Assembly: GCA_001768325.1 (NCBI GenBank)
Contig: MENQ01000024.1
Span: 248,001 to 312,000 of the forward strand
Source: Bacteroidetes bacterium GWC2_46_850
GTDB taxonomy: Bacteria; Bacteroidota; Bacteroidia; Bacteroidales; Dysgonomonadaceae
Direction: 5' to 3'
Length of the DNA: 64,000 nt
Shown here: positions 1 to 64,000 of the stretch, one piece after another
Position numbering within the stretch: the first letter of the stretch is position 1
How the letters are laid out: each line of letters starts with the position of its first letter
The notes under the pieces: generated by a model
What the model saw: only the letters and a program-made list of their open reading frames with translations
Told to the model about the DNA's origin: nothing
Databases searched by the model: none
Position numbers and translations under genes: made by a program

Positions 1-1020
1 GCCGGCGCCACCATCATTGCCAATGCCTGCGGCCCCTGCATCGGTCAATGGAAACGCGATGAGGAGGCCACGGAACGTTCCAACTCCATTGTTACCTCCT
101 TCAACCGTAATTTTGCCAAGCGTAACGATGGCAACCCCAACACCCATGCCTTTGTGACATCGCCCGAGCTGGTGGCTGCATTGACCATTGCTGGTGACCT
201 TTGCTTTAACCCGCTGACCGACACGTTGGAGAACGCGGAAGGGAAACAGGTGAAACTGGCCGAACCCACCGGCTATGAGCTGCCACCTCTGGGTTATGAC
301 GTGAAGGATGCGGGGTACCTCGCACCGTCACCCGATGGTAAGGAAGTTCAGGTATCCATTGATCCGGCTTCCAACAGGCTGCAAAAGCTGGAGCCGTTCC
401 CCGCATGGGATGGTAAGGATCTCAGCACCCTGCCGCTGCTGATAAAAGTGCAGGGAAAATGTACCACCGATCACATATCGATGGCCGGACCATGGCTTCG
501 TTTCCGCGGACACCTCGACAACATCTCCGACAACATGTTGATTGGTGCTGTGAACGCCTTCAACGAAAAAACCAACGCCGTCCTCAATCCCAACACACTG
601 GAATATGAACCTGTTCCTTCGTTGGCACGAAAGTTTAAAGCTTTGGGAGTTGGCTCGGTCGTGGTGGCCGAAGAGAACTATGGCGAAGGGTCGAGCCGCG
701 AACATGCTGCCATGGAGCCGCGTCACCTGAATGTAAAGGTGATCCTGGTTAAATCATTTGCCCGTATTCACGAGACCAACCTGAAGAAACAGGGCATGCT
801 GGCTCTCACCTTCGTGAACAAGGATGACTACAACAAGGTGCAGGAGCGGGATAAGATCAGTGTGACGGGACTCGCCGGGTTCGCTCCGGGAAAAAATCTC
901 ACCGTAGAGTTGTTGCACCCCGATGGTTCAAAGGATACCTTCGAGGCAGCCCACACCTACAATCAACAACAGATAGCCTGGTTCAGAGCGGGTAGTGCGC
1001 TGAACGCGATGAAAAAGTAA
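1..1020 (+). CDS. acnA: Aconitate hydratase, C-terminal part (5' end outside window)
   Basis: The reading frame is already open at base 1, so this is the last 339 residues of a protein that starts upstream. Aconitase converts citrate to isocitrate through a [4Fe-4S] cluster. The fragment opens with [11 protein letters not shown], whose CGPC holds two of the three cluster cysteines, and later has [16 protein letters not shown], the swivel-domain active-site segment with the substrate-binding SR pair. The sequence is of the mitochondrial-type aconitase class, a type described in Bacteroides fragilis; such proteins are about 750 residues long, so a little over half is missing. The NAD-type isocitrate dehydrogenase starts 24 bases after the stop, which points to one transcript with the next citrate-cycle genes. 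Identity is secure; only the missing start is unknown. Confidence 0.96.
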
Positions 1021-1044
1021 ATCAACCTTAACATAAACAGCCTC

Positions 1045-2301
1045 ATGCAAATAACCAAACAAGGTGACCGGCTTCTTGTCCCGGATCATCCCGTGATTCC
1101 TTTTATAGAGGGTGACGGGATTGGCAAAGAGATTACTCCCTTTGTTCAGCAGATCATCGATGCGGCAGTGGAAAAAAAATATGGAGGCAAAAGACAGATT
1201 ACCTGGCAGGAAGTGCTCGCGGGAGAAAAAGCCTATAACAAGGTGGGGAGCTGGCTTCCTGCTGAGACAGTGGAGACGTTTCGCAATAATCCCATCGGGA
1301 TTAAGGGTCCGCTCACCACGCCGGTGGGAGAGGGAATCCGCTCTCTGAATGTGGCGTTGCGTCAGGAGCTCGATCTATACGTATGCCTGCGCCCGGTACG
1401 CTGGTTCCGGGGCGTAGCCACTCCCCTGCTACACCCCGAGAAGGTGCATGTAACAATCTTTCGGGAGAATACCGAAGATATTTACGCCGGCATTGAGTGG
1501 GCGGCTGGCACGCCTGAAGTGAGAAAAGTGCTCGCCTTCCTGAAAGAGGAGATGGGCGTTGCAAAAATTCGTTTCCCCGAGACTACTTCCATCGGGGTAA
1601 AACCGGTGTCGGTGGAGGGTACGGAGCGACTGGTGCGCGCTGCCATTCTCTATGCATTGGAGCATAAGCTGCCTTCCGTCACGCTGGTACATAAGGGCAA
1701 TATCATGAAATTTACCGAGGGTGGTTTCAAAAAGTGGGGATATGCCTTGGCTGAGCGTGAGTTTCCCGATCAGACTTTCACGGAACACCGGTTTAACAGC
1801 ATAAAAACCGAAAAGGGACTCGATGCGGCAGTGGCAGCCTACAACCAGGCTCTTTCATCGGGCAGGGTCTTTATCAAGGATGTCATTGCCGATGCTTTTC
1901 TGCAAAATACCTTGCTAAAACCGGAAGAGTATGCCGTGGTGGCTACGCTCAACCTGAACGGCGACTACATCTCGGATCAGCTGGCTGCCATGGTGGGCGG
2001 TATCGGCATAGCCCCCGGTGCCAATATCAACTACCATACCGGGCATGCCATCTTTGAAGCAACCCACGGCACAGCACCTGATATTGTGGGAAAAGAAAAA
2101 GCGAATCCCTGCTCCCTGCTCCTCTCCGGTGTCATGATGCTGGATTATATGGGATGGCATGATGCAGGCAAGCTGATCACTGATTCGCTCGAAAAACTCT
2201 TTGAAGCGGGTTGGGCCACATCCGACCTGGCACGCTTTATGGAACAAGGAAAACCACTGACCACAGCGCAGTTCTCACAAAAGGTGATTGAAAACTTGTA
2301 A
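1045..2301 (+). CDS. icd: Isocitrate dehydrogenase, E. coli-type fold with NAD-type cofactor residues
   Basis: 418 residues, close in length and sequence to E. coli Icd (416). It oxidatively decarboxylates isocitrate to 2-oxoglutarate. The substrate loop [14 protein letters not shown] is intact and includes the serine equivalent to E. coli Ser113. Cofactor specificity looks different from E. coli: at the positions of Lys344, Tyr345 and Val351 this protein has Asp346, Ile347 and Ala353 (motif HGTAPDIVG...ANP), and Ser393 replaces Tyr391. Asp-Ile at these positions is the established NAD signature of the family, so I infer NAD+ use; Arg397 (E. coli Arg395) is retained, so the switch is not complete at every position. 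It sits between aconitase and citrate synthase, and a second, unrelated NADP-type enzyme follows. Confidence 0.95.
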
Positions 2302-2417
2302 GAAAAAGGGTAAAAAGTAAACAAAAGTGGTTGAATGAATGTTAAAACAACAGCCACCCTGAAAACCGGCCCCACAAAACATTTGCAGTATCATAACAAA
2401 ACAAACAGACAGAAAAT

Positions 2418-3773
2418 ATGGATAATGAACAGCTGACAAAAATTTTATCAGATTCAATTGCTTTCACGAGCAACATAGACAAGGAGCTTTTCCCGAAAAT
2501 GGGCGTAAAGCGCGGCCTCCGTAATGAAGACCATTCAGGCGTACTTGCGGGGTTAACCCGTGTGGGCGACGTAGTGGGCTACGAACGCCAGGAAGACGGG
2601 ACTTTAAAGCCGATACCCGGAAAACTGTACTACAGGGGCCTGGATGTGGAAGAACTGGTGAAAGGCATTCAATCTGAAAACAGGCTTGGTTTTGAGGAGA
2701 CTGCTTATCTGCTTCTTTCCGGAAAGCTGCCCACCAAAGAGGAACTCAGTGCAGTGAATAGTCTCCTGGCACAAACCATGCCGCTAAATCATACCGCGAC
2801 CATGAATATTCTTTCGCTGAAAGGTAAGAATATCATGAACATCCTGGCAAGAAGCGTGCTGGAGTTGTATGCTTACGACGAAAATCCGGATGACATATCA
2901 CCGGAAAACCTTGTCCGGCAGTCGGTAAACCTTATTGCCAAGTTCCCCACCATCATCGCCTATGCTTATCAGGTGTTGCGTCACGATCAGCAGGGGCGTT
3001 CGTTACACATACGTCACCCCTACGAGGATCGTTCCGTGGCAGAGAACTTCCTGTTTATGATGAAGGGACGCGATAAATATACCGAGCTGGATATAAAAAT
3101 ACTCGATCTTGCACTGATCCTCCATGCGGAACACGGAGGAGGAAATAACTCCACCTTCTCGGTACGGGTTACCAGCTCCACGGAGACAGATACTTACTCG
3201 GCTATTGCCGCAGGCATTGGCTCCCTCAAAGGACCGCTTCACGGTGGTGCCAACATCAAGGTGCAGGGCATGCTCGAAGATATGAAAAAAAATGTGAACG
3301 ACTGGAAGAGTGTTGCTCAGATCGACGATTATCTGTTAAAAATTCTCCGTAAAGAGGCATACGACCGTACAGGTCTGATCTATGGCATCGGACACGCCGT
3401 TTACACCATCAGCGATCCAAGAGCCGATCTGCTAAAATCAATGGCACGTGATCTGGCCGTCGAGAAGGGAAGGCTCGAAGAGTTTGAGTTCATGGAGCTG
3501 ATTGAACAGCGCGCAGTGGAAGTGTTCCTCGGCTTCAAAAAAGAAACTGCCAAAGCGAGAACTTGCATCAACGTGGACTTTTATTCGGGCTTCGTGTATG
3601 ACGCAATCGGGCTTCCCAGTGAAGTGTTTACTCCGTTGTTTGCCATGGCCCGCATCGTTGGCTGGTCGGCACATCGCATTGAGGAACTGAATTTCACCAG
3701 CAAGCGTCTTATCCGTCCGGCATATAAGAACGTCCGCGAGAAACAACCCTTTGTTCCCATCAACGAGAGATAA
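2418..3773 (+). CDS. gltA: Citrate synthase
   Basis: 451 residues. Condenses acetyl-CoA and oxaloacetate to citrate. Catalytic landmarks are present: [12 protein letters not shown] carries the first catalytic histidine (residue about 238), [17 protein letters not shown] is the second histidine loop with the citrate-binding DPR, and [15 protein letters not shown] contains the catalytic aspartate. The first 50 or so residues form an N-terminal extension before the core, as in related Bacteroidetes enzymes. A 116-base gap after the NAD-type icd holds no gene and no convincing terminator; the NADP-type icd follows only 5 bases after the stop, so those two are surely co-transcribed. Cytoplasmic. 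With its neighbours it feeds carbon to 2-oxoglutarate for glutamate synthesis. Confidence 0.96.
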
Positions 3774-3778
3774 ACCAT

Positions 3779-4999
3779 ATGCAAAAGATAAAAGTGCAAA
3801 ATCCGGTCGTGGAACTGGATGGAGATGAAATGACCAGAATTATCTGGTCATTTATCAAAGAACAGCTGATATTGCCGTACCTCGATCTGGATATCAAATA
3901 TTTCGACCTCGGCATACAGAACAGGGATGCCACCAACGACCAGGTGACCGTTGATGCGGCAGAGGCAATCAAAAAATACAATGTCGGGATCAAATGTGCC
4001 ACCATCACGCCCGATGAAGCGCGTGTGGAGGAGTTTGGCCTGAAGAAGATGTGGAAATCACCCAACGGCACCATCCGCAACATTGTGGGGGGCACCGTCT
4101 TCCGGGAGCCGATCATCTGCAGCAACATACCCCGCTACGTGCAGGGATGGACAGAGCCCATCATCATCGGCCGTCATGCTTTTGGGGATCAGTACCGTGC
4201 TACCGACACGGTGATCAAAGGAAAGGGAAAACTGACAATGACCTTTACCGGTGAAGATGGCGAGACACAGAGCTGGGAGGTTTTCAACTTTCAGGGCGAT
4301 GGCGTGGCCATGGCCATGTACAACACCGACGAGTCGATCTACGGCTTTGCCCGCTCCTCCTTCCAGATGGCGCTGACAAAGAAGTATCCGCTTTACATGT
4401 CCACGAAGAATACAATCCTGAAGGCTTACGACGGGCGTTTCAAGGATATCTTCCAGGAAGTGTATGAAAAGGAATTCAAAGGATTGTTTCAGGATGCCGG
4501 CATCACCTATGAACACCGGCTGATCGACGACATGGTGGCCTCGGCCATGAAATGGCATGGTGGCTTTGTGTGGGCCTGCAAGAACTACGATGGCGACGTG
4601 CAGTCCGATACGGTAGCTCAGGGCTTCGGTTCGCTGGGCATGATGTCTTCCATCCTGGTTACGCCCGACGGCAAAACAGTGGAGGCTGAAGCGGCACACG
4701 GCACCGTCACGCGCCACTACCGTCAGCATGAGCAGGGCAGGGAGACCAGCACCAACCCCATTGCTTCCATCTTTGCATGGACCGGCGGGCTGGCACACCG
4801 GGGAAAGCTCGATCACAACACAGCGTTAATTGATTTCTGTCAAAAACTGGAAGAGGTATGCGTGAAAACGGTCGAAGGTGGCGAGATGACGAAAGATCTG
4901 GCATTGCTGGTGCATGGCAACGATGCTTCACGTGATACGTGGCTTACTACGCAGGAGTTTCTGCAGGCGCTGAAAAGGAATCTGGAGAAGAGTTTTTAG
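3779..4999 (+). CDS. icd: Isocitrate dehydrogenase, NADP-dependent, eukaryotic IDH1/2 type
   Basis: 406 residues, matching the length of eukaryotic-type homodimeric IDH. Produces 2-oxoglutarate, CO2 and NADPH from isocitrate. The start [13 protein letters not shown] is the family signature; [17 protein letters not shown] holds substrate-binding arginines; [12 protein letters not shown] carries the Arg-His pair that binds the 2'-phosphate of NADP in this family. The ATG is 5 bases after the citrate synthase stop, so the two are translationally close. This class is not homologous at high identity to the first icd of the cluster, so the operon carries two routes for the same step, probably differing in cofactor (NADH against NADPH). 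Right after the stop begins a heptamer-repeat element. Confidence 0.96.
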
Positions 5000-5000
5000 G

Positions 5001-5100
5001 AATCAGCTATCAGCTATCAGGAGTCAGCTATCAGCTTTGGTAGTGGGATATTGTTAATATCAGCGGTTGGCAAGGAAATTAGCTGTTAGCAGTTTGAAAT
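5001..5100 (+). repeat. Dispersed heptamer-repeat element, copy 1
   Basis: Begins two bases after the icd stop. Contains runs of the heptamer TCAGCTA (ATCAGCTATCAGCTATCAGG, then GTCAGCTATCAGC) followed by GGGATATTGTTAATAT and CAGCGGTTGG. The same order of parts (TCAGC heptamers, a -AATATTGTT- segment, CAGCGGTTTG) recurs near 23.9, 24.4 and 61.2 kb, so this is a repeat family and not local low complexity. Function unknown. Confidence 0.75.
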
Positions 5101-5103
5101 AAA

Positions 5104-5131
5104 AGAAGGGCAGTCCGTTTGGGCTGCCCTT
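5104..5131 (-). terminator. Rho-independent terminator of the EF-G paralogue
   Basis: Perfect inverted repeat AAGGGCAG (5106-5113) / CTGCCCTT (5124-5131). Read on the minus strand the stem is followed by CTTTTATTTC, and it lies 19 bases past the stop of the minus-strand gene. Confidence 0.75.
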
Positions 5132-5149
5132 GCCATTTGGAAGGAGGAG

Positions 5150-7306
5150 TTAATCCTCTTTTTCCTGATCTTCGTAAGCCTTGAGCAACTTATCCTGTAC
5201 GTCGGCAGGTACCAGTTCGTAGCTGGCAAACTTCATGGTGAAGGAAGCCCTGCCTCCCGTCACGGAACTCAGTGAAGTTGAGTAGCTACCCATCTCCTTC
5301 AGGGGCACCTTGGCTTTCAGCTTCTCAAATCCCTTCTCGCTCTCCATGCCCATGATGATGGCGCGACGTCCCTGCAGGTCGCTCATCACATCACCCATGT
5401 AATCTCCGGGCACGGAAACAGTGACATCGTAAACCGGCTCCAGAATTTTGGGGCCTGCATTTTTGAAGGCTGTACTGAACGCGTTTCGTCCGGCGAGCAT
5501 AAAAGAGATTTCGTTGGAGTCCACCGGGTGCATCTTTCCGTCATAGACGATCACGCGCACATCGCGGGCATAGGATCCGGTGAGCGGCCCCTGTTCCATG
5601 CGTGCCATGATTCCTTTCATGATGGCCGGAAGAAAACGGGCGTCGATGGAACCGCCCACAATGCTGTTGACAAACACCAGCTTGCCACCCCAATCGAGGT
5701 CGATCACCTGTGTGTCGCGGTTCTGAATCTTAAACTCTTGCCCATTGAACCGGTATATTTCCTGAACAGCCATTCCCTCTGTGTATGGCTCCACGATGAG
5801 ATGTACCTCTCCGAACTGACCGGCACCACCCGATTGCTTCTTATGTCGGTAGTCGGCACGTGCCGACTTGGTGATGGTTTCACGATAGGGTATCTTGGGT
5901 TCCAGGTACTCAATCTCAATCTTGTCGTTATTCTCGAGGCGCCACTTGAGCGTTCTGAGGTGAAATTCGCCCTGCCCGGAGACAATGGTCTGCTTCAGCT
6001 CCTTCGATACCTCCACGATCCAGGTAGGATCCTCCTCCTTCATGCGGGTAAGCGCCTCGCTCATCTTCTCCGAGTTGGATTCATTCACCGCTTTGATAGC
6101 CCTGCGATAGCGGGGTTCGGGATATTTGATGAAGTTGAACAGGTTTTCGGATCCTTTGGCGTTCAGCGTATTGCCGGTACGCACATCCTTGAGTTTCACG
6201 GCTGCGCCAATGCTGCCAGCCTGCAGCTCTTCCGTCTTGTTGCGGATCTGCCCGGCTACGGTGTAGATCTGTGCCAGGCGTTCTTTGGAACTGCGATTCA
6301 TGTTAGCGAGATCGTCACCTTCCTTTACAATACCCGACATCACCTTGAAATAGGAAACTTCCCCAATATGAGGTTCTACGGTCGTCTTGAAGAAAAACAG
6401 GCTGGCGGGAGCCGTAGCATCGGGTGCCACTTCTTCACCTTCGCTGTTTACCGGTGCAGCCACGTCGGAGGGTGAGGGGGCTACCATGCTCAGAAAGTTC
6501 ATGATGCGGTGTACCGCCATATTTTTCTCAGCGGAAGTACAGAAGAGCGGGAAGAGAGAGTGTGCTATCATTCCTTTGTGGATACCATCACGCATCTCCT
6601 CCTCGGTGAGTGAACCCTGGTCGAAGTATTTTTCCATCAGTCCTTCATCGTTCTCTGCGGCTGCTTCGAGCAGTGCCTGATAATATTCACCGGCACGCTC
6701 CTGCTCGCTTTCGGGAATCTCAAGCACGTCGGGTGCACTGCTTCCCGGCTTCCAATGGTAAAACTTCTGCTTCAGCACATCCACAATTCCGTCGAATGAG
6801 GTGCCATTGCCGGTTGGGTATTGTACCGGTACAACCTTGCTCCCGTAAAGCTCTTTCAGGCTAGCCAGTGTATTTTCATAATCTGCTTTTTCATGATCCA
6901 TGCGGTTGATGAGCAACACAAGTGGTTTCTTCATCTCGTCCACATAACGGAACTGGTTGATGGTGCCCACACCCACGCCGTTGGCTGCATCAATGAGCAT
7001 GAGTGCCATGTCGGTGACATTGAGTGCCGACACCACGCCTCCCACAAAATCATCCGACCCGGGGCAATCGATAAAGTTCATCAGCTTATCTTTCCACTCG
7101 TAGGATAAAACGGTGGAAAAAACAGAATAGGCATACTCCTTTTCCACGGGAAAATAATCGCTCACAGTGTTCTTCCCGTCAATGGTACCACGTCGTTTTA
7201 TAAGACCACACTCGTAAAGCATGGCTTCAGCGAGGGTGGTCTTACCTGATCCCGCATTGCCGATAAGGGCAATGTTTCTGATTTCGTTTGTTTTATAAAC
7301 TTTCAT
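5150..7306 (-). CDS. Elongation factor G paralogue (EF-G2 type)
   Basis: 718 residues with the five-domain layout of EF-G. The GTPase domain is atypical: the P-loop is GNAGSGKTT (residues 16-24) instead of the usual AHIDAGKTT; the switch I RGIT segment is replaced (EKEYAYSV around 55-62); and the G3 motif reads DCPGSDDF, so residue 84 is Ser where catalytic translation GTPases have His (DTPGH). G4 is NRMD. Domain IV and V sequences are well conserved (for example GAGQFGEV, GSIDARFLPA, PVYDVTVSVPGDYMGDV). Paralogues of this type occur in Bacteroides, where one was reported to translocate without GTP hydrolysis during starvation; T. thermophilus EF-G-2 has a similar P-loop. Single gene, divergent from the Ca2+ ATPase across a 325-base control region. 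Not the housekeeping fusA, which normally lies in the str operon. Confidence 0.93.
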   Translation of the reverse strand: MKVYKTNEIRNIALIGNAGSGKTTLAEAMLYECGLIKRRGTIDGKNTVSDYFPVEKEYAYSVFSTVLSYEWKDKLMNFIDCPGSDDFVGGVVSALNVTDMALMLIDAANGVGVGTINQFRYVDEMKKPLVLLINRMDHEKADYENTLASLKELYGSKVVPVQYPTGNGTSFDGIVDVLKQKFYHWKPGSSAPDVLEIPESEQERAGEYYQALLEAAAENDEGLMEKYFDQGSLTEEEMRDGIHKGMIAHSLFPLFCTSAEKNMAVHRIMNFLSMVAPSPSDVAAPVNSEGEEVAPDATAPASLFFFKTTVEPHIGEVSYFKVMSGIVKEGDDLANMNRSSKERLAQIYTVAGQIRNKTEELQAGSIGAAVKLKDVRTGNTLNAKGSENLFNFIKYPEPRYRRAIKAVNESNSEKMSEALTRMKEEDPTWIVEVSKELKQTIVSGQGEFHLRTLKWRLENNDKIEIEYLEPKIPYRETITKSARADYRHKKQSGGAGQFGEVHLIVEPYTEGMAVQEIYRFNGQEFKIQNRDTQVIDLDWGGKLVFVNSIVGGSIDARFLPAIMKGIMARMEQGPLTGSYARDVRVIVYDGKMHPVDSNEISFMLAGRNAFSTAFKNAGPKILEPVYDVTVSVPGDYMGDVMSDLQGRRAIIMGMESEKGFEKLKAKVPLKEMGSYSTSLSSVTGGRASFTMKFASYELVPADVQDKLLKAYEDQEKED

Positions 7307-7631
7307 GATTAGAAAATATTTAAAAATTAATGTGCCATGTCAATCAGCCTTGCATCGGTAAAGTGCTGGGTATCGATCTGTTGATGCTATCAGAGTAAAA
7401 CAAGAAAAATGACCTTGCGTCGGTGAAGACCCACAAAGTCATCATGTTTTAATAGCGCTTGCAATTTATAAAAATCGGTTGAGAAAGAAAAATGTTACAT
7501 TTATGTTATACAACATGTATAGAAGTGGGAAATGTTTGAAAATGTTTAAATGTGAAACATTCCGTCCTTTTCATTTGTTTACTCACAGGGTGAAGTGTTC
7601 CATTACCAGAGCCTGACCCACAAATCATACC
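7307..7631. promoter_or_regulatory. Divergent control region with operator-like dyads
   Basis: 325 bases without a gene between the EF-G paralogue (-) and the Ca2+ ATPase (+). It holds an inverted repeat ATGTT-ATAC-AACAT (7503-7516), two direct repeats AATGTTT(G/A)AA (7531-7540, 7541-7550), and an overlapping dyad AATGT-GAA-ACATT (7549-7561), all about 70-130 bases before the ATPase start. Nearer to the EF-G gene, CCTTGC(A/G)TCGGT(A/G)AAG occurs twice (7347-7362 and 7412-7427). These look like binding sites or leader elements; no regulator can be named. Confidence 0.45.
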
Positions 7632-10382
7632 ATGACGACAAAGACAAAAATTACAAATGCAAACAGGTTACAGATGAACAAACAACAACCAGAACGGCAC
7701 TACAGCCAAACCATCGAAACGGTTTTGCAGCAGTATCAGGCTGACCCTGATTCAGGGCTGTCTGTTGAAGCCGCGGCAGAACGACTTGCGGAGCATGGAC
7801 CCAACCGGCTCGAATCGACCCGGCAAAAATTGGTCCTCACCATTTTTTTTGAACAATTTAAAAGCAGCATGGTACTGATCCTGCTGGTGGCAGCCATCAT
7901 CTCGGCTGTGATTGGCGTGATGGAGGATGAGGGACTGGTGGAAACCTTTGTGATCCTGGCCATACTGGTTGTAAATGCAATCATTGGTACCGTGCAGGAA
8001 CTGAAGGCGCAATCGTCGCTTGAAGCGCTTAATAAGATGAGTTCACCCCATTCGAAGGTGTTGCGCGGAGGGCAAGTGGAGGAGGTGGTTTCCACCGACC
8101 TGGTTCCCGGCGATATTGTGGTGCTTGATACGGGTGATATCATCCCGGCCGATCTGCGGTTGATTGAGACAGCAAACCTGAAAATACAGGAGTCCGCCCT
8201 CACTGGTGAATCGGTGCCGGTTGAGAAGAACGGGGATATACTCGAAGATACGGAAATACCGTTGGGAGACCGTAGTAACATGGCTTTTTCCACCAGCACG
8301 GTCACCTACGGCCGCGGTAAAGGTGTGGTTGTTTCCACCGGCATGCATACCGAGGTGGGTAAAATCGCCCACATGCTGCAAGCTACGGAGGCTACGGAGA
8401 CACCTATGGGCAAGCGACTTGAGCAGTTGGGCAAGGTGTTGGGATACGTGGCGCTGGGTATCTGTGGCTTTATTTTCCTGGTGGGGTTGTTGTACGGAAA
8501 CCACTGGCTGGAGGTGCTGATGATGGCGGTGAGCCTGGCCGTGGCAGCCATACCGGAAGGGTTGCAGATCGTGTCGACCATCGTGCTGGCCATTGGTGTG
8601 CAGCGCCTGGTAAAGCAGAATGCCATTGTGCGTACCCTGCCCTCGGTGGAGACCCTGGGAAGTACCACGGTAATCTGTTCCGATAAAACCGGAACGCTCA
8701 CGCAGAACAGGATGACCATAGTAGAAGGATGGAGTGGCGGCAACCGGATTGACTTCCGCAATGCTCCCCCGGCCGAAGAACTTGATAGCGACGAGAATCT
8801 GCTGCTGCAGACGGCTCTTCTCTGTACCGATGCCCATTTGAAGATGCTCCCCGACGGTAAACATGAAACGGCCGGTGATCCTACCGAGACGGCCATCGTG
8901 GATGTGGCGCTCGGGCTGAAGAAAAATAAACTCACGCTGGAGCAGCAGTTTCCCCGGGTGGGTGAAGTGCCTTTTGATTCCGACAGAAAACGGATGGCCA
9001 CCATCAACAGGATGGGGGAAGGAGATTTTCGAATTCATGTGAAAGGAGGTCTCGATGAGGTATTGGCCGTTACCTCACACATCCTCATACATGGAAACAG
9101 ACGGCCCATCACCGATGAGGACCGTGAAACCATCCGCAAAGAGAATCTCCGGATGGCTCAGTCGGCCCTTCGTGTGCTGGCAGTAGCTTACAGAGATATT
9201 GATGCCATTCCCGCTGAGGTGACAGCCGCCACAATCGAAAAAGAGCTGATCTTCGTTGGTTTGCTCGGGATGATCGACCCGGCCCGACCTGAGGTGGTGG
9301 AGGCGGTGAAAAAATGTCGTACGGCCGGTATCCGGCCGGTGATGATTACCGGTGATCATAAGGTGACGGCTGTGGCCATCGCGTCGGAGATCGGTATTTA
9401 CAGGGATGGGGATCAGGCTCTCACTGGCTCCGACCTGGAAGTGATGGAGCAGGATCAACTCGACCGCACGGTCCGGGATTTTTCGGTCTATGCCCGGGTG
9501 GCTCCCGAACACAAGGTACGCATCGTGCAGGCCTGGCAGTTGCAGGGTGACATTGTGGCCATGACCGGCGACGGCGTGAATGACGCACCGGCACTCAAAC
9601 AGGCCGATATCGGCGTGTCGATGGGCATCGTCGGAACGGAAGTGGCAAAGGATGCCTCCGATGTGATCCTCACCGATGACAACTTCGCCACCATCGTCGG
9701 TGCCGTGGAGGAAGGACGCCGTATTTATGACAATATCCTGAAAGCCATCCAGTTTTTGCTATCGGCCAACGTGGGTGAGGTATTGCTGATTTTTATTGCC
9801 TCGATCTTCAATATCGGCAATCCGCTTTCACCCATTTTGATCCTGTGGATCAACCTGGTGACCGACAGTCTGCCGGCGCTGGCGTTGAGCATGGATCCGG
9901 CGGAGAAAGATATCATGACCCGAAAGCCGAGGGATCCCCAAAAGGGTTTCTTCACAAAGGGGATGATCTGGCGGATCTTTTACCAGGGAACGACCATCGG
10001 GCTGATCTCGCTGGCGGCCTACATCATCGGACGCAACGACGGTCTACGGGCGGGACTTGAAAATCCCGATGCACTCGGTCAGACCATGGCCTTCGCCGTG
10101 CTGGGATTATCGCAATTGCTGCATGTGCGCAACCTGCATTCCAATAAACATTCTTCTTTCCGTACCAGCCTCTGGGAAAATAAATCACTTCTTGGAGCCA
10201 TCTTCCTTTCCACACTGCTGTTGCTGCTGGTTTTGCTTATTCCAGGCGTAATGCGTATCTTTGGGGTGGTGGAAATGGACAGTACGCACTGGCTTTACGT
10301 GATTGGATTGTCGTTGCTCCCCATCGCAGTGGTCGAACTGATGAAGTTATTCAGAATCAACCATTCAAAGGATGAGTATTGA
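7632..10382 (+). CDS. Cation-transporting P-type ATPase, Ca2+ (SERCA/PMR1) type
   Basis: 916 residues. Exports a cation, most likely Ca2+, across the inner membrane at the cost of ATP. Motifs in order: LTGESVPVEK in the actuator domain; SDKTGTLTQ with phosphorylated Asp351; HVKGG in the nucleotide domain; TGDGVNDAPALK hinge. Membrane helix residues that bind Ca2+ in SERCA are present: Glu in IPEGL (M4), NVGEV (M5) and NLVTDSLPALAL (M6, N-x-x-T-D). The residue after PEGL is Gln instead of the common Pro. The N-terminal cation ATPase domain begins near RHYSQTIETVLQQY, so the second Met (base 7674) is an equally plausible start. A hybrid sensor regulator starts 15 bases downstream, so read-through transcription is likely, though a functional link is not evident. 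Confidence 0.94.
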   Translation: MTTKTKITNANRLQMNKQQPERHYSQTIETVLQQYQADPDSGLSVEAAAERLAEHGPNRLESTRQKLVLTIFFEQFKSSMVLILLVAAIISAVIGVMEDEGLVETFVILAILVVNAIIGTVQELKAQSSLEALNKMSSPHSKVLRGGQVEEVVSTDLVPGDIVVLDTGDIIPADLRLIETANLKIQESALTGESVPVEKNGDILEDTEIPLGDRSNMAFSTSTVTYGRGKGVVVSTGMHTEVGKIAHMLQATEATETPMGKRLEQLGKVLGYVALGICGFIFLVGLLYGNHWLEVLMMAVSLAVAAIPEGLQIVSTIVLAIGVQRLVKQNAIVRTLPSVETLGSTTVICSDKTGTLTQNRMTIVEGWSGGNRIDFRNAPPAEELDSDENLLLQTALLCTDAHLKMLPDGKHETAGDPTETAIVDVALGLKKNKLTLEQQFPRVGEVPFDSDRKRMATINRMGEGDFRIHVKGGLDEVLAVTSHILIHGNRRPITDEDRETIRKENLRMAQSALRVLAVAYRDIDAIPAEVTAATIEKELIFVGLLGMIDPARPEVVEAVKKCRTAGIRPVMITGDHKVTAVAIASEIGIYRDGDQALTGSDLEVMEQDQLDRTVRDFSVYARVAPEHKVRIVQAWQLQGDIVAMTGDGVNDAPALKQADIGVSMGIVGTEVAKDASDVILTDDNFATIVGAVEEGRRIYDNILKAIQFLLSANVGEVLLIFIASIFNIGNPLSPILILWINLVTDSLPALALSMDPAEKDIMTRKPRDPQKGFFTKGMIWRIFYQGTTIGLISLAAYIIGRNDGLRAGLENPDALGQTMAFAVLGLSQLLHVRNLHSNKHSSFRTSLWENKSLLGAIFLSTLLLLLVLLIPGVMRIFGVVEMDSTHWLYVIGLSLLPIAVVELMKLFRINHSKDEY

Positions 10383-10397
10383 GAGATAGGAGAGAAC

Positions 10398-13300
10398 ATG
10401 AAGAAGCTTTTTCTTTCTTTTGTGAGCCTCTTGTGGATCTGTTTTTTACTGGCAAACGATGATGCAATCATCGAACATTATTCAACGGACGACGGGTTGG
10501 CTCATGAGACTGTAAACTGCGTGCTGCAATCGACAGATGGATTTATCTGGATTGGTACGTGGCATGGACTGTGCAGTTTCGACGGAAAGGAGTTTAAAAC
10601 CTACAACAATCGCAACAAATATCAGGCCGACATACCCCCCCGCAAGATTCAGGATATACTGGAAGACCGCAACGGCAATCTGTGGCTTAAAACCACAGAC
10701 CACAAAATTTATCTGTTCGACAAAAAAAATGAGCAGTTCCATGCTATTTTTAACTGGTTACCCAAAGATTTTTCACTGAATGCGCAGATCATCAAGATCG
10801 TCGAAACAGACGAGGGGAATTTCCTGCTGCTCACCAAAAACAAAGACCTTCTTCTGGCCTCTCCCTCGTCCAATCAGCTGGCAGACATTACCTTGCTTTA
10901 TAAGTCGGGTAATAAGGAAGGCGATTCCAGGCTAAGGCGGAATATATTTTCGGAAGATGCCGGCTTCCTGAACTGGATCGGCATGGATTATTCGATATTC
11001 TCCTGCAGGAAAGGTGAACAACTGAAGGATAAATCGCCGTCTCATGTACGTGAGACGCTGCAAACGCTTTCCGCCGATTCAACCTTTGTCTGTTACCACG
11101 GCAGTGGCGACAATCTGTGGATCGCAAACCGCAGTGGCGAAATTTTCAACATTTACACCCGCACCGGAGAGATCACTGCAAACCGTACCCTGCAGGGACA
11201 GGGGGAAATAAGGAACATGATCACGGATGGCCTTAGTTTCCTGTATGCAACAGTTGGTAACAAAGGAATATACAGGCTTAATCTGCGAGATAACCGTGCT
11301 GATCTGATCCACCCATTTCCTGTGAATGTACTTTCTTCCTTCTTCGATGACGCAGGCTTACTTTGGTTTATCACGGATGATCACCGCGCCATCGCGTATA
11401 ATCCGGTAAGTGAAACCTCGAGCCTGTTTGTGTTCACCCAAGAGCAGCAGGTGAACGAATCCCTCAGCTGGCAGGATGGGAAGGAGTTGGGAATATTTTT
11501 TCTCACCACCTCCGGAAAAGTGTATCAGGTTGATCGGGAAAAGATGGAGATGAAGAAGTTGGACGTGACTCCCCGCACGGATACTTACCAGCCACTCAGA
11601 TTCTCCGGTCTCCTGTTCGATGGCAAGGGTATTCTGTGGCTTTCATCCTATGAAAATGGTATCTTTCGGTTCAGTTTTCCCGGGGATCGTTTTTATCTGA
11701 TCAACCCTCTGCTTGGTTTCGATCATCGGGTACAGTCTGAAAAAGAATATGCTGCCGTCAAGGCATTGTACAGAACCAGAAACGGAGATATCTGGGCAGG
11801 TAGCAGACAATCGGAAATATTCCACTTCGACCGGAATGGCAGACTGAAAAATAAGTTTACAGCCAAAAACAACTATATCGGGAATGTGTATCACATCATG
11901 GAAGACAGGGCGGGAACACTTTGGTTTTCCACCAAAGGACAAGGATTGATCAATGCTGTGCCTGATGAAGGTGTGCCCTCGGGATTTATTTTCCGCAAAT
12001 ATATGCACGACCCGCTCAATTCCTATTCCATCAGCAGCAACGATGTCTATTATACCTTTCAGGATAGCAAAGGACGCATATGGGTAGCCACCTTTGGCGG
12101 TGGACTCAATCTGTTGCAGGTGGAGCAGGGGCACCTTCTCTTCCGGCATAAGTATAATTCATTCTCTCTGTATCCCGAATATGGACAGTATACGGAGGTA
12201 AGGGCGATTACAGAAGACAAGGAAGGACGCATCTGGGTGGGCACGAGCGACGGATTGATGTCTTTCGACGGAAATTATTCCCTGGCAAAGGATATCCAGT
12301 TTGAGACGTACCAGAACAATGTAAACTTTACCAACAACGATGTCTACGATCTGTATAGGGACAGGAACGGGACAATCTGGGTCAGTATCTTCGGGGTTGG
12401 TCTCAACCGGCTTGCAGGGTATGACAAACTGACAAACATGCCCCTGTTTGAATCCTTCGGAACGGGCAGCGGCATCAACAGTGAAGTCATTCTCTCCATG
12501 ATTGAAGATGATCATGGCAGCCTTTGGTTGTCGACTGAAAAGGGAATTTCACGTTTCAATCCTTCCTCCAAAACGTTCCGCAACTTTGATCAATACGACG
12601 GACTTCCCGATTATTCGTTGGAGGAAGCCAGTGTGCTTAAGTTGGAAGATGGAACCATCGGCTTCGGCAGCAAAGAGGGTGTCGTGAGTTTCAACCCCGG
12701 CAGCATCCCCGATATGCCGGTTAACTATCCTACCTATATTGTTGACATGACTGTCTCCAATAAAAGTTACGATAGCTGGAGCAGCGACAGCATCTCGGTT
12801 AAATATATGGAGAAGGTAACGCTGAAACACCATCAATCTATGTTTTCCATTGAGTTCGCGGCACTGAACTATTACACGCAGAGCCACGTCCGGTATGAAT
12901 ATATTCTGGAAGGATATGAGAAAGAGTGGCACGTAGCCGACAAAAGCAGAATAGCCTCTTATACCAACGTGCCTCCGGGCAGCTATCTGTTCCGGGTGAA
13001 GACCCTGGACGATACCAACCCTACGTTGGATTCGGGGACAACATTACAGATTAAAATCCTACCACCATGGTGGAAGTCCGTCTGGGCTTATATTATCTAT
13101 GCCATCCTGGTGCTTGTCCTGCTTTATACCATCCTGCGGTTTGTGGCTTTGATGATTAAAATGAAGAACGATGTCTATATCGAGCACCGGTTGTCGGAAC
13201 TCAAGATCAAGTTCTTCACGAATGTATCGCATGAACTGCGAACGCCGCTCACGCTGATTAAAGGACCCATTCAGGAGCTGAAAGAAAATGAGACATTTAC

Positions 13301-14774
13301 CGATAAAGGGATGCAGTACATCAACCTGATGGAGAACAACACCAATCATATGCTCGAGCTGGTAAATCAGATATTGGATTTCCGGAAAATTGAAAATAAA
13401 AAAATGAGACTGCATGTTTCTCCGATCGATTTGAATGCAGTCGTCAAATCGTTTTATGAAGAGTTCTCGGTTCTGGCGGATGAGAAATCCATCAGCTATG
13501 ATTATCACTTGCTGGAGGAGGATCTTGTTGTATGGGGAGACAAAGAGAAGCTGGAAACGGTGATCCGCAATATATTGTCCAACGCCTTTAAATTCACGCC
13601 TACGGGAGGAAGTGTGTTGTTGACCTGTGGAAAGGATCAGGAGAGAGATCGATGTTTCGTGCGGGTGGAAGACAGCGGGATCGGCATTGCACAAAACAAA
13701 CTGGTAGAAATATTCGAACGTTTTTCTCAAAACGCACTGTACCAGGGGACAGGCATCGGGCTGGCTCTGGCAAAAGAATTGATGACCTTGCACGAAGGGA
13801 ACATCACCGTGGAGAGCGCGGAAAATAAAGGCTCGGTATTCACCATTGCATGGCCCCCGGGAGAAGAGCATTTCAAGACATTGAAAGCAGACTTCTACAT
13901 GAGTGACTTCATTGAAGAAAGGCCTGCAGCCGCAGAGAACGAATCATCGGCGCCGAATGTCGAACCCGTGCCGGATGACGACCGGTCGCAGCTGCCTTCG
14001 CTCCTGGTAATTGAAGACAACAGGTCGTTATGCAACATGCTCAAACTGCAACTTGAAGATCGATTCCATGTAAATACGGCTTATGATGGTGTTGAGGGGC
14101 TAAAGAAAGTACATCTTTATCATCCCGACATCGTGATCACCGACCAGATGATGCCCAAGGTGAGCGGTTTGGAATTGCTGGAGCAAATCAGGAATGATTT
14201 TCAGATCAGCCATATTCCGGTCATTATCCTTACGGCGAAGGATGATGACGATTTTCGGATTCGATCCATCCGACTGGGGGCAAATGCTTATATTACCAAG
14301 CCTTTCAGTAAGAAGCACCTGGTTGCCAGGATCGATCAGCTGCTGAATGAACAGAGAATTTTCCGGGAGAAACTGTGGAACAGGGAAAAGATATCGGTGC
14401 CGCAGCAGGAGGAATATGGTGATTTCCTGGTGAAGAAGGACATGGAATTTATTGAAAGTGTCAGTCGCATCATTGAAGATAATGTAGATAATAGCGACTT
14501 CAATATCGATATCATCGCCACAACCATGAACATCAGCCGGTCGGCCTTCTTCAAAAAGCTGAAAAGCATCACCGGCCTGGCACCTGTAGATTTTGTCAAG
14601 GAGATCAGGCTCAGCAAATCTGTGGAATTGATCAGGAGTACCGATCTGTCTGTCTCCGAGATTGCTTTTGCCGTTGGGTTCAAGGACTCGGGATATTTTG
14701 GGAAATGTTTCAAAAAGAAATATAAACTCTCCCCGCGTGACTATCTGAACGAATACAGGAGCGTCTCCGTCTGA
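10398..14774 (+). CDS. Hybrid two-component system sensor/regulator (HTCS) with AraC output domain
   Basis: 1458 residues. One-protein signal system that typically senses oligosaccharides in the periplasm and activates glycan-utilisation genes. Order: signal peptide (1-20); two seven-bladed propellers made of reg_prop repeats (at least ten visible, such as GFIWIGTWHGL, GRIWVGTSDGL, GSLWLSTEKGI) to about residue 800; Y_Y_Y domain (about 815-880, ending VPPGSYLFRVK); one membrane helix (about 895-920); HisKA with phospho-acceptor His945 in SHELRTPL; HATPase with DSGIGI and GIGLAL; receiver domain with phospho-acceptor Asp1249 in ITDQMMP; AraC-type double helix-turn-helix at the C-terminus (GFKDSGYFGKCFKKKY). 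The secreted beta-helix protein follows 45 bases later and is the likely target. No SusC/SusD pair lies nearby. Confidence 0.95.
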   Translation: MKKLFLSFVSLLWICFLLANDDAIIEHYSTDDGLAHETVNCVLQSTDGFIWIGTWHGLCSFDGKEFKTYNNRNKYQADIPPRKIQDILEDRNGNLWLKTTDHKIYLFDKKNEQFHAIFNWLPKDFSLNAQIIKIVETDEGNFLLLTKNKDLLLASPSSNQLADITLLYKSGNKEGDSRLRRNIFSEDAGFLNWIGMDYSIFSCRKGEQLKDKSPSHVRETLQTLSADSTFVCYHGSGDNLWIANRSGEIFNIYTRTGEITANRTLQGQGEIRNMITDGLSFLYATVGNKGIYRLNLRDNRADLIHPFPVNVLSSFFDDAGLLWFITDDHRAIAYNPVSETSSLFVFTQEQQVNESLSWQDGKELGIFFLTTSGKVYQVDREKMEMKKLDVTPRTDTYQPLRFSGLLFDGKGILWLSSYENGIFRFSFPGDRFYLINPLLGFDHRVQSEKEYAAVKALYRTRNGDIWAGSRQSEIFHFDRNGRLKNKFTAKNNYIGNVYHIMEDRAGTLWFSTKGQGLINAVPDEGVPSGFIFRKYMHDPLNSYSISSNDVYYTFQDSKGRIWVATFGGGLNLLQVEQGHLLFRHKYNSFSLYPEYGQYTEVRAITEDKEGRIWVGTSDGLMSFDGNYSLAKDIQFETYQNNVNFTNNDVYDLYRDRNGTIWVSIFGVGLNRLAGYDKLTNMPLFESFGTGSGINSEVILSMIEDDHGSLWLSTEKGISRFNPSSKTFRNFDQYDGLPDYSLEEASVLKLEDGTIGFGSKEGVVSFNPGSIPDMPVNYPTYIVDMTVSNKSYDSWSSDSISVKYMEKVTLKHHQSMFSIEFAALNYYTQSHVRYEYILEGYEKEWHVADKSRIASYTNVPPGSYLFRVKTLDDTNPTLDSGTTLQIKILPPWWKSVWAYIIYAILVLVLLYTILRFVALMIKMKNDVYIEHRLSELKIKFFTNVSHELRTPLTLIKGPIQELKENETFTDKGMQYINLMENNTNHMLELVNQILDFRKIENKKMRLHVSPIDLNAVVKSFYEEFSVLADEKSISYDYHLLEEDLVVWGDKEKLETVIRNILSNAFKFTPTGGSVLLTCGKDQERDRCFVRVEDSGIGIAQNKLVEIFERFSQNALYQGTGIGLALAKELMTLHEGNITVESAENKGSVFTIAWPPGEEHFKTLKADFYMSDFIEERPAAAENESSAPNVEPVPDDDRSQLPSLLVIEDNRSLCNMLKLQLEDRFHVNTAYDGVEGLKKVHLYHPDIVITDQMMPKVSGLELLEQIRNDFQISHIPVIILTAKDDDDFRIRSIRLGANAYITKPFSKKHLVARIDQLLNEQRIFREKLWNREKISVPQQEEYGDFLVKKDMEFIESVSRIIEDNVDNSDFNIDIIATTMNISRSAFFKKLKSITGLAPVDFVKEIRLSKSVELIRSTDLSVSEIAFAVGFKDSGYFGKCFKKKYKLSPRDYLNEYRSVSV

Positions 14775-14819
14775 TTACAAAAAGGCTTTCAGTTCGTCCT
14801 AACCTAAAGTAAACATCCC

Positions 14820-17800
14820 ATGAGACAGTGTATGACACTTTATCTGAAGCTGCTGGTAATAACCGGGAGCTGGCTCTTTCCGGTTTGCCTCTTTCCACAG
14901 GCTGCCTCCCTTATTCTCCGCGAAGGTAAAATTTTTTACCAACAGGATAGCCTGGGTAACAGGGTACTTGATTTTTCCCATTGCGGATATATGCAATCGG
15001 AAGAAGATATTCCCGATATCCCCAACGCCATTTTCGTACCCTGCGTGGAAGGTGATGCTACCGGAATGATCCGGCAGGCTATCCGTTACGTGGAGCAACT
15101 GCCGGCAAACGAAGCGGGCTTCAGAGGAGCTGTGTTGCTGGACAAGGGCACTTACAGTCTCAGCGGATCGTTGTTTATCACAAAACCGGGTGTCGTGCTG
15201 AGAGGGAGTGGACAAAATGAGACCATTCTCAGAAAAACGGGTGTAGCCCGCGAAGCATTCATTCACGTAGAAGGAACGAATGACATGATCGTAACCGATA
15301 CCATTCCGGTAGTTTCGGATTATGTTCCTGTGAATGCCCGTGTATTGGCTGTAGGTGACGTCTCCCGGTTGCAGGGAGTGGAAAACATCCTGATCTGGAG
15401 ACCTTCCACAAAAGAATGGATTGAAAAGCTTGGTTGTGATCATTTTGGCGGAGGCATTACATATCTGGGCTGGAAGCCGGGAGAAATGGATATTCATTGG
15501 GACAGGAGAATCATGAAGATCAAAGACAATACCATTGAGATAGATGTCCCGTTGACCATGGCCTTAGATGGTAGTGAGGCAGATACCCGGATTCTAGTCT
15601 ATTCCTGGCCAGGCAGAATTTCGCGGGTGGGCATAGAAAATCTCACCATTGAATCGGATTACGACAGGATTAATCCCAAAGACGAAGATCATTGCTGGAC
15701 AGGTATCTCTGTGGATCATGCCACCGACTGCTGGGTCAGGCAGATCGGCTTCAGACATCTGGCCGGCAGTGCGGTGATCCTTCAACCCGGCAGTTCCCGC
15801 GTGACCGTGGAAGATTGTATTTCCGAAGAACCCATATCTGAGATCGGCGGAATGAGACGCAATACCTTTCTTACGTTGGGGCAGTTGAATCTTTTTCAAC
15901 GTTGCTACTCTGAAGAGGGTATTCATGATTTTGGTGCGGGTTATCTGGCTGCAGGACCCAATGTCTTCGTACAGTGTGAAACGGAAAATTCACTGGGATA
16001 CAGCGGAGCTACCGACAGCTGGGCTTGCGGTCTGTTGTTCGATATAGTGAACATCGACGGCAATGATCTTTCCTTTAAAAATATCGGACAGAACAATAAC
16101 GGAGGAGGTTGGACCACCGGGAACAGTCTTTTCTGGCAGTGTACTGCCGCCGGCATATTCTGTTATTCACCCGATGCAACAAGCAAAAACAGGGCTTATG
16201 GTTGCTGGGGACAGTTTTCGGGTGACGGAGAATGGAATGAGTCGAATAATCATGTTGTACCGGTAAGCTTCTTTTATGCACAGTTATCGGATCGTCTGGG
16301 GGGTGACTTTTCTGCGAGAGCAGGGCTTCTGCCCCTAAGCCGGAGCGCCACCAGCAGTCCCACCGTGGAAGAGGCTTTGGCGCTGACCGCAGAAGCTTCA
16401 CAACCCCGACTCACGCTGAAGCAATGGATCAGAGAGCGCACCGGCCGTGTTTTTGCGCATGAACCTGGTTTGTTGTCGGTACTTCAACTCAAGAGAGAGG
16501 CCGACGGCGCGATGCCTGCCGCCAATACCGCCATAGCGATTGTAAACGGGAAAATAAGTTTTCACGACCGGCTGTTGACAGGAGGAGCAACCGGCGTGTC
16601 GTGGTGGAGCGGGAAGCTGCGGACCACACAGGTCTCCCGCGCTACACCCCACATCACCCGTTTTGTTCCGGGGAGGGAAGGTACGGGGTTGACCGATCGG
16701 ATCGACTCAGTTGTTGCCAGCATGAAGCGCAGTGGACTCACTGTGCTCGACCATAATTACGGTCTTTGGTACGACAGGCGCAGGGACGATCATCAGCGCG
16801 TGAAAAGGAAAGATGGTGACGTCTGGGGCCCTTTCTACGAACAACCATTTGCCCGCAGCGGCACGGGTTATGCCTGGGATGGCTTGTCGAAATACGATCT
16901 GACAAAGCCCAACAGATGGTACTGGTCTCGCCTGCAGCAGTTTGCACGCAAAGGATCAGCTGAGGGGCTCCTGCTTTTTCACCAGCATTATTTTCAGCAC
17001 AACATCATTGAGGCGGGTGCTCACTGGGTTGACGCACCCTGGCGCAGTGCCAACAATGTGAATGATACCGGTTTCCCCGAACCTGTTCCCTTTGCCGGTG
17101 ATAAACGAATTTTCATGTCGGAGCTGTTCTACGATGTAGACCACGTAAAAAGAAGAGAATTGCACCAGAACTACATCCGCCAATGTCTGAATGCACTGGC
17201 AGAAGAGAAAAATGTGGTGCATCTGACGAGTGCGGAGTATACCGGCCCGCTTCATTTTGTGGAATTCTGGCTCGATGTCGTTGCCGAATGGAAGCAGGAA
17301 ACAGGAAAAGATCCATTGATCGCTTTAAGTGCCACGAAAGACGTCCAGGATGCCATTCTGAAAGATCCTGTCCGTTCGGAGATCGTGGATGTGATTGATA
17401 TCCGTTACTGGCATTATCAGGACGGTGGAATTCTTTATGCCCCTGAGGGAGGCAAACATATGGCACCCCGTCAGTTTGCGAGGAAGATGAAGATGGGAGC
17501 GGTTTCCTTCGAGGATGTATACAAGGCGGTCAGTGAATATCGGCAAAAGCAGCCGGATAAGGCGGTGATCTATTACGCCCCGAAATATCCGGAGATGGCC
17601 TGGGCAATATTGATGGCAGGAGGTTCTTTGCCTGGCCTGCCGCCTATCGACGATGACTCTTTTCTAAAAGATGCGCTGCAGATGCACATCCTGGACGATA
17701 GCCTGTCGCCGGTCGCTTACCAGGCACTGGAAAAAACTGATATCGGGAAGATCATTTATTTCCGGAGGGACAGCGATCGTTGTCGCATAACTCTTCCTCC

Positions 17801-17939
17801 CGGAATGTATCAGGTAAAAAAGATTGATACCGCTACCGGTAAAATTACGTTGCTGGACGAGCGGTTTGAAGCGGATCGTCCGTATGATGTCAGATTTCCC
17901 CGGGTGAACGATCTCTATTGGTTTAAAAGAAAGTTATAG
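14820..17939 (+). CDS. Secreted right-handed beta-helix protein, putative carbohydrate-active enzyme
   Basis: 1039 residues. The N-terminus (to about residue 29) is a signal peptide; ATG at 14832 is an alternative start. From about residue 55, GDATGMIRQAIRYVEQLP then GTYSLSGSLFI and VVLRGSGQNETIL is the classic opening of a pectate-lyase-3/polygalacturonase-like beta-helix, which runs to about residue 480. The C-terminal half (about 530-960) has motifs suggestive of an alpha/beta barrel hydrolase, such as LDHNYGLWYDRRRDDHQR, LLFHQHYFQHN, LTSAEYTGPLHFVEFWLD and DVIDIRYWHYQDGG. I believe this two-part layout matches a Bacteroidetes family annotated only as a domain of unknown function, but I cannot confirm a family number. 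Substrate unknown; the upstream HTCS suggests a plant or host glycan. Confidence 0.72.
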   Translation: MRQCMTLYLKLLVITGSWLFPVCLFPQAASLILREGKIFYQQDSLGNRVLDFSHCGYMQSEEDIPDIPNAIFVPCVEGDATGMIRQAIRYVEQLPANEAGFRGAVLLDKGTYSLSGSLFITKPGVVLRGSGQNETILRKTGVAREAFIHVEGTNDMIVTDTIPVVSDYVPVNARVLAVGDVSRLQGVENILIWRPSTKEWIEKLGCDHFGGGITYLGWKPGEMDIHWDRRIMKIKDNTIEIDVPLTMALDGSEADTRILVYSWPGRISRVGIENLTIESDYDRINPKDEDHCWTGISVDHATDCWVRQIGFRHLAGSAVILQPGSSRVTVEDCISEEPISEIGGMRRNTFLTLGQLNLFQRCYSEEGIHDFGAGYLAAGPNVFVQCETENSLGYSGATDSWACGLLFDIVNIDGNDLSFKNIGQNNNGGGWTTGNSLFWQCTAAGIFCYSPDATSKNRAYGCWGQFSGDGEWNESNNHVVPVSFFYAQLSDRLGGDFSARAGLLPLSRSATSSPTVEEALALTAEASQPRLTLKQWIRERTGRVFAHEPGLLSVLQLKREADGAMPAANTAIAIVNGKISFHDRLLTGGATGVSWWSGKLRTTQVSRATPHITRFVPGREGTGLTDRIDSVVASMKRSGLTVLDHNYGLWYDRRRDDHQRVKRKDGDVWGPFYEQPFARSGTGYAWDGLSKYDLTKPNRWYWSRLQQFARKGSAEGLLLFHQHYFQHNIIEAGAHWVDAPWRSANNVNDTGFPEPVPFAGDKRIFMSELFYDVDHVKRRELHQNYIRQCLNALAEEKNVVHLTSAEYTGPLHFVEFWLDVVAEWKQETGKDPLIALSATKDVQDAILKDPVRSEIVDVIDIRYWHYQDGGILYAPEGGKHMAPRQFARKMKMGAVSFEDVYKAVSEYRQKQPDKAVIYYAPKYPEMAWAILMAGGSLPGLPPIDDDSFLKDALQMHILDDSLSPVAYQALEKTDIGKIIYFRRDSDRCRITLPPGMYQVKKIDTATGKITLLDERFEADRPYDVRFPRVNDLYWFKRKL

Positions 17940-18021
17940 CCAAATAGGTGTTATAGAACATATTTGTCAGTTTTTCCCACTCTAATACCAAAAATTACCA
18001 ATCGCCGGGTAAAATATCTTT

Positions 18022-18029
18022 TATGTTTG
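18022..18029 (+). promoter_or_regulatory. Putative -7 promoter element of the ECF sigma gene
   Basis: TATGTTTG fits the Bacteroides -7 consensus TAnnTTTG exactly, 29 bases before the start codon. No TTTG is seen at the usual -33 distance, so recognition by an alternative sigma factor or a weak promoter is possible. Confidence 0.4.
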
Positions 18030-18058
18030 TGAACAACAAATAAAAAGTTATTTTATCC

Positions 18059-18640
18059 ATGATTTCTCCAACAAGCAATAACCGGGAAAATGTCACAGAG
18101 GAAAAGTTAACCCTCCTTTTTCAGCAATATCAGGCAGGCAGCGTTGAAGCTTTCAATGGCCTGTATGATCACTATGTGCACATGCTTTTTAATTTTGGCT
18201 GTAAGCTGACTGATGACAGAGAACTGCTGAAGGATTGCATCCACGATGTTTTTATCAAGATGTACCATAACCGTTCAAATTTAGAGAATGTGCTGAATTT
18301 CAGGTCTTATCTTTTTGTATCTCTAAAAAACAGGCTATGTGATGAATTGAGAAAAACAAATTATATCTCGGGTCAGCCTGTGGAAGATTATCATCCTGTT
18401 TCAGGGAATGATGTGGAAAACGAGTACATTGAAGCCGAAAAATCGACATTCTGTCACCAGAAAATAACATCATTGATGAACATGTTGTCAACCAGGCAGC
18501 GTGAAGCCATCACACTTTATTATCTGGAGGAAAAGAAGTATGAAGATATCTGTGTGTTGATGGGCATCAACTACCAATCTTTACGAAATTTGATACACAG
18601 GGGATTAACGAAGTTGAGGGATGTTGCAGTTTCGGTTTGA
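18059..18640 (+). CDS. ECF-type RNA polymerase sigma factor
   Basis: 193 residues. Region 2 is at residues 25-95 (FNGLYDHYVHMLFNFGCKL, then LLKDCIHDVFIKMY, and the DNA-melting/-10 reading segment FRSYLFVSLKNRLCDELRK); region 4 is at 140-190 (STRQREAITLYYLEEKKYEDICVLMGINYQSLRNLIHRGLTKLRD), a helix-turn-helix. This is the Bacteroidetes family that usually partners with a membrane FecR-like anti-sigma and drives SusC/SusD transporters. Here the partner is the very short protein whose TTG start overlaps the stop codon (TTGA), so the two are translationally coupled. Transcribed in the same direction as the preceding beta-helix gene, after a 119-base gap. Confidence 0.93.
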   Translation: MISPTSNNRENVTEEKLTLLFQQYQAGSVEAFNGLYDHYVHMLFNFGCKLTDDRELLKDCIHDVFIKMYHNRSNLENVLNFRSYLFVSLKNRLCDELRKTNYISGQPVEDYHPVSGNDVENEYIEAEKSTFCHQKITSLMNMLSTRQREAITLYYLEEKKYEDICVLMGINYQSLRNLIHRGLTKLRDVAVSV

Positions 18641-18936
18641 AAATTGAGTACAAAGAGTATGTCATTGCGTCTTATCCATATAAAAACAACAAAGTGGAAA
18701 AAGACGCACTTGAGATCAAAAAGTTGTTACTCAGCAGCAGTTTCCTGGATGCTGTACTGAACAATTCTTTCTCTGTTTCAGAATGGGAAACATATGCCGA
18801 AGTCAACTTTCCCGATAAGATGGAAACAGCCCGGGAGGCTCGTGACATTATTCTGTACCTGAATAAGGACAAAAAAGAGTTGTCCGGCGACGAAAGTCAG
18901 GCATTGAAGTTGCAAATCCTGCGTTCACTCACCTAA
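18637..18936 (+). CDS. Short FecR-like anti-sigma domain protein, possibly truncated
   Basis: 99 residues from a TTG start that overlaps the sigma factor TGA; no in-frame ATG lies near. The pattern SSFLDAVLNNSFSVSEWETYAEVNFPDK...AREARDIILYL resembles the N-terminal cytoplasmic anti-sigma helices of Bacteroidetes FecR proteins (a loop with a Trp, a Pro-Asp/Glu, then an Ala-rich helix). FecR proteins normally continue for about 330 residues through a membrane helix and a periplasmic domain; here translation stops at KLQILRSLT, just where the membrane helix would begin, and no continuation is seen in other frames downstream. It may be a soluble mini anti-sigma or the remnant of a deleted gene. 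Function inferred from position and pattern only. Confidence 0.6.
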   Translation: MKIEYKEYVIASYPYKNNKVEKDALEIKKLLLSSSFLDAVLNNSFSVSEWETYAEVNFPDKMETAREARDIILYLNKDKKELSGDESQALKLQILRSLT

Positions 18937-19032
18937 AAATAAACCCTTCTTCTTCGTTTCACTGCGAAAAATATTTCTCCTTACTAGCCCTGCACAGAAA
19001 GAACTTAATTATGCTTAAATTGCACATTTTAT

Positions 19033-19072
19033 CTGTTTTCGTGCACAAAACAGAATAATTTTTGTAATTTTG
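19033..19072 (+). promoter_or_regulatory. Dyad and -7 promoter element of the decarboxylase operon
   Basis: Perfect inverted repeat CTGTTTT (19033-19039) / AAAACAG (19047-19053) around a GTGCAC centre, followed by TAATTTTG (19065-19072), an exact TAnnTTTG -7 element about 98 bases before the first gene. The dyad covers the place where RNA polymerase would contact -33, so it is a candidate operator. The rest of the 233-base gap (18937-19169) holds nothing else recognised. Confidence 0.5.
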
Positions 19073-19169
19073 ACCTTAAATAATTGCATTCTTGAGTTAA
19101 TTCCGTCCATTTTAATTCAGTCGGGTTATCGGGTTATCCTTGTGCGATAGTAAATTATAACGAATACAT

Positions 19170-19421
19170 ATGGAAAATTTAAATGAGGCATTGGGTCTTT
19201 TGGCCATTGGTATGATCATGGTGATTATTGTACTTTGGCTGGTGGTGGGACTTGGTAATCTGGTCATCAATCTCACCAACCGCTTTATATCCGATGAAAA
19301 AAAACCGGGAACTTCAAACCGGGACAAAGGAATTCATCACCAAAAGCTGGCTGCTATCGTGGCTGCTGTGGACGTGATTACCCACGGACGCGGGAAGGTA
19401 GATTCAGTTCAGAAGAAATAA
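19170..19421 (+). CDS. oadG: Na+-transporting decarboxylase, gamma-chain (OadG-like) subunit
   Basis: 83 residues. One membrane helix near the N-terminus (about residues 8-32, LGLLAIGMIMVIIVLWLVVGLGNLVINLTN) followed by a short cytoplasmic tail (ISDEKKPGTSNRDKGIHHQKLAAIVAAVDVITHGRG), the standard layout of oxaloacetate decarboxylase gamma or methylmalonyl-CoA decarboxylase delta chains, which hold the alpha and beta subunits together. The HHQKLAAIVAAV segment is the recognisable part of the family. It is the first gene of a gamma-alpha-beta operon; the alpha gene starts 18 bases downstream. Confidence 0.85.
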   Translation: MENLNEALGLLAIGMIMVIIVLWLVVGLGNLVINLTNRFISDEKKPGTSNRDKGIHHQKLAAIVAAVDVITHGRGKVDSVQKK

Positions 19422-19439
19422 ATCAAAAAAAATAGATAC

Positions 19440-21374
19440 ATGGGAAGAGAGATTAAATTCAGTCTTTTATACAGAGACATGTGGCAGTCATCGGGGAAAT
19501 ACGTACCTACGGTGGAACAGCTTACAGAAGTAGCCCCCGCGATCATAGAGATGGGATGCTTTGCACGCGTAGAGACCAACGGCGGCGGGTTTGAACAGAT
19601 CAACCTGTTGTTTGGCGAAAACCCCAACAGGGCCGTCCGGGAATGGACAAAACCTTTTAATGAGGCGGGTATTCAGACACACATGCTGGAGCGTGGGCTG
19701 AACGGCATCAGGATGACACCGGTACCCCCCGATGTGCGGAGGCTGATGTTCGAGGTGAAGAAGAAACAGGGCACCGACATTGCCCGTTCGTTCGATGGAC
19801 TGAATGATACCCGCAATCTGGCGGACTCCATCCGCTACGCCCGTGATGCCGGGATGATTTCCCAGGCAGCGCTTAGCCTCACCGTATCACCCATTCACAC
19901 GGTGGAGTACTACACTACACTGGCTGACACGCTCATTGAGATGGGTGCCGACGAGATCTGTGTGAAAGATATGGCGGGCGTGGGCCGCCCGGCAAGCATC
20001 GGCAAGATTATCAAAAATATCAAAGTGCGTCATCCGCAGATTCCCGTGCAATATCACGGCCATGCCGGCCCCGGTTTTCAGATGGCTTCCATCCTGGAGG
20101 CAGCCTACGCCGGAGCGGACTTTATTGATGTGGGCATGGAGCCTCTCTCATGGGGTACAGGTCATGCCGACGTGCTGGCGGTACAGGCGATGCTGAAGGA
20201 TGCAGGCTTCAATGTGCCCGACATCAACATGAAAGCCTATATGAAGGTGCGTTCCCTCACGCAAAAATATATGGACGACTTCCTGGGTTACTACATAGAT
20301 CCCAAAAACAGGGTGATGAACTCGCTGCTGATCGGGCCGGGATTGCCAGGTGGCATGATGGGCAGCCTGATGGCCGACCTGGAGAGCAACCTGTCGTCTC
20401 TCAACAAATGGAAGGTGAAAAACGGACAGCCGGAACTTATACAGGACGACCTGCTGATCAAGCTTTTCGAGGAGGTTACCTACGTATGGCCCAAGGTGGG
20501 ATATCCCCCGCTGGTGACGCCCTACAGTCAGTATGTGAAGAATCTGGCGCTGATGAACGTTTTGCAGCTTGAAAAAGGCAAGGAACGCTGGTCTATGATT
20601 GCCGACAACATCTGGGACATGATCCTGGGCAAGTCGGGCAAGCTACCCGGTGAACCTTCACCGAAGCTCGTGGAGCTGGCAAAACAACAGGGACGTGAAT
20701 TCTACACGGGTAACCCGCGGGATCTTTATCCCAATCAGCTGGATAGCTTCCGCGAGGAGATGAAAAAGAAAAATTGGGAAGTGGGGCAGGATGAGGAGGA
20801 ACTCTTTGAGCTGGCCATGCATCCCGAACAATACCGTGCATACAAGTCGGGTGATGCCAAGCGTTCTTTCGAAGCCGACCTGGCCAAACGAAAAGCCGAA
20901 AAGGCTGATCAGGAAGCTCTGTCAGCTGCCGAAAACACCAACGGCAATGGCAATGGTAATGGCAATGGTTGTCAGCCCAAGAGGCTGGTCGTAACGATCG
21001 ACAACCAGGAGTATGTGGTCTACATTGCTTACCCCAATGAAACAGACAATGGCACATCGCAGGTTACCCCTGTCGCAGCACCAGCACCGGCTGCTCCAAT
21101 TTCGCAAAGTCCCGTTGCATCTGCTTCGGCCTCCGCAGGTTCTCTCAAAGAGGTGATTTCTCCGCTTGAGGGTAAGTTTTTTCTCACCAAAGACTCTTCC
21201 GAGACTCCGTTGAAAGTGGGCGACAAAGTGAAAAAAGATGACATCATCGGATACATCGAATCGATGAAGACCTACAATGCCGTTTCTGCCGAAGAGGGTG
21301 GCACGGTGACCGAGATCTGTTTTGCCAACGGTGATTCAGTAGGTGAAGATGACATACTTATTAAAATGCAATAA
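19440..21374 (+). CDS. oadA: Biotin-dependent decarboxylase alpha subunit, variant carboxyltransferase plus biotinyl domain
   Basis: 644 residues. An HMGL-like carboxyltransferase barrel (1-300), a conserved carboxylase domain (to about 480), a linker with an Asn-Gly repeat (about 500-510) and an Ala/Pro-rich linker, and a biotinyl domain with ESMKT (biotinyl Lys610; the usual motif is EAMKM). The metal site is preserved relative to oxaloacetate decarboxylase and pyruvate carboxylase: Asp13 (RDMWQS), Lys176 (VKDMAG), His206 and His208 (HGH). Substrate and proton-transfer residues are not: the usual HTHDTSG is HGHAGPG, so the catalytic Thr is Gly210; LEVWGGATFD is VETNGGGFEQ and the following Arg is absent; RDAHQS is RDMWQS. 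Usually annotated oxaloacetate decarboxylase alpha, but the substrate may be a different 2-oxo or acyl compound. Works with the flanking gamma and beta genes as a Na+ pump. Confidence 0.88.
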   Translation: MGREIKFSLLYRDMWQSSGKYVPTVEQLTEVAPAIIEMGCFARVETNGGGFEQINLLFGENPNRAVREWTKPFNEAGIQTHMLERGLNGIRMTPVPPDVRRLMFEVKKKQGTDIARSFDGLNDTRNLADSIRYARDAGMISQAALSLTVSPIHTVEYYTTLADTLIEMGADEICVKDMAGVGRPASIGKIIKNIKVRHPQIPVQYHGHAGPGFQMASILEAAYAGADFIDVGMEPLSWGTGHADVLAVQAMLKDAGFNVPDINMKAYMKVRSLTQKYMDDFLGYYIDPKNRVMNSLLIGPGLPGGMMGSLMADLESNLSSLNKWKVKNGQPELIQDDLLIKLFEEVTYVWPKVGYPPLVTPYSQYVKNLALMNVLQLEKGKERWSMIADNIWDMILGKSGKLPGEPSPKLVELAKQQGREFYTGNPRDLYPNQLDSFREEMKKKNWEVGQDEEELFELAMHPEQYRAYKSGDAKRSFEADLAKRKAEKADQEALSAAENTNGNGNGNGNGCQPKRLVVTIDNQEYVVYIAYPNETDNGTSQVTPVAAPAPAAPISQSPVASASASAGSLKEVISPLEGKFFLTKDSSETPLKVGDKVKKDDIIGYIESMKTYNAVSAEEGGTVTEICFANGDSVGEDDILIKMQ

Positions 21375-21376
21375 CG

Positions 21377-22585
21377 ATGGGTGAATTCTTTTCCAATATA
21401 GTGGAAGTAACCGGCTTCAGCTTTGTCAACTGGGGCACGGCTCTGATGTGGGTTATCTCTGGAATCCTGTTATATATGGGGATTTTTAAGCAGTATGAGC
21501 CTCTGTTGCTGGTGCCCATCGGCTTTGGCGTATTGCTGGCTAATCTTCCCGGAGCCGGAATGGCCGTGGTGGAAAGTAATATGGTGGTAAAACCGGACGG
21601 AAGCCTGATGAACCTGCCGGAGATTGCTGCCAATCATGGCATTATTAATTTCCTCTATTATTCCCTGATCAAGTCGGGCATTCTCCCGCCTGTCATCTTT
21701 ATGGGGGTGGGGGCGTTGACCGATTTCGGTCCGATGCTGCGGAATCTGAAGCTTGCCTTCTTTGGCGGTGCCGCACAGATTGGTATTTTTACGGTGGTCA
21801 TCCTGGCTGTACTGATGGGCTATTCGATGCCTGAAGCAGCCTCCATGGGGATCATTGGTGGTGCCGACGGCCCCACGGCCATCTACACCACCATCAAACT
21901 GGCGCCGCACATGCTGGGGCCCATTGCCATTGCGGCCTATTCCTACATGGCCATGGTGCCGGTGATCATACCTGCTGTGGCAAAGCTGCTGATGACAAAG
22001 GAGGAGTTTGGTATTCACATGAAGAAGATGGACAAACTTTATCCGCCGAAGAATGAGATCAAACATCTGCGGGCGGTAAAGATCATTTTTCCCATAGTCC
22101 TTACGCTGGTTGTTTCCGTGCTGGTACCCTCTGCTGCACCGCTCATCGGGATGCTGATGCTGGGCAATCTCTTGAAAGAGATTGGCCCCAATACAGCCCG
22201 TCTGGCAGATGCCGCTGCCGGTCCCATCATGAATACCGCCACTGTCTTTCTGGGCGTGTGCGTGGGAGCGACCATGCCTGCCGAGGTTTTTCTGCGGTGG
22301 GAGACTATCGGTATCCTCGTACTGGGTCTGTTTGCTTTTGCCATCTCTATTGCGGGAGGCATCCTGATTGTGAAGCTTTATAACAAGGGAGCGAAGAAGA
22401 AGATCAACCCGCTGGTCGGTGCCACCGGCCTGAGTGCGGTGCCCATGGCATCGCGTGTAGCCAATGATATGGCGCTGAAGTATGACAAGTCGAATCACAT
22501 CCTTCAGTACTGCATGTCGAGCAACGTCTCCGGCGTGATTGGTTCTGCCGTGGCTGCGGGTGTGTTGATCGCGTTTTTAGGTTAA
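21377..22585 (+). CDS. oadB: Na+-transporting decarboxylase, beta subunit
   Basis: 402 residues, integral membrane protein with about 9-11 hydrophobic segments. It takes the carboxyl group from carboxybiotin, releases CO2 and exports Na+. The family signature GGADGPTAIYTT, containing the Asp of the Na+ path, is present at about residues 158-169, as is SSNVSGVIGSAVAAGVLIAF at the C-terminus, an ending typical of the family. The start ATG lies two bases after the alpha-subunit stop. Residues that face the carboxybiotin appear conserved while the alpha subunit is not, which fits a shared pump with a changed substrate. A strong terminator follows. Confidence 0.95.
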   Translation: MGEFFSNIVEVTGFSFVNWGTALMWVISGILLYMGIFKQYEPLLLVPIGFGVLLANLPGAGMAVVESNMVVKPDGSLMNLPEIAANHGIINFLYYSLIKSGILPPVIFMGVGALTDFGPMLRNLKLAFFGGAAQIGIFTVVILAVLMGYSMPEAASMGIIGGADGPTAIYTTIKLAPHMLGPIAIAAYSYMAMVPVIIPAVAKLLMTKEEFGIHMKKMDKLYPPKNEIKHLRAVKIIFPIVLTLVVSVLVPSAAPLIGMLMLGNLLKEIGPNTARLADAAAGPIMNTATVFLGVCVGATMPAEVFLRWETIGILVLGLFAFAISIAGGILIVKLYNKGAKKKINPLVGATGLSAVPMASRVANDMALKYDKSNHILQYCMSSNVSGVIGSAVAAGVLIAFLG

Positions 22586-22603
22586 GATATTTGTACTGTA
22601 ATT

Positions 22604-22640
22604 GCGCGCTGTATACGTTGTATGCAGCGCGCTTTCTGTT
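22604..22640 (+). terminator. Terminator of the decarboxylase operon
   Basis: Perfect stem GCGCGCTG (22604-22611) / CAGCGCGC (22625-22632) followed by TTTCTGTT, 18 bases after the oadB stop. Confidence 0.8.
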
Positions 22641-22656
22641 GTTATTGTGTCATTCG

Positions 22657-22693
22657 CAACCAAGCATCGACTGCCGATGTCTCTGCTTGGTTG
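22657..22693 (-). terminator. Hairpin between convergent genes, probable aminotransferase terminator
   Basis: Perfect 10-bp stem CAACCAAGCA (22657-22666) / TGCTTGGTTG (22684-22693), with CATCG/CGATG pairing inside, just past the aminotransferase stop. On the minus strand no clear T-run follows, so termination is inferred from position. Confidence 0.5.
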
Positions 22694-22704
22694 TGCGCAT
22701 TCTG

Positions 22705-23907
22705 TCAAGCTTTTTCGAAAATGTCGCGGATTGCCTGTGCAATGATGGGTACGCCGCGGTGGATTGTTTCCACGTTGGTGTTGCAGAATGACACACGCAT
22801 GTGATCGTTGTGTATTCCATCGGGATCAAATGTCTTCCCGGTGACGAAGACCACTCCCTTTTCAATTGCTTTTTTCAGCACCGCTGTTGCATCACATTCT
22901 TCAGGCAGCTGTAACCAGGTATAGAAGCCTCCGCGTGGCTTTTCGAAAGTCACATATTCCGGCAGGCAGGCTTCCAGTGTTTCAATCATGGCCAACCCCC
23001 GTTTCTTGTACTCCTTCCTCACCTGTGCCACATAGGAGTGAATATGACCCTCTCGGATAAACTTGTCTGCAATCACCTGTGAGAGACTGGGTGAACAGGC
23101 ATCGAGCGACTGTTTGATCAGCTCACACTTCCGGTATATCGATTCGGGTACCAGCATCCACCCGAGCCGCAGACCAGGCCCCAATATCTTCGAGAAGGAG
23201 CCGGTAAAACAAACATCAATTCCTTCGGGATCCATTGCCTTGATCAGTTTCATCTTTGGCAGATCTTCTTCGTAAAAGTATAGGTCGCTGTATACATCGT
23301 CCTCAATGATGGGAATCTCCTGATCTTTTAATAGCTCCACCATCTGCTGTTTCACTTCCGGTGTGTAGATGATTCCTGCCGGGTTGTGAAAGTTGGGCGC
23401 ATAATAGAGAAACTTTGGCTTGGGTAGTGAACTTTCTAATCTCTTTCGCAACTGGTCGATATCCATCCCGTCGCCGTTCAGCGGTACGGTAATCAATTCG
23501 GCCTCACAGGCACGAAATGCCGACAGTGCCCCAATAAAGCTGGGTGTTTCCACCAGCACAGGATCTCCCGGGTCGAGGAACGCTTTGGCCAGGATATGAA
23601 TAGCCTGGAGTGATCCGGTGGTGATAATCAGCCGGTTATTTTTTACGGGGAGTCCCTTTGTTTCCAGATAGTCCGACAATGACTCCAGCAGGGTGGGGAG
23701 TCCGGTCGTCGGTCCATACTGCATGGCTATCTGTTTCTCTCTTTCTGTAAGGGAGTTGTAGATTTTATCCAGGGTGTCGAGCGGAAAAAGCTCGTTGCCG
23801 GGCATGCCGCCAGCAAAGGAGATCATATTGGGAGCCGTGGCGAGGCTCATCAGGTCACGTATTTCCGATGAACGGAGATTGGCGATATTTTTAGAAAATC
23901 GGGGCAT
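22705..23907 (-). CDS. PLP-dependent aminotransferase, class I/II (2-aminoadipate/aromatic type)
   Basis: 400 residues, fold type I aminotransferase. The opening FSKNIANLRSSEIRDLMSLA and ISFAGGMPGNELFP is typical of the LysN/KAT-II/archaeal aromatic aminotransferase group. Cofactor landmarks: ITTGSLQAIHILAKAF, YAPNFHNPAGI with the PLP-phosphate Asn, DDVYSDLYF with the Asp-Tyr pair, and GSFSKILGPGLRLGW with the Schiff-base lysine. It transfers the amino group from an amino acid, likely aromatic or branched-chain, to 2-oxoglutarate. It is the last gene of a minus-strand group with iorA, iorB, paaK and an ACT protein, so it would supply the aryl-pyruvate substrate. A repeat element separates it from the ACT gene. 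Exact substrate not readable from sequence. Confidence 0.9.
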   Translation of the reverse strand: MPRFSKNIANLRSSEIRDLMSLATAPNMISFAGGMPGNELFPLDTLDKIYNSLTEREKQIAMQYGPTTGLPTLLESLSDYLETKGLPVKNNRLIITTGSLQAIHILAKAFLDPGDPVLVETPSFIGALSAFRACEAELITVPLNGDGMDIDQLRKRLESSLPKPKFLYYAPNFHNPAGIIYTPEVKQQMVELLKDQEIPIIEDDVYSDLYFYEEDLPKMKLIKAMDPEGIDVCFTGSFSKILGPGLRLGWMLVPESIYRKCELIKQSLDACSPSLSQVIADKFIREGHIHSYVAQVRKEYKKRGLAMIETLEACLPEYVTFEKPRGGFYTWLQLPEECDATAVLKKAIEKGVVFVTGKTFDPDGIHNDHMRVSFCNTNVETIHRGVPIIAQAIRDIFEKA

Positions 23908-23914
23908 AGTTGTT

Positions 23915-23990
23915 TTTAGCGTTCAGCTGTCAGCTATCAGCGATCAGCTTTTATAGGAGCAATTGTTTGGCTTACAGCGGTTTGCAAGTT
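23915..23990 (+). repeat. Dispersed heptamer-repeat element, copy 2
   Basis: Reads TTTAGCGT, then four heptamers of the form TCAGCNN (TCAGCTG, TCAGCTA, TCAGCGA, TCAGCTT), then TATAGGAGCAATTGTT and CAGCGGTTTG. It fills the gap between the aminotransferase start and the ACT gene stop, and shares its order of parts with copies at 5.0, 24.4 and 61.2 kb. Confidence 0.75.
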
Positions 23991-23993
23991 GGT

Positions 23994-24419
23994 TTATAGT
24001 TGGTAGATATCGGCTTGAGAGAGTAGTTGCTGGTTATTTTTCTCCAGCACCCCGCTCATTTGAACGATATCCTCAGCACGGATCACGGCCAGTGCCACAT
24101 CGTTGTTCGAGAAGGCGTACATATAATCCACATTGATCTTTTCTGCAGCCAGTATCTCCAGGATGCGGTAGAGTGATCCCGGCTTGTCGGGGATATTCAC
24201 GCAGACCACGTCGGTGAGTCCGATGGAGAACCCGGCTTCCTCAAGTACTTTTTTGGCCAGTTCGGGCCTGCCCACCACCATGCGTACAATGCCATAATCG
24301 GCCGTTTCCGCTACACTGAGTGCGGTGATGTTTACGTCGTTTTCAGCCAGGATGCGGGTCAGTTCGGTCAGTCTTCCAGACCGGTCTTCCAGAAAAACAG
24401 AAAGTTGTTTGATGTACAT
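23994..24419 (-). CDS. Tandem ACT-domain protein
   Basis: 141 residues made of two ACT domains: residues 1-65 (IKQLSVFLEDRSGRLTELTRILAENDVNITALSV) and 70-135 (VVCVNIPDKPGSLYRILEILAAEKINVDYMYAF). ACT domains bind amino acids and regulate enzymes; stand-alone tandem ACT proteins often lie next to phenylacetate-CoA ligase and indolepyruvate oxidoreductase genes, as here. I infer that it senses an aromatic or branched-chain amino acid and tunes the catabolic enzymes of the group, but no direct evidence is in the sequence. No catalytic domain is fused. Both flanks are repeat elements. Confidence 0.88.
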   Translation of the reverse strand: MYIKQLSVFLEDRSGRLTELTRILAENDVNITALSVAETADYGIVRMVVGRPELAKKVLEEAGFSIGLTDVVCVNIPDKPGSLYRILEILAAEKINVDYMYAFSNNDVALAVIRAEDIVQMSGVLEKNNQQLLSQADIYQL

Positions 24420-24420
24420 G

Positions 24421-24540
24421 TTATTTAGCGTTCAGCTCTTTCGGAGCAATGTTGTTTCCTGCAGCGGTTTATATCTTTTCTAGTGTTCAGTATCCAGCGA
24501 TCTTGTATCTTGTATCTTGTATCTTTAATCTTCGATCTTC
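24421..24540 (+). repeat. Dispersed heptamer-repeat element, copy 3, with TCTTGTA heptamer run
   Basis: Reads TTTAGCGTTCAGCTC-TTTC-GGAGCAATGTTGTTT, then GCAGCGGTTT, as in the other copies, with a GCTC/GAGC hairpin in the core. From 24487 comes a second run of seven-base units, TTCAGTA, then TCTTGTA three times, TCTTTAA and TCTTCGA (24502-24536). It lies between paaK and the ACT gene. Confidence 0.75.
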
Positions 24541-24545
24541 CTCAA

Positions 24546-25844
24546 TCAGCAATGCCGGTGGTCGATGACCCGCTTGGCTTTTCCCTCCGACCGTTCGATG
24601 CTGTTCGGTTCCACCAGGCGGACTTTCGCGCTGATGCCGAGCATGGACTTGATGTTGTTGTCGATGCGGTGTCGTATACCCTCCAGTTCGCGGATGCTGT
24701 CCGACCAGTTTCTCTCGTCTATCTCCACCAGCACCTCCAGTGTATCGAGATTATTCTCTCTTCTGATGATCAGCTGGTAGTGTGGCGTGGTTTCTGTCAT
24801 CTCCATCAGTACGGATTCTATTTGCGACGGGAAGACGTTCACCCCGCGGATGATCAGCATGTCGTCGGTGCGTCCCAGACATTTCTCCATACGTACCAGG
24901 GTACGTCCGCAGTCGCATTTCTCCCTGTGCAGCCGGGTAAGGTCGCGCGTGCGATAACGCAGCAGCGGCATGGCCACCTTGCTCACCGGAGTAAAGACCA
25001 ACTCACCAATTTCACCGTCGGGCAGCACTTCCAGTGTCTCGGGATGGATGATCTCGGGGATGAAGTGATCTTCAAACACGTGATTGCCGCACTGGCATTC
25101 ACACTCCATGGATACACCCGGGCCAATCACTTCGCTTAGTCCATAAATGTCGAAAGCTTTAATCCGCAGCAGTTGTTCAATTTCCTTGCGCATCTCGTTG
25201 GTCCAAGGTTCAGCGCCAAAGATACCAATGCGGAGTCTGATCTCCTCCGGAGCGATTCCTTCCTTGCGGATGCTTTCACCCAGGTGAGCAGCATAAGACG
25301 GTGTGCAGGCCAGGATGGTTGCCTGGAAGTCGGTCATAAACTGCAGCTGCTTTTTGGTATTCCCGGTAGATATGGGAATCACGGTAGCGCCCACTTTCTC
25401 TGCTCCGTAATGCAGTCCCAGTCCCCCGGTAAACGGACCATAGCCATAGGCGATCTGGATGGTGTCGCCGCTGTGTATGCCTGCCATGGTGAGGCTGCGC
25501 GCCACCACCTCGGCCCATGTTTCCAGATCCTGTTGCGTATAGCCCACCACGGTGGGTTTCCCTGTGGTGCCACTCGATGCGTGGATGCGCACCACATCGC
25601 TCTGTGGTACGGTGAACAAACCAAAAGGATAGTTGTCGCGTAGATCGTTTTTTGTGGTGAAAGGCAGGTCGCTCAGCTGATCCACGCTCCGGATATCGCC
25701 CGGCTCTATGCCTGCTTCCTTCAGTTTCTTCCGGTAGAAAGGTACGTTGTCGTAGATCCGTTGTATCATTGCGGTGAGCCGCCTGCTTTGTATCTCGTGC
25801 ATCTGTTGCCTGTCGGCACATTCCATTTCGTTGTTCCAGATCAT
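24546..25844 (-). CDS. paaK: Phenylacetate-CoA ligase (AMP-forming arylacetate-CoA ligase)
   Basis: 432 residues from the ATG chosen at 25844, which begins [14 protein letters not shown] as PaaK proteins do and lies one base past the iorB stop; an upstream in-frame ATG at 25883 would overlap iorB and is less likely. ANL-superfamily ligase: [15 protein letters not shown] is the AMP-binding loop, [11 protein letters not shown] the second core motif, and [19 protein letters not shown] the hinge. Joins phenylacetate or another aryl/acyl acid to CoA. Next to indolepyruvate oxidoreductase, which makes arylacetyl-CoA, it may run in reverse or re-activate free acids. Cytoplasmic. Confidence 0.93.
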
Positions 25845-25845
25845 C

Positions 25846-26421
25846 TTATTTCTGCGTGTTATCTTTTCCAAGTCTGAAAGCATTCAGGTTCGTTTCCACA
25901 ATTTTTTCTCCTTTACCGCCAAAATAGGTGACGATAGCCTTTTCCAGTTCTTCCGGTTCCATGCCGATATAGGGCGCTGCGGCTCCCAGCATGGCCACGT
26001 TGTATGTCATCACGTTTCCTGCCGCTGTGGCCATCGATTTCGCATCCACCAGAAAAGCGGAAGAAGATTCACTAATCTTTTGCAACAACTCGGTTTTGTC
26101 AGGGTAGCTGTCTATATTTTCGTAGGGTTCAGTAGAGGTCACAATAACTCCATCCGGTGCCAGGAAAGGAAGGTATCTCAGCGATTCCATCGGTTCAAGC
26201 GAAAGGATCATATCTGCTTTCCCCAATGGAATTAGGTCGGAGTAAATCTCTTCTGTGGAGATGCGGAGATGGGATTCCACGGCACCGCCGCGCTGACTCA
26301 TACCGTGTACTTCGGCCTGCTTCACGTGAAGACCCAGATTCATGGCTGCCAGATCGATGATGGATGCGATGGTAAGGATTCCTTGTCCACCTACGCCGGC
26401 GATGATGATATTTTTGTACAT
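25846..26421 (-). CDS. iorB: Indolepyruvate oxidoreductase, beta subunit
   Basis: 191 residues from the ATG at 26421 ([19 protein letters not shown]), the usual family start; an in-frame ATG at 26454 would add 11 unconserved residues. This gamma-type pyruvate-ferredoxin-oxidoreductase domain carries GVGGQGI and [15 protein letters not shown], both family signatures. With IorA it oxidatively decarboxylates aryl-pyruvates to arylacetyl-CoA and reduces ferredoxin. The start lies inside the end of iorA (31-base overlap) and paaK starts one base past the stop, so the three are tightly coupled. Confidence 0.95.
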
Positions 26422-28001
26422 TGTTTTTTTTGTTTTTTCAATGTTTGTACACACTCCCGTTGTGAGATAATCACCGAGACACCGTTGTAATCGAGTTCTT
26501 CTTTCAGGATGGTGCTGTTCTCATTCAGGTTCTTTTTGAGCGGAACCATCAGCCTGATATGCTCTTCCTCCACGCCCAACCCTTTGCAGATATCGAAGAA
26601 CCTACCGGTGCCGGCTGAATCCTGTCCACCCGTCATGGCGGTCGTGTCGTTGTCGGATATGATGATGGTGACCGACGAACGGTCGTTCACAGCATCAAGC
26701 AGTCCCGTCATCCCCGAGTGGGTGAAGGTAGAGTCGCCAATTACGCAGACTGCCGGTCGAAGGCCCGCGTCGGCGGCACCTTTGGCCATGGTGATGGAGG
26801 CGCCCATATCCACGCAGGTGCTGATGGCATTGTAGGGAGGCAGTGCTCCCAGCGTGTAGCAACCGATATCGCCGAATACCTGTTTATATGGATAGGATTC
26901 CATGGCCAGGTTGAGGGCATCGAACAGGTCGCGGTGGCCGCATCCCTGACAGAGCATCGGCGGCCGGGACGCGACAATTGCGGGAATTACTTTCGTTTCT
27001 GAAGTCGTTAATCCGAGCGCTTTTGCTAGCGGGGCGGGGGAGAGTTCTCCCATACGGGGCAGTGCTCCGTCAAGTCGTCCCCGGAATTTACGGTTGCCAA
27101 AATAGCCCTTCAGCAACTCCTCGTATACCGGATATCCCTCTTCAACGATCAGGATGTCGTCGTATTGATCACAGAATGCTTTAATCTTGTGCTCAGGCAA
27201 TGGGTATTGCGATATTTTCAGCAGGGGAATCTGTAGCTTGTAGCTGCCGATGACCTCCATGGCGTAGTTGTAACCGATACCGAAGGCAATCGCTGCCTTT
27301 TTCCCTGTTCCTTCCATTATCTTGTTATAGGGGGAAGATTCCGACAATGACATCAGTTGCTGCTGTTTTTCCAGTAGCTGTTGATAGTTTCTCCGGGCGT
27401 TTGCCGGCAGCAGGATCCATTTTCCTTTTTCCTCCGAGGGAGCCAGATTATTTTGGGGGCGTGTTTCTTTCCTTGTAACCACCGCTCTGGAATGAGACAG
27501 CCGGGTAGGTATGCGTAGCAGCACGGGCAGCGCTGTCTGTTCCGACAGATCGAAAGCATGCCGCGTCATGTTGTAAGTCTCCTGCTGGTTTGCCGGTTCC
27601 AGTACGGGGATCATGGCAAATTTACCATATACGCGGCTATCCTGCTCATTCTGTGAAGAATGCATGGAAGGATCGTCTGCTACAACAATTACCAGCCCGC
27701 CATGAATGCCGGTAACTGATGAGTTCATGAAAGCATCGGCGGCCACGTTTAGCCCCACGTGCTTCATACAAACGAGGCTTCGCTTGCCGGCGTACGACAT
27801 GCCCAGGGCAGCTTCATAAGCCGTTTTTTCATTCGTTGCCCAGGCAGAGCGGACGAATGGCTCTTTTGCCTGTGGCGATTTTTGTACGTATTCGGTTATT
27901 TCGGTCGAAGGTGTGCCGGGATAGGCATACACGCCAGATATACCCGCATCCAGTGCCGCCTGGGCAATGGCTTCGGCACCCAATAGCAATTGTTTGTTCA
28001 T
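26391..28001 (-). CDS. iorA: Indolepyruvate oxidoreductase, alpha subunit, lacking the usual C-terminal ferredoxin domain
   Basis: 536 residues. Order: pyrimidine-binding domain (YAYPGTPSTEITEY...WATNEKTAYEAALGMSYAG), middle domain, and TPP-binding domain (LCQGCGHRDLFDALN, GDIGCYTLG, GDSTFTHSGMTGLLDAVN, SDNDTTAMTGGQDS). Archaeal and many bacterial IorA proteins are about 600-640 residues and end with two [4Fe-4S] clusters (CxxCxxC repeats). This one stops after [29 protein letters not shown] with no such motif, so the two clusters are absent. Electrons must leave by another route. Upstream lies a leader with competing hairpins. Substrate range (indolepyruvate, phenylpyruvate, 4-hydroxyphenylpyruvate) is inferred from the family and from the neighbouring paaK. 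Confidence 0.94.
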   Translation of the reverse strand: MNKQLLLGAEAIAQAALDAGISGVYAYPGTPSTEITEYVQKSPQAKEPFVRSAWATNEKTAYEAALGMSYAGKRSLVCMKHVGLNVAADAFMNSSVTGIHGGLVIVVADDPSMHSSQNEQDSRVYGKFAMIPVLEPANQQETYNMTRHAFDLSEQTALPVLLRIPTRLSHSRAVVTRKETRPQNNLAPSEEKGKWILLPANARRNYQQLLEKQQQLMSLSESSPYNKIMEGTGKKAAIAFGIGYNYAMEVIGSYKLQIPLLKISQYPLPEHKIKAFCDQYDDILIVEEGYPVYEELLKGYFGNRKFRGRLDGALPRMGELSPAPLAKALGLTTSETKVIPAIVASRPPMLCQGCGHRDLFDALNLAMESYPYKQVFGDIGCYTLGALPPYNAISTCVDMGASITMAKGAADAGLRPAVCVIGDSTFTHSGMTGLLDAVNDRSSVTIIISDNDTTAMTGGQDSAGTGRFFDICKGLGVEEEHIRLMVPLKKNLNENSTILKEELDYNGVSVIISQRECVQTLKKQKKQCTKISSSPA

Positions 28002-28004
28002 ATT

Positions 28005-28083
28005 CCGGATAATCCGTTTTTGCAGATATTGCTGGTTGTTGTTTCGTTTTATTGCAAAAACGGTCTTTCAGGTTGCAAAATTA
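28005..28083 (-). promoter_or_regulatory. iorA promoter element and structured leader
   Basis: On the minus strand TAATTTTG (28083-28076) is an exact -7 element. Downstream lies an 11-bp perfect inverted repeat, TGCAAAAACGG (28053-28063) / CCGTTTTTGCA (28014-28024), with a 28-nt loop. A second short dyad CGGAT-A-ATCCG (28006-28016) sits 4 bases from the iorA start codon and shares bases 28014-28016 with the long stem, so both cannot form fully at once. This is the layout of an attenuator or translation switch; no ligand is known. Confidence 0.5.
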
Positions 28084-28199
28084 CAAAAATAATGGGTTGA
28101 AAACTACGGATATCTGTAATTAGAATCATTCTACATTTGACAGTTTCAAAAAAAGCATTCCTGCTTGCGATTTCAATAACTTGGATTCTATGGAAAAAC

Positions 28200-28226
28200 A
28201 AAAGCGAACCTTGTGGGTTCGCTTTT
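28200..28226 (-). terminator. Terminator of pnp
   Basis: Perfect 11-bp stem AAAAGCGAACC (28200-28210) / GGTTCGCTTTT (28216-28226) with a 5-base loop; on the minus strand the stem is followed by GTTTTTCC. It lies 25 bases past the pnp stop. Confidence 0.9.
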
Positions 28227-28251
28227 GAATGATGATATGGTCTGAAAATTG

Positions 28252-30426
28252 TTAATCTTCCGATCTACGGGGACGATCGTGGTGTTCGTCGCGCGGATTG
28301 TCCTCTCTGGGGGGGCGCGGAAGCAATACTTTGCGGGAGAGTTTGAATTTCCCGGTCCTCGGGTCGATGTCGATCAGTTTCACCTGTATCTTGTCGCCCT
28401 CCTTGATGCCGGCATCTTCCACCCGTTCAAGTCTTTTCCAGTCAATTTCGGAGATGTGGAGCAATCCGTCCTTTCCAGGCAGGAATTCGCAGAAAGCGCC
28501 GTAGGGCATCACCGAGCGCACGGTGGCTTCGTATACTTCGCCAATTTCGGGAACGGCCACAATGCCCTTGATCTTGTTCATGGCTGCATCGATGGAAGCC
28601 TTGTTGGTGGCAGATACTTCTACACGTCCCTTGTTGTCGATCTCCTCGATGGTGATGGTGGCACCCGTTTCTTCCTGGATACCCTGGATGATTTTTCCAC
28701 CCGGGCCAATCACGGCGCCGATGTAGTCTTTCGGTATCTCGATCACTTCGATGCGTGGTGCATGCGGTTTCAGGTCGGCACGTGGTTCGGAGAGCGTTTC
28801 CATCATCTTGCCCATGATGTGTTCGCGACCTGCCTTGGCCTGCGCCAGTGCTTTTTCCAGAATCTCGAAGGAGAGTCCGTCCACCTTGATGTCCATCTGT
28901 GTGGCGGTGATACCGTCTTTGGTTCCGCACACCTTGAAGTCCATGTCGCCCAGGTGATCTTCGTCACCCAGAATATCGGAGAGGATGGCATAGTTCTGAC
29001 CCTTGTTTTCGGAGATCAATCCCATGGCGATGCCGCTGACCGGTTTTTTGATGGTCACACCGGCATCCATCAGAGCGAGTGTACCCGCGCAGACGGTGGC
29101 CATGGAGGAGGAACCGTTTGATTCCAGGATGTCAGATACCACACGCACCACGTAAGGATATCCCTGTGGGAGCATTTTTTTTAGAGCGCGGTGTGCCAGG
29201 TTTCCGTGGCCGATCTCGCGACGGCCGGTACCGCGTTGCGGACGGGCTTCGCCGGTGGAGAAGGGAGGGAAGTTATAATGCAGTAAAAATCGTTCTGAAC
29301 TGTGTAGCAGCGCATCGTCGATCATCTTCTCATCGAGTTTCGTACCCAGTGTCACGGTCGTGAGCGACTGTGTTTCACCGCGGGTGAATAGTGCCGATCC
29401 GTGGGGGCCGGGGATAAAATCCACCTCGCTCCAGATGGGGCGTATCTCGGTGGTTTTGCGTCCGTCGAGTCGTTTACCCTCGTCGAGGATGCTACGGCGC
29501 ATTGCTTCTTTTTCCACTTCGTGGTAGTAGCGGCCGGCCAGCGGTGCTTTTTCTTCGCGTTCCGGTTCGGGTAACGCTTCCAGAAAATCGGCGAGAATGG
29601 CCTCAAAAGCCTCTATACGCTGGTGTTTGTTGGGATTCTGCGAAGCTGCCACTTCATAGGCACGTCCGTAGCATTTATCCCATACCAGTTTGCGAAGTTC
29701 TTCGTCGTTATCTTCGTGGTTGTAAGTGCGCTTTACTGTTTTGTCCACTGCTTCGGTCAGTTCTATCTGAGCCAGGCAGTGTTTTTTGATCTCCTCATGT
29801 GCCACTTTGATGGCTTCGAGCATCTCTGCTTCCGACACTTCGTTCATCTCGCCTTCTACCATCATGATGTTGTCGAGGGTGGCGCCCACCATGATGTCGA
29901 TATCGGCTTTGGCCAGTTCACTGAAGGTGGGGTTTATGACAAATTTTCCGTCGATGCGTGCTACGCGCACTTCCGATATCGGTCCATTAAAAGGTATGTC
30001 GGATACGGCCAGTGCGGCGGAGGCTGCGAGGCCTGCCAGTGCATCGGGCATATCTTCGCCGTTGGAGGAGAAGAGGATCACGTTAACAAAAACATCGGCA
30101 TGATAATCGTCGGGGAAGAGAGGACGCAAGGCACGATCGATGAGCCTGCTTGTGAGTATCTCAGAGTCTGAGGGTCTGCCTTCTCTTTTCAGGAATCCGC
30201 CCGGAAAGCGTCCTGCGGAGGCAAACTTCTCCCTGTATTCCACCTGTAAAGGCATAAAGTCGGTTCCCGGGGTTGCATCTTTGGCTGCGCAAACAGTGGC
30301 CAGCAGCATCGTGTCGCCCATGCGAAGGGTCACGGATCCGTCGGCCTGTTTTGCCAGTTTACCCGTTTCCAGCGTGATTTCGCGGCCGTCGGGCAGCATA
30401 ATCCGCTTAACTATTGGATTTGTCAT
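28252..30426 (-). CDS. pnp: Polyribonucleotide nucleotidyltransferase (PNPase)
   Basis: 724 residues. Phosphorolytic 3'-5' exoribonuclease, usually trimeric and part of mRNA decay. Order: first RNase PH domain (about 1-240, with [31 protein letters not shown]), helical linker, second RNase PH domain (about 330-550, with [32 protein letters not shown] and [22 protein letters not shown]), KH domain ([28 protein letters not shown]), and S1 domain ([31 protein letters not shown]). A charged tail ([21 protein letters not shown]) ends the protein. Monocistronic, with a strong terminator. On the minus strand upstream, TAACTTTG around 30460-30467 fits the -7 promoter consensus. Confidence 0.97.
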
Positions 30427-30540
30427 AAATAAAAATTGTTATTCTATACATCTAAAATCCCACAAAGTTACACAAAGTTTTGGTTTATTGAGATATCCTG
30501 CTTATAAAATTATGGTATCTATTTTATATGGAATTTAATA

Positions 30541-30576
30541 TAAAAAAGCAGGAATGCCTTTGGGACATTCCTGCTG
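30541..30576 (-). terminator. Terminator of the ompA-family gene
   Basis: Stem AGCAGGAATG (30547-30556) / CATTCCTGCT (30566-30575), followed on the minus strand by a run TTTTTTA. It lies about 95 bases past the stop of the OmpA-family gene. Confidence 0.85.
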
Positions 30577-30668
30577 CCGGAAAAGAATTTAAACCATCGC
30601 ACCTCAGCGATATATAGTGATTGAATTTGTTATTGTAATCTGTTTAATTCTGTTTTCCGGACAATATT

Positions 30669-31775
30669 TTATTTTGCTACTTCCACGCGACGAGCTTTGA
30701 TGGTAAGTGCTTCTTCACCCTCGGTTTTGGGGTCCTCTCCTGCTCCCAAAACTGATAGTCTGGATGCACTGATTCCTTCTCCGATGAGATAGTTTTTCAC
30801 CGCTTCGGCCCTGCGTACAGAAAGTTTGTCGTTGTAGGCGTTGGATCCCTTGTGGTCTGTATAACCTGTAATCGTTACGTCGGTATCACCGAATTCTTTC
30901 AGTGCGGAGACGATGGTGTTTAGTTCTGTTGCATACTTTTGGGTATCTACCACATCACTGTCGAATGCAAAATAGATGGCTGGCAGCACGGGGAATTCCT
31001 TTACAACTACTGGTGCCGGTACTGGTTTGGGTGCGGGCTTCGGTGCCGGAGCCGGTGCCGGAGCCGGTGCCGGAGCCGGTTGTGGCTCGTAGTAGACCGG
31101 TTCGGTGCGGGTATAGGTTTTACCCAGGTTTATTTTAATCCCAGCCAGTGCATTAAACTGCCAGTCGGGATTATCAGCTCTCTTGGAGTTGAAGTGATCC
31201 GACAACACGTTGGCGTTTCCTTCGAGTATCAGCGACACGGCATCGTTCAGCTTAAAATCGAGACCCAGTCCGAAGCGGCCACCCGGGAAACCTTTAGTAT
31301 CGTTCCAGAGATATTCCAGTTCGTATCCACCCGTATTCAGCGCGTTTGCTTCGTCGTTATCGAAACCATAAGCGTATGCACCTCCTGCGAAGAGGTAGGG
31401 GTTAAATACCCTGTCGGGATTGAAGCCGCAGAAGAGTGATCTCAGATTCAGTACCAGGTCGAGATTTCCCTGTACAAAATTGAAGTTGTATATCTGAGCC
31501 GGTGCTACCCAGCCACCTTTTCCCTGCCATCCGGAGGCACCCAGGCGTATTCCGAACACGGGGGTAAAGTTATATCCAAGGTTGAGTGCTGCTGCCGGTG
31601 AAATAAGATCCGTAAAGTCAGCTTCGCCCAGTGTGTAAGCAGCTCCACCCTGCAGTTGCAGGTAAGCATGCGGTTTAAAAATTGTCTTGCCTTCTTCTTT
31701 GATTTCTCTTTCCTGAGAGAATGCTGCCAGTGAAATTACAAAGAATGCGGCAGCCATCATCATCATTTTTTTCAT
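30669..31775 (-). CDS. OmpA-family outer membrane protein
   Basis: 368 residues. Signal peptide (1-20, MAAAFFVISLAAFSQ). Residues 30-220 form an OprF/OmpA-like eight-stranded beta-barrel (LQLQGGAAYTLGEADF, NLGYNFTPVFGIRLGASGWQG, GGRFGLGLDFKLND). A Pro-Ala-rich linker (about 225-255, APAPAPAPAPKPAP) crosses to the periplasmic OmpA domain (about 265-365), with TGYTDHKGSNAYNDKLSVRRA carrying the Asp and Arg that bind peptidoglycan meso-diaminopimelate. It anchors the outer membrane to the cell wall and is probably abundant. The linker is encoded by a short tandem repeat of GCCGGAGCCGGT on the plus strand (31038-31080), which could vary in copy number by slippage. Confidence 0.95.
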   Translation of the reverse strand: MKKMMMMAAAFFVISLAAFSQEREIKEEGKTIFKPHAYLQLQGGAAYTLGEADFTDLISPAAALNLGYNFTPVFGIRLGASGWQGKGGWVAPAQIYNFNFVQGNLDLVLNLRSLFCGFNPDRVFNPYLFAGGAYAYGFDNDEANALNTGGYELEYLWNDTKGFPGGRFGLGLDFKLNDAVSLILEGNANVLSDHFNSKRADNPDWQFNALAGIKINLGKTYTRTEPVYYEPQPAPAPAPAPAPAPKPAPKPVPAPVVVKEFPVLPAIYFAFDSDVVDTQKYATELNTIVSALKEFGDTDVTITGYTDHKGSNAYNDKLSVRRAEAVKNYLIGEGISASRLSVLGAGEDPKTEGEEALTIKARRVEVAK

Positions 31776-31854
31776 ATTTACTGGTTTTAAGTATGGTGTT
31801 TAATAGGGTCGGTTTTTATTGTAAAAACCAGGCATGAGGATAATTTATGAAACA

Positions 31855-31890
31855 AAGTAGGAGGAAACTACTTTGTATTTCCTCCTACTT
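31855..31890 (-). terminator. Strong hairpin after the surface lipoprotein gene
   Basis: Perfect 13-bp stem AAGTAGGAGGAAA (31855-31867) / TTTCCTCCTACTT (31878-31890), starting 20 bases past the stop of the 940-residue gene. On the minus strand the stem is followed by TGTTTC, a poor T-run, so it may also protect the mRNA 3' end. The stop codon itself sits in the loop of a second dyad AAACGC-TTA-GCGTTT (31905-31919). Confidence 0.7.
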
Positions 31891-31910
31891 AAAAGATTAT
31901 TTATAAACGC

Positions 31911-34733
31911 TTAGCGTTTTGTCACTGTCATCGGCAGACGAATTGTCACATCGTTGTTGTACATGTCCTTTGCAGTCAGTACAAGTGTCGAGGCAACGTC
32001 GGCTGTCGGGTTGGTTGAACCTGATTTCTCAGTCAGTGTAAATGTGGTAGCACCAGTTAACGGATCGGGAGTTACAACAAAATACTCATCCAGGTTATTG
32101 GCATTACTTACCAGTTTAGCAGATACAACCTGTAAGCTTGCAAGGTACGGAGCACTGAGGAATGCATTGTATTTGCTGTCGCGGGTACTTACACCAAAGA
32201 TGTGCGCAAGGTCGACAGTTCCAATTGCTCCATACTCAATCGAAGTGCTGTAAGGTAGCGGAGCAGTTGATGCGAGACCAAGGTCTGCACGGGTAGCCCA
32301 ACGCCATGAATAGGTGTGGTTGTAGATATTGCTGTAAACAGTCGGGAATCCAAGGATGGTTACCTTGTAGTCGGCTGTCGGTGTAGCTGTTGAGATAAGA
32401 CCATAGTTGTACACTACAGAAGTAGCATGCGTTGTGGTATTGTCTATAAACGATTTGGCTACAATAAGGTCACCGTCACCAACTACAGTTACGGATGTAG
32501 GTGTACCAGTCTTCGAATTAGCAAATATCGTCTGGTAGTTGGTCAACAGACCTGTACCGAAGTTGAATACCTGATCAAGACCCATTGTTCCTTGGGTTGC
32601 AGTCGGTGCAGCCCATACATTGGGTTCCAGATAGCTATAATATGTACCGTCCTCAGCAAGCTGGTTTGTCTTCACTGAGAATCCGGCAGGTGCACCGGTA
32701 GGCAGAACCTTCTTGAAGGTTACGTTCAGCGTGCAAAGTGCGTTTCCAAGAGAATTGTTGATGGTCAACGTTCCATTGTAAACCTTGTTGTCGGTGTACT
32801 GCAACCAGTTGTTAACGGTAGCTACAGTGTAAATCTTCTTCACATTGGCGAAGTTGGCAGTTACAGCACCCGTTCCGTCAGTACCGAACAGAATGTTGTT
32901 GTTGGCATCCAGGAAGTATGCATGGAAGGCAGGAGTTACTGCGTTCTGAGCTGCGTCAGTTGTCCAAGTGAAATTGTTGGCTCCGGTCACAGCAGACAGG
33001 GTAACGTCAACCTTGGCAGACTGAGTTGCATTCGCAGCAAGTTCATTCGGATTCAGGGCGGTAACTACTGTGTTCACAGCATTCCAGGAAGAAGACTGAG
33101 GACCTACGGCTACATAGAACGATTTGCCATCGGGGTCAACCAGTGTGCCGTCGTAGTTCACAACTACAACACGGAAACCGACGATGTCACCTACTGCGCT
33201 GGTAGATACAACTTTCAAATTGGCAACTTCCTCTGCTGCATATACTTGGTTCAATCCTTCGAAGCTGTAAGCAGACCATGCATTCCATTCCGACGGAGCG
33301 CTTTCGAGTGCCCAGTCCTTATCAAGAACTACATAATATGCGAACACGTCATCGGCGTTGTCAAGCTTTACGGTGAATGTTTTACCTACCTCTGCAGCAA
33401 AGAAGGGTTGAGCAGTCCTATCATCAGCCGGGTCAGCTACGGTGGGTGTTGCTGTGGTATTCCATGATCCGCCATTCCATTTCTTGTCGGCAGGCGTGGT
33501 GGTACCGGTTTCGCTCAGCAGATAACGGTTCTTGATGCTGGCGTAAGAGGTATTGTTAACAGTAAACGCCACGTTGGGTGAATCATCATCATTGTAGATG
33601 GGAAGTACATTGCCTGCGGAGATGTTAATGCCAAAGTCTGAGACTACATAGCGGGAAGCAGCATCTGCAGCAGCGTCAACTGTATTTTCGATTGCAATGG
33701 CAAAGAGTAAGCTACCGTTGGTATCTACCACGAGGTCCCCCAAATCAGAAATATCGGCATCAGCCGGCATTTGGAAAGTAATATTCCACAAACCTGTTAC
33801 AGCTGGAGCGGCACGCAAAGCGGTCGAACGTTCAGCTTTCACAGCTTTAAGGAAGGTATTCACTTCGTTGTTTCCATCTCTTCTGATCAGATAGATCTTA
33901 TCCAGCATTTTGCTTACGTCTGCATTTACCGGCGTTACCTTCACTTCAATGGTGGATTCGGTAGCCAATAGGCGCTGATCTTTTACAAACTGGATGGCAC
34001 CGGGGAATCCCTGTCCGAATGTCCAGCTTAATCTGGCAGGAGCAGTCGAGAAATTGAGGTATCTGTCGCGTGATCCCCAGTCATCATACTCATAATCGAA
34101 ACTGATTTCGGTGATCATGTTGTTGATCTTGGCGAAATTCAACACGTTCAGTTTGGTGTCGATTGCATCGATTCTGTCAGAAAGGGCATCGATATCCAGA
34201 TTTGCTGCAGCAAGATCAGCCTTGATTGCGGCAAGTGCAGTAGGGATGTCGTCGGGACTTGCTGTATTGAAATACTTGTCCAGGATAGCTTTTTGAAGAG
34301 CGATAGCAGCTTTGTTGGCGGCTATTTGTACTTCAGCAGCATCCAGGTCTGTTCCCAAAGTGGTTACATTACCCTGCAATACTGTGATCAAAGCAGCCTG
34401 AGCAACAATGGCGTCGTTCAGATCCTTCAATGTGCCAGTATAACCGTTCTTGAGTGCAGCGATCTGTGCGGTAGCATCGGCTTTTGCAGCGTCAATAGCT
34501 GCTGTTTTGGCTGCAGCCACCGCGGTGGCAACTTCGGTATCGGTAGCAGCGGCAGCAATTTGCGTTTTCAGAGAATTCAACTCTGTAACAGCAGCTTGCA
34601 GCGAGCTTTCGGCAGTAGCGAGATCGGTATCCAATCTGCTGATGTCCTCATCGTAATCTTTACAAGAAGTAACGGTCACTAACGCGCCGATTACTGCAAA
34701 GATAAATAGCTTAAAAAATAACTTTTTTTTCAT
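31911..34733 (-). CDS. Large surface lipoprotein with Ala-rich coiled-coil N-terminus; S-layer-like candidate
   Basis: 940 residues, not assigned to a family with certainty. A signal sequence ends in a lipobox, VTSC-KDYDEDISRL, with the lipid-modified Cys at about residue 24. Residues 30-210 are an alanine-rich coiled coil with heptad spacing (SSLQAAVTELNSLKTQIAAAA, ALITVLQGNVTTLGTDLDAAEVQIAANKAAI, ANLDIDALSDRIDAIDTKLNVL). The remaining 700 residues are Thr/Ser/Asn/Val-rich, with beta-strand-like segments typical of extracellular repeats. This kind of CKDYD N-terminus recurs on Bacteroidales cell-surface lipoproteins, some of which are S-layer proteins; that match is from memory of the family, not from a search. 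It is encoded next to the OmpA gene on the same strand. No enzymatic motif was seen. Confidence 0.7.
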   Translation of the reverse strand: MKKKLFFKLFIFAVIGALVTVTSCKDYDEDISRLDTDLATAESSLQAAVTELNSLKTQIAAAATDTEVATAVAAAKTAAIDAAKADATAQIAALKNGYTGTLKDLNDAIVAQAALITVLQGNVTTLGTDLDAAEVQIAANKAAIALQKAILDKYFNTASPDDIPTALAAIKADLAAANLDIDALSDRIDAIDTKLNVLNFAKINNMITEISFDYEYDDWGSRDRYLNFSTAPARLSWTFGQGFPGAIQFVKDQRLLATESTIEVKVTPVNADVSKMLDKIYLIRRDGNNEVNTFLKAVKAERSTALRAAPAVTGLWNITFQMPADADISDLGDLVVDTNGSLLFAIAIENTVDAAADAASRYVVSDFGINISAGNVLPIYNDDDSPNVAFTVNNTSYASIKNRYLLSETGTTTPADKKWNGGSWNTTATPTVADPADDRTAQPFFAAEVGKTFTVKLDNADDVFAYYVVLDKDWALESAPSEWNAWSAYSFEGLNQVYAAEEVANLKVVSTSAVGDIVGFRVVVVNYDGTLVDPDGKSFYVAVGPQSSSWNAVNTVVTALNPNELAANATQSAKVDVTLSAVTGANNFTWTTDAAQNAVTPAFHAYFLDANNNILFGTDGTGAVTANFANVKKIYTVATVNNWLQYTDNKVYNGTLTINNSLGNALCTLNVTFKKVLPTGAPAGFSVKTNQLAEDGTYYSYLEPNVWAAPTATQGTMGLDQVFNFGTGLLTNYQTIFANSKTGTPTSVTVVGDGDLIVAKSFIDNTTTHATSVVYNYGLISTATPTADYKVTILGFPTVYSNIYNHTYSWRWATRADLGLASTAPLPYSTSIEYGAIGTVDLAHIFGVSTRDSKYNAFLSAPYLASLQVVSAKLVSNANNLDEYFVVTPDPLTGATTFTLTEKSGSTNPTADVASTLVLTAKDMYNNDVTIRLPMTVTKR

Positions 34734-34772
34734 ACACTAAAAAATTTAAAAATGATAATTAAAATATTTCAC

Positions 34773-35426
34773 TTAGGTGTTCGATATGTTAGAAATTGTT
34801 CTCTTCTTTTTTGTCTTAAAAAACAGATCGACCAGGGTTGGCTGGTTTTTAATAGTTTGCTTCTTATTTAATGTGTAAATCGGTCGCTCCTCCTTTCGTT
34901 TTGTCTCTCCCTCATCCGATGTCGTTGTCTTTTCGTAATTGGGAATATATTGTACTTCTATTGAACCAAATTCAATCATGTCGTCGGTATTGGCAAATTC
35001 CATGCATATCTTCAACAAAACACTTTTCTCTGCTATCACGTGACAGGACGAACTGATCACATAGATGGAGGGTATGTTTTCTGCTATGGAATCGTCGTGT
35101 ACCACTTCAGCAGCAACTGGTTCCCGCTGCTGTACTAGACGGATATGGGTGATCCTGCTTTGAATACCGGATCGATGATGTGCCACTTTAATTTCGGTGA
35201 TCAGACTGCCTTTTGGCACAGGTAACATCATGTAGACCCATTTTGCATTACCCGGTTCAGATACCGTGACCTGAACACCCGGATGAAACACAAACGGATA
35301 GCCGATCCTGATCGTAGGATCGCCCGAAACAAAACCCAAAGCATGTAACATTAGCGTCTGCCTGCTATGAGAAGATCTTTTCGAGAAAGGTTTGTGTAAA
35401 GTGGTCATGTTGTGCTGCTGTTTCAA
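34773..35426 (-). CDS. Protein of unknown function
   Basis: 217 residues (ATG at 35408 is an alternative start). I do not recognise it. There is no signal peptide and no membrane helix. The centre (residues 30-155) alternates hydrophobic and polar stretches as in a beta-sandwich (IRIGYPFVFHPGVQVTVSE, KWVYMMLPVPKGSLITEIKVAHH, MIEFGSIEVQYIPNY). The C-terminal 60 residues are strongly basic and probably disordered (ETKRKEERPIYTLNKKQTIKNQ and KTKKKRTISN). It follows a HU-like gene by 50 bases on the same strand, so the two may form an operon. Codon use looks like that of its neighbours. Confidence 0.6.
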   Translation of the reverse strand: MKQQHNMTTLHKPFSKRSSHSRQTLMLHALGFVSGDPTIRIGYPFVFHPGVQVTVSEPGNAKWVYMMLPVPKGSLITEIKVAHHRSGIQSRITHIRLVQQREPVAAEVVHDDSIAENIPSIYVISSSCHVIAEKSVLLKICMEFANTDDMIEFGSIEVQYIPNYEKTTTSDEGETKRKEERPIYTLNKKQTIKNQPTLVDLFFKTKKKRTISNISNT

Positions 35427-35476
35427 TTCAATCTTTCCGGTGCCTGAGCAATATCCGGTTTGCTTTTTTTACGGAA

Positions 35477-35854
35477 TCACTCTGCCTGTTCAAAGGCCAT
35501 TTCCTGCAATGTTTTTTTAAACTCGGGCGACGGTGTAAAAACGACACGCATATTCTTGATGTTATCGGCCGTGAACTCGGCAGGAGTGCTGACTCCCTCA
35601 CTGGAAAGCGAGAGACGCAGCGTGCCAAAATTGTTTAGATTAACACTATAACCTTCAATTAGATATCTGGGTATCTCGTCCACCATGTTTTCGATCACAT
35701 TCATCACGGCTCCCCGTGTCAGCGATGATTTGCCGGCAATACCCTTGCTGAGTTGGTAGTTGTTGATGGTACCTTCTTTCACAGGGCTGGCATACCACTT
35801 ACGCTTTGTTTCGGGCTCCAGTGGGTTCGCTTTTTGTACAAGTCTATACTTCAT
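35477..35854 (-). CDS. HU-like histone-family DNA-binding protein
   Basis: 125 residues of the Bacteroidetes HU-related family. The opening KYRLVQKANPLEPETKRKWYASPVKEG is the extra N-terminal strand region of this subgroup, followed by the HU-type helices (NYQLSKGIAGKSSLTRGAVMNVIENMVDEIPRYLIEGYSVNLNNFGTLRLSL), where GTLRLS corresponds to the HU strand after the turn, and a short C-terminal helix (SPEFKKTLQEMAFEQAE). Such proteins bind DNA and often lie beside surface or accessory genes. Its mRNA would have a repeat-rich leader, described separately. The exact role is unknown. Confidence 0.85.
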   Translation of the reverse strand: MKYRLVQKANPLEPETKRKWYASPVKEGTINNYQLSKGIAGKSSLTRGAVMNVIENMVDEIPRYLIEGYSVNLNNFGTLRLSLSSEGVSTPAEFTADNIKNMRVVFTPSPEFKKTLQEMAFEQAE

Positions 35855-36437
35855 ATAGGTTATTTTAATTGTTTATTTCGTTTTCTTTGTCGGCGGTGAA
35901 ATCCATTGCGGTGAACTGGCTAAAAGATTGAATGCTACCGCTCTTTTAGCGTTTATTTCGTTTTTGTTACGCTTGGAGCATTTCTTTTGACCGTTTGTCG
36001 TTCTTGCTCCGACCGCTTGTCGTTTTTCATCAAATTTGCTTTTTAACTCGCTCCGTACGTTTGGAGCAATTGAGGTGTCCTTTCGTCCGCTCTTTTATTT
36101 CGAACGCAAACATACGCTTTTGTCTTATTTAGGGTTAGGATTTATTTTGTTAAATATAGGATAATTCACGCTTTAACATTTGTCGTCATTAGCATTTTTT
36201 TGCGCATTATTTGGTTTAATTAATTGGTATATAGGTAGATAAAAGTGCTAATTATTATTTTTGGTTCATCGTTAATTTTTTTTCGTTGCTCGATTTCCAC
36301 TTTTTTTTATATTCCACTTTTTACGTATAATCGTTTGTGGGAGCAGTTTTTAAAAAAGATAGGCTGAAATCTTTATATTTCCCGTACCATTTCCTAAAAA
36401 TAGTTGATGGCGTCTTCAGTGCTGAAATTTCCAGGTC
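35855..36437. repeat. Repeat-rich gene-free region with a degenerate copy of the dispersed element
   Basis: 583 bases with no credible gene. Between 35940 and 36110 short repeats are packed together: TAGCGTTTATTTCG, TTGGAGCATTT, (G)ACCG(T/C)TTGTCGTT twice (35988-36000, 36011-36023), and a hairpin GCTCC (36050-36054) / GGAGC (36063-36067) followed by AATTG. The TAGCGTT...GGAGCAAT core matches the heptamer-element family. The remaining part (36120-36420) is A+T-rich and holds nothing recognised; it lies downstream of the minus-strand kinase gene. Confidence 0.5.
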
Positions 36438-38279
36438 TCAACCGTTCGGCAGTCTCTTATATTGAGTGGGCGTAATTCCAGTCTGTTTCTTGAAAACACG
36501 GGAGAAGTAGTTTACATCATAGACCCCACGTTCTGCTGCTACCTCACCAATGGTTTTATTCTGTGAAGAGAGGATCTTTTTGGCGTGTGAAAGCTTCACC
36601 TGTAAAATATAGGTAGAGGCCGGATATCCTGTGGCAGCGTTTAGTTTCTTGTTAAGTTGAGAAACGCCGATGGCCAGTTCCTGTGCCAGCTTTCCTGAGG
36701 AGAAATCCGGATTTTTCATTTCCCGGTAAATTATGTCGGTAACATGTCGCAGAAAATCGACATTCACGTTGTCGTCTGTGTTGTTCCTTTCCTCCTTGAC
36801 GACTGCTCTGTGATATTTCTCTTTTAAAAGTTCACGTGACCTGATCAGATTTTCCACCCGTACCTGCAGCTCCTCTGCCTGGAAAGGTTTCCGGATATAG
36901 GCATCGGCACCATGCTTCAACCCTTCAATATAATCCTCATACCCGGTTTTGGCCGATATAAGTACTACGGGTACATGGCTGAGTAAAGGCGATGACTTGA
37001 TTTCTTTACAAAGATCGAGTCCGTTCATCCCGGGCATGACCACATCGGAGATCACAAGGTCCGGTAAATGTTTACCTGCCATTTCCAGGGCTTCTATCCC
37101 ATTACGACAATAGATAAGATGGTATCTGTTCGTATTGAAAATTGTGCGGGTATAAACGGCGACGTCCTTGTTGTCCTCGGCCAGCAGGATGGTCGTACGT
37201 GGGTCGTTTTCGTTTGGCCAGGAAGAGAACAGCCCGTTGGTGTCGGGCTGGTGGCCATTATCACCCATGAGTTGCTGCTTCTTCACAGGCATCCAGTAGG
37301 GATACAGTTTTTTTTCGTTTCTACGTATCGGTAGCATAACCGTGAACTCCGATCCTTTACCTACTTCACTCTTTACACTGATGGTGCCTTTTAAAATCTC
37401 TGTTAATTGCCGGGTCAGCGTCAATCCTATTCCGCTGCTGGTCTGTGAATCTCCATGGTCAACCTTGTAAAACAAATCAAAAATATGGGGAAGATCCTCC
37501 TTTCTGATTCCGATGCCCTGGTCGATGACTTTGAGGAAAAATTTCTTCGTATCTTTTTCGTCTCTTGCAAGCACGAGGTTTATCTTGGAACCGGCCTCGC
37601 TATACTTGATCGCGTTGGAGAGCAGATTGCGAAGTATTTTCTGGAGGTAGTTGGGTACAAAATCGGTTTCAATTTCCAATTCATTGCAGAAAAACTGTAA
37701 TTCCACACCCTGCTGCCTGGCATAGATGCTGTAATTCTCGTAAATCATTTCCACGAAGGGGATGATATTTCCGGTCTTCCACTCAATTGAATCATCGGTC
37801 GTCTGCAGCTTTGTAATATCAAGCAACTGGTTCACCAGGTCGGACAGGTTGCGGCCCTGTCGTTCTATGGCGCTGAGATAGGCGAGCGAATTATTGCCCG
37901 AAAGGTCCTTTTGCTCACGCAGCTGTTTGCTCAGGCCCAGAATGATGGTCAGTGGCGTGCGAAACTCATGGGTGATCTTGGCAAATATGTCACTCCGTAT
38001 CTGTTCGCCGTTTTGCAGTATCTTATTCTTTTTCGTTCGCTCCTGAAGCAGGTATATCAGCAATGCCACAAAAGCCAGCAGAAAAATGAGCACACCTGTA
38101 TATGCAAGCCTTTCTACTGTATTACTTATATTGAAGGGTAATTTTAAAAGGGGACCCTCTATATTCAATAAAAGGAGAACAAATGAAGTATCCAAGTCAA
38201 TAACGGAATAATAATTACGAAAACCGGACAGCTGTGTCGATAAATGTATCATATTATAGGATTGGGTCATGTGGATCAC
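36438..38279 (-). CDS. Hybrid histidine kinase-response regulator with AraC output, without a periplasmic sensor
   Basis: 613 residues. One membrane helix (about 59-78) is followed by HisKA with phospho-acceptor His104 (ITHEFRTPLTIIL), HATPase (QGIGIRKEDLPHIFDLFYK, SSGIGLTLTRQL), a receiver domain with DLVISDVVMPGMNGLDL, and a C-terminal AraC-type DNA-binding domain (VNYFSRVFKKQTGITPTQYKR). Compared with the standard hybrid system protein, also present in this window at 10.4 kb, the propellers and Y_Y_Y domain are missing: only about 58 residues precede the helix. An in-frame TGA lies seven codons before the first ATG, so no upstream sensor is encoded here. It may be a truncated gene or a sensor-less variant that pairs with another protein. 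The neighbouring HU-like gene and lipoprotein could be targets; that is a guess. Confidence 0.88.
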   Translation of the reverse strand: MIHMTQSYNMIHLSTQLSGFRNYYSVIDLDTSFVLLLLNIEGPLLKLPFNISNTVERLAYTGVLIFLLAFVALLIYLLQERTKKNKILQNGEQIRSDIFAKITHEFRTPLTIILGLSKQLREQKDLSGNNSLAYLSAIERQGRNLSDLVNQLLDITKLQTTDDSIEWKTGNIIPFVEMIYENYSIYARQQGVELQFFCNELEIETDFVPNYLQKILRNLLSNAIKYSEAGSKINLVLARDEKDTKKFFLKVIDQGIGIRKEDLPHIFDLFYKVDHGDSQTSSGIGLTLTRQLTEILKGTISVKSEVGKGSEFTVMLPIRRNEKKLYPYWMPVKKQQLMGDNGHQPDTNGLFSSWPNENDPRTTILLAEDNKDVAVYTRTIFNTNRYHLIYCRNGIEALEMAGKHLPDLVISDVVMPGMNGLDLCKEIKSSPLLSHVPVVLISAKTGYEDYIEGLKHGADAYIRKPFQAEELQVRVENLIRSRELLKEKYHRAVVKEERNNTDDNVNVDFLRHVTDIIYREMKNPDFSSGKLAQELAIGVSQLNKKLNAATGYPASTYILQVKLSHAKKILSSQNKTIGEVAAERGVYDVNYFSRVFKKQTGITPTQYKRLPNG

Positions 38280-38831
38280 AATGGAAAATCAGGCTCACAC
38301 ACAACCGACTACGATGCTCGTAGCCGTTGCGCCTCATACTATATATTTCCTATTAAAAAAAGCGCAATATAAGACAATTTTAAATTCCAAACAAATGATT
38401 ATTTCTGTGTAAAATCACCAAATTCTTCGCTAAAAGGTTACAACTGGAAATATTAACAATGATTAATACAATTGTGCGAATTAAAATGGGACTTAGCACA
38501 AAATTTATATTTATTTTATTGAGATTGTGGCGATATCTATCTAAATGATAGATCTCTTGCGTGTGTAATATGAATGCTGGTCGAATTAAGTTAATATTTT
38601 GTGTAATTAACCCTAATATATTAAATTTATTTTTATATTGAGATTTGCGACTTACTCTGTTTAGTGCATTATCTAACATATATTAATTTAATTATTTTAC
38701 TTAGCTAGTGCTGATGTCATCAAATATATTTTCCTTTGTCGGATAATATCTGGCAAAAAATAGCTAAGTTTGTACTTTTATCACAAATTTCAACAACTAA
38801 ATAAACCCGGTATTGGAATGCCTGTTTTTTT
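38280..38831. other. Gene-free A+T-rich region with a promoter element for the thioredoxin-fold lipoprotein
   Basis: 552 bases between divergent genes. Seen: a small dyad CTACGA-TGC-TCGTAG (38309-38323), a TTGCGC/GCGCAA pair (38327-38332, 38362-38367), and TAAGTTTG (38765-38772), an exact -7 element, with TTTG at 38735-38738 (26-base spacer, longer than usual). A 99-codon minus-strand frame at 38380-38679 has the composition of non-coding A+T-rich DNA. Nothing else recognised. Confidence 0.4.
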
Positions 38832-39995
38832 ATGAAGAGAATAACAAAAGGGATTTTATTGGCTGCCCTGCTGACAGGGTGTGTACTGACTGGCTGCAAA
38901 CAAGAAAATGTTTTTCATGTAAATGGCACGATACAAGACGCTTCCGGCGATACACTCTATCTGGATCATCGCGGACTTGCGGGAACGGAATTAATCGATT
39001 CGGCAGTCCTTAAAAAGGGAGGTGCCTTTTCTTTCAAACAGCCGGCACCCGAAAATCCGGAATTTTACCAGCTGCGTATGGGAAAACAGGTAGCTGCTTT
39101 TGCGGTGGACTCAACAGAGACATTGCGGATCACTGCCAAAGCTCCCGATTTTTACCGTTCATTCGCCGTGGCCGATTCGCCGGTAAATGATCAGCTGAAG
39201 GAGGTAGATGTCCTGGTGCAGCTTACCGCATCACAGATCGGCAGCCTGGAGAATCAGCATAAGGATACATCGATCGACGACATGACTTTTCTGACGCAAC
39301 TCGACAGTGTCCTGAACGATTACAAAGGAAAAATATCACGTCTCATTCTGGGCAATCCCGGTAGCGCCGCAGCATATTATGCCCTGTTTCAGAAAATAAA
39401 TAACTACCTGATCTTTGATCCCTACAACAAGCAGGATTATGCCATGTTTGGCGCCGTCGCCACTTCGTGGAACCGTTATTACCCCGAAACGGAACGCACC
39501 AGGCATCTCTACGAATTTACCATGAATGCGCTGAAAGTACGCCGCCTGCAGGAGCAGCAAGCGAAACTGTTGCAGGAAGCACCTGTGCAAACAGGAACCG
39601 GACTGCCCGACATTGTCTTGCAGGAAGTAAACGGAACCAAGGTGGCCTTGTCATCACTGAAAGGGAAGGTGGTGCTGCTCGATTTTGTGGTATATAATAC
39701 CGACTTCTCCCCCAGGCACAACATGGATCTCAATCGGATTTATCAGCAGTACAAATCGAAGGGCTTCGAGATATACCAGATATCATTCGATTCCGATGAA
39801 CATTTCTGGAAAATATCGGGCGACAACCTTCCCTGGATCACGGTACGCGACCCACAATCGGTCAATGCGCGACTCCTCTCCATGTACAACGTGAGGGAAA
39901 TTCCTACTGCTTTTATCCTGAACCGAGAAGGAGATGTTGTTGTCCGCGTGGAGGATTATAGTCGGTTGGCGGAAGAATTAAATAAGATGTGGTGA
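38832..39995 (+). CDS. Thioredoxin-fold lipoprotein (DUF4369-TlpA type) without the CXXC active site
   Basis: 387 residues. Lipoprotein signal with lipobox LTGC-KQEN (Cys about 22). Residues 28-130 resemble the N-terminal beta domain (DUF4369) seen before TlpA/ResA-like domains in Bacteroidetes (VNGTIQDASGDTLYLDHRG); a helical linker follows, then a thioredoxin-fold domain from about residue 255 (GTGLPDIVLQEVNGTKVALSSLKGKVVLLDFVVY). Where active proteins have WCxxC this one reads YNTDFSPRHNMD: both cysteines are missing. The cis-Pro loop (REIPTAFILNREG) and the FEIYQISFD strand are kept. It is therefore unlikely to be a disulfide reductase; a binding or structural role in the periplasm is more plausible. 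Stands alone, convergent with the HIT gene. Confidence 0.85.
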   Translation: MKRITKGILLAALLTGCVLTGCKQENVFHVNGTIQDASGDTLYLDHRGLAGTELIDSAVLKKGGAFSFKQPAPENPEFYQLRMGKQVAAFAVDSTETLRITAKAPDFYRSFAVADSPVNDQLKEVDVLVQLTASQIGSLENQHKDTSIDDMTFLTQLDSVLNDYKGKISRLILGNPGSAAAYYALFQKINNYLIFDPYNKQDYAMFGAVATSWNRYYPETERTRHLYEFTMNALKVRRLQEQQAKLLQEAPVQTGTGLPDIVLQEVNGTKVALSSLKGKVVLLDFVVYNTDFSPRHNMDLNRIYQQYKSKGFEIYQISFDSDEHFWKISGDNLPWITVRDPQSVNARLLSMYNVREIPTAFILNREGDVVVRVEDYSRLAEELNKMW

Positions 39996-40002
39996 AAAGC
40001 TA

Positions 40003-40398
40003 TTAATCAAGCTTGGCGCTAATTTTCTGCGCTATTTCGGCAAACTGCACTTCTGAGAGTTTTAACCGGGGGTTAGACAAAGACATGTCTCCCTCTTTCT
40101 GGATGGGGATTAGATGGATATGCGCATGAGGAACCTCCAGCCCGATGACCATCATTCCGACACGACGGCAGGGTATGGCCCTTTCAATTGCCTTGGCCAC
40201 TTTGCGGGCAAAAAGAATCAATCCGGACAAGCCACTGTCGTCCAGATCAAAAATATAGTCCGTTTCCTCCTTGGGGACGACCAGCGTATGGCCCTCCGCC
40301 ATCGGATTAATATCGAGGAAAGCATAAAACCGTTCGTCCTCCGCTATCTTGTAGGAAGGAATCTCACCGGCTATGATCTTGCTGAATATCGTTGCCAT
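40003..40398 (-). CDS. HIT-family nucleotide hydrolase
   Basis: 131 residues, typical HIT length. FSKIIAGEIPSYKIAEDERFYAFLDINP is the family start, and VPHAHIHLIPI is the histidine triad (H-x-H-x-H) with the catalytic middle histidine. These enzymes hydrolyse nucleoside phosphoramidates or dinucleotides such as AMP-lysine or Ap4A. It follows greA by 18 bases on the same strand, a pair common in Bacteroidetes, so the two form an operon. Substrate not determined. Confidence 0.95.
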   Translation of the reverse strand: MATIFSKIIAGEIPSYKIAEDERFYAFLDINPMAEGHTLVVPKEETDYIFDLDDSGLSGLILFARKVAKAIERAIPCRRVGMMVIGLEVPHAHIHLIPIQKEGDMSLSNPRLKLSEVQFAEIAQKISAKLD

Positions 40399-40416
40399 AA
40401 CATAAACATAATATGA

Positions 40417-40887
40417 TCAAACCGAAATCTCTACCACTTCAAAGGTCATGGTTCCTGAGGGAACGATGATTTCTGCGATGTCGCCCACCTTCTTCCCCAG
40501 TAACCCCTGCGCAATGGGAGTACTAACCGCGATCTTACCGCTTTTCAGGTCGGCTTCGCTTTCCGAAACCAGGGTGTAAGTCATCGCTTTCTTGGTATGC
40601 AGATTTTTGATGGTGACCTTGTTCATGATCTTTACTTCGTCGGTGCCGATGGTACTCTCATCGATCAGCCGCGCCGTAGCAATCAGGCTCTTCAGCTGGG
40701 CAATTTTTGCTTCCAGCATGCCCTGGGCTTCCTTGGCGGCATCGTACTCGGCATTTTCCGACAGGTCTCCCTTGTCTCTTGCCTCCGCGATCTGTCGCGA
40801 TATCTCGGGCCGCTGCACAGATTCCATTTCAATCAATTCTTCTTTCAATTTCCGAAGGCCCTCTTCGGTCATGTAAGTTACTGCCAT
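40417..40887 (-). CDS. greA: Transcription elongation factor GreA
   Basis: 156 residues from the ATG at 40887 (MAVTYMTEEGLRKLKEEL); an upstream in-frame ATG at 40971 would add 28 residues not found in GreA. N-terminal antiparallel coiled coil (1-75) with the acidic tip GDLSENAEYDAAKEAQ, whose Asp/Glu reach the RNA polymerase active site and trigger cleavage of backtracked RNA; C-terminal FKBP-like domain (85-156, STPIAQGLLGKKVGDIAEIIVP). First gene of a greA-HIT operon. Confidence 0.96.
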   Translation of the reverse strand: MAVTYMTEEGLRKLKEELIEMESVQRPEISRQIAEARDKGDLSENAEYDAAKEAQGMLEAKIAQLKSLIATARLIDESTIGTDEVKIMNKVTIKNLHTKKAMTYTLVSESEADLKSGKIAVSTPIAQGLLGKKVGDIAEIIVPSGTMTFEVVEISV

Positions 40888-41093
40888 AATTAATGCTTGT
40901 TTAGTGGTGAATACGCTACAAAGAAAAAGAATTCCGGCCTCTCTATTAAGACCGGAACCCTCCCTTTCCATGATGTAATTGCCACAAAGATAAAAACTTT
41001 ATTTCAAAAATGCAATTTTTTTTGAGACATTTTTTTACTGATAAACCCAAGGCGGGTGAAAACCTGCGAAGTGGCGGACGGGAGGTTGTACCG

Positions 41094-42044
41094 TTAGATT
41101 TTCCGGATGCGGACGCCCCTGACAAAATGACACTCACCCTTTTCCAGAATCAGATCGGCCCGGAAACGGGTGGGAAGAATGTTTTCTTCCAGGTTCAGCA
41201 GATTGATCTCCTCCCATACCTTGTTGGCAAACTTCATTAATTCCTTCTCAGGATAGGATGCATATTGATGGAAATAAGACCCCGGATCCTGAAAGGCAGT
41301 CTGCTGCAACTTCTTGAAACGATCCAGGTACCAGTCGCGCAGGTTTCGCTCGCTGGCATCCACATAAATGGAGAAATCAAAAAAGTCTGATACGAAAACG
41401 CGTCGGCGCGTTTTTTTATTTAAGGATACCTGCAGCACGTTGATTCCTTCCACGATCAGGATGTCGGGTCGCTCGATGGTTTGGATGCTGTCTGGGATCA
41501 CATCGTAATGCAAATGCGAGTAACGGGGTACCTCCAGTAAATCTTTGCCCGATTTCACAGCGGCAAGGAACGACAATAGTCGCTTGGCATCGTAACTCTC
41601 CGGAAAACCTTTTTTGTTCAATATTCCCCGTCGTTCCAGTTCGGCATTGGGATACAAAAAACCATCGGTCGTGATGAGCTCAACCTTCGGTTGTCCCGGC
41701 GTCATGGAGAGTAGCTTCTGAAGAACGCGCGCCGTGGTGCTCTTCCCTGCCGCCACACTGCCAGCGATGCCAATGATGTAGGGGATGGGATTGCTGGTAT
41801 CATTGAAAAACTGATCCCTTTCATTGTGCAGATTGCGATAGTGGGTGAGGTGTATCTGCAGCAACCGAATCATCGGAATGTAAATATCTTCCACCTCCTC
41901 CGGCGTGAGGGGTTCGTTGAGCGCCTGCAATGCCGTGAGATCGATGTCTGAAACAGGAAACATGGGGTGCTCTTCCAGCTTTCGCCATTCTTCGCGGGTG
42001 AATGCGCGAAAGGGAGAGTAGGTAACCTCGTAGGCTTTGTTCAT
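41094..42044 (-). CDS. coaA: Pantothenate kinase, type I
   Basis: 316 residues, as in E. coli CoaA. Phosphorylates pantothenate in the first step of coenzyme A synthesis. GIAGSVAAGKSTTARVLQKLL is the P-loop, ELITTDGFLYPNAEL and KKGFPESYD bind substrate, and YSHLHYDVIPD, PDILIVEGINVLQ and FVSDFFDFSIYVDA match the family throughout. Many Bacteroidota use the unrelated type III enzyme (CoaX), so a type I gene is a small taxonomic marker. The ATG lies 4 bases after the htpG stop, so it is the second gene of an htpG-coaA operon. Confidence 0.96.
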   Translation of the reverse strand: MNKAYEVTYSPFRAFTREEWRKLEEHPMFPVSDIDLTALQALNEPLTPEEVEDIYIPMIRLLQIHLTHYRNLHNERDQFFNDTSNPIPYIIGIAGSVAAGKSTTARVLQKLLSMTPGQPKVELITTDGFLYPNAELERRGILNKKGFPESYDAKRLLSFLAAVKSGKDLLEVPRYSHLHYDVIPDSIQTIERPDILIVEGINVLQVSLNKKTRRRVFVSDFFDFSIYVDASERNLRDWYLDRFKKLQQTAFQDPGSYFHQYASYPEKELMKFANKVWEEINLLNLEENILPTRFRADLILEKGECHFVRGVRIRKI

Positions 42045-42048
42045 TGGG

Positions 42049-43944
42049 TTATATTGTTTCGAAACCGCGTTTTACAAAATTACTTAATGCCTCCCCCTTC
42101 AGCAAGCCACTGGAAAGCAGGGCCAGATCGACCATTTGCTTAAGTCTGCCATCGGAAGTTACCTCCGCGGATAGTTCCTCTTTTTCCTTGTTTTCGCTCT
42201 CGCTGATGAGCTGTTTAATCAGCGGATGATCCGCGTTCAGTACCACTTGGTAAGTATCGGGCATCTCACCGTAAAAAGCCATCTGTTGCTGCATGGCAGC
42301 CATCTCCTTCATGCGGCGTGAGAATTCATTTTGGGTAATCTGTATTGGTTTAGATGCTTCGCCCAGCGATTTGAAGTCGACACTGAATTCGGTTTTTTCC
42401 ATTGGCGGCAACTGCGATTTCACCGTTTCGGTCATCACTTCCTTCTGTTTGTCTGTGAGCGTGACATTTTCTTTTTCCTCCTTTTCGATCAAGTGTTCCA
42501 CGGTGTCACTATCGACCCGCACAAACCGGGTTTTCTCCTGCTTCTGCTCCAGCAATCCCATCCAGTGCACATCAAGTTGACCGTCCATCAGTAACACATC
42601 ATAACCCTTCTCTTTGGCTGCGTCGATGTGTGCAAACTGCGTTTCCCGGTCGCCTGCATAAAGGCAGATGAGATCCCCGTTTTTATCGGTCTGTGCTCCT
42701 TCGATCAACGATTTATACTCGTCGAGGGTGAAATATTTGTCGTCGCTATTTTTCAGTAACGCGAATTTGACTGCCTTGTCGTAAAATTTATCCTCCGAGA
42801 GCATCCCATAGGCGATAAACAGCTTCAGACTGTTCCATTTCTGCTCAAATTGAGCCCGTTCTTTCTTGAAAAGTTCCTCCAGCTTGTCAGCCACCTTCTT
42901 GGTGATGTGACCCGATATCTTCTTCACGTTCTGATCACTCTGCAGGTAGGAGCGGGACACGTTCAACGGAATGTCCGGCGAGTCGATAACACCGTGCAAT
43001 AGTGTGAGAAACTCAGGGACAATCCCTTCAACCGAGTCGGTCACGAAGACCTGGTTGCTGTAGAGCTGGATTTTATTGCGTTGCAGGTCGAGGTTGTTCT
43101 TTATTTTCGGGAAGTAGAGGATGCCGGTAAGATTGAATGGGTAATCCACGTTCAGATGAATCCAGAACATGGGTTCTTCCATCATTGACATGGGATAGAG
43201 CTCCCGGTAGAACTTCAGGTAATCCTCCTCCTTCAGACCGGCTGGTTTCTGTTTCCAGAGAGGAGTCGTGTCGTTAATTACATTATCTTCATCGGTGTCG
43301 ACATAGTTGCCATCCTTCCATTCCTGTTTTTTTCCGAAAACAACCGGAACGGGTAGGAACCGGCAATATTTTTTTAACAGCGAGTCGATCTTCTCCTTTT
43401 CCAGGAATTCTTTGTTCTCATCGTCGATGTAGAGGATGATATCGGTGCCGCGATCCTTTTTTTCGACCTCTTCCATGGTGAAATCAGGCGAACCGTCACA
43501 CGACCATTTTACGGCTGAAGCCTCCTCTTTGTACGACTTTGTCACAATCTCCACCTTCTTCGATACCATGAAGGAGGAGTAAAAACCAAGTCCAAAGTGG
43601 CCGATGATAGCGTTTGTGTTGTCTTTGTACTGATCCAGAAAATCGTTGGCCGAAGAGAGAGCGATCTGATTGATGTATTTGTCTACCTCTTCAGCTGTCA
43701 TGCCGATACCCCGGTCGGATATGGTGAGGGTCTTCTTTTTCTTGTCGATGGAAATCCTCACCGAAAGGTCCCCCAGTTCGCTTTTAAATTCACCGGCACC
43801 GGAGAGAGTCCGGATCTTTTGGGTGGCATCAACTGCGTTGGATACGATTTCACGCAAAAAAATCTCGTGATCGCTGTATAAAAACTTTTTTATGATGGGG
43901 AAAATATTGTCTGTCGTTACCCCGATCTGTCCTTTTTGTACCAT
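42049..43944 (-). CDS. htpG: Hsp90-family chaperone HtpG
   Basis: 631 residues, close to the E. coli length (624). N-terminal GHKL ATPase domain: LREIVSNAVDATQKIR with the ATP-contacting Glu/Asn, ISDRGIGMTAEEV, and the lid GHFGLGFYSSFMV. The middle domain has LNVSRSYLQSDQNVKKI, with the arginine that contacts ATP gamma-phosphate. The C-terminal dimerisation domain is shorter than in eukaryotes. Cytosolic, stress-linked folding helper. Promoter candidates in the 267-base gap to the divergent sigma gene are poor on this strand. coaA is encoded 4 bases downstream. Confidence 0.97.
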   Translation of the reverse strand: MVQKGQIGVTTDNIFPIIKKFLYSDHEIFLREIVSNAVDATQKIRTLSGAGEFKSELGDLSVRISIDKKKKTLTISDRGIGMTAEEVDKYINQIALSSANDFLDQYKDNTNAIIGHFGLGFYSSFMVSKKVEIVTKSYKEEASAVKWSCDGSPDFTMEEVEKKDRGTDIILYIDDENKEFLEKEKIDSLLKKYCRFLPVPVVFGKKQEWKDGNYVDTDEDNVINDTTPLWKQKPAGLKEEDYLKFYRELYPMSMMEEPMFWIHLNVDYPFNLTGILYFPKIKNNLDLQRNKIQLYSNQVFVTDSVEGIVPEFLTLLHGVIDSPDIPLNVSRSYLQSDQNVKKISGHITKKVADKLEELFKKERAQFEQKWNSLKLFIAYGMLSEDKFYDKAVKFALLKNSDDKYFTLDEYKSLIEGAQTDKNGDLICLYAGDRETQFAHIDAAKEKGYDVLLMDGQLDVHWMGLLEQKQEKTRFVRVDSDTVEHLIEKEEKENVTLTDKQKEVMTETVKSQLPPMEKTEFSVDFKSLGEASKPIQITQNEFSRRMKEMAAMQQQMAFYGEMPDTYQVVLNADHPLIKQLISESENKEKEELSAEVTSDGRLKQMVDLALLSSGLLKGEALSNFVKRGFETI

Positions 43945-44153
43945 ATATATAATCAGTTTAATTTAACGTTGTCAGGCTGTCCGCCCGAAAACCTTGTTGC
44001 AAATAGTATGCCGAAATCATATCGATACTATTTATGGCGAATCGATCCTCGTTTTCATTCGTTTTTGTTTGGATAATTTGCTGAAAATCAGAAGATAAAT
44101 TTTAGATCATTTTTTATTAACAATCATTAATCGTTTTTACGTGGCAATCATCT

Positions 44154-44182
44154 TTTGGATTGAATTTATCTCTTTATATTTG
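44154..44182 (+). promoter_or_regulatory. Putative promoter of the orphan ECF sigma gene
   Basis: TTTG (44154-44157) and TATATTTG (44175-44182) with a 17-base spacer match the Bacteroides -33/-7 elements (usual spacer 19-21). The start codon lies 29 bases downstream. The rest of the gap back to htpG (43945-44153) is A+T-rich and shows nothing else. Confidence 0.5.
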
Positions 44183-44211
44183 CATGTAACACAATTTTAA
44201 AAGTCACGTTT

Positions 44212-44730
44212 ATGAAGACAAAGATTTCTTTCGAAAAACAGCTTTTAAGCTTGCAGGACAATATGTTCAATTTCGCTTTGACATTGACTGCCGATAGAGA
44301 AGAAGCCAAAGATTTGTTGCAGGAAACAACGCTTCGTGTACTGGATAACAGGGAAAAATATTATGAAAATGTGAACTTCAAAGGATGGGTGTTCACCATT
44401 ATGCATAATATTTTTGTAAACAACTATCGAAAGATTGTCAGAAGCCAGACCATCATCGACAAAACAGAAAATCTCTATCATTTGAACCTCCCCCAGGATT
44501 CCGGTTTCGATACACCGGACGGTGCTTACACCATCAAGGAGATCAACAAGGCGATCAACAGTTTTACCGATGAATACAAAGTCCCGTTCTCCATGCATGT
44601 CTCAGGCTTTAAGTACGAGGAAATTGCAAAGCACCTGGAGCTGCCCATAGGAACCGTTAAAAGCAGAATATTTTTTGCTCGCAAAAGGTTGCAGGAGATG
44701 TTGAAAGATTTCCGGTTTTACGCGGAATGA
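44212..44730 (+). CDS. ECF-type RNA polymerase sigma factor, no linked anti-sigma
   Basis: 172 residues. Region 2 at 10-80 (DNMFNFALTLTADREEAKDLLQETTLRVLDNREKY then FKGWVFTIMHNIFVNNYRK) and region 4 at 110-165 (INSFTDEYKVPFSMHVSGFKYEEIAKHLELPIGTVKSRIFFARKRLQEML), a canonical helix-turn-helix. Unlike the ECF at 18 kb, no FecR-like or other anti-sigma gene is next to it; a terminator closes its transcript right away. It may be controlled by its own transcription level or by a distant partner. Such orphan ECFs of this length are common in Bacteroidetes. Target genes cannot be read from the window. Confidence 0.93.
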   Translation: MKTKISFEKQLLSLQDNMFNFALTLTADREEAKDLLQETTLRVLDNREKYYENVNFKGWVFTIMHNIFVNNYRKIVRSQTIIDKTENLYHLNLPQDSGFDTPDGAYTIKEINKAINSFTDEYKVPFSMHVSGFKYEEIAKHLELPIGTVKSRIFFARKRLQEMLKDFRFYAE

Positions 44731-44756
44731 AATTCATTGCCCAATATGACAATAAA

Positions 44757-44787
44757 AAACCTCTTTCATCCGAAAGAGGTTTTTTTA
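44757..44787 (+). terminator. Terminator of the orphan ECF sigma gene
   Basis: Stem CCTCTTTC (44760-44767) / GAAAGAGG (44772-44779), 4-base loop, followed by TTTTTTTA. It isolates the sigma gene from the exchanger gene. Confidence 0.92.
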
Positions 44788-44857
44788 TAGTAAATAAGTA
44801 TCTTTGTGCCCGCTAAAAAGATTGTTTTCTGAAATATTATTAAATCCCAAAAGTAGA

Positions 44858-45790
44858 ATGGAGATTGTTTGGTTATTGGTTTCATTGGTTATTCTTTATT
44901 ACGGAGCTGAAGGATTGGTATCTGGAGCGGCCTCATTGGCAAAGCGGATTGGCATAAGTCCACTGGTCATCGGATTGACCATTGTGTCGATCGGCACCAG
45001 CATGCCGGAACTGATTGTAAGTGTAAAAGCCGCGATGAACGGTCAGAGTGCAATTTCCATCGGAAACGTGCTCGGGTCTAACTTTTTTAATATAGGCATC
45101 ATTCTGGGTATGTCAGCATTAATTTACCCTTTGGCGGTAAAGCGGCAACTGTTAAAGCTGGATGTTCCGGTGATGATTTTCGCGGCTTTACTGTTTTTTC
45201 TGATGTTTTTGGATTATAAAATTTCACACATGGAGGCACTGATATTTATCCTGCTGTTACTTTCCTATATTTCCTATCTGTTGTTTATTTCAAAAAAAAA
45301 TACAGCGGTCGAAGAAGAGGAGGAGGAAATCAAACAGACCAAACACTGGGCCCTTGATATCCTGTTTATCGGTGTGGGGCTTCTGGCACTGGTATATGGT
45401 TCCGATCTTTTGGTGGTGAATGCCACGCTGATTGCAGGACGGCTGGGAATGTCGGAAGCCATGATCGGACTCACAATTGTGGCTGCTGGTACGAGTATGC
45501 CCGAATTGGCAACTTCTGTGGTGGCAGCAATGAAAAAGCGGTCCGATATTGCCATTGGCAACGTGGTAGGCTCCAACATATTTAATGTCCTTCTCATTTT
45601 GGGTGTTGCCGGGCTTATTCAACCCATCAGTACACCGGAGATCAATTACGTCGATGGTCTGTTCCTGATTGGAATCAGTCTCCTTTTGTGGTTGTTTATG
45701 AAAGCCGGATCACGCATCAAACGGTGGCAGGGTGCTTCATTTATTGCATTTTACATGATTTATTTTTTTATTAAAGTTGCTGCAGGTTAA
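44858..45790 (+). CDS. CaCA-family Na+(K+)/Ca2+ exchanger-like protein (YrbG type)
   Basis: 310 residues from the ATG at 44858; a longer frame from TTG at 44804 would add 18 unconserved residues. About 10 membrane helices arranged as two inverted halves, each with the alpha repeat: GTSMPELIVSVKAAMNGQSAISIGNVLGSNFFN (first) and GTSMPELATSVVAAMKKRSDIAIGNVVGSNIFN (second), which carry the ion-binding Glu and Asn/Ser residues. A glutamate-rich cytoplasmic loop (EEEEEEIK) separates the halves. It exchanges Ca2+ or a similar cation for Na+ or H+; with the P-type Ca2+ ATPase at 7.6 kb, this is the second Ca2+ exporter candidate in the window. Confidence 0.92.
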   Translation: MEIVWLLVSLVILYYGAEGLVSGAASLAKRIGISPLVIGLTIVSIGTSMPELIVSVKAAMNGQSAISIGNVLGSNFFNIGIILGMSALIYPLAVKRQLLKLDVPVMIFAALLFFLMFLDYKISHMEALIFILLLLSYISYLLFISKKNTAVEEEEEEIKQTKHWALDILFIGVGLLALVYGSDLLVVNATLIAGRLGMSEAMIGLTIVAAGTSMPELATSVVAAMKKRSDIAIGNVVGSNIFNVLLILGVAGLIQPISTPEINYVDGLFLIGISLLLWLFMKAGSRIKRWQGASFIAFYMIYFFIKVAAG

Positions 45791-45793
45791 AAA

Positions 45794-45835
45794 AGAAGAT
45801 GCCCATGTAGTTGCATAACTACCCGGGCATCTTCT
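45794..45835. terminator. Bidirectional terminator between the exchanger and lon
   Basis: Perfect 11-bp stem AGAAGATGCCC (45794-45804) / GGGCATCTTCT (45825-45835), extended inside by GTAGTT/AACTAC. It is flanked by A-run on the left and TCTTTTTA on the right, so it can stop transcripts from both converging genes. Confidence 0.92.
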
Positions 45836-45874
45836 CTTTTTAGGTTTTACAGTGATTTGCGCTGTTAAGTTGTC

Positions 45875-48361
45875 TTACTGCTTCTCCGCACTGAAATTTC
45901 TGGGATTTGTTACCTTTTCTTTCAGTAATGCCAGATCTATCACCTCCTTCACGTCGCTTACGTAATGAAACGCAAGCCCCTCCAGATACTCGACCTTGAT
46001 TTCATCAATATCCTTCCGGTTTTCTTTACAGAGAATGATGTCGGTTATTTCTGCTCGTTTTGCGGCAAGGATCTTTTCACGAATACCGCCCACGGGAAGC
46101 ACTTTGCCGCGCAAGGTAATTTCTCCGGTCATGGCCAGATTGGGACGTACTTTGCGTTGCGTGTAGATGGAGGCCAGGGAAGTAATCATTGTTATACCGG
46201 CAGATGGCCCGTCTTTGGGAATGGCTCCTTCGGGAACGTGAATGTGGGCATTCCAGTTTTCAAATATATCGGGATCGATATCCAGCTCCTGTGCATGCGA
46301 ATGGATATACTCCATGGCCAGCATCGCCGATTCTTTCATCACCTCACCCAGGTTGCCGGTGAGGGTTAACTTGGAGCCCTTGCCTTTGCTGAGTGAGCTT
46401 TCCACAAAAAGAATCTCACCGCCCACCGCAGTCCAGGCAAGGCCGGTCACCACGCCGGCATATTCATTGCCCTGATACCGTTCTCGTGAGAACTCCTCCG
46501 GGCCGAGGTATTCTTTCAGATCGGAAATCTTCAGTGATTTCGGATAAGACTCATCCGAAGCGATCCTGCGGGCTACTCTACGCATCACTTTGGCAATCTT
46601 CTTGTTCAATTCGCGCACGCCGGACTCACGGGTATAGTGCTCAACAATTTTTTGCAGCACCGGTTTGGGAATGACAAAGCTACCTTTTTTTATGCCATGA
46701 TTGTCAAGCTCTTTGGGGACAAGGTGACGATATGCAATCTCCACTTTTTCTTCTGTGATGTAGCCGCCTACATTGATCAGTTCCATACGGTCGAGCAATG
46801 GCTGTGGAATAGAGTTCAGATTATTAGCCGTGGCGATGAAGAGCACCTTTGACAGATCGTAATCGATGGAGAGGTAGTTGTCGTGAAATGCCATATTTTG
46901 TTCCGGGTCAAGCACCTCCAGCAAGGCTGATGAGGGATCACCCCGAAAATCATTCCCGATCTTGTCCACCTCATCCAGTACGAACACCGGGTTTGAAGTG
47001 CCGGCTTTCTGGATGTTCTGGATGATACGCCCCGGGATGGCGCCGATGTAAGTACGTCGGTGGCCGCGGATCTCGGCTTCGTCATGCAGCCCACCCAGCG
47101 ACACCCGCACATACTTGCGGTTCAGCGCCTCGGCAACAGACTTGCCGAGTGAGGTTTTACCGACACCCGGAGGGCCGTACAAACAGAGAATAGGCGACTT
47201 TAAATCGCCTTTCAGTTTTAATACCGCCAGGTGCTCGATGATGCGCTCCTTTACCTTTTCCATTCCGAAATGATCCCTGTCCAGAACTTTCTGGGCATTC
47301 TTCAGGTTGAAATTGTCTTTTGAATATTCATTCCAGGGCAACTCCAGGATCGTCTGTAGATAACCGAACTGAACCGAGTAATCGGGCGACTGCGGATTCA
47401 GCCGTTCCAGCTTCTGCACCTCCTTCTCGAAAGTTTCTGCCACTTCAGTGCTCCATCGTTTGTTTTTTGCCTTCTTCCGGAACTCATCGATCTCAATCTG
47501 CTGCGTGTTACCGCCCAGTTCTTCCTGGATGGTCCTGATCTGTTGTTGCAGGAAGTATTCCTTTTGCTGTTGGTTCAGATCCTCACGCGTTTTCAGCTGG
47601 ATATTCATCTTCAGCTCCAATATTTGCGACTCCCGGTTGAGAATCATCAGCAGACGGTAGGCTTGCTCCTTTTCGTCGTTGATTGCCAGTACCTCCTGCT
47701 TTTCCCTGCTGTCGATGGGGAGGTTCGTGCCGCAGTAACTGATGAGCATGTCGGAGAACGATTCGTTGCTGATGGTTTGTATCAGTTCTTTCGGCGGCTC
47801 GCCTAACAGATGTAACATATGCAGCATCGCATCGCGGATGGAGTCGAGAATCGCTTTGAATTCCTTGTCATCTTTCGCCACCCTGTCATAGTCCCGCAAT
47901 TTATAGGTTGCCTTGATGAAAGGATCGGTCTGTGTCAGCTCGAACCACTCAAAACGTTTTTTTGCCTGTACGATGATGCTGAAATTGTTGTCGGCTAGCT
48001 CAATCACACGAATTACCTCGGCAATGACGCCTATGCGGTAAAGGTCGTCCTGGTCAGGATTTTCAACGTTTGTGTCCTTTTGACATACCAGTCCAATGTA
48101 GCGTTGTTTCTTGCCGAGCGACTTGATCAGGGCGAGTGATTTTTTTCTGCCTACCGAGATGGGCAACGTACTTCCCGGAAAAACAATGGTGTTCCGCAGG
48201 GGAAGTATGGGCAGTAATTCCTTTAAATGTGCTTCATCTATATCTGTGTTGCCATCGATAAAGTCGCTGGCAATAAAGGAAATAATGTTCCCTTCGGAGT
48301 CTTCTCCGCCTGCTGTATTTATTTTGAATGGATTCATATACATCATTTTATTCTTCTTCAA
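45875..48361 (-). CDS. lon: ATP-dependent Lon protease
   Basis: 828 residues. N-terminal substrate-binding domain (about 45-250, [27 protein letters not shown]), coiled-coil, AAA+ domain with Walker [10 protein letters not shown] and Walker [12 protein letters not shown], and C-terminal protease domain with the catalytic Ser in [11 protein letters not shown] and Lys in [10 protein letters not shown]. Degrades misfolded and regulatory proteins in the cytoplasm. Monocistronic, convergent with the exchanger gene and divergent from the tRNA methyltransferase gene. Confidence 0.97.
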
Positions 48362-48447
48362 AACGGAAAATGGTTACTTTTGTTTTCCGGTGTGACTGTA
48401 AATATTCAAAATCCATGCCAAACAGGCCGGAGTTTTTTTTAGCGACG

Positions 48448-49164
48448 ATGAGCAACTCTTTTTTTCGATTCAAGCAGTTCACCATTCATCACGACCGGTG
48501 CGCGATGAAGGTGGGTACCGATGGGGTTCTATTGGGAGCATGGACCGATGTCGGACACAGCAAAGATATTCTGGATGTGGGAACCGGTACGGGACTTATT
48601 GCCTTGATGGTGGCACAGCGAAATCCTGCCGCTGCTATTTGGGCGATAGATATTGATCCCGGTGCGGTGGCACAGGCAAAGGGAAATGTGGCTAATTCTT
48701 CCTTTGCTGACAGAATGACTGTGGAGCAGTGCGATTTTCGTCATTGTGCGTCTCAACGGCCGAACAGATTTGATCTGATCGTTTCCAATCCACCTTGGTT
48801 TGAAAATTCCCTCCTGCCGCCCGATGCAGGAAGAACCAGGGCGAGACATTCGGTTTCGCTCACGCTGGAGGAATTGCTGCACACTGCTGCCACATGTCTG
48901 AAGCAGCATGGGACGCTGGCGCTGATCCTTCCCTTCGATAAAAGAGAAGAGCTGAAAGTGCTGTCGGCAAAACATGGCTTTTTTCTGAAAAGGGAAACGA
49001 TTGTTTATCCTTTGCCGGATTCAATCCCCAAGCGTCTGCTGACAGAATGGATACGATTGCCTCTGGATAATCCCCTGCGAAGTAGGCTAATCATTGAACA
49101 TTCCCGCCATCACTACTCAGAAGCGTTTGTAGATCTGGTCAGGGAATTTTATCTATATATGTAA
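48448..49164 (+). CDS. trmN6: tRNA1(Val) (adenine(37)-N6)-methyltransferase
   Basis: 238 residues from the ATG at 48448. Earlier in-frame ATGs (48328, 48415) run into lon, while MSNSFFRFKQFTIHHDRCAMKVGTDGVLLGAW aligns with the E. coli TrmN6/YfiC start. S-adenosylmethionine fold: ILDVGTGTGLIALMVAQ (motif I), and the catalytic N6-adenine motif SNPPWF. Methylates A37 of tRNA-Val in E. coli; the same role is inferred. Divergent from lon with only 86 bases between the starts. A 10-bp dyad follows the stop. Confidence 0.93.
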   Translation: MSNSFFRFKQFTIHHDRCAMKVGTDGVLLGAWTDVGHSKDILDVGTGTGLIALMVAQRNPAAAIWAIDIDPGAVAQAKGNVANSSFADRMTVEQCDFRHCASQRPNRFDLIVSNPPWFENSLLPPDAGRTRARHSVSLTLEELLHTAATCLKQHGTLALILPFDKREELKVLSAKHGFFLKRETIVYPLPDSIPKRLLTEWIRLPLDNPLRSRLIIEHSRHHYSEAFVDLVREFYLYM

Positions 49165-49183
49165 TGGATGTAAAAGAAAATAT

Positions 49184-49245
49184 TTAATAAAGTGAGCGCA
49201 TTTATATAAAATACTTTATTAATTATCAATTTCATTGTATCTTTG
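49184..49245 (+). promoter_or_regulatory. Dyad overlapping the sialidase promoter
   Basis: Perfect 10-bp inverted repeat TTAATAAAGT (49184-49193) / ACTTTATTAA (49213-49222), then TATCTTTG (49238-49245), an exact -7 element. TTTA at 49215-49218, inside the right arm, lies at the correct 19-base spacing for a -33 element (consensus TTTG). The dyad could be an operator for the sialidase gene or a weak terminator of trmN6. Start codon 64 bases after the -7 element. Confidence 0.5.
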
Positions 49246-49309
49246 CGAGGCACATCATGGTGTGACATGGTGAACATAGAAAACAATATTATATAGGAAT
49301 AAAAGAAAA

Positions 49310-50941
49310 ATGAATATGAGAAAAGCCCTGATTTTGAACCTGCTGCTGGTGATAACCATTGTCTTGCAGGGAGCCGATACAATCCAGGTAAAACAGACCA
49401 AAATACCCCTGTTGATCGACAGGAACGACAATGTGCTCTTTTATATCCGGATTGATGCAAAAGAGTCGCGTAAACTGGGTGAGATTGTACTGCAATTTTC
49501 CGATGCAACGCCATTGCATGAGATCGGGTCGGTGAAGTTATATTACAGTGGCACCGAGGCCGTGCAACGCAAAGGAAATATTTTCTATTCGCCCCTATCG
49601 CAGTATGTTTCGAGTCATGCTGCCGGAAAAACAAAGGATGCCAATCTCTCCTATTCTATCAAAGTTGCTGAGCAGCAATCACCCGAAAGCAGGGTTCTCC
49701 TTACTCCCGATTATACCCTTTTTCCCGGGATAAACTATTTCTGGGTCAGTCTTCAAATGAAACCCAATGCCTCTCTTTTATCTACCATCGGCGTAGAGAT
49801 AGTCTCCGCCACGCTCGACGGGAAGTGCGCGCAGCTCGCTTTTGCCACGGAGCGGGCACCCCACAGGATGGGAATGGGCGTAAGGCATGCCGGTGACGAC
49901 GGCGCTGCAGCTTATCGTATTCCAGGCCTGGTAACATCCAACGAAGGAACATTGCTGGGTGTATACGATGTGCGATATAATAGCAGCGTAGATCTGCAGG
50001 AGTATGTGGATGTGGGTCTGAGCAGAAGTACCGACAAGGGGCAAACATGGGAAAAGATGCGATTGCCGCTGAGTTTCGGTGAGTACGGCGGACTACCTAG
50101 GGCACAGAACGGGGTGGGGGATCCTGCCATCCTGGTGGATGAAAAAACCGGAACCATATGGATCGTGGCAGCCTGGACGCATGGCATGGGCAACGGCCGC
50201 GCCTGGGTGAACTCAATGGATGGCAACGGATTGGAAACTACCGCACAACTGGTTCTGACGAAGAGTGTCGACGACGGCAGGACCTGGTCGGAGCCGATCA
50301 ACATCACGGAACAAGTGAAAAATTCCTCCTGGAATTTCCTTCTGCAGGGGCCGGGGAGAGGCATTACGATGCTCGACGGAACACTGGTATTTCCCATTCA
50401 ATTTATCGATTCGGCGAGGGTACCCAACGCCGGCATCATGTACAGCAAAGACCGTGGTGAGACCTGGGTCATTCACAATCCGGCACGCACCAACACCACA
50501 GAGGCGCAGGTGGCTGAGGTGGAGCCGGGTGTGTTGATGCTCAATATGCGCGATAACCGGGGAGGCAGCCGTGCCGTGTCGGTTACGAAGGACCTGGGAA
50601 AGAACTGGACAGAACATCCCTCCTCACGGAGTGTCCTCCAGGAACCTGTCTGTATGGCAAGCCTCCTGCACGTGAAGGCTGAAGACAACATCCTGGGCAG
50701 GGATATTCTTCTTTTCTCCAATCCAAACTCCACGCAGCATCGTCATCACATAACCATCAAAGCGAGCCTCGATGGCGGGCTTAGCTTTCCGGAAGCATAT
50801 CAGGTGATGCTCGATGAAGATTTTGGCTGGGGATATTCCTGCCTCACCATGATCGACCGGGAGACTGTCGGGATTCTCTACGAGAGCAGTGTGGCACACA
50901 TGACTTTTCAAGCTGTGAAACTGATCGACCTGATCAAATAG
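49310..50941 (+). CDS. Secreted exo-alpha-sialidase (GH33)
   Basis: 543 residues (ATG at 49316 is an alternative start). Signal peptide (1-22). Residues 25-175 form an N-terminal carbohydrate-binding-like domain seen in Bacteroidetes sialidases. The catalytic six-bladed propeller begins at AAYRIPGLVTS (YRIP motif with the first catalytic arginine). Asp-boxes: SRSTDKGQTW, TKSVDDGRTW, YSKDRGETW, and a degenerate SLDGGLSF. Other catalytic candidates: GVGDPAIL and DEDFGWGYSCL with the nucleophilic Tyr. Releases terminal sialic acid from glycoproteins. There is no nan uptake cluster or SusC/SusD nearby, so the products may be used elsewhere or only uncover deeper glycans. Downstream hpt is separate. 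Confidence 0.94.
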   Translation: MNMRKALILNLLLVITIVLQGADTIQVKQTKIPLLIDRNDNVLFYIRIDAKESRKLGEIVLQFSDATPLHEIGSVKLYYSGTEAVQRKGNIFYSPLSQYVSSHAAGKTKDANLSYSIKVAEQQSPESRVLLTPDYTLFPGINYFWVSLQMKPNASLLSTIGVEIVSATLDGKCAQLAFATERAPHRMGMGVRHAGDDGAAAYRIPGLVTSNEGTLLGVYDVRYNSSVDLQEYVDVGLSRSTDKGQTWEKMRLPLSFGEYGGLPRAQNGVGDPAILVDEKTGTIWIVAAWTHGMGNGRAWVNSMDGNGLETTAQLVLTKSVDDGRTWSEPINITEQVKNSSWNFLLQGPGRGITMLDGTLVFPIQFIDSARVPNAGIMYSKDRGETWVIHNPARTNTTEAQVAEVEPGVLMLNMRDNRGGSRAVSVTKDLGKNWTEHPSSRSVLQEPVCMASLLHVKAEDNILGRDILLFSNPNSTQHRHHITIKASLDGGLSFPEAYQVMLDEDFGWGYSCLTMIDRETVGILYESSVAHMTFQAVKLIDLIK

Positions 50942-51023
50942 TGAAATATCAGGAAAACAAAGTCAAAATCATTTCATTCGAATCATAAAAAGTAGTAATT
51001 TTGGCGTTTTAAAATTCCGGAAA

Positions 51024-51560
51024 GTGAAAGAGGCGATCACCATCAAAGACAAACAGTTTGAGCTGTTCATTGAATACGAGGTCATTGAGCATGAGATCAG
51101 GCGTGTGGCCCAGCAGATAAACACAGAGCTGGCCGACAGAAACCCAATTTTTCTCGCTGTGCTCAACGGGGCCTTCATGTTCGCTGCAGAACTGATGAAG
51201 GAAGTTTCCATCCCCAGTGAGATTACGTTCGTGCGGCTGGCGTCGTACCAGGGAACATCTTCCACCAATCAGGTAAAGGAAGTGCTCGGTCTCAACGAAG
51301 ATATCGAAGGACGTCTGGTGGTAATCCTGGAGGATATTGTGGATAGCGGAACGACCATGGCCTCCCTGTTGCAGGAACTGGTTCATTTTAAACCCCAAGA
51401 GGTGAAGATTGCAACCCTGCTTTTTAAACCGGCAGCACTGAAGCAAAAGCTCCATCTCGATTATGTGGTGCTCGAGATACCCAATGATTTTATCGTGGGA
51501 TACGGCCTCGATTATGACGGATATGGGCGGAATCTGAAAGATATTTATAAGGTGAAATGA
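51024..51560 (+). CDS. hpt: Hypoxanthine phosphoribosyltransferase
   Basis: 178 residues from a GTG start. Salvages hypoxanthine (and guanine) to IMP/GMP with PRPP. The PRPP-binding signature VVILEDIVDSGTTM is intact, with the flexible-loop segment FVRLASYQGTSST and the purine-contact region DFIVGYGLDYDGYGRN. Monocistronic between the sialidase and tonB genes. Cytoplasmic. Confidence 0.95.
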   Translation: MKEAITIKDKQFELFIEYEVIEHEIRRVAQQINTELADRNPIFLAVLNGAFMFAAELMKEVSIPSEITFVRLASYQGTSSTNQVKEVLGLNEDIEGRLVVILEDIVDSGTTMASLLQELVHFKPQEVKIATLLFKPAALKQKLHLDYVVLEIPNDFIVGYGLDYDGYGRNLKDIYKVK

Positions 51561-51635
51561 ATATTGGCATACGGGGGAAAAGATCCTTTTTTGATATTTT
51601 CTTTTTAAAAAGAGAGGTGATATTAAAAAAATACC

Positions 51636-51643
51636 TATTTTTG
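51636..51643 (+). promoter_or_regulatory. Putative -7 promoter element of the tonB-like gene
   Basis: TATTTTTG matches TAnnTTTG exactly, 56 bases before the start codon. No TTTG stands at the usual -33 distance. Confidence 0.4.
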
Positions 51644-51699
51644 TATGCAGAGCATTTTTTTTGATGGCTATAATAAGAAGTAGATAAAAATTGATTCAA

Positions 51700-52398
51700 A
51701 TGAACAAAGATGAAGTGAAAAAATCGCCAAAAGCGAATTTGGAAGGGCACAGAGGTACTTTTATCCTGATGGGATTGGTGCTGGGGGTATCCGTCCTTTT
51801 CTTCGCTTTTGAATGGTCGACCCAAACGAAAAAACTGGACGAGACTGTTATCGTTCAGGACGTTCTGGCCGAAGAGGAGATTGAAATTACCCGTCGCGAT
51901 CCCACGCCTCCCCCACCGCCTCCGCCACCCGAACCGGAAACACCCGAGATCATTGAGGTGGTAGAAGAGAAAGTGGAAACAACGCTGAAGATTCAAGTGG
52001 AAGACGACCAGTCTCAACGACAGATGCAGACTTATGTGCCACCCCCACCTCCAAAACCAAAACAGGAAGAGGTGACCGAAGAGATTTTCGTGGTTGTTGA
52101 AAACCAACCCCAATTTCCCGGAGGAAACGCAGCCATGATGAAGTTCCTGAGCGACAATATCAAGTACCCTGTTATTGCACAGGAGAACGGTATCCAGGGT
52201 CGGGTAATTTGTAACTTTGTGGTGGAGAGAGACGGAAGCATCACCGACGTGCAGGTTGTACGTGGTGTGGACCCCTCACTCGACAAGGAAGCCATCAGGG
52301 TGATTCAGCAGATGCCCCGCTGGACGCCGGGTAAGCAGCGCGGACAGGCAGTACGCGTACGCTTTACATTACCCGTGGTATTCCGCTTACAGAATTAA
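51700..52398 (+). CDS. tonB: TonB-family energy transducer
   Basis: 232 residues from ATG 51700 (a TTG nine bases earlier is in frame). Cytoplasmic stub with an N-terminal membrane helix (about 22-44, GTFILMGLVLGVSVLFFAFEW), Pro-rich periplasmic stretch (PTPPPPPPPPEPETPEI and YVPPPPPKPKQE), and a C-terminal TonB domain (about 140-230) with IQGRVICNFVVERDGSITDVQVVRG and LPVVFRL. It transmits proton-motive force from ExbB/ExbD to outer-membrane transporters such as SusC. The ExbB/ExbD operon lies 3 kb away on the same strand. A terminator follows the stop. Confidence 0.95.
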   Translation: MNKDEVKKSPKANLEGHRGTFILMGLVLGVSVLFFAFEWSTQTKKLDETVIVQDVLAEEEIEITRRDPTPPPPPPPPEPETPEIIEVVEEKVETTLKIQVEDDQSQRQMQTYVPPPPPKPKQEEVTEEIFVVVENQPQFPGGNAAMMKFLSDNIKYPVIAQENGIQGRVICNFVVERDGSITDVQVVRGVDPSLDKEAIRVIQQMPRWTPGKQRGQAVRVRFTLPVVFRLQN

Positions 52399-52420
52399 TT
52401 GTCTAAATAACGGTAAAAAG

Positions 52421-52453
52421 AACTGCTTTTGAAACCCAAAAGCAGTTTTTTTT
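52421..52453 (+). terminator. Terminator of the tonB gene
   Basis: Perfect stem AACTGCTTTTG (52421-52431) / CAAAAGCAGTT (52437-52447), 5-base loop, ending in a run of eight T. Confidence 0.92.
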
Positions 52454-52472
52454 ACGAAATATAGCCTCGTCC

Positions 52473-53450
52473 ATGAATTCCAGAATAACGCTTTTTGAAG
52501 AGAAAATTGCCCGGGTCATCGATCAGGTATTTGCGGATGATGAACCCCGCACACTTTATGATCCGGCAAGGTATACTCTCTCCCTGGGAGGGAAACGTCT
52601 CCGCCCATTGCTGACCCTTATGGCAGCCGATCTGTTCGGAAAAGATGTCGATGAAGCCCTCGACGCTGCCACGGCTGTTGAAATATTCCATAATTTCTCG
52701 TTGTTACACGATGACCTGATGGATAAGGCGGATATGCGGCGGGGATACCCCACCGTTCACAAAAAATGGGATGCAAACAGTGCTATACTCTCGGGAGATG
52801 CCATGGTCATCGAAGCTTATCGCTACATTGCCAAAGTACCGGTTGCTTTGCTTCCCGAAATACTCGATACTTTCTCCACCGCTGCCATACAAATTTGTCA
52901 GGGACAACAGCATGACATGGACTTCGAGAAACGAACTGACGTGTCGGAAAAGGAGTACCTGGAGATGATCCGTCTGAAAACGGCGGTGTTGATTGGCTGC
53001 GCACTAAAGTTAGGGGCAATCATTGCGGGAGCTTCTTCGCAAGATGCCCAATTTATGTATGAATACGGTATAAACCTCGGTCTTGCTTTTCAGCTAAAAG
53101 ATGATCTGCTCGATGTCTATGGCGATCCCCGAACGTTTGGGAAGAAGATCGGAGGCGATATCCTCTGCAATAAAAAAACGTTCCTGCTGATCAAAGCATT
53201 GAAGAATTCGGGAAAATCGCAAAGAGAGTCCCTCGAACAGTGGCTTTCGGCATCCGATTTTGATCCGGAAGAGAAAATTCGATTTGTTAAAAATATGTAC
53301 GATGAATTAAATTTGAAGCTCATCACCGGCAATCTCATAGAAAAGTATTATCTTGCGTCTTTGGATTGTCTTTCGTCGGTCAGCGTATCGGAAGATCGCA
53401 AAAAAGAATTGATCGAGCTGTCGGAGAATCTGATGTACAGAGAAAAGTAA
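52473..53450 (+). CDS. Polyprenyl diphosphate synthase, trans-isoprenyl type
   Basis: 325 residues. Condenses allylic diphosphates with isopentenyl diphosphate. First aspartate-rich motif LLHDDLMDKADMRRG (DDxxD) and second FQLKDDLLDVYGD; GGKRLRPLL binds isopentenyl diphosphate. Five residues before the first DDxxD is a Phe (EIFHNFSLLHDD). In the family an aromatic at this site limits chain length, so farnesyl or geranylgeranyl diphosphate is more likely than a long quinone side chain; this is an inference. It is the first gene after the tonB terminator, followed by a gene of unknown function at 16 bases. Confidence 0.93.
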   Translation: MNSRITLFEEKIARVIDQVFADDEPRTLYDPARYTLSLGGKRLRPLLTLMAADLFGKDVDEALDAATAVEIFHNFSLLHDDLMDKADMRRGYPTVHKKWDANSAILSGDAMVIEAYRYIAKVPVALLPEILDTFSTAAIQICQGQQHDMDFEKRTDVSEKEYLEMIRLKTAVLIGCALKLGAIIAGASSQDAQFMYEYGINLGLAFQLKDDLLDVYGDPRTFGKKIGGDILCNKKTFLLIKALKNSGKSQRESLEQWLSASDFDPEEKIRFVKNMYDELNLKLITGNLIEKYYLASLDCLSSVSVSEDRKKELIELSENLMYREK

Positions 53451-53466
53451 GTCATGTAATTAACAG

Positions 53467-54159
53467 ATGCCCTATCGTCGCTTACCAAATACAGACAGTG
53501 CCCGGATTAAGGCTTTGAAAATGGCGGTTGAAAAAGCTGCCGACACCGATTTCAAGGAGTTGGCGGTTTCGTCCCATTTGATCTCGGAAGCGAAAAGTGC
53601 GCTGATACAGTTCGAGCGTCTCTGCAGCAAGTATCAGCAAATGTACAATACCCAGGTACAGGCCAACAAATTATTTATTGTAAAAGTGAAAAACGCACGT
53701 ATGTATCTTTCCCATTTCGTGCAGGTCTTGTATATGAGTATCCAGCGAACGGAAATAAAAGAAGAACATCTTTCACTCTATGGACTGGAAGAGAGCAACA
53801 TGATTGTGCCGGATCTCACTTCCAATGACCAACTGCTGGAATGGGGCCGCAAAATTATCGACGGTGAAAATGCGCGTGTTGCACGCGGAACCGCACCCAT
53901 CTACAATCCATCCATTGCCAAGGTAAATGTGATGTATACTCTCTTTCGGGAAGGATATCAAACACAAAAGCTCCATCAGAAGGCTACCTTGCGCATACAG
54001 GATGAAGTGGCCGCGTACAGGGAAAAGGTAGACCAGTTGATTCTGAAAATTTGGGAAGAGGTGGAACAGGACAAGACCGATCTCACCGCCGATCAACGCC
54101 TGGACAGAAACCGTCAGTATGGCATAGTCTATTATTACCGCAAAGGAGAACGCGTCTGA
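53467..54159 (+). CDS. Conserved-looking helical protein of unknown function, coupled to tatD
   Basis: 230 residues; I do not recognise a family. It is almost entirely alpha-helical and charged, with no signal peptide, cysteine cluster or membrane helix. It opens PYRRLPNTDSARIKALKMAV, has a long helix with KYQQMYNTQVQANKLFIVKVKNARMYLSHFVQVLYMSIQ, and ends RNRQYGIVYYYRKGERV. The stop overlaps the tatD start by one base (TGATG), so translation is coupled, and the prenyl synthase precedes it by 16 bases. A role beside TatD nuclease or in nucleic-acid handling is only a guess from position. Confidence 0.7.
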   Translation: MPYRRLPNTDSARIKALKMAVEKAADTDFKELAVSSHLISEAKSALIQFERLCSKYQQMYNTQVQANKLFIVKVKNARMYLSHFVQVLYMSIQRTEIKEEHLSLYGLEESNMIVPDLTSNDQLLEWGRKIIDGENARVARGTAPIYNPSIAKVNVMYTLFREGYQTQKLHQKATLRIQDEVAAYREKVDQLILKIWEEVEQDKTDLTADQRLDRNRQYGIVYYYRKGERV

Positions 54160-54941
54160 TGAAGTTGATCGACACACACGCTCACTTGTTTACAAAAGAG
54201 TTTCACGATGATCTGGATCAAGTGGTCCGACGTGCAAAAGAGACCGGAGTTGAGAAGGTCTTGCTGCCCAATATCGACGAAACAACCCTGCCCGATCTCA
54301 GATCGACTGTGGAGCGGTATCCCGATTTTTTCTTTCCCATGATGGGATTGCATCCAACCAGTGTAACCGAAGATTGGAAGCAGCAGCTTATACCGATTTT
54401 TGAAATCTTCAGCCAGGGCGATTACAGGGCTGTCGGTGAAATCGGGATAGATCTCTATTGGGATACTTCATTGCAAAAAGCACAGATTCAAGTGTTCGAA
54501 GAACAACTCAGATGGAGCGTCGAGAAAGACCTTCCGGTATCGATTCATTTCCGGCATGCTGCGAAAGTGGTGATCGATAGTATCAAACGTGTAGGTCAAG
54601 AGAACCTGAGAGGTGTGTTTCATAGCTTTGGCGGAACAGAAGATGAACTGGAAGCCATCTTACAGTTGCGAAATTTTTGCGTTGGCATCAACGGCGTCAT
54701 AACTTTCAAAAACTCCGGACTGGCGGAGACCCTCAGAAACTGTCCACACGACAGGATAATCCTGGAAACCGATGCTCCTTACCTTGCTCCCGTACCACAC
54801 CGGGGAAAAAGGAATGAATCGGCTTATTTATCCTTTATTGTGGTAAGGTTGGCTGAGGCTTGGGGGGTCGATGCGGAGGAAGTCGCCGCCATAACCAGCA
54901 ACAATGCCAGAGATTTATTTGGTTTCGACAATGACGAATAA
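54159..54941 (+). CDS. tatD: TatD-family metal-dependent deoxyribonuclease
   Basis: 260 residues from the ATG at 54159 (MKLIDTHAHLF), the family start; an in-frame ATG 108 bases upstream lies inside the preceding gene. Metal ligands are visible: His-x-His in DTHAHL, Glu in GEIGIDLYW, His in SIHFRH, His in GVFHSF and Asp in ILETDAPYLAP. Cytoplasmic nuclease of the amidohydrolase superfamily, involved in DNA turnover and repair. Followed by a gene-free gap and tRNA-Ser. Confidence 0.96.
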   Translation: MKLIDTHAHLFTKEFHDDLDQVVRRAKETGVEKVLLPNIDETTLPDLRSTVERYPDFFFPMMGLHPTSVTEDWKQQLIPIFEIFSQGDYRAVGEIGIDLYWDTSLQKAQIQVFEEQLRWSVEKDLPVSIHFRHAAKVVIDSIKRVGQENLRGVFHSFGGTEDELEAILQLRNFCVGINGVITFKNSGLAETLRNCPHDRIILETDAPYLAPVPHRGKRNESAYLSFIVVRLAEAWGVDAEEVAAITSNNARDLFGFDNDE

Positions 54942-55069
54942 TAATTTTAATAAAATATTTGGTCATTGAAGGTGTATATAACCGATAAATTCAGTATTTT
55001 TGCTCCCCGGATAGAAGGCAAATGATTTTTTTTTTGTAATTTGCACCCGTTTTAACGGGAATCTCCCCT

Positions 55070-55157
55070 GGAGAGATGCTCGAGTGGTTGAAGAGGCACG
55101 CCTGGAAAGCGTGTATACGCCAAAAGTGTATCGCGGGTTCGAATCCCGCTCTCTCCG
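55070..55157 (+). tRNA. tRNA-Ser (anticodon GGA)
   Basis: 88 nt. Acceptor GGAGAGA (55070-55076) / TCTCTCC (55150-55156) with discriminator G; anticodon stem ACGC/GCGT with loop CTGGAAA, anticodon GGA at 55104-55106 (codons UCC/UCU); long class II variable arm; T-arm GCGGGTTCGAATCCCGC. The CCA end is not encoded. A small dyad CCCGTT/AACGGG (55046-55059) lies 10 bases upstream. Confidence 0.97.
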
Positions 55158-55264
55158 CATATAAAGATAGAAGTAGAGAAGTCAGATTCATTTAAAGCAA
55201 CAACAAAAATCAATTATTTATACAACAAAATCAAAGATCATTAATCAAAAAAATTGAACACACA

Positions 55265-56071
55265 ATGAAAAAGTTATTTGCAATTTTAGCAATCTTCGGA
55301 ATGATGTCCGTGGGATTGTCATCGGTCCTTCTAGCTCAAGACACCACCACTCCGCAAGAACAAACAGAACAAGTAGCTGCAACTCCTGTTGAGACTGTTC
55401 CTGCAGCTGTGCAGGAAGCTTCAAACGGTGGATTTCATCAGGCTTTGAAGGTGAAGTTTATTGAAGGTGGTGCCGGTTTCATGAGTCTCATTGCCATCTG
55501 TTTGATCCTCGGTCTGGCCTTTTCTCTGGAAAGAATCATCTACCTTAGCTTGGCTGATGTGGATCCGGATGCTTTCCTCGGTAAAATTGGCGATGCACTT
55601 GACAGAGGTGATGTGGAAGCCGCAAAAAGTTTAGCACGCGACACAAGAGGACCGGTTGCTTCTATTGTATATCAGGGATTATTACGTCTGGATCAGGGAC
55701 CCGATGTAGTGGAACGCTCCATCGTATCTTATGGTGGTGTACAGTCGGGTTTGCTTGAAAGGAATCTTTCCTGGATCACACTGTTTATCGCGATTGCTCC
55801 GTCTCTCGGTTTCTTGGGAACAGTAGTAGGTATGGTGCAGGCATTCGATGATATCCAGAGAGCAGGAGACATGAGCCCGACAATTGTTGCCGGTGGTATG
55901 AAGGTGGCCCTGATCACGACCGTAGGTGGTTTGATCGTCGCCCTGATACTCCAGGTTATCTACAATTATATCCTCAGCAAGATGGAAGGTATCCTCAATA
56001 AAATGGAAGATGCATCCATCACCTTCCTGGATCAGGTGATCAAATATAACGTTAAATACAAAAACCTGTAA
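55265..56071 (+). CDS. exbB: ExbB/TolQ/MotA-family proton channel protein
   Basis: 268 residues. Signal-like N-terminal helix and a short periplasmic Thr/Gln/Val-rich stretch, then helices around 70-92 (FMSLIAICLILGLAFSLERIIYL), 165-190 (LSWITLFIAIAPSLGFLGTVVGMVQAF) and 215-240 (KVALITTVGGLIVALILQVIYNYI). The GFLGTVVGMVQAF and GMKVALITTVGGL segments with conserved Thr/Gly are the family signatures of the proton path. With the ExbD proteins it powers TonB. First gene of a four-gene operon (exbB, membrane protein, exbD, exbD). Confidence 0.94.
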   Translation: MKKLFAILAIFGMMSVGLSSVLLAQDTTTPQEQTEQVAATPVETVPAAVQEASNGGFHQALKVKFIEGGAGFMSLIAICLILGLAFSLERIIYLSLADVDPDAFLGKIGDALDRGDVEAAKSLARDTRGPVASIVYQGLLRLDQGPDVVERSIVSYGGVQSGLLERNLSWITLFIAIAPSLGFLGTVVGMVQAFDDIQRAGDMSPTIVAGGMKVALITTVGGLIVALILQVIYNYILSKMEGILNKMEDASITFLDQVIKYNVKYKNL

Positions 56072-56076
56072 TCATT

Positions 56077-56556
56077 ATGGCCGTAACTAAAATACACAGA
56101 ACTTCCAGAATAACGCTCCTGATAGGTGTCATTATATCTATCCTGGTGATGGCGTTGTTCTATCTGGGAGGCCAAGCTTCGGCATCGGAGAAGTTAATTG
56201 CCGATATGAGTCAGCCAAAATTTACAGACATTGTTTTGTATTGGGGCTATGCATTGCTTGCCATTACAATAGTTACACTTCTCGCATTTGCTATTGTAGA
56301 TTTTCTCAAGAAGTTAAAGGAGTCTCCCAAAAAAGCATTAAGTGGCTTCCTGGTACTTTTGGCCATGGCTGCCATGCTGATCATTACTTTTGTGATCGGT
56401 GACGGGTCATTGTTGAATATACCGGGATATGATGGCGCCGATAATAATTCTTCCACGCTGAAATTGACCGATATGTGGCTTTTCAGTTCGTACATCATGC
56501 TTATCATAACTTTTCTTGCAATCGTGATATTGCCTTTATTTAAAAGAAAAAGTTGA
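56077..56556 (+). CDS. Small four-helix membrane protein inside the exb operon
   Basis: 159 residues, unnamed. Four hydrophobic helices (about 13-32, 50-73, 86-105, 131-152) with short charged loops, and no catalytic or metal motif. The N-terminus (MAVTKIHRTSRIT) and the C-terminus (FKRKS) are basic, so both probably face the cytoplasm. It starts 5 bases after exbB and ends 40 bases before exbD, on the same strand. Its fixed place between the channel and its partners suggests a third part of the proton channel or an assembly factor, but nothing in the sequence proves it. Confidence 0.75.
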   Translation: MAVTKIHRTSRITLLIGVIISILVMALFYLGGQASASEKLIADMSQPKFTDIVLYWGYALLAITIVTLLAFAIVDFLKKLKESPKKALSGFLVLLAMAAMLIITFVIGDGSLLNIPGYDGADNNSSTLKLTDMWLFSSYIMLIITFLAIVILPLFKRKS

Positions 56557-56596
56557 TTGGCTTAATCAAAAATCGAATTAAAGAAAGGTTTATTTT

Positions 56597-57226
56597 ATGG
56601 CAAAAACAATTAGAAAAGTTCCGGCTCTTAACGCCAGTTCAATGGCCGACATTTCTTTCCTGTTGCTGACCTTCTTCTTGTTAGTATCGAACATGGATGT
56701 TGATTCAGGACTTGCACGTCGCCTTCCGCCACCTCCACAGACCGAAGAACAAACTACTGTGGATGTACAACGCAGGAACCTCTTGGTTGTGTTGGTCAAC
56801 GCTCAGAATGAAACATTGGTGCAAAACCAGCAGGAAACTCAATTATATGCTAATGAGACTGAACTGCGTGGCGAAGGTGGCAAAGTAGCCTTAAAGGATA
56901 TGGTGAAGGAATTCGTACTCAATACGCAGAACAGCTCACTTCTTCCCGAGCTTTCTGAGGAAGATTTCGGAGCTCCCATCGGCACTGTTCCCGTCACTGC
57001 ACAACATGTGATATCCATCCAGAATGATGCCACGACCAGCTACAAGGCTTACATAGCTGTGCAGAATGAAGTGGTAAGAGCATACAATGAACTGAGAGAG
57101 GAAGGTTCCCGCAAATATTTCAATACATCGTATGAAGATTTAACGGAAGATCAGCAGGGACAAATCAATAACCTGTTTCCACAGCGTATTTCAGAGGCTG
57201 AACCAAAAAATTATGGAGGACAATAG
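56597..57226 (+). CDS. exbD: ExbD/TolR-family protein, first copy
   Basis: 209 residues. Short cytoplasmic start (KTIRKVPALNASS), one membrane helix at about 17-36 (MADISFLLLTFFLLVSNMDV) with Asp in the SMADISFLLL motif that is needed for proton transfer, then a larger periplasmic domain with a Pro-rich start (RRLPPPPQTEE). It is longer than the usual 140-residue ExbD because of an inserted/extended periplasmic region (about 75-180). Pairs with the ExbD encoded two bases downstream. Confidence 0.93.
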   Translation: MAKTIRKVPALNASSMADISFLLLTFFLLVSNMDVDSGLARRLPPPPQTEEQTTVDVQRRNLLVVLVNAQNETLVQNQQETQLYANETELRGEGGKVALKDMVKEFVLNTQNSSLLPELSEEDFGAPIGTVPVTAQHVISIQNDATTSYKAYIAVQNEVVRAYNELREEGSRKYFNTSYEDLTEDQQGQINNLFPQRISEAEPKNYGGQ

Positions 57227-57228
57227 TT

Positions 57229-57687
57229 ATGGGAAAATTTAATAAGAGCGGTAAAAAAGAGATGCCTGCATTAAATTCCTCTTCTATGCCCGATATCGTT
57301 TTCGCTATCCTGTTTTTCTTTATGGTTACCACTACCATGCGTTCTGAAACATTGATGGTAAGAATGAAGCTGCCTACAGCATCGGAAGTACAGAAGCTGG
57401 AGAAGAAGTCTCTGGTAACCTACATCAACATCGGTGCTCCCATGGATACCCGATTGGGTACGGGAACACAGATGCAATTAAATGATCGATTTGCACAGGT
57501 TTCAGAAATCCAGGATTATATCGCCCAGGAAAAGGCCAGTATGAATGAGGCCGACCAGCCCCTGATGACCGTTTCCATCAAAGCAGACGAAGAAACCAGG
57601 ATGCAATACATTACCGACGTAAAGCAGGCTCTAAGACAGGCTTATGCACTCAAAATCAGTTATTCAGCCCGCCAAGGGGGAAATTGA
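57229..57687 (+). CDS. exbD: ExbD/TolR-family protein, second copy
   Basis: 152 residues. KKEMPALNSSSMPDIVFAILFFFMVTTTMRSE is the cytoplasmic start and membrane helix, with the proton-relay Asp in SMPDIVF. The periplasmic domain continues to residue 150 (PLMTVSIKADEETRMQYITDVKQALRQA). The ATG is two bases after the stop of the first exbD. Two non-identical ExbD subunits in one operon are common in Bacteroidetes and suggest an ExbB5-ExbD1D2-like mixed channel. A terminator follows. Confidence 0.94.
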   Translation: MGKFNKSGKKEMPALNSSSMPDIVFAILFFFMVTTTMRSETLMVRMKLPTASEVQKLEKKSLVTYINIGAPMDTRLGTGTQMQLNDRFAQVSEIQDYIAQEKASMNEADQPLMTVSIKADEETRMQYITDVKQALRQAYALKISYSARQGGN

Positions 57688-57712
57688 TGAGATAAAAAAG
57701 CTTTTAATCAAA

Positions 57713-57743
57713 AAAACCGGATCCTCAAAGGTCCGGTTTTTTT
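57713..57743 (+). terminator. Terminator of the exb operon
   Basis: Stem AAAACCGGA (57713-57721) / TCCGGTTTT (57732-57740), T-run at 57737-57743, 26 bases after the last stop. It lies just past the stop of the converging sulfatase-maturating enzyme gene and could serve both strands. Confidence 0.9.
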
Positions 57744-57749
57744 GTTGTT

Positions 57750-58979
57750 TTATTTCGGGTTTCCCTGCCTTACCCACGTCATCACGTTGGCAGGTGGACG
57801 ACGGGCCATCAGCTCCTGTTTCATGAAATCCATATAAGGGGCAACATGATGAAAGAACCGGTAATATCCCTTGCAAAGATAATTTAATCCTTTATTACCA
57901 TACTTGTCTTTGATAAACCTGTTTTTGGGGCATTCACCATAACAGGCAAACAGTACATCGCATTCGCGGCATTGTTGCGGCAATTTATCAAACTTATCAT
58001 TACCGAATGTCATCTGTTCCTCCGAGTACATCATCGAGGTAAGCGTTTTGCTGTATATATTTCCAAGACGATATTCGGGAAAAACAAAATGATCGCAGGA
58101 GTAGACATCACCGTTAAATTCCATTACCCCAGCATGGCCACAGGTTTTAGCCATGGTGCAGACACTCGGCTGTTCTCCCACCCAGTTGGCCAGCGTGGAG
58201 TCGAATATCTGTATAAATATCTTGCCCACATCTTCTTTGATCCATTCGTCGAAAACAGCACACAGAAACTTTCCCCATTTTTCTGCCGGTACGGTGAATG
58301 GCGCCAGCTCAACTTCGTGATCCTCCTCCTTTGCCGTGGCCAGTTTTAACGATGACTTATTTTTTCGTAATCGCTCCACAATGGGAGTAAACTGAATATA
58401 TTGGCATCCTATTTCTTTAAAGAAGCGATAAAACTCCAGCGGATAATCCACATTGTAGTCGTTCACCACTGCCATGCAGTTGAATTCCACACCGTGTTTT
58501 TTCAGCAACTCAATCCCCTTCATCACCTGGTGAAAAGAGGGACGGCCCATCTTGTCGCGTCGGTATTCATCGTGAAATTCCTGTGGTCCATCAATGGAAA
58601 TACCCACAAGAAAGTTATTCTCTTTGAAGAATTTACACCAGTCGTCGTTGAGCAGTGTGCCGTTTGTCTGGATGGAGTTGTCTATTTGTCGCCCGCGTGC
58701 ATGCCTTTTCTGTAACTCAACCGCTTTTCTGTAAAAGGAGAGCGGTCGCATCAGCGTTTCACCTCCATGCCAGGTGAACATCACCTGTGGTTGGGTTTGA
58801 GATTCAATATATTGTTGGATGAAACGTTCAAGGAGTTCCTCACTCATTACCGGTTGCCTGTCCGGATAAAGACCCGATTTTTCCAGATAGTAACAATAAT
58901 CGCAATCGAGATTGCACTTCGAACCTACCGGCTTCAGCATCACGTATATTGGTTTGGCAAAGGGGGCATATGTTGACAT
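57750..58979 (-). CDS. Anaerobic sulfatase-maturating enzyme (radical SAM/SPASM)
   Basis: 409 residues. Converts an active-site Cys or Ser of sulfatases to formylglycine without oxygen. The radical SAM cluster motif CNLDCDYCYY (CxxxCxxC) is near residue 24; the SAM glycine-rich segment is FTWHGGETLMRP. The C-terminal SPASM region binds two more [4Fe-4S] clusters (CTMAKTCGHAGVMEFNGDVYSCDHF and CRECDVLFACYGECPKNRF). No sulfatase gene lies in the window, so it must serve sulfatases elsewhere; Bacteroidetes often have many for sulfated mucins or polysaccharides. Cytoplasmic. Monocistronic. Confidence 0.95.
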   Translation of the reverse strand: MSTYAPFAKPIYVMLKPVGSKCNLDCDYCYYLEKSGLYPDRQPVMSEELLERFIQQYIESQTQPQVMFTWHGGETLMRPLSFYRKAVELQKRHARGRQIDNSIQTNGTLLNDDWCKFFKENNFLVGISIDGPQEFHDEYRRDKMGRPSFHQVMKGIELLKKHGVEFNCMAVVNDYNVDYPLEFYRFFKEIGCQYIQFTPIVERLRKNKSSLKLATAKEEDHEVELAPFTVPAEKWGKFLCAVFDEWIKEDVGKIFIQIFDSTLANWVGEQPSVCTMAKTCGHAGVMEFNGDVYSCDHFVFPEYRLGNIYSKTLTSMMYSEEQMTFGNDKFDKLPQQCRECDVLFACYGECPKNRFIKDKYGNKGLNYLCKGYYRFFHHVAPYMDFMKQELMARRPPANVMTWVRQGNPK

Positions 58980-59129
58980 ATCGATTTTATTTATATTGCA
59001 AAAATAAACAAATCATACCGATTTGCGGTTTATTATATAAAGTTTAGCATTCATTTTAATGATTTTCAATTCCTGAGAGCGTAGAACCCTGAAAACAGGG
59101 CTCTGTATAATAAAATTAATAATAATCGT

Positions 59130-59546
59130 ATGAAACAAAAAAACAATTTATTGCAGGCCGGATGGCTTATTTTAAGAGTAGGGATCGGTATTTCCATCTT
59201 TTTGCATGGTTATCCCAAGATAACGGGCGGAGCAGAGACATGGACCATGATTGGAGGTACCATGTCGAATTTCGGAATTGATTTTGCTCCCGCTTTCTGG
59301 GGTTTCCTTGCTGCATTTGTGGAATCTGTCGGAGGACTGTTGTTTGCACTGGGATTATTATTCCGTCCCGCCGCCCTGCTGCTTGCCGGAAATATGGCCG
59401 TGGCACTGATCACCCATGTGGTTGCCGGAGACAATTTCATGATTTTCGGTCATGCAATGGATCTGTTAATCGTTTTTGCCGCATCCATCCTGATTGGCGC
59501 AGGTAAATACTCACTGGACGCAAAACTGTTTCCGAAAATTGCTTAA
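59130..59546 (+). CDS. DoxX-family membrane protein
   Basis: 138 residues with four membrane helices (GWLILRVGIGISIFLHGYPKITGG, DFAPAFWGFLAAFVESVGGLLFALGLLFRPAALLLAGNMAVALI, then LLIVFAASILIGAGKYSLDAKLF). The Gly-rich segments and HGYPKI motif are typical of the DoxX/SURF4-like group. Function is not established; relatives take part in thiosulfate oxidation or in oxidative-stress membrane complexes. The 5' leader has a nested dyad AGAGC...CCCTG-AAAA-CAGGG-CTCT (59076-59104) just before the gene. A hairpin follows the stop. Confidence 0.85.
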   Translation: MKQKNNLLQAGWLILRVGIGISIFLHGYPKITGGAETWTMIGGTMSNFGIDFAPAFWGFLAAFVESVGGLLFALGLLFRPAALLLAGNMAVALITHVVAGDNFMIFGHAMDLLIVFAASILIGAGKYSLDAKLFPKIA

Positions 59547-59598
59547 TTCCCCTGATTGAGCAAAAGGGACAAACCCGTTCAACGTCCTTAAATGACAA

Positions 59599-59630
59599 AA
59601 CCCCTTCTGTCGTCATAGACCGAAGGGGTT
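59599..59630. terminator. Terminator between doxX and the SRP RNA gene
   Basis: Perfect 9-bp stem AACCCCTTC (59599-59607) / GAAGGGGTT (59622-59630). On the minus strand it is followed by TTGTCATTT; it also follows doxX on the plus strand. Confidence 0.65.
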
Positions 59631-59640
59631 CGTTATGTCA

Positions 59641-59746
59641 AAAAAAGTGGGTAAGCTTACTATATCGCGCCGCTACAACCAAATACCCTTGCTTCGGTCA
59701 AGACCTGGGGGATTCAATGGGAGCTGACCGTATAGGACTTACCCAG
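59641..59746 (-). ncRNA. ffs: Signal recognition particle RNA (small bacterial 4.5S type)
   Basis: About 100 nt, minus strand. Terminal stem TGGGTAAG (59745-59738) / CTTACCCA (59655-59648), next stem CTATA/TATAG, and an apical domain CCCCCAGG-TCTTGACCGA-AGCAAGGG (59712-59687), which holds the conserved AGG and AAGCA sides of the SRP RNA symmetric loop that binds Ffh. A T-run (59646-59640) ends it, and an exact promoter precedes it. The apical loop is unusual: UUGACC closed by C-G and U-A instead of a GGAA tetraloop closed by two C-G pairs. Identified from the conserved core and fold, not from a search. Confidence 0.82.
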
Positions 59747-59749
59747 GCA

Positions 59750-59780
59750 CAAAAGTACAATAAATATTTCTTCTTACAAA
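59750..59780 (-). promoter_or_regulatory. Consensus promoter of the SRP RNA gene
   Basis: On the minus strand TTTG (59780-59777), 19-base spacer, TACTTTTG (59757-59750): an exact match to the Bacteroides -33/-7 consensus, placing the RNA start at about 59745. Confidence 0.85.
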
Positions 59781-59822
59781 CAAAATGGTGAAATTGATTT
59801 TTTCTATTCACGCCATTTTGTC

Positions 59823-59830
59823 TATCTTTG
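59823..59830 (+). promoter_or_regulatory. Putative -7 promoter element of pepT
   Basis: TATCTTTG matches TAnnTTTG exactly, 54 bases before the pepT start, with no good -33 element. It stands back to back with the SRP RNA promoter. Confidence 0.45.
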
Positions 59831-59883
59831 CATAGGTATAATTGCTTAATCGCAAAAAAATCCAACCCAAATAGTAAACCATC

Positions 59884-61128
59884 ATGGATATCGTAGATCG
59901 ATTTATCAAATATGCACGTATCGATACGCAATCAGACGAAAACAGCACGCAGACGCCCAGCACCCAGCGACAGTTCAATCTGGCCAAGGAGGTAGAGCAG
60001 GAAGCGCTGGAAATGGGCTTAAGTGATGTGAGCCTCGATAACAATTGTTACCTGATGGCTACACTGCCTGCCAACAGCCGAAAAAATATTCCGGTCATCG
60101 GCTTTATCTCGCATTTCGATACCAGTCCCGATATGAGTGGGGAGAATGTGAACCCGCGGATAGTAAAAAATTACGACGGAAACGATATCCGGTTGAACGA
60201 GGCAAAGAATATAATCATGTCACCCGCAGATTTCCCGGAGTTACTCCACCATGTGGGAGAGGACATTATTGTGACTGACGGAACCACATTGCTGGGAGCC
60301 GACGATAAAGCGGGCATAGCGGAAATAATGACCGCCATGCAATATCTGCTAGATCATCCCGAAATAGAACACGGCAAGATAAGGATAGGATTTACTCCCG
60401 ATGAAGAAATCGGACGGGGAGCTGACAAATTTGATGTGTCCAAATTCGGTGCTTCCTGGGCATACACCATGGATGGCAGTGAGGTAGGTGAGCTGGAGTA
60501 CGAAAACTTTAACGCGGCGTCGGCAAAGATCGAAATACAAGGGCGCAACGTACATCCGGGTTATGCAAAAAACAAGATGATTAATGCCCTGCACGTGGCC
60601 AATGAATTGGTTGCCATGCTTCCAGAAAAGGAACGACCTGAAACAACGGAAGGATATGAAGGATTTTTTCATCTGATTTCACTGAATGGTACTGTAGATG
60701 AAGCAAAGCTTTCTTTCATCGTCCGTGACCACGACCGGGAAAAATTTGAAGAACGCAAGCGTCTGATGGTAAGTTCGGTGGAGACATTGAATGAAAAGTA
60801 CGGCAATCGTCTGAAGCTGGAACTGAAGGATCAGTATTACAATATGCGTGAGAAGGTGGAGCCGGCGATGCATATAATTGACTATGCTTCCCGTGCCATG
60901 GAGGAGGTGGGTGTAAAACCCCATATCAGACCGATACGGGGAGGTACTGATGGTGCCCGTCTCTCATTTATGGGCTTGCCTTGTCCCAACATCTTTGCGG
61001 GCGGAATGAATTTTCACGGCAGATACGAGTTTCTGCCCGTTCCCTCGCTGGAGAAAGCATCAGAGGTAATCGTGAAAATAGCCGAACTCGTTGCACGTGA
61101 TGGTACTACTCCCGAAACCAAACCCTAA
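59884..61128 (+). CDS. pepT: Peptidase T (tripeptide aminopeptidase)
   Basis: 414 residues, matching E. coli PepT (408). Releases N-terminal residues from tripeptides in the cytoplasm. M20-family two-zinc site: [14 protein letters not shown] (His and Asp), [14 protein letters not shown] (bridging Asp), [11 protein letters not shown] (catalytic Glu-Glu), [20 protein letters not shown], and the last ligand in [14 protein letters not shown]. The dimerisation domain lies at about 205-310. It likely finishes peptide catabolism in an amino-acid fermenter. A repeat element fills the gap to gcvT. Confidence 0.96.
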
Positions 61129-61129
61129 C

Positions 61130-61283
61130 CGCTGTCACAGCAAAACCTGCTCCTACGGAGCTGATGGCTGACTCCTGAACGCTAAAATACAAACCGCTGA
61201 AATAAACAATATTATACTAAAAAAAGCTGATAGCTGATAGCTGATTCCTGATGGCTAAGAAGCTGACAGCTGACCGTTAAAAA
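61130..61283 (-). repeat. Dispersed heptamer-repeat elements, two tandem copies (4a and 4b)
   Basis: Read on the minus strand: heptamers of TCAGCTA (from 61282 down to 61227), then AGTATAATATTGTTT and CAGCGGTTTG (copy 4b), then TTTTAGCGTTCAGGAGTCAGC, the hairpin GCTCC-GTA-GGAGC, and CAGCGGTTAG ending at the pepT stop (copy 4a). Orientation is opposite to copies 1-3. Confidence 0.75.
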
Positions 61284-61284
61284 T

Positions 61285-62370
61285 ATGAAACAGACCCCAT
61301 TTACCGATTTGCATATTGCTCTGGGAGCAAAAATGCATGAATTTGCCGGATACAACATGCCCATTGAATATTCCGGCATCATTGATGAACATCTCACCGT
61401 GGTGAATGGCGTGGGGGTGTTCGACGTATCTCACATGGGTGAGTTTTGGGTTAAGGGACCCAAAGCACTGGAGTTGCTGCAAAGGGTGGGCAGCAATGAT
61501 GCTTCCAAACTGCAGCCGGGAAAAGCACAATACAGCTGTTTTGTGAATGAAACGGGCGGTATTGTGGATGATTTTATCGTCTATCAGTTTGAACCGGAGA
61601 AATATCTCCTTGTGGTGAATGCGGCCAACATAGAAAAGGATTGGAACTGGTGCCTGCAGCACAACACCATGGAAGCAGAACTGGAGAATGCTTCCGGTTG
61701 GATGGCGCAGCTGGCCATACAGGGACCAAAAGCGACGGAATTGCTGCAAAGACTGACTCCGGTCGATCTCTCCGCCATTCCTTATTATGCGTTTACCACA
61801 GGTTCGTTTGCAGACGTGGAGAATGTGATTATCTCCAACACTGGATATACCGGTGCTGGCGGCTTTGAGCTCTATTTCTATCCAGAACAGGGTCGTAAAA
61901 TTTGGGATGCCCTCTTTAAAACAGGTGCTGCATACGGCTTGAAACCCATTGGCCTGGGTGCCCGTGACACGCTGCGTCTGGAGATGGGCTTCTGTCTCTA
62001 CGGGAACGATCTGGACGACACGACAACCCCACTGCAGGCCGGTTTGGGATGGATTACCAAGTTCGCAGAAAACAAACCGTTTGTCGGTCGGGATGTGCTG
62101 GAAAAGGAAAAGACCGAAGGGGTATCCCGCAAGTTATGTTGTTTTGAACTGCTGGAGAAAGGTATTCCCCGTCATGGATATGATATCGTGAATGCTGCCG
62201 GTGAGGAGATCGGCCAGGTTACCTCGGGCACCATCTCGCCGGTGCTGAAGAGCGGCATCGGCATGGGATACGTGAAGCCGGAATATGCAAAAGCAGAAAC
62301 TGAATTTTTTATCCGAATACGCAATAAAAACCTGAAAGCGCAAGTTGTAAAACCACCTTTTAGAAAATAA
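61285..62370 (+). CDS. gcvT: Glycine cleavage system T protein (aminomethyltransferase)
   Basis: 361 residues. Transfers the methylene group of glycine from the lipoyl H protein to tetrahydrofolate and releases ammonia. [27 protein letters not shown] is the conserved start, [13 protein letters not shown] contains the catalytic Asp region, and [17 protein letters not shown] and [17 protein letters not shown] bind folate. GcvH and GcvP genes are not in the window. It starts two bases after a repeat element and ends 35 bases before the YbhN-like gene. Confidence 0.96.
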
Positions 62371-62405
62371 TATTCCGTTTCATAGGTGATGAGGGCTACT
62401 CCAAT

Positions 62406-63401
62406 ATGGCAAAAAAAGCAAAGGTCGCGCAAAATATATTCTTTCTTCTCGGTCTGCTTGCACTGGGAATCATGATCTATAAGATTGGTATCGACAGCCT
62501 CTGGCGCGATATCAAACAAACAGGCTGGTGGTTTGTACCCATCATCGGTCTCTGGGGTGTAATCTATCTCTTGAATACAATCTCTTGTAATCTCATCATT
62601 CAGGATGGAAGCCCTGAAGCGAAAAATGTGGGTTTTTTTAGACTGTTTAAGCTGATAATTAGTGGGTTTGCCATTAACTATATCACACCATTCGGACTCA
62701 TGGGAGGAGAGCCCTACAAGATCATCGAACTACAACCTACGCTGGGCATCCAGAAAGCAACCTCTTCCGTGTTGCTGGCTACCATGATGCATTTTGTCTC
62801 CCATTTTATCTTTTGGATGGTTTCCATCCCGCTACTACTTTTTCTGGTGCCTGTTCTTTCCGATACGGTTGAGCTGGGAATGATTCTCTCCAGCGCTACT
62901 TCTTTTCTGTTACTTCTCTGGGCTTATCGTGTGTATACGCGGGGAGGTGTGGACAGGGCCTTGATACTGGGTAGCAGGCTGCCTTTCGTAGGGAAGCGGA
63001 TCAGGACTTACAGGCAGCAGAACCAGGAAAAAATTGATCAGATGGATTATCTGATTGCCGATCTTTACCGGAACCGAAAAAAAGATTTTATAATTTCTCT
63101 TTTGCTGGAGCTATTTTCCCGTTTTTTAATCTGTGTCGAAGTCCTGCTGATGATGCAGGCAATTGGTTGGCCGGTTACATTCGGAGAGAGTGTATTGATT
63201 GAATCCATTCAGTCGCTCGTGGGAAACCTGCTGTTTTTTATGCCGATGCAGATGGGGTCACGCGAGGGAGGGATGATGATGGTTTATGGTATTTTGTCAA
63301 TACCTCTTTCTTATGCAGTGTTTGTGAGCCTGTGCAAACGCATCCGGGAGATCTTCTGGACGGTAGTGGGTGTCTTGCTGATCAAAGTGAGCCGTAACTG
63401 A
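62406..63401 (+). CDS. YbhN/UPF0104-family integral membrane protein (flippase-like)
   Basis: 331 residues with about eight membrane helices. Family: the transmembrane part of lysylphosphatidylglycerol synthase (LPG_synthase_TM), which moves lipids across the membrane. FGLMGGEPYKIIEL is the conserved G-G-E-P motif, and MPMQMGSREGGMMMVY is the second conserved segment, with Arg-Glu-Gly. The cytoplasmic aminoacyl-transferase domain of true MprF is absent, so it is a flippase-like protein, not a synthase. Substrate unknown. Convergent with the SDR gene 11 bases on. Confidence 0.88.
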   Translation: MAKKAKVAQNIFFLLGLLALGIMIYKIGIDSLWRDIKQTGWWFVPIIGLWGVIYLLNTISCNLIIQDGSPEAKNVGFFRLFKLIISGFAINYITPFGLMGGEPYKIIELQPTLGIQKATSSVLLATMMHFVSHFIFWMVSIPLLLFLVPVLSDTVELGMILSSATSFLLLLWAYRVYTRGGVDRALILGSRLPFVGKRIRTYRQQNQEKIDQMDYLIADLYRNRKKDFIISLLLELFSRFLICVEVLLMMQAIGWPVTFGESVLIESIQSLVGNLLFFMPMQMGSREGGMMMVYGILSIPLSYAVFVSLCKRIREIFWTVVGVLLIKVSRN

Positions 63402-63412
63402 TCTGTTTTTTG

Positions 63413-64000
63413 TTACATGTAGATCATCTTCTTTGTCATACCTCCATCGACCGTAAAATTCTGGCCGGTGATGAAACTATTTTCCGGATCCATCAAAAAC
63501 AGGACCATCCGTGCAATATCCCATGCATTGCCCACACGTCCTGCGGGGTGCTGCAAGTGGTCTTCCTTCGATAAGGGTATCTGCCGGGCTATCTTCTTTT
63601 TCTTTAATGCGGACACATCGATCCAACCCGGACTGATGCTGTTCACCCTTATGTCGGGCGCGAGGCTCACCGCCATAGAGTGGGTGAGCGAGAAGATGCC
63701 TCCTTTGGAAGCTGAATAAGATTCAGTATTTGCTTCCGACTGAAAGGCTCTGGTGGAACACATGTTCACGATCGATCCCTTTGTTTCTCTCAGAGATGGA
63801 GTAAGATACTTGCTGCAATAAAAAGTGCCGGTCAGGTTGGTCGCAATGGCACGGTTCCACTCGTCGGGGGTGAGTTCTTCCATCGGCTTGAAAATTTCAT
63901 ACACGGCATTGTTTACCAGTCCGTATGCCGGTCCGAATTCTTTGAGGGCTGCCCTGATGGATGATCGTACGCTCACCTCATTGGATACATCCGTGATAAA
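63413..64000 (-). CDS. Short-chain dehydrogenase/reductase, partial (5' end outside window)
   Basis: The frame is open to base 64000, so the first part, including the NAD(P)-binding TGxxxGxG motif, lies beyond the window. The visible 195 residues run from FITDVSNEVSVRSSI. Family marks: YGLVNNAVYE (NNA), NLTGTFYCSKYL, catalytic Ser in NMCSTRA, and YSASKGG (Tyr-x-x-x-Lys), then VNSISPGWID and FTVDGGMTKKMI at the C-terminus, the usual SDR ending. NAD(P)-dependent oxidoreductase of unknown substrate. Confidence 0.93.
   Translation of the reverse strand, partial: FITDVSNEVSVRSSIRAALKEFGPAYGLVNNAVYEIFKPMEELTPDEWNRAIATNLTGTFYCSKYLTPSLRETKGSIVNMCSTRAFQSEANTESYSASKGGIFSLTHSMAVSLAPDIRVNSISPGWIDVSALKKKKIARQIPLSKEDHLQHPAGRVGNAWDIARMVLFLMDPENSFITGQNFTVDGGMTKKMIYM

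Follow-up and report, generated by a model that had tools for sequence, protein, structure and literature searches.

Three adjoining plus-strand genes in the window, a stretch of 64,000 nucleotides corresponding to positions 248001-312000 of contig 24 in a genome of 3.75 Mb with a completeness rating of 100%, form a predicted decarboxylase Na+ pump operon. The question raised by this locus is which substrate such a pump would decarboxylate. A sequence-only reading of the same DNA had proposed that the active site of the alpha subunit is re-modelled, and that the pump is therefore driven by a substrate other than oxaloacetate. That argument rested on the loss of a Thr and an Arg, both of which we find to be present. 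We regard the pump as being of a familiar type, with an alpha subunit that is unusually divergent.

The first gene (19170..19421, +) encodes an oadG-like gamma subunit of 83 amino acids, whose match to PF04277 scores 24 bits (E=6.6e-5) for a cut-off of 27. It lies just 5' of the alpha gene and was missed in the sequence-only reading. The second gene (19440..21374, +) encodes the OadA-like alpha subunit of 644 amino acids, wherein a TIM-barrel carboxyltransferase domain (HMGL-like, PF00682), a PYC_OADA domain (PF02436) and a C-terminal biotinyl domain (PF00364) are all found above their Pfam cut-offs. It is also the sole PF02436 match in this genome. The third gene (21377..22585, +) is oadB, which encodes a beta subunit of 402 amino acids predicted to serve as the Na+ channel and carboxybiotin decarboxylase. 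Immediately 5' of the operon (18059-18936) lie a gene for an ECF-type sigma factor and an ORF of 99 amino acids that has no Pfam match. On the other side and on the minus strand (22705-28001) is a cluster of genes for an aminotransferase, an ACT-domain pair protein, a phenylacetate-CoA-ligase-like protein and IorB-/IorA-like proteins, which together resemble an aryl-2-oxoacid cluster.

The oadB product had been described as keeping its family signature, and this description holds: it scores 434 bits with PF03977 and 400.6 bits with TIGR01109, for which the cut-off is 190.6. Alignment places D164, S353 and N383 at the Na+-site residues D203, S382 and N412 of the Salmonella typhimurium OAD beta subunit, and N344, G348, R360 and S390 are additionally retained. 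Na+ binding by the Salmonella protein is abolished in the D203A and S382A variants and weakened in N412A, according to excerpts of PMC7274780. OadB in the window thus keeps the Na+-site residues.

The association between these genes is widely kept among the close relatives of alpha, which we call the pump group (group 1). There are 76 scored loci, namely 75 from named genomes and the window, with five of 80 loci left unscored because the centre gene was unrecognised. The oadB gene is present in 73 of these loci and is immediately next to the alpha gene in 72. An oadG homologue is located directly 5' of the alpha gene in 52 loci, a count made by BLAST clustering of short ORFs that may miss some. 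Beyond these two partners, the commonest neighbour clusters reach no more than 11 of the 76 loci, some of whose contigs stop close to the alpha gene, and no carboxyltransferase gene is among those clusters. These observations support the earlier assignment of the genes to a Na+-pump-type biotin decarboxylase operon.

The motifs that had been reported for the 644-amino acid ORF are all present (RDMWQS, D13, K176, H206, H208, HGHAGPG and ESMKT at residues 607-611). The deduction from them that a catalytic Thr and the substrate Arg are missing is a motif mix-up. In pyruvate carboxylase (PC) from Lactococcus lactis, the cation ligands are H732, H734, R533, D534 and carboxylysine 703, whereas R606 contacts pyruvate or oxaloacetate, S870 touches biotin and T867 is positioned at the carboxyl group undergoing transfer (PMC9581989, in part). 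T882 of the R. etli enzyme, described as catalytically essential in the portion of PMC5895798 consulted, would correspond to T867 by the numbering that we worked out. When the L. lactis chain is read with an offset of 6, H732 and H734 fall in HTHDT, and T867 and S870 fall in KVTPSSK. The proton-transfer Thr is therefore the one in VTPSS, which sits approximately 130 residues past the HTHDTSG motif to which it had been assigned.

The window equivalents of this L. lactis set are R12, D13, K176, H206, H208, R85, T360 and S363, and the catalytic set is therefore kept. R12 and D13 are encoded within the R12-D13-M14-W15-Q16 codons (19473..19487, +), of which R, D and Q are universal and M and W are specific to the clade of alpha. 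R85, the counterpart of the substrate Arg R606, is found in MLERG (19692..19694, +), and K176 (19965..19967, +) is the counterpart of the carboxylated Lys. The metal ligands H206 and H208 are part of HGHAGPG (20055..20075, +), in which they are followed by the clade-specific G210-P211. T360-P-Y-S363 (20517..20528, +) provides the counterparts of T867 and of the biotin-contacting Ser S870. The biotin attachment residue K610 (21267..21269, +) lies in the ESMKT motif. We take Q16 to have a role in the substrate site. Thus, the metal ligands, the carboxylysine, the two substrate Arg residues, the Gln, the catalytic Thr and the biotin-contacting Ser are all identical in the window protein.

These residues are also conserved far beyond the window. 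The alignment combined 129 rows of the clade (122 distinct) and 45 rows of PC/OadA/5S type, the latter taken from the same phylum and not all of them oxaloacetate decarboxylases. Among the positions inspected, those identical in 129/129 clade rows and 45/45 others include R12, D13, Q16, S17, E45, R85, R116, K176, D177, H206, V359, T360, P361 and S363, and N88 is found in 129/129 and 44/45. The substrate Arg that had been called absent is thus universal, and T360 is the very Thr whose appearance in an alignment the sequence-only reading had named as grounds for abandoning its proposal. The metal ligand H208 is His in 116 of the 129 clade rows. The remaining 13 rows (e.g. L045, L053 and L057) carry Gln, always with Thr209, and so read HGQTGPG, which represents a natural change of a metal ligand.

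The sequence changes that drew attention to this protein are real and not due to chance. W15, Y21, R91, M92 and P211 occur in 129/129 clade rows and 0/45 others, and K20 occurs in 129/129 and 2/45. Further clade-specific residues are M14 (123/129), G19, T46-N47, E52-Q53, Y205, G210 (126/129), W238, G301 and Y365, with T46 and Y205 each also present in two of the 45 other rows. The replacement of HTHDTSG by HGHAGPG stands as an observation, but HTHDTSG is the form found in PC, and the corresponding residues are HCHSTAG in Vibrio cholerae OadA, HAHATSG in PycB and HCHSTTG in 5S. The part that is truly clade-specific is therefore confined to two positions after the second metal His. The first of these, two residues past the His, is Thr in 45/45 other rows and Gly in 126/129 clade rows, and the [TSAD] that follows this Thr in other rows becomes Pro211 in the clade.

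Another change is located seven residues past the substrate Arg, where Tyr or Leu is found elsewhere and Met (M92) is found in all 129 clade rows. This position is presumably Y628 of R. etli PC, and a Y628A entry exists in the PDB. The combination of G210 and this Met indicates that the pocket is not standard, and the changed positions probably include the biotin pocket. As judged by alignment, the clade-specific changes alter positions beside the catalytic residues and do not remove the catalytic set. The clade shows that a PC-type carboxyltransferase can lose the Thr-[TSAD] pair after its metal ligands and still retain the true catalytic set. The ESMKT biotin motif, which had also been pointed out as differing from EAMKM, is not special but one of several variants: among 108 pump-group rows there are 73 with EAMKT, 15 with ESMKT, 12 with ESMKV, six with EAMKV, one with DSMKT and one in which none was found.

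A phylogeny of OadA-like proteins had been proposed as a check on whether these proteins form their own clade, and they do. In a careful tree of 64 rows (40 from the clade, with the long rows L169 and L180 and nine pump-group rows left out), the clade branch has bootstrap and SH-aLRT values of 100 and a stem of 3.4 changes per column. A quick tree of 75 rows agrees on the clade. Identity to alpha is mostly 60-73% inside the clade (order sample) and at most 35% outside it. Although 387 of 395 genomes from the phylum match the alpha query at E<=0.001, only 102 of 295 genomes in the order sample do so at 1e-30, and these include 97 with clade genes, seven with canonical-type genes and two with both. 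Unfetched genes were assigned to groups by open-frame length and by their aligned end rather than by sequence, and three fragmentary genomes (G570, G593 and G677) are ungrouped.

The nearest named homologue of alpha, which is 90% identical overall, comes from a metagenome-assembled genome labelled Porphyromonadaceae, followed by homologues from Proteiniphilum, Petrimonas and Fermentimonas. Representatives of the pump group are found in Phocaeicola, Parabacteroides, Bacteroides, Proteiniphilum and Petrimonas, and the function of this operon therefore bears on energy conservation in Bacteroidales of the gut and of anaerobic digesters. In Petrimonas mucosa, oadB (ING2E5A_1825) is numbered next to pycB3 (ING2E5A_1826) in the accessible part of PMC7768429. 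Going by annotation alone, this is probably the same pair as oadB and alpha in the window. Our literature search returned no enzymology for the clade, and the portions consulted of PMC11204068, PMC11238397, PMC13114119 and PMC8473912 hold no content specific to it. Proteins resembling transcarboxylases, termed 'extremely divergent bacterial homologues', were set apart in a 2011 phylogeny of biotin carboxylases (PMC3199775, in part), and a 2022 survey of gut genomes reports that 108 genomes from Actinobacteria genera encode a 5S/12S transcarboxylase (PMC9403272, in part).

The divergence of alpha is evident from its family scores, all of which are below the relevant cut-offs: 257.2 bits for the oadA equivalog TIGR01108 (cut-off 756.5), 199 bits for the transcarboxylase 5S model PRK12330 (cut-off 827), and 293.3 and 202.6 bits for the pyruvate carboxylase subunit B models PRK09282 (cut-off 402) and PRK14041 (cut-off 734). 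AlphaFold2 modelling with 59 rows drawn from the window and the named loci gave a mean pLDDT of 83 and a pTM of 0.79. The best matches of this model among solved structures are PycB at Z 40.1 (5ks8), pyruvate-bound 5S at 39.6 (1rqh) and the OadA of V. cholerae at 38.7 (2nx9), scores that are tied or nearly so.

Given these findings, we infer that the oadG-oadA-oadB operon encodes a Na+-exporting biotin decarboxylase whose substrate is most likely oxaloacetate, a reading to which we assign a probability of roughly 70%. It is favoured by the partnership with oadB and oadG to the exclusion of any other widely kept neighbour, and by universal catalytic residues whose L. lactis PC equivalents contact the metal, pyruvate/oxaloacetate or biotin. 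Likewise, PycB, pyruvate-bound 5S and OadA are the solved structures nearest to alpha, the Na+-site residues are kept in OadB, and the window genome encodes a PEP carboxykinase, which is a possible source of oxaloacetate. Evidence that weighs against it includes the shortfall with TIGR01108, the low identity outside the clade, the non-standard pocket and the gamma subunit match below the Pfam cut-off. Absence of pyruvate kinase was considered as a reason for the pump and ruled out, since the genome encodes this enzyme.

By this mechanism, the metal/carboxylysine site of alpha would bind a 2-oxo-4-carboxylic acid (most probably oxaloacetate), which would be held by R12, Q16 and R85. T360 would then carry a proton while the carboxylate moves to the biotin on K610. 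The biotinyl domain would swing to OadB, which would decarboxylate the carboxybiotin and export Na+.

Perhaps the pump instead decarboxylates a different 2-oxoacid or a beta-keto acid, with the rebuilt pocket mirroring the new substrate. The presence of about 17 clade-specific residues at the positions inspected, many of them adjacent in sequence to catalytic residues, the very long stem of the clade and the failure to reach the oadA equivalog cut-off are all consistent with this proposal, as is the aryl-2-oxoacid gene cluster that adjoins the operon. However, every residue known to hold pyruvate or oxaloacetate is kept. We also rejected the IorAB/PaaK cluster as a clue to the substrate, because its genes, which are on the opposite strand, adjoin the pump in no more than 2-3 of 76 loci, the window included. 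A different substrate can be entertained because residues beside the catalytic ones have changed; nothing points to a specific one, and we consider this proposal unlikely.

It is far less probable that alpha is mainly a transcarboxylase subunit that passes carboxyl groups from the K610 biotin to an acyl-CoA carboxyltransferase in trans, with OadB in a secondary role. There are two acyl-CoA carboxyltransferases in the window genome, and close relatives of alpha adjoin such genes (at a single group 2 locus and at most loci of group 3, described below), but in the pump group the nearly invariant partner is oadB, with no carboxyltransferase among the common neighbours. The label given to alpha by annotation, and by the nearest curated model and best NCBIfam match (PRK09282, below cut-off), is 'pyruvate carboxylase subunit B'. 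In that role alpha would work with a separate biotin carboxylase, and this reading has the least chance of being correct even with the pycB3 numbering in P. mucosa and one biotin carboxylase in the window genome. The latter is encoded on a different contig beside a carboxyltransferase gene, the pump operon contains none, and among the 36 pump-group genomes of the order sample 17 yielded no biotin carboxylase (one of these, G405, is 61% complete).

The most interesting part of this clade lies outside the window, where the same module is found with two other kinds of partner. Groups 2 and 3 jointly occupy one side of a branch with 100/100 support, which is nested within a grade made up of pump-group proteins. 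By itself, group 3 is supported at 92/55 in the careful tree, where its neighbour is the group 2 protein L153 (98/88), and it is split in the quick tree.

Group 2 proteins are approximately 590 amino acids long, and the biotin Lys motif is absent in 14 of 14 fetched members. At the L153 locus (4283-8454), the group 2 gene is followed by genes for a 519-amino acid carboxyltransferase of the PCC beta/12S type, a 66-amino acid ORF of no clear family and a 143-amino acid biotin carrier. This is the layout of the 5S/12S/1.3S transcarboxylase, in a genome of the same order. No 12S-like or carrier neighbours were recognised by eye in 11 other group 2 loci, a set that excludes the short-flanked L005 and L006. 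At another locus, L164, the group 2 gene adjoins two lysine-fermentation-like genes, whose products we take to resemble the beta-keto acid cleavage enzyme and 3-aminobutyryl-CoA lyase.

Group 3 proteins are approximately 725 amino acids long and carry a fused biotin domain with the motif DAMKM. The seven fetched group 3 loci (L146-L152) resemble operons for leucine degradation: a gene like that of methylcrotonyl-CoA carboxylase beta (MCC beta) is present in five, and subsets also carry enoyl-CoA hydratase, acyl-CoA dehydrogenase, HMG-CoA-lyase-like, CoA-transferase and acetoacetyl-CoA-ligase-like genes. The leucine-pathway genes other than MCC beta were named by best NCBIfam match, in all cases below cut-offs, for L146 and L147, and by eye elsewhere. 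The top PDB match of the L147 MCC-beta-like protein is 9tps, labelled propionyl-CoA carboxylase beta (741 bits), followed by human MCC beta (725), the MCC beta 3u9r (698) and AccD1, labelled acetyl-/propionyl-CoA carboxylase (696), whereas classic PCC beta chains score from 260 bits down (1vrg).

Biotin carboxylase genes were surveyed in 62 genomes, consisting of 60 of the 61 group 2/3 genomes of the order sample (G630 was left out), G394 from the phylum sample and G449 from the pump group. An MCC-beta-type gene, assigned by score band, is present in 22 of 22 group 3 genomes and within 5 kb of the group 3 gene in 17. None of these 22 genomes has a biotin carboxylase ORF longer than 600 amino acids, whereas four of the five other MCC-beta genomes in the set have one of 667-679 amino acids. 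We take MCC alpha to exceed 600 amino acids and judged it by ORF length alone; by this yardstick, group 3 proteins are candidates to take the place of MCC alpha. However, a biotin carboxylase of 437-523 amino acids is present in 18 of the 22 genomes and could serve MCC beta there. Only the four in which no biotin carboxylase was found (G406, G427, G483 and G539, 95-99% complete) therefore offer strong evidence, and these are draft assemblies.

Genomes in which the biotin carboxylase C-terminal domain (PF02785) was not found are common in the order sample (111 of 295, several of them 98-100% complete). They account for 28 of 43 group 2 genomes versus 83 of 252 others (p=0.0001, uncorrected for relatedness). 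The corresponding figures are 17/36 versus 94/259 for pump-group genomes (p=0.27) and 4/22 versus 107/273 for group 3 genomes (p=0.07), the last of which leans in the opposite direction.

These gene associations suggest that groups 2 and 3 may be ATP-independent transcarboxylases built on the same module, with relatives of alpha apparently recruited to supply other carboxyl-transfer reactions. We tentatively propose, at somewhat less than even odds, that the clade is a Bacteroidales module that donates carboxyl groups from oxaloacetate to biotin and serves at least three acceptors. These would be the Na+ channel in group 1, a 12S-like acyl-CoA carboxyltransferase reached via a separate carrier after loss of the biotin Lys in group 2, and MCC beta reached via the fused biotin domain in group 3. 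In leucine catabolism, group 3 would thereby take over from the ATP-dependent biotin carboxylase, with oxaloacetate and methylcrotonyl-CoA yielding pyruvate and methylglutaconyl-CoA. If this is true, some anaerobes carboxylate acyl-CoAs without the cost of ATP, and the annotation of leucine breakdown, and possibly of malonyl-CoA supply, changes in genomes that lack biotin carboxylase.

Among known systems, the OadGAB pumps of Klebsiella, Salmonella and Vibrio resemble the window operon in an apparent set of three subunits (the window gamma match is just below its cut-off), a TIM-barrel alpha subunit with C-terminal biotin, the D203/S382/N412 equivalents in OadB and the kept catalytic set of alpha. 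They differ in that the window alpha is only 23% identical to 2nx9 over the structural match, falls far below the oadA equivalog cut-off and has clade-specific changes beside its catalytic residues. The 5S subunit of Propionibacterium transcarboxylase (1rqb/1rqh) is the best PDB sequence match of alpha, with 27% identity for 1rqh. However, 5S lacks a biotin domain and is partnered by 12S and 1.3S, whereas alpha has a biotin domain and OadB, and the 5S layout is closer to the group 2 relatives without the biotin Lys. PycB of the two-subunit pyruvate carboxylase (5ks8) shares the domain order of alpha and is its top structural match, but alpha is partnered by OadB rather than by a biotin carboxylase. 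The Na+ pumps that decarboxylate methylmalonyl-CoA, glutaconyl-CoA or malonate share with the window operon a homologous beta subunit and the principle of coupling, as outlined in part of PMC7274780. The methylmalonyl-CoA type uses a PF01039 carboxyltransferase, and the window genome carries such a set separately on contig 29 (31064-36331), where a methylmalonyl-CoA-decarboxylase-type carboxyltransferase gene is followed by two tandem OAD_beta genes.
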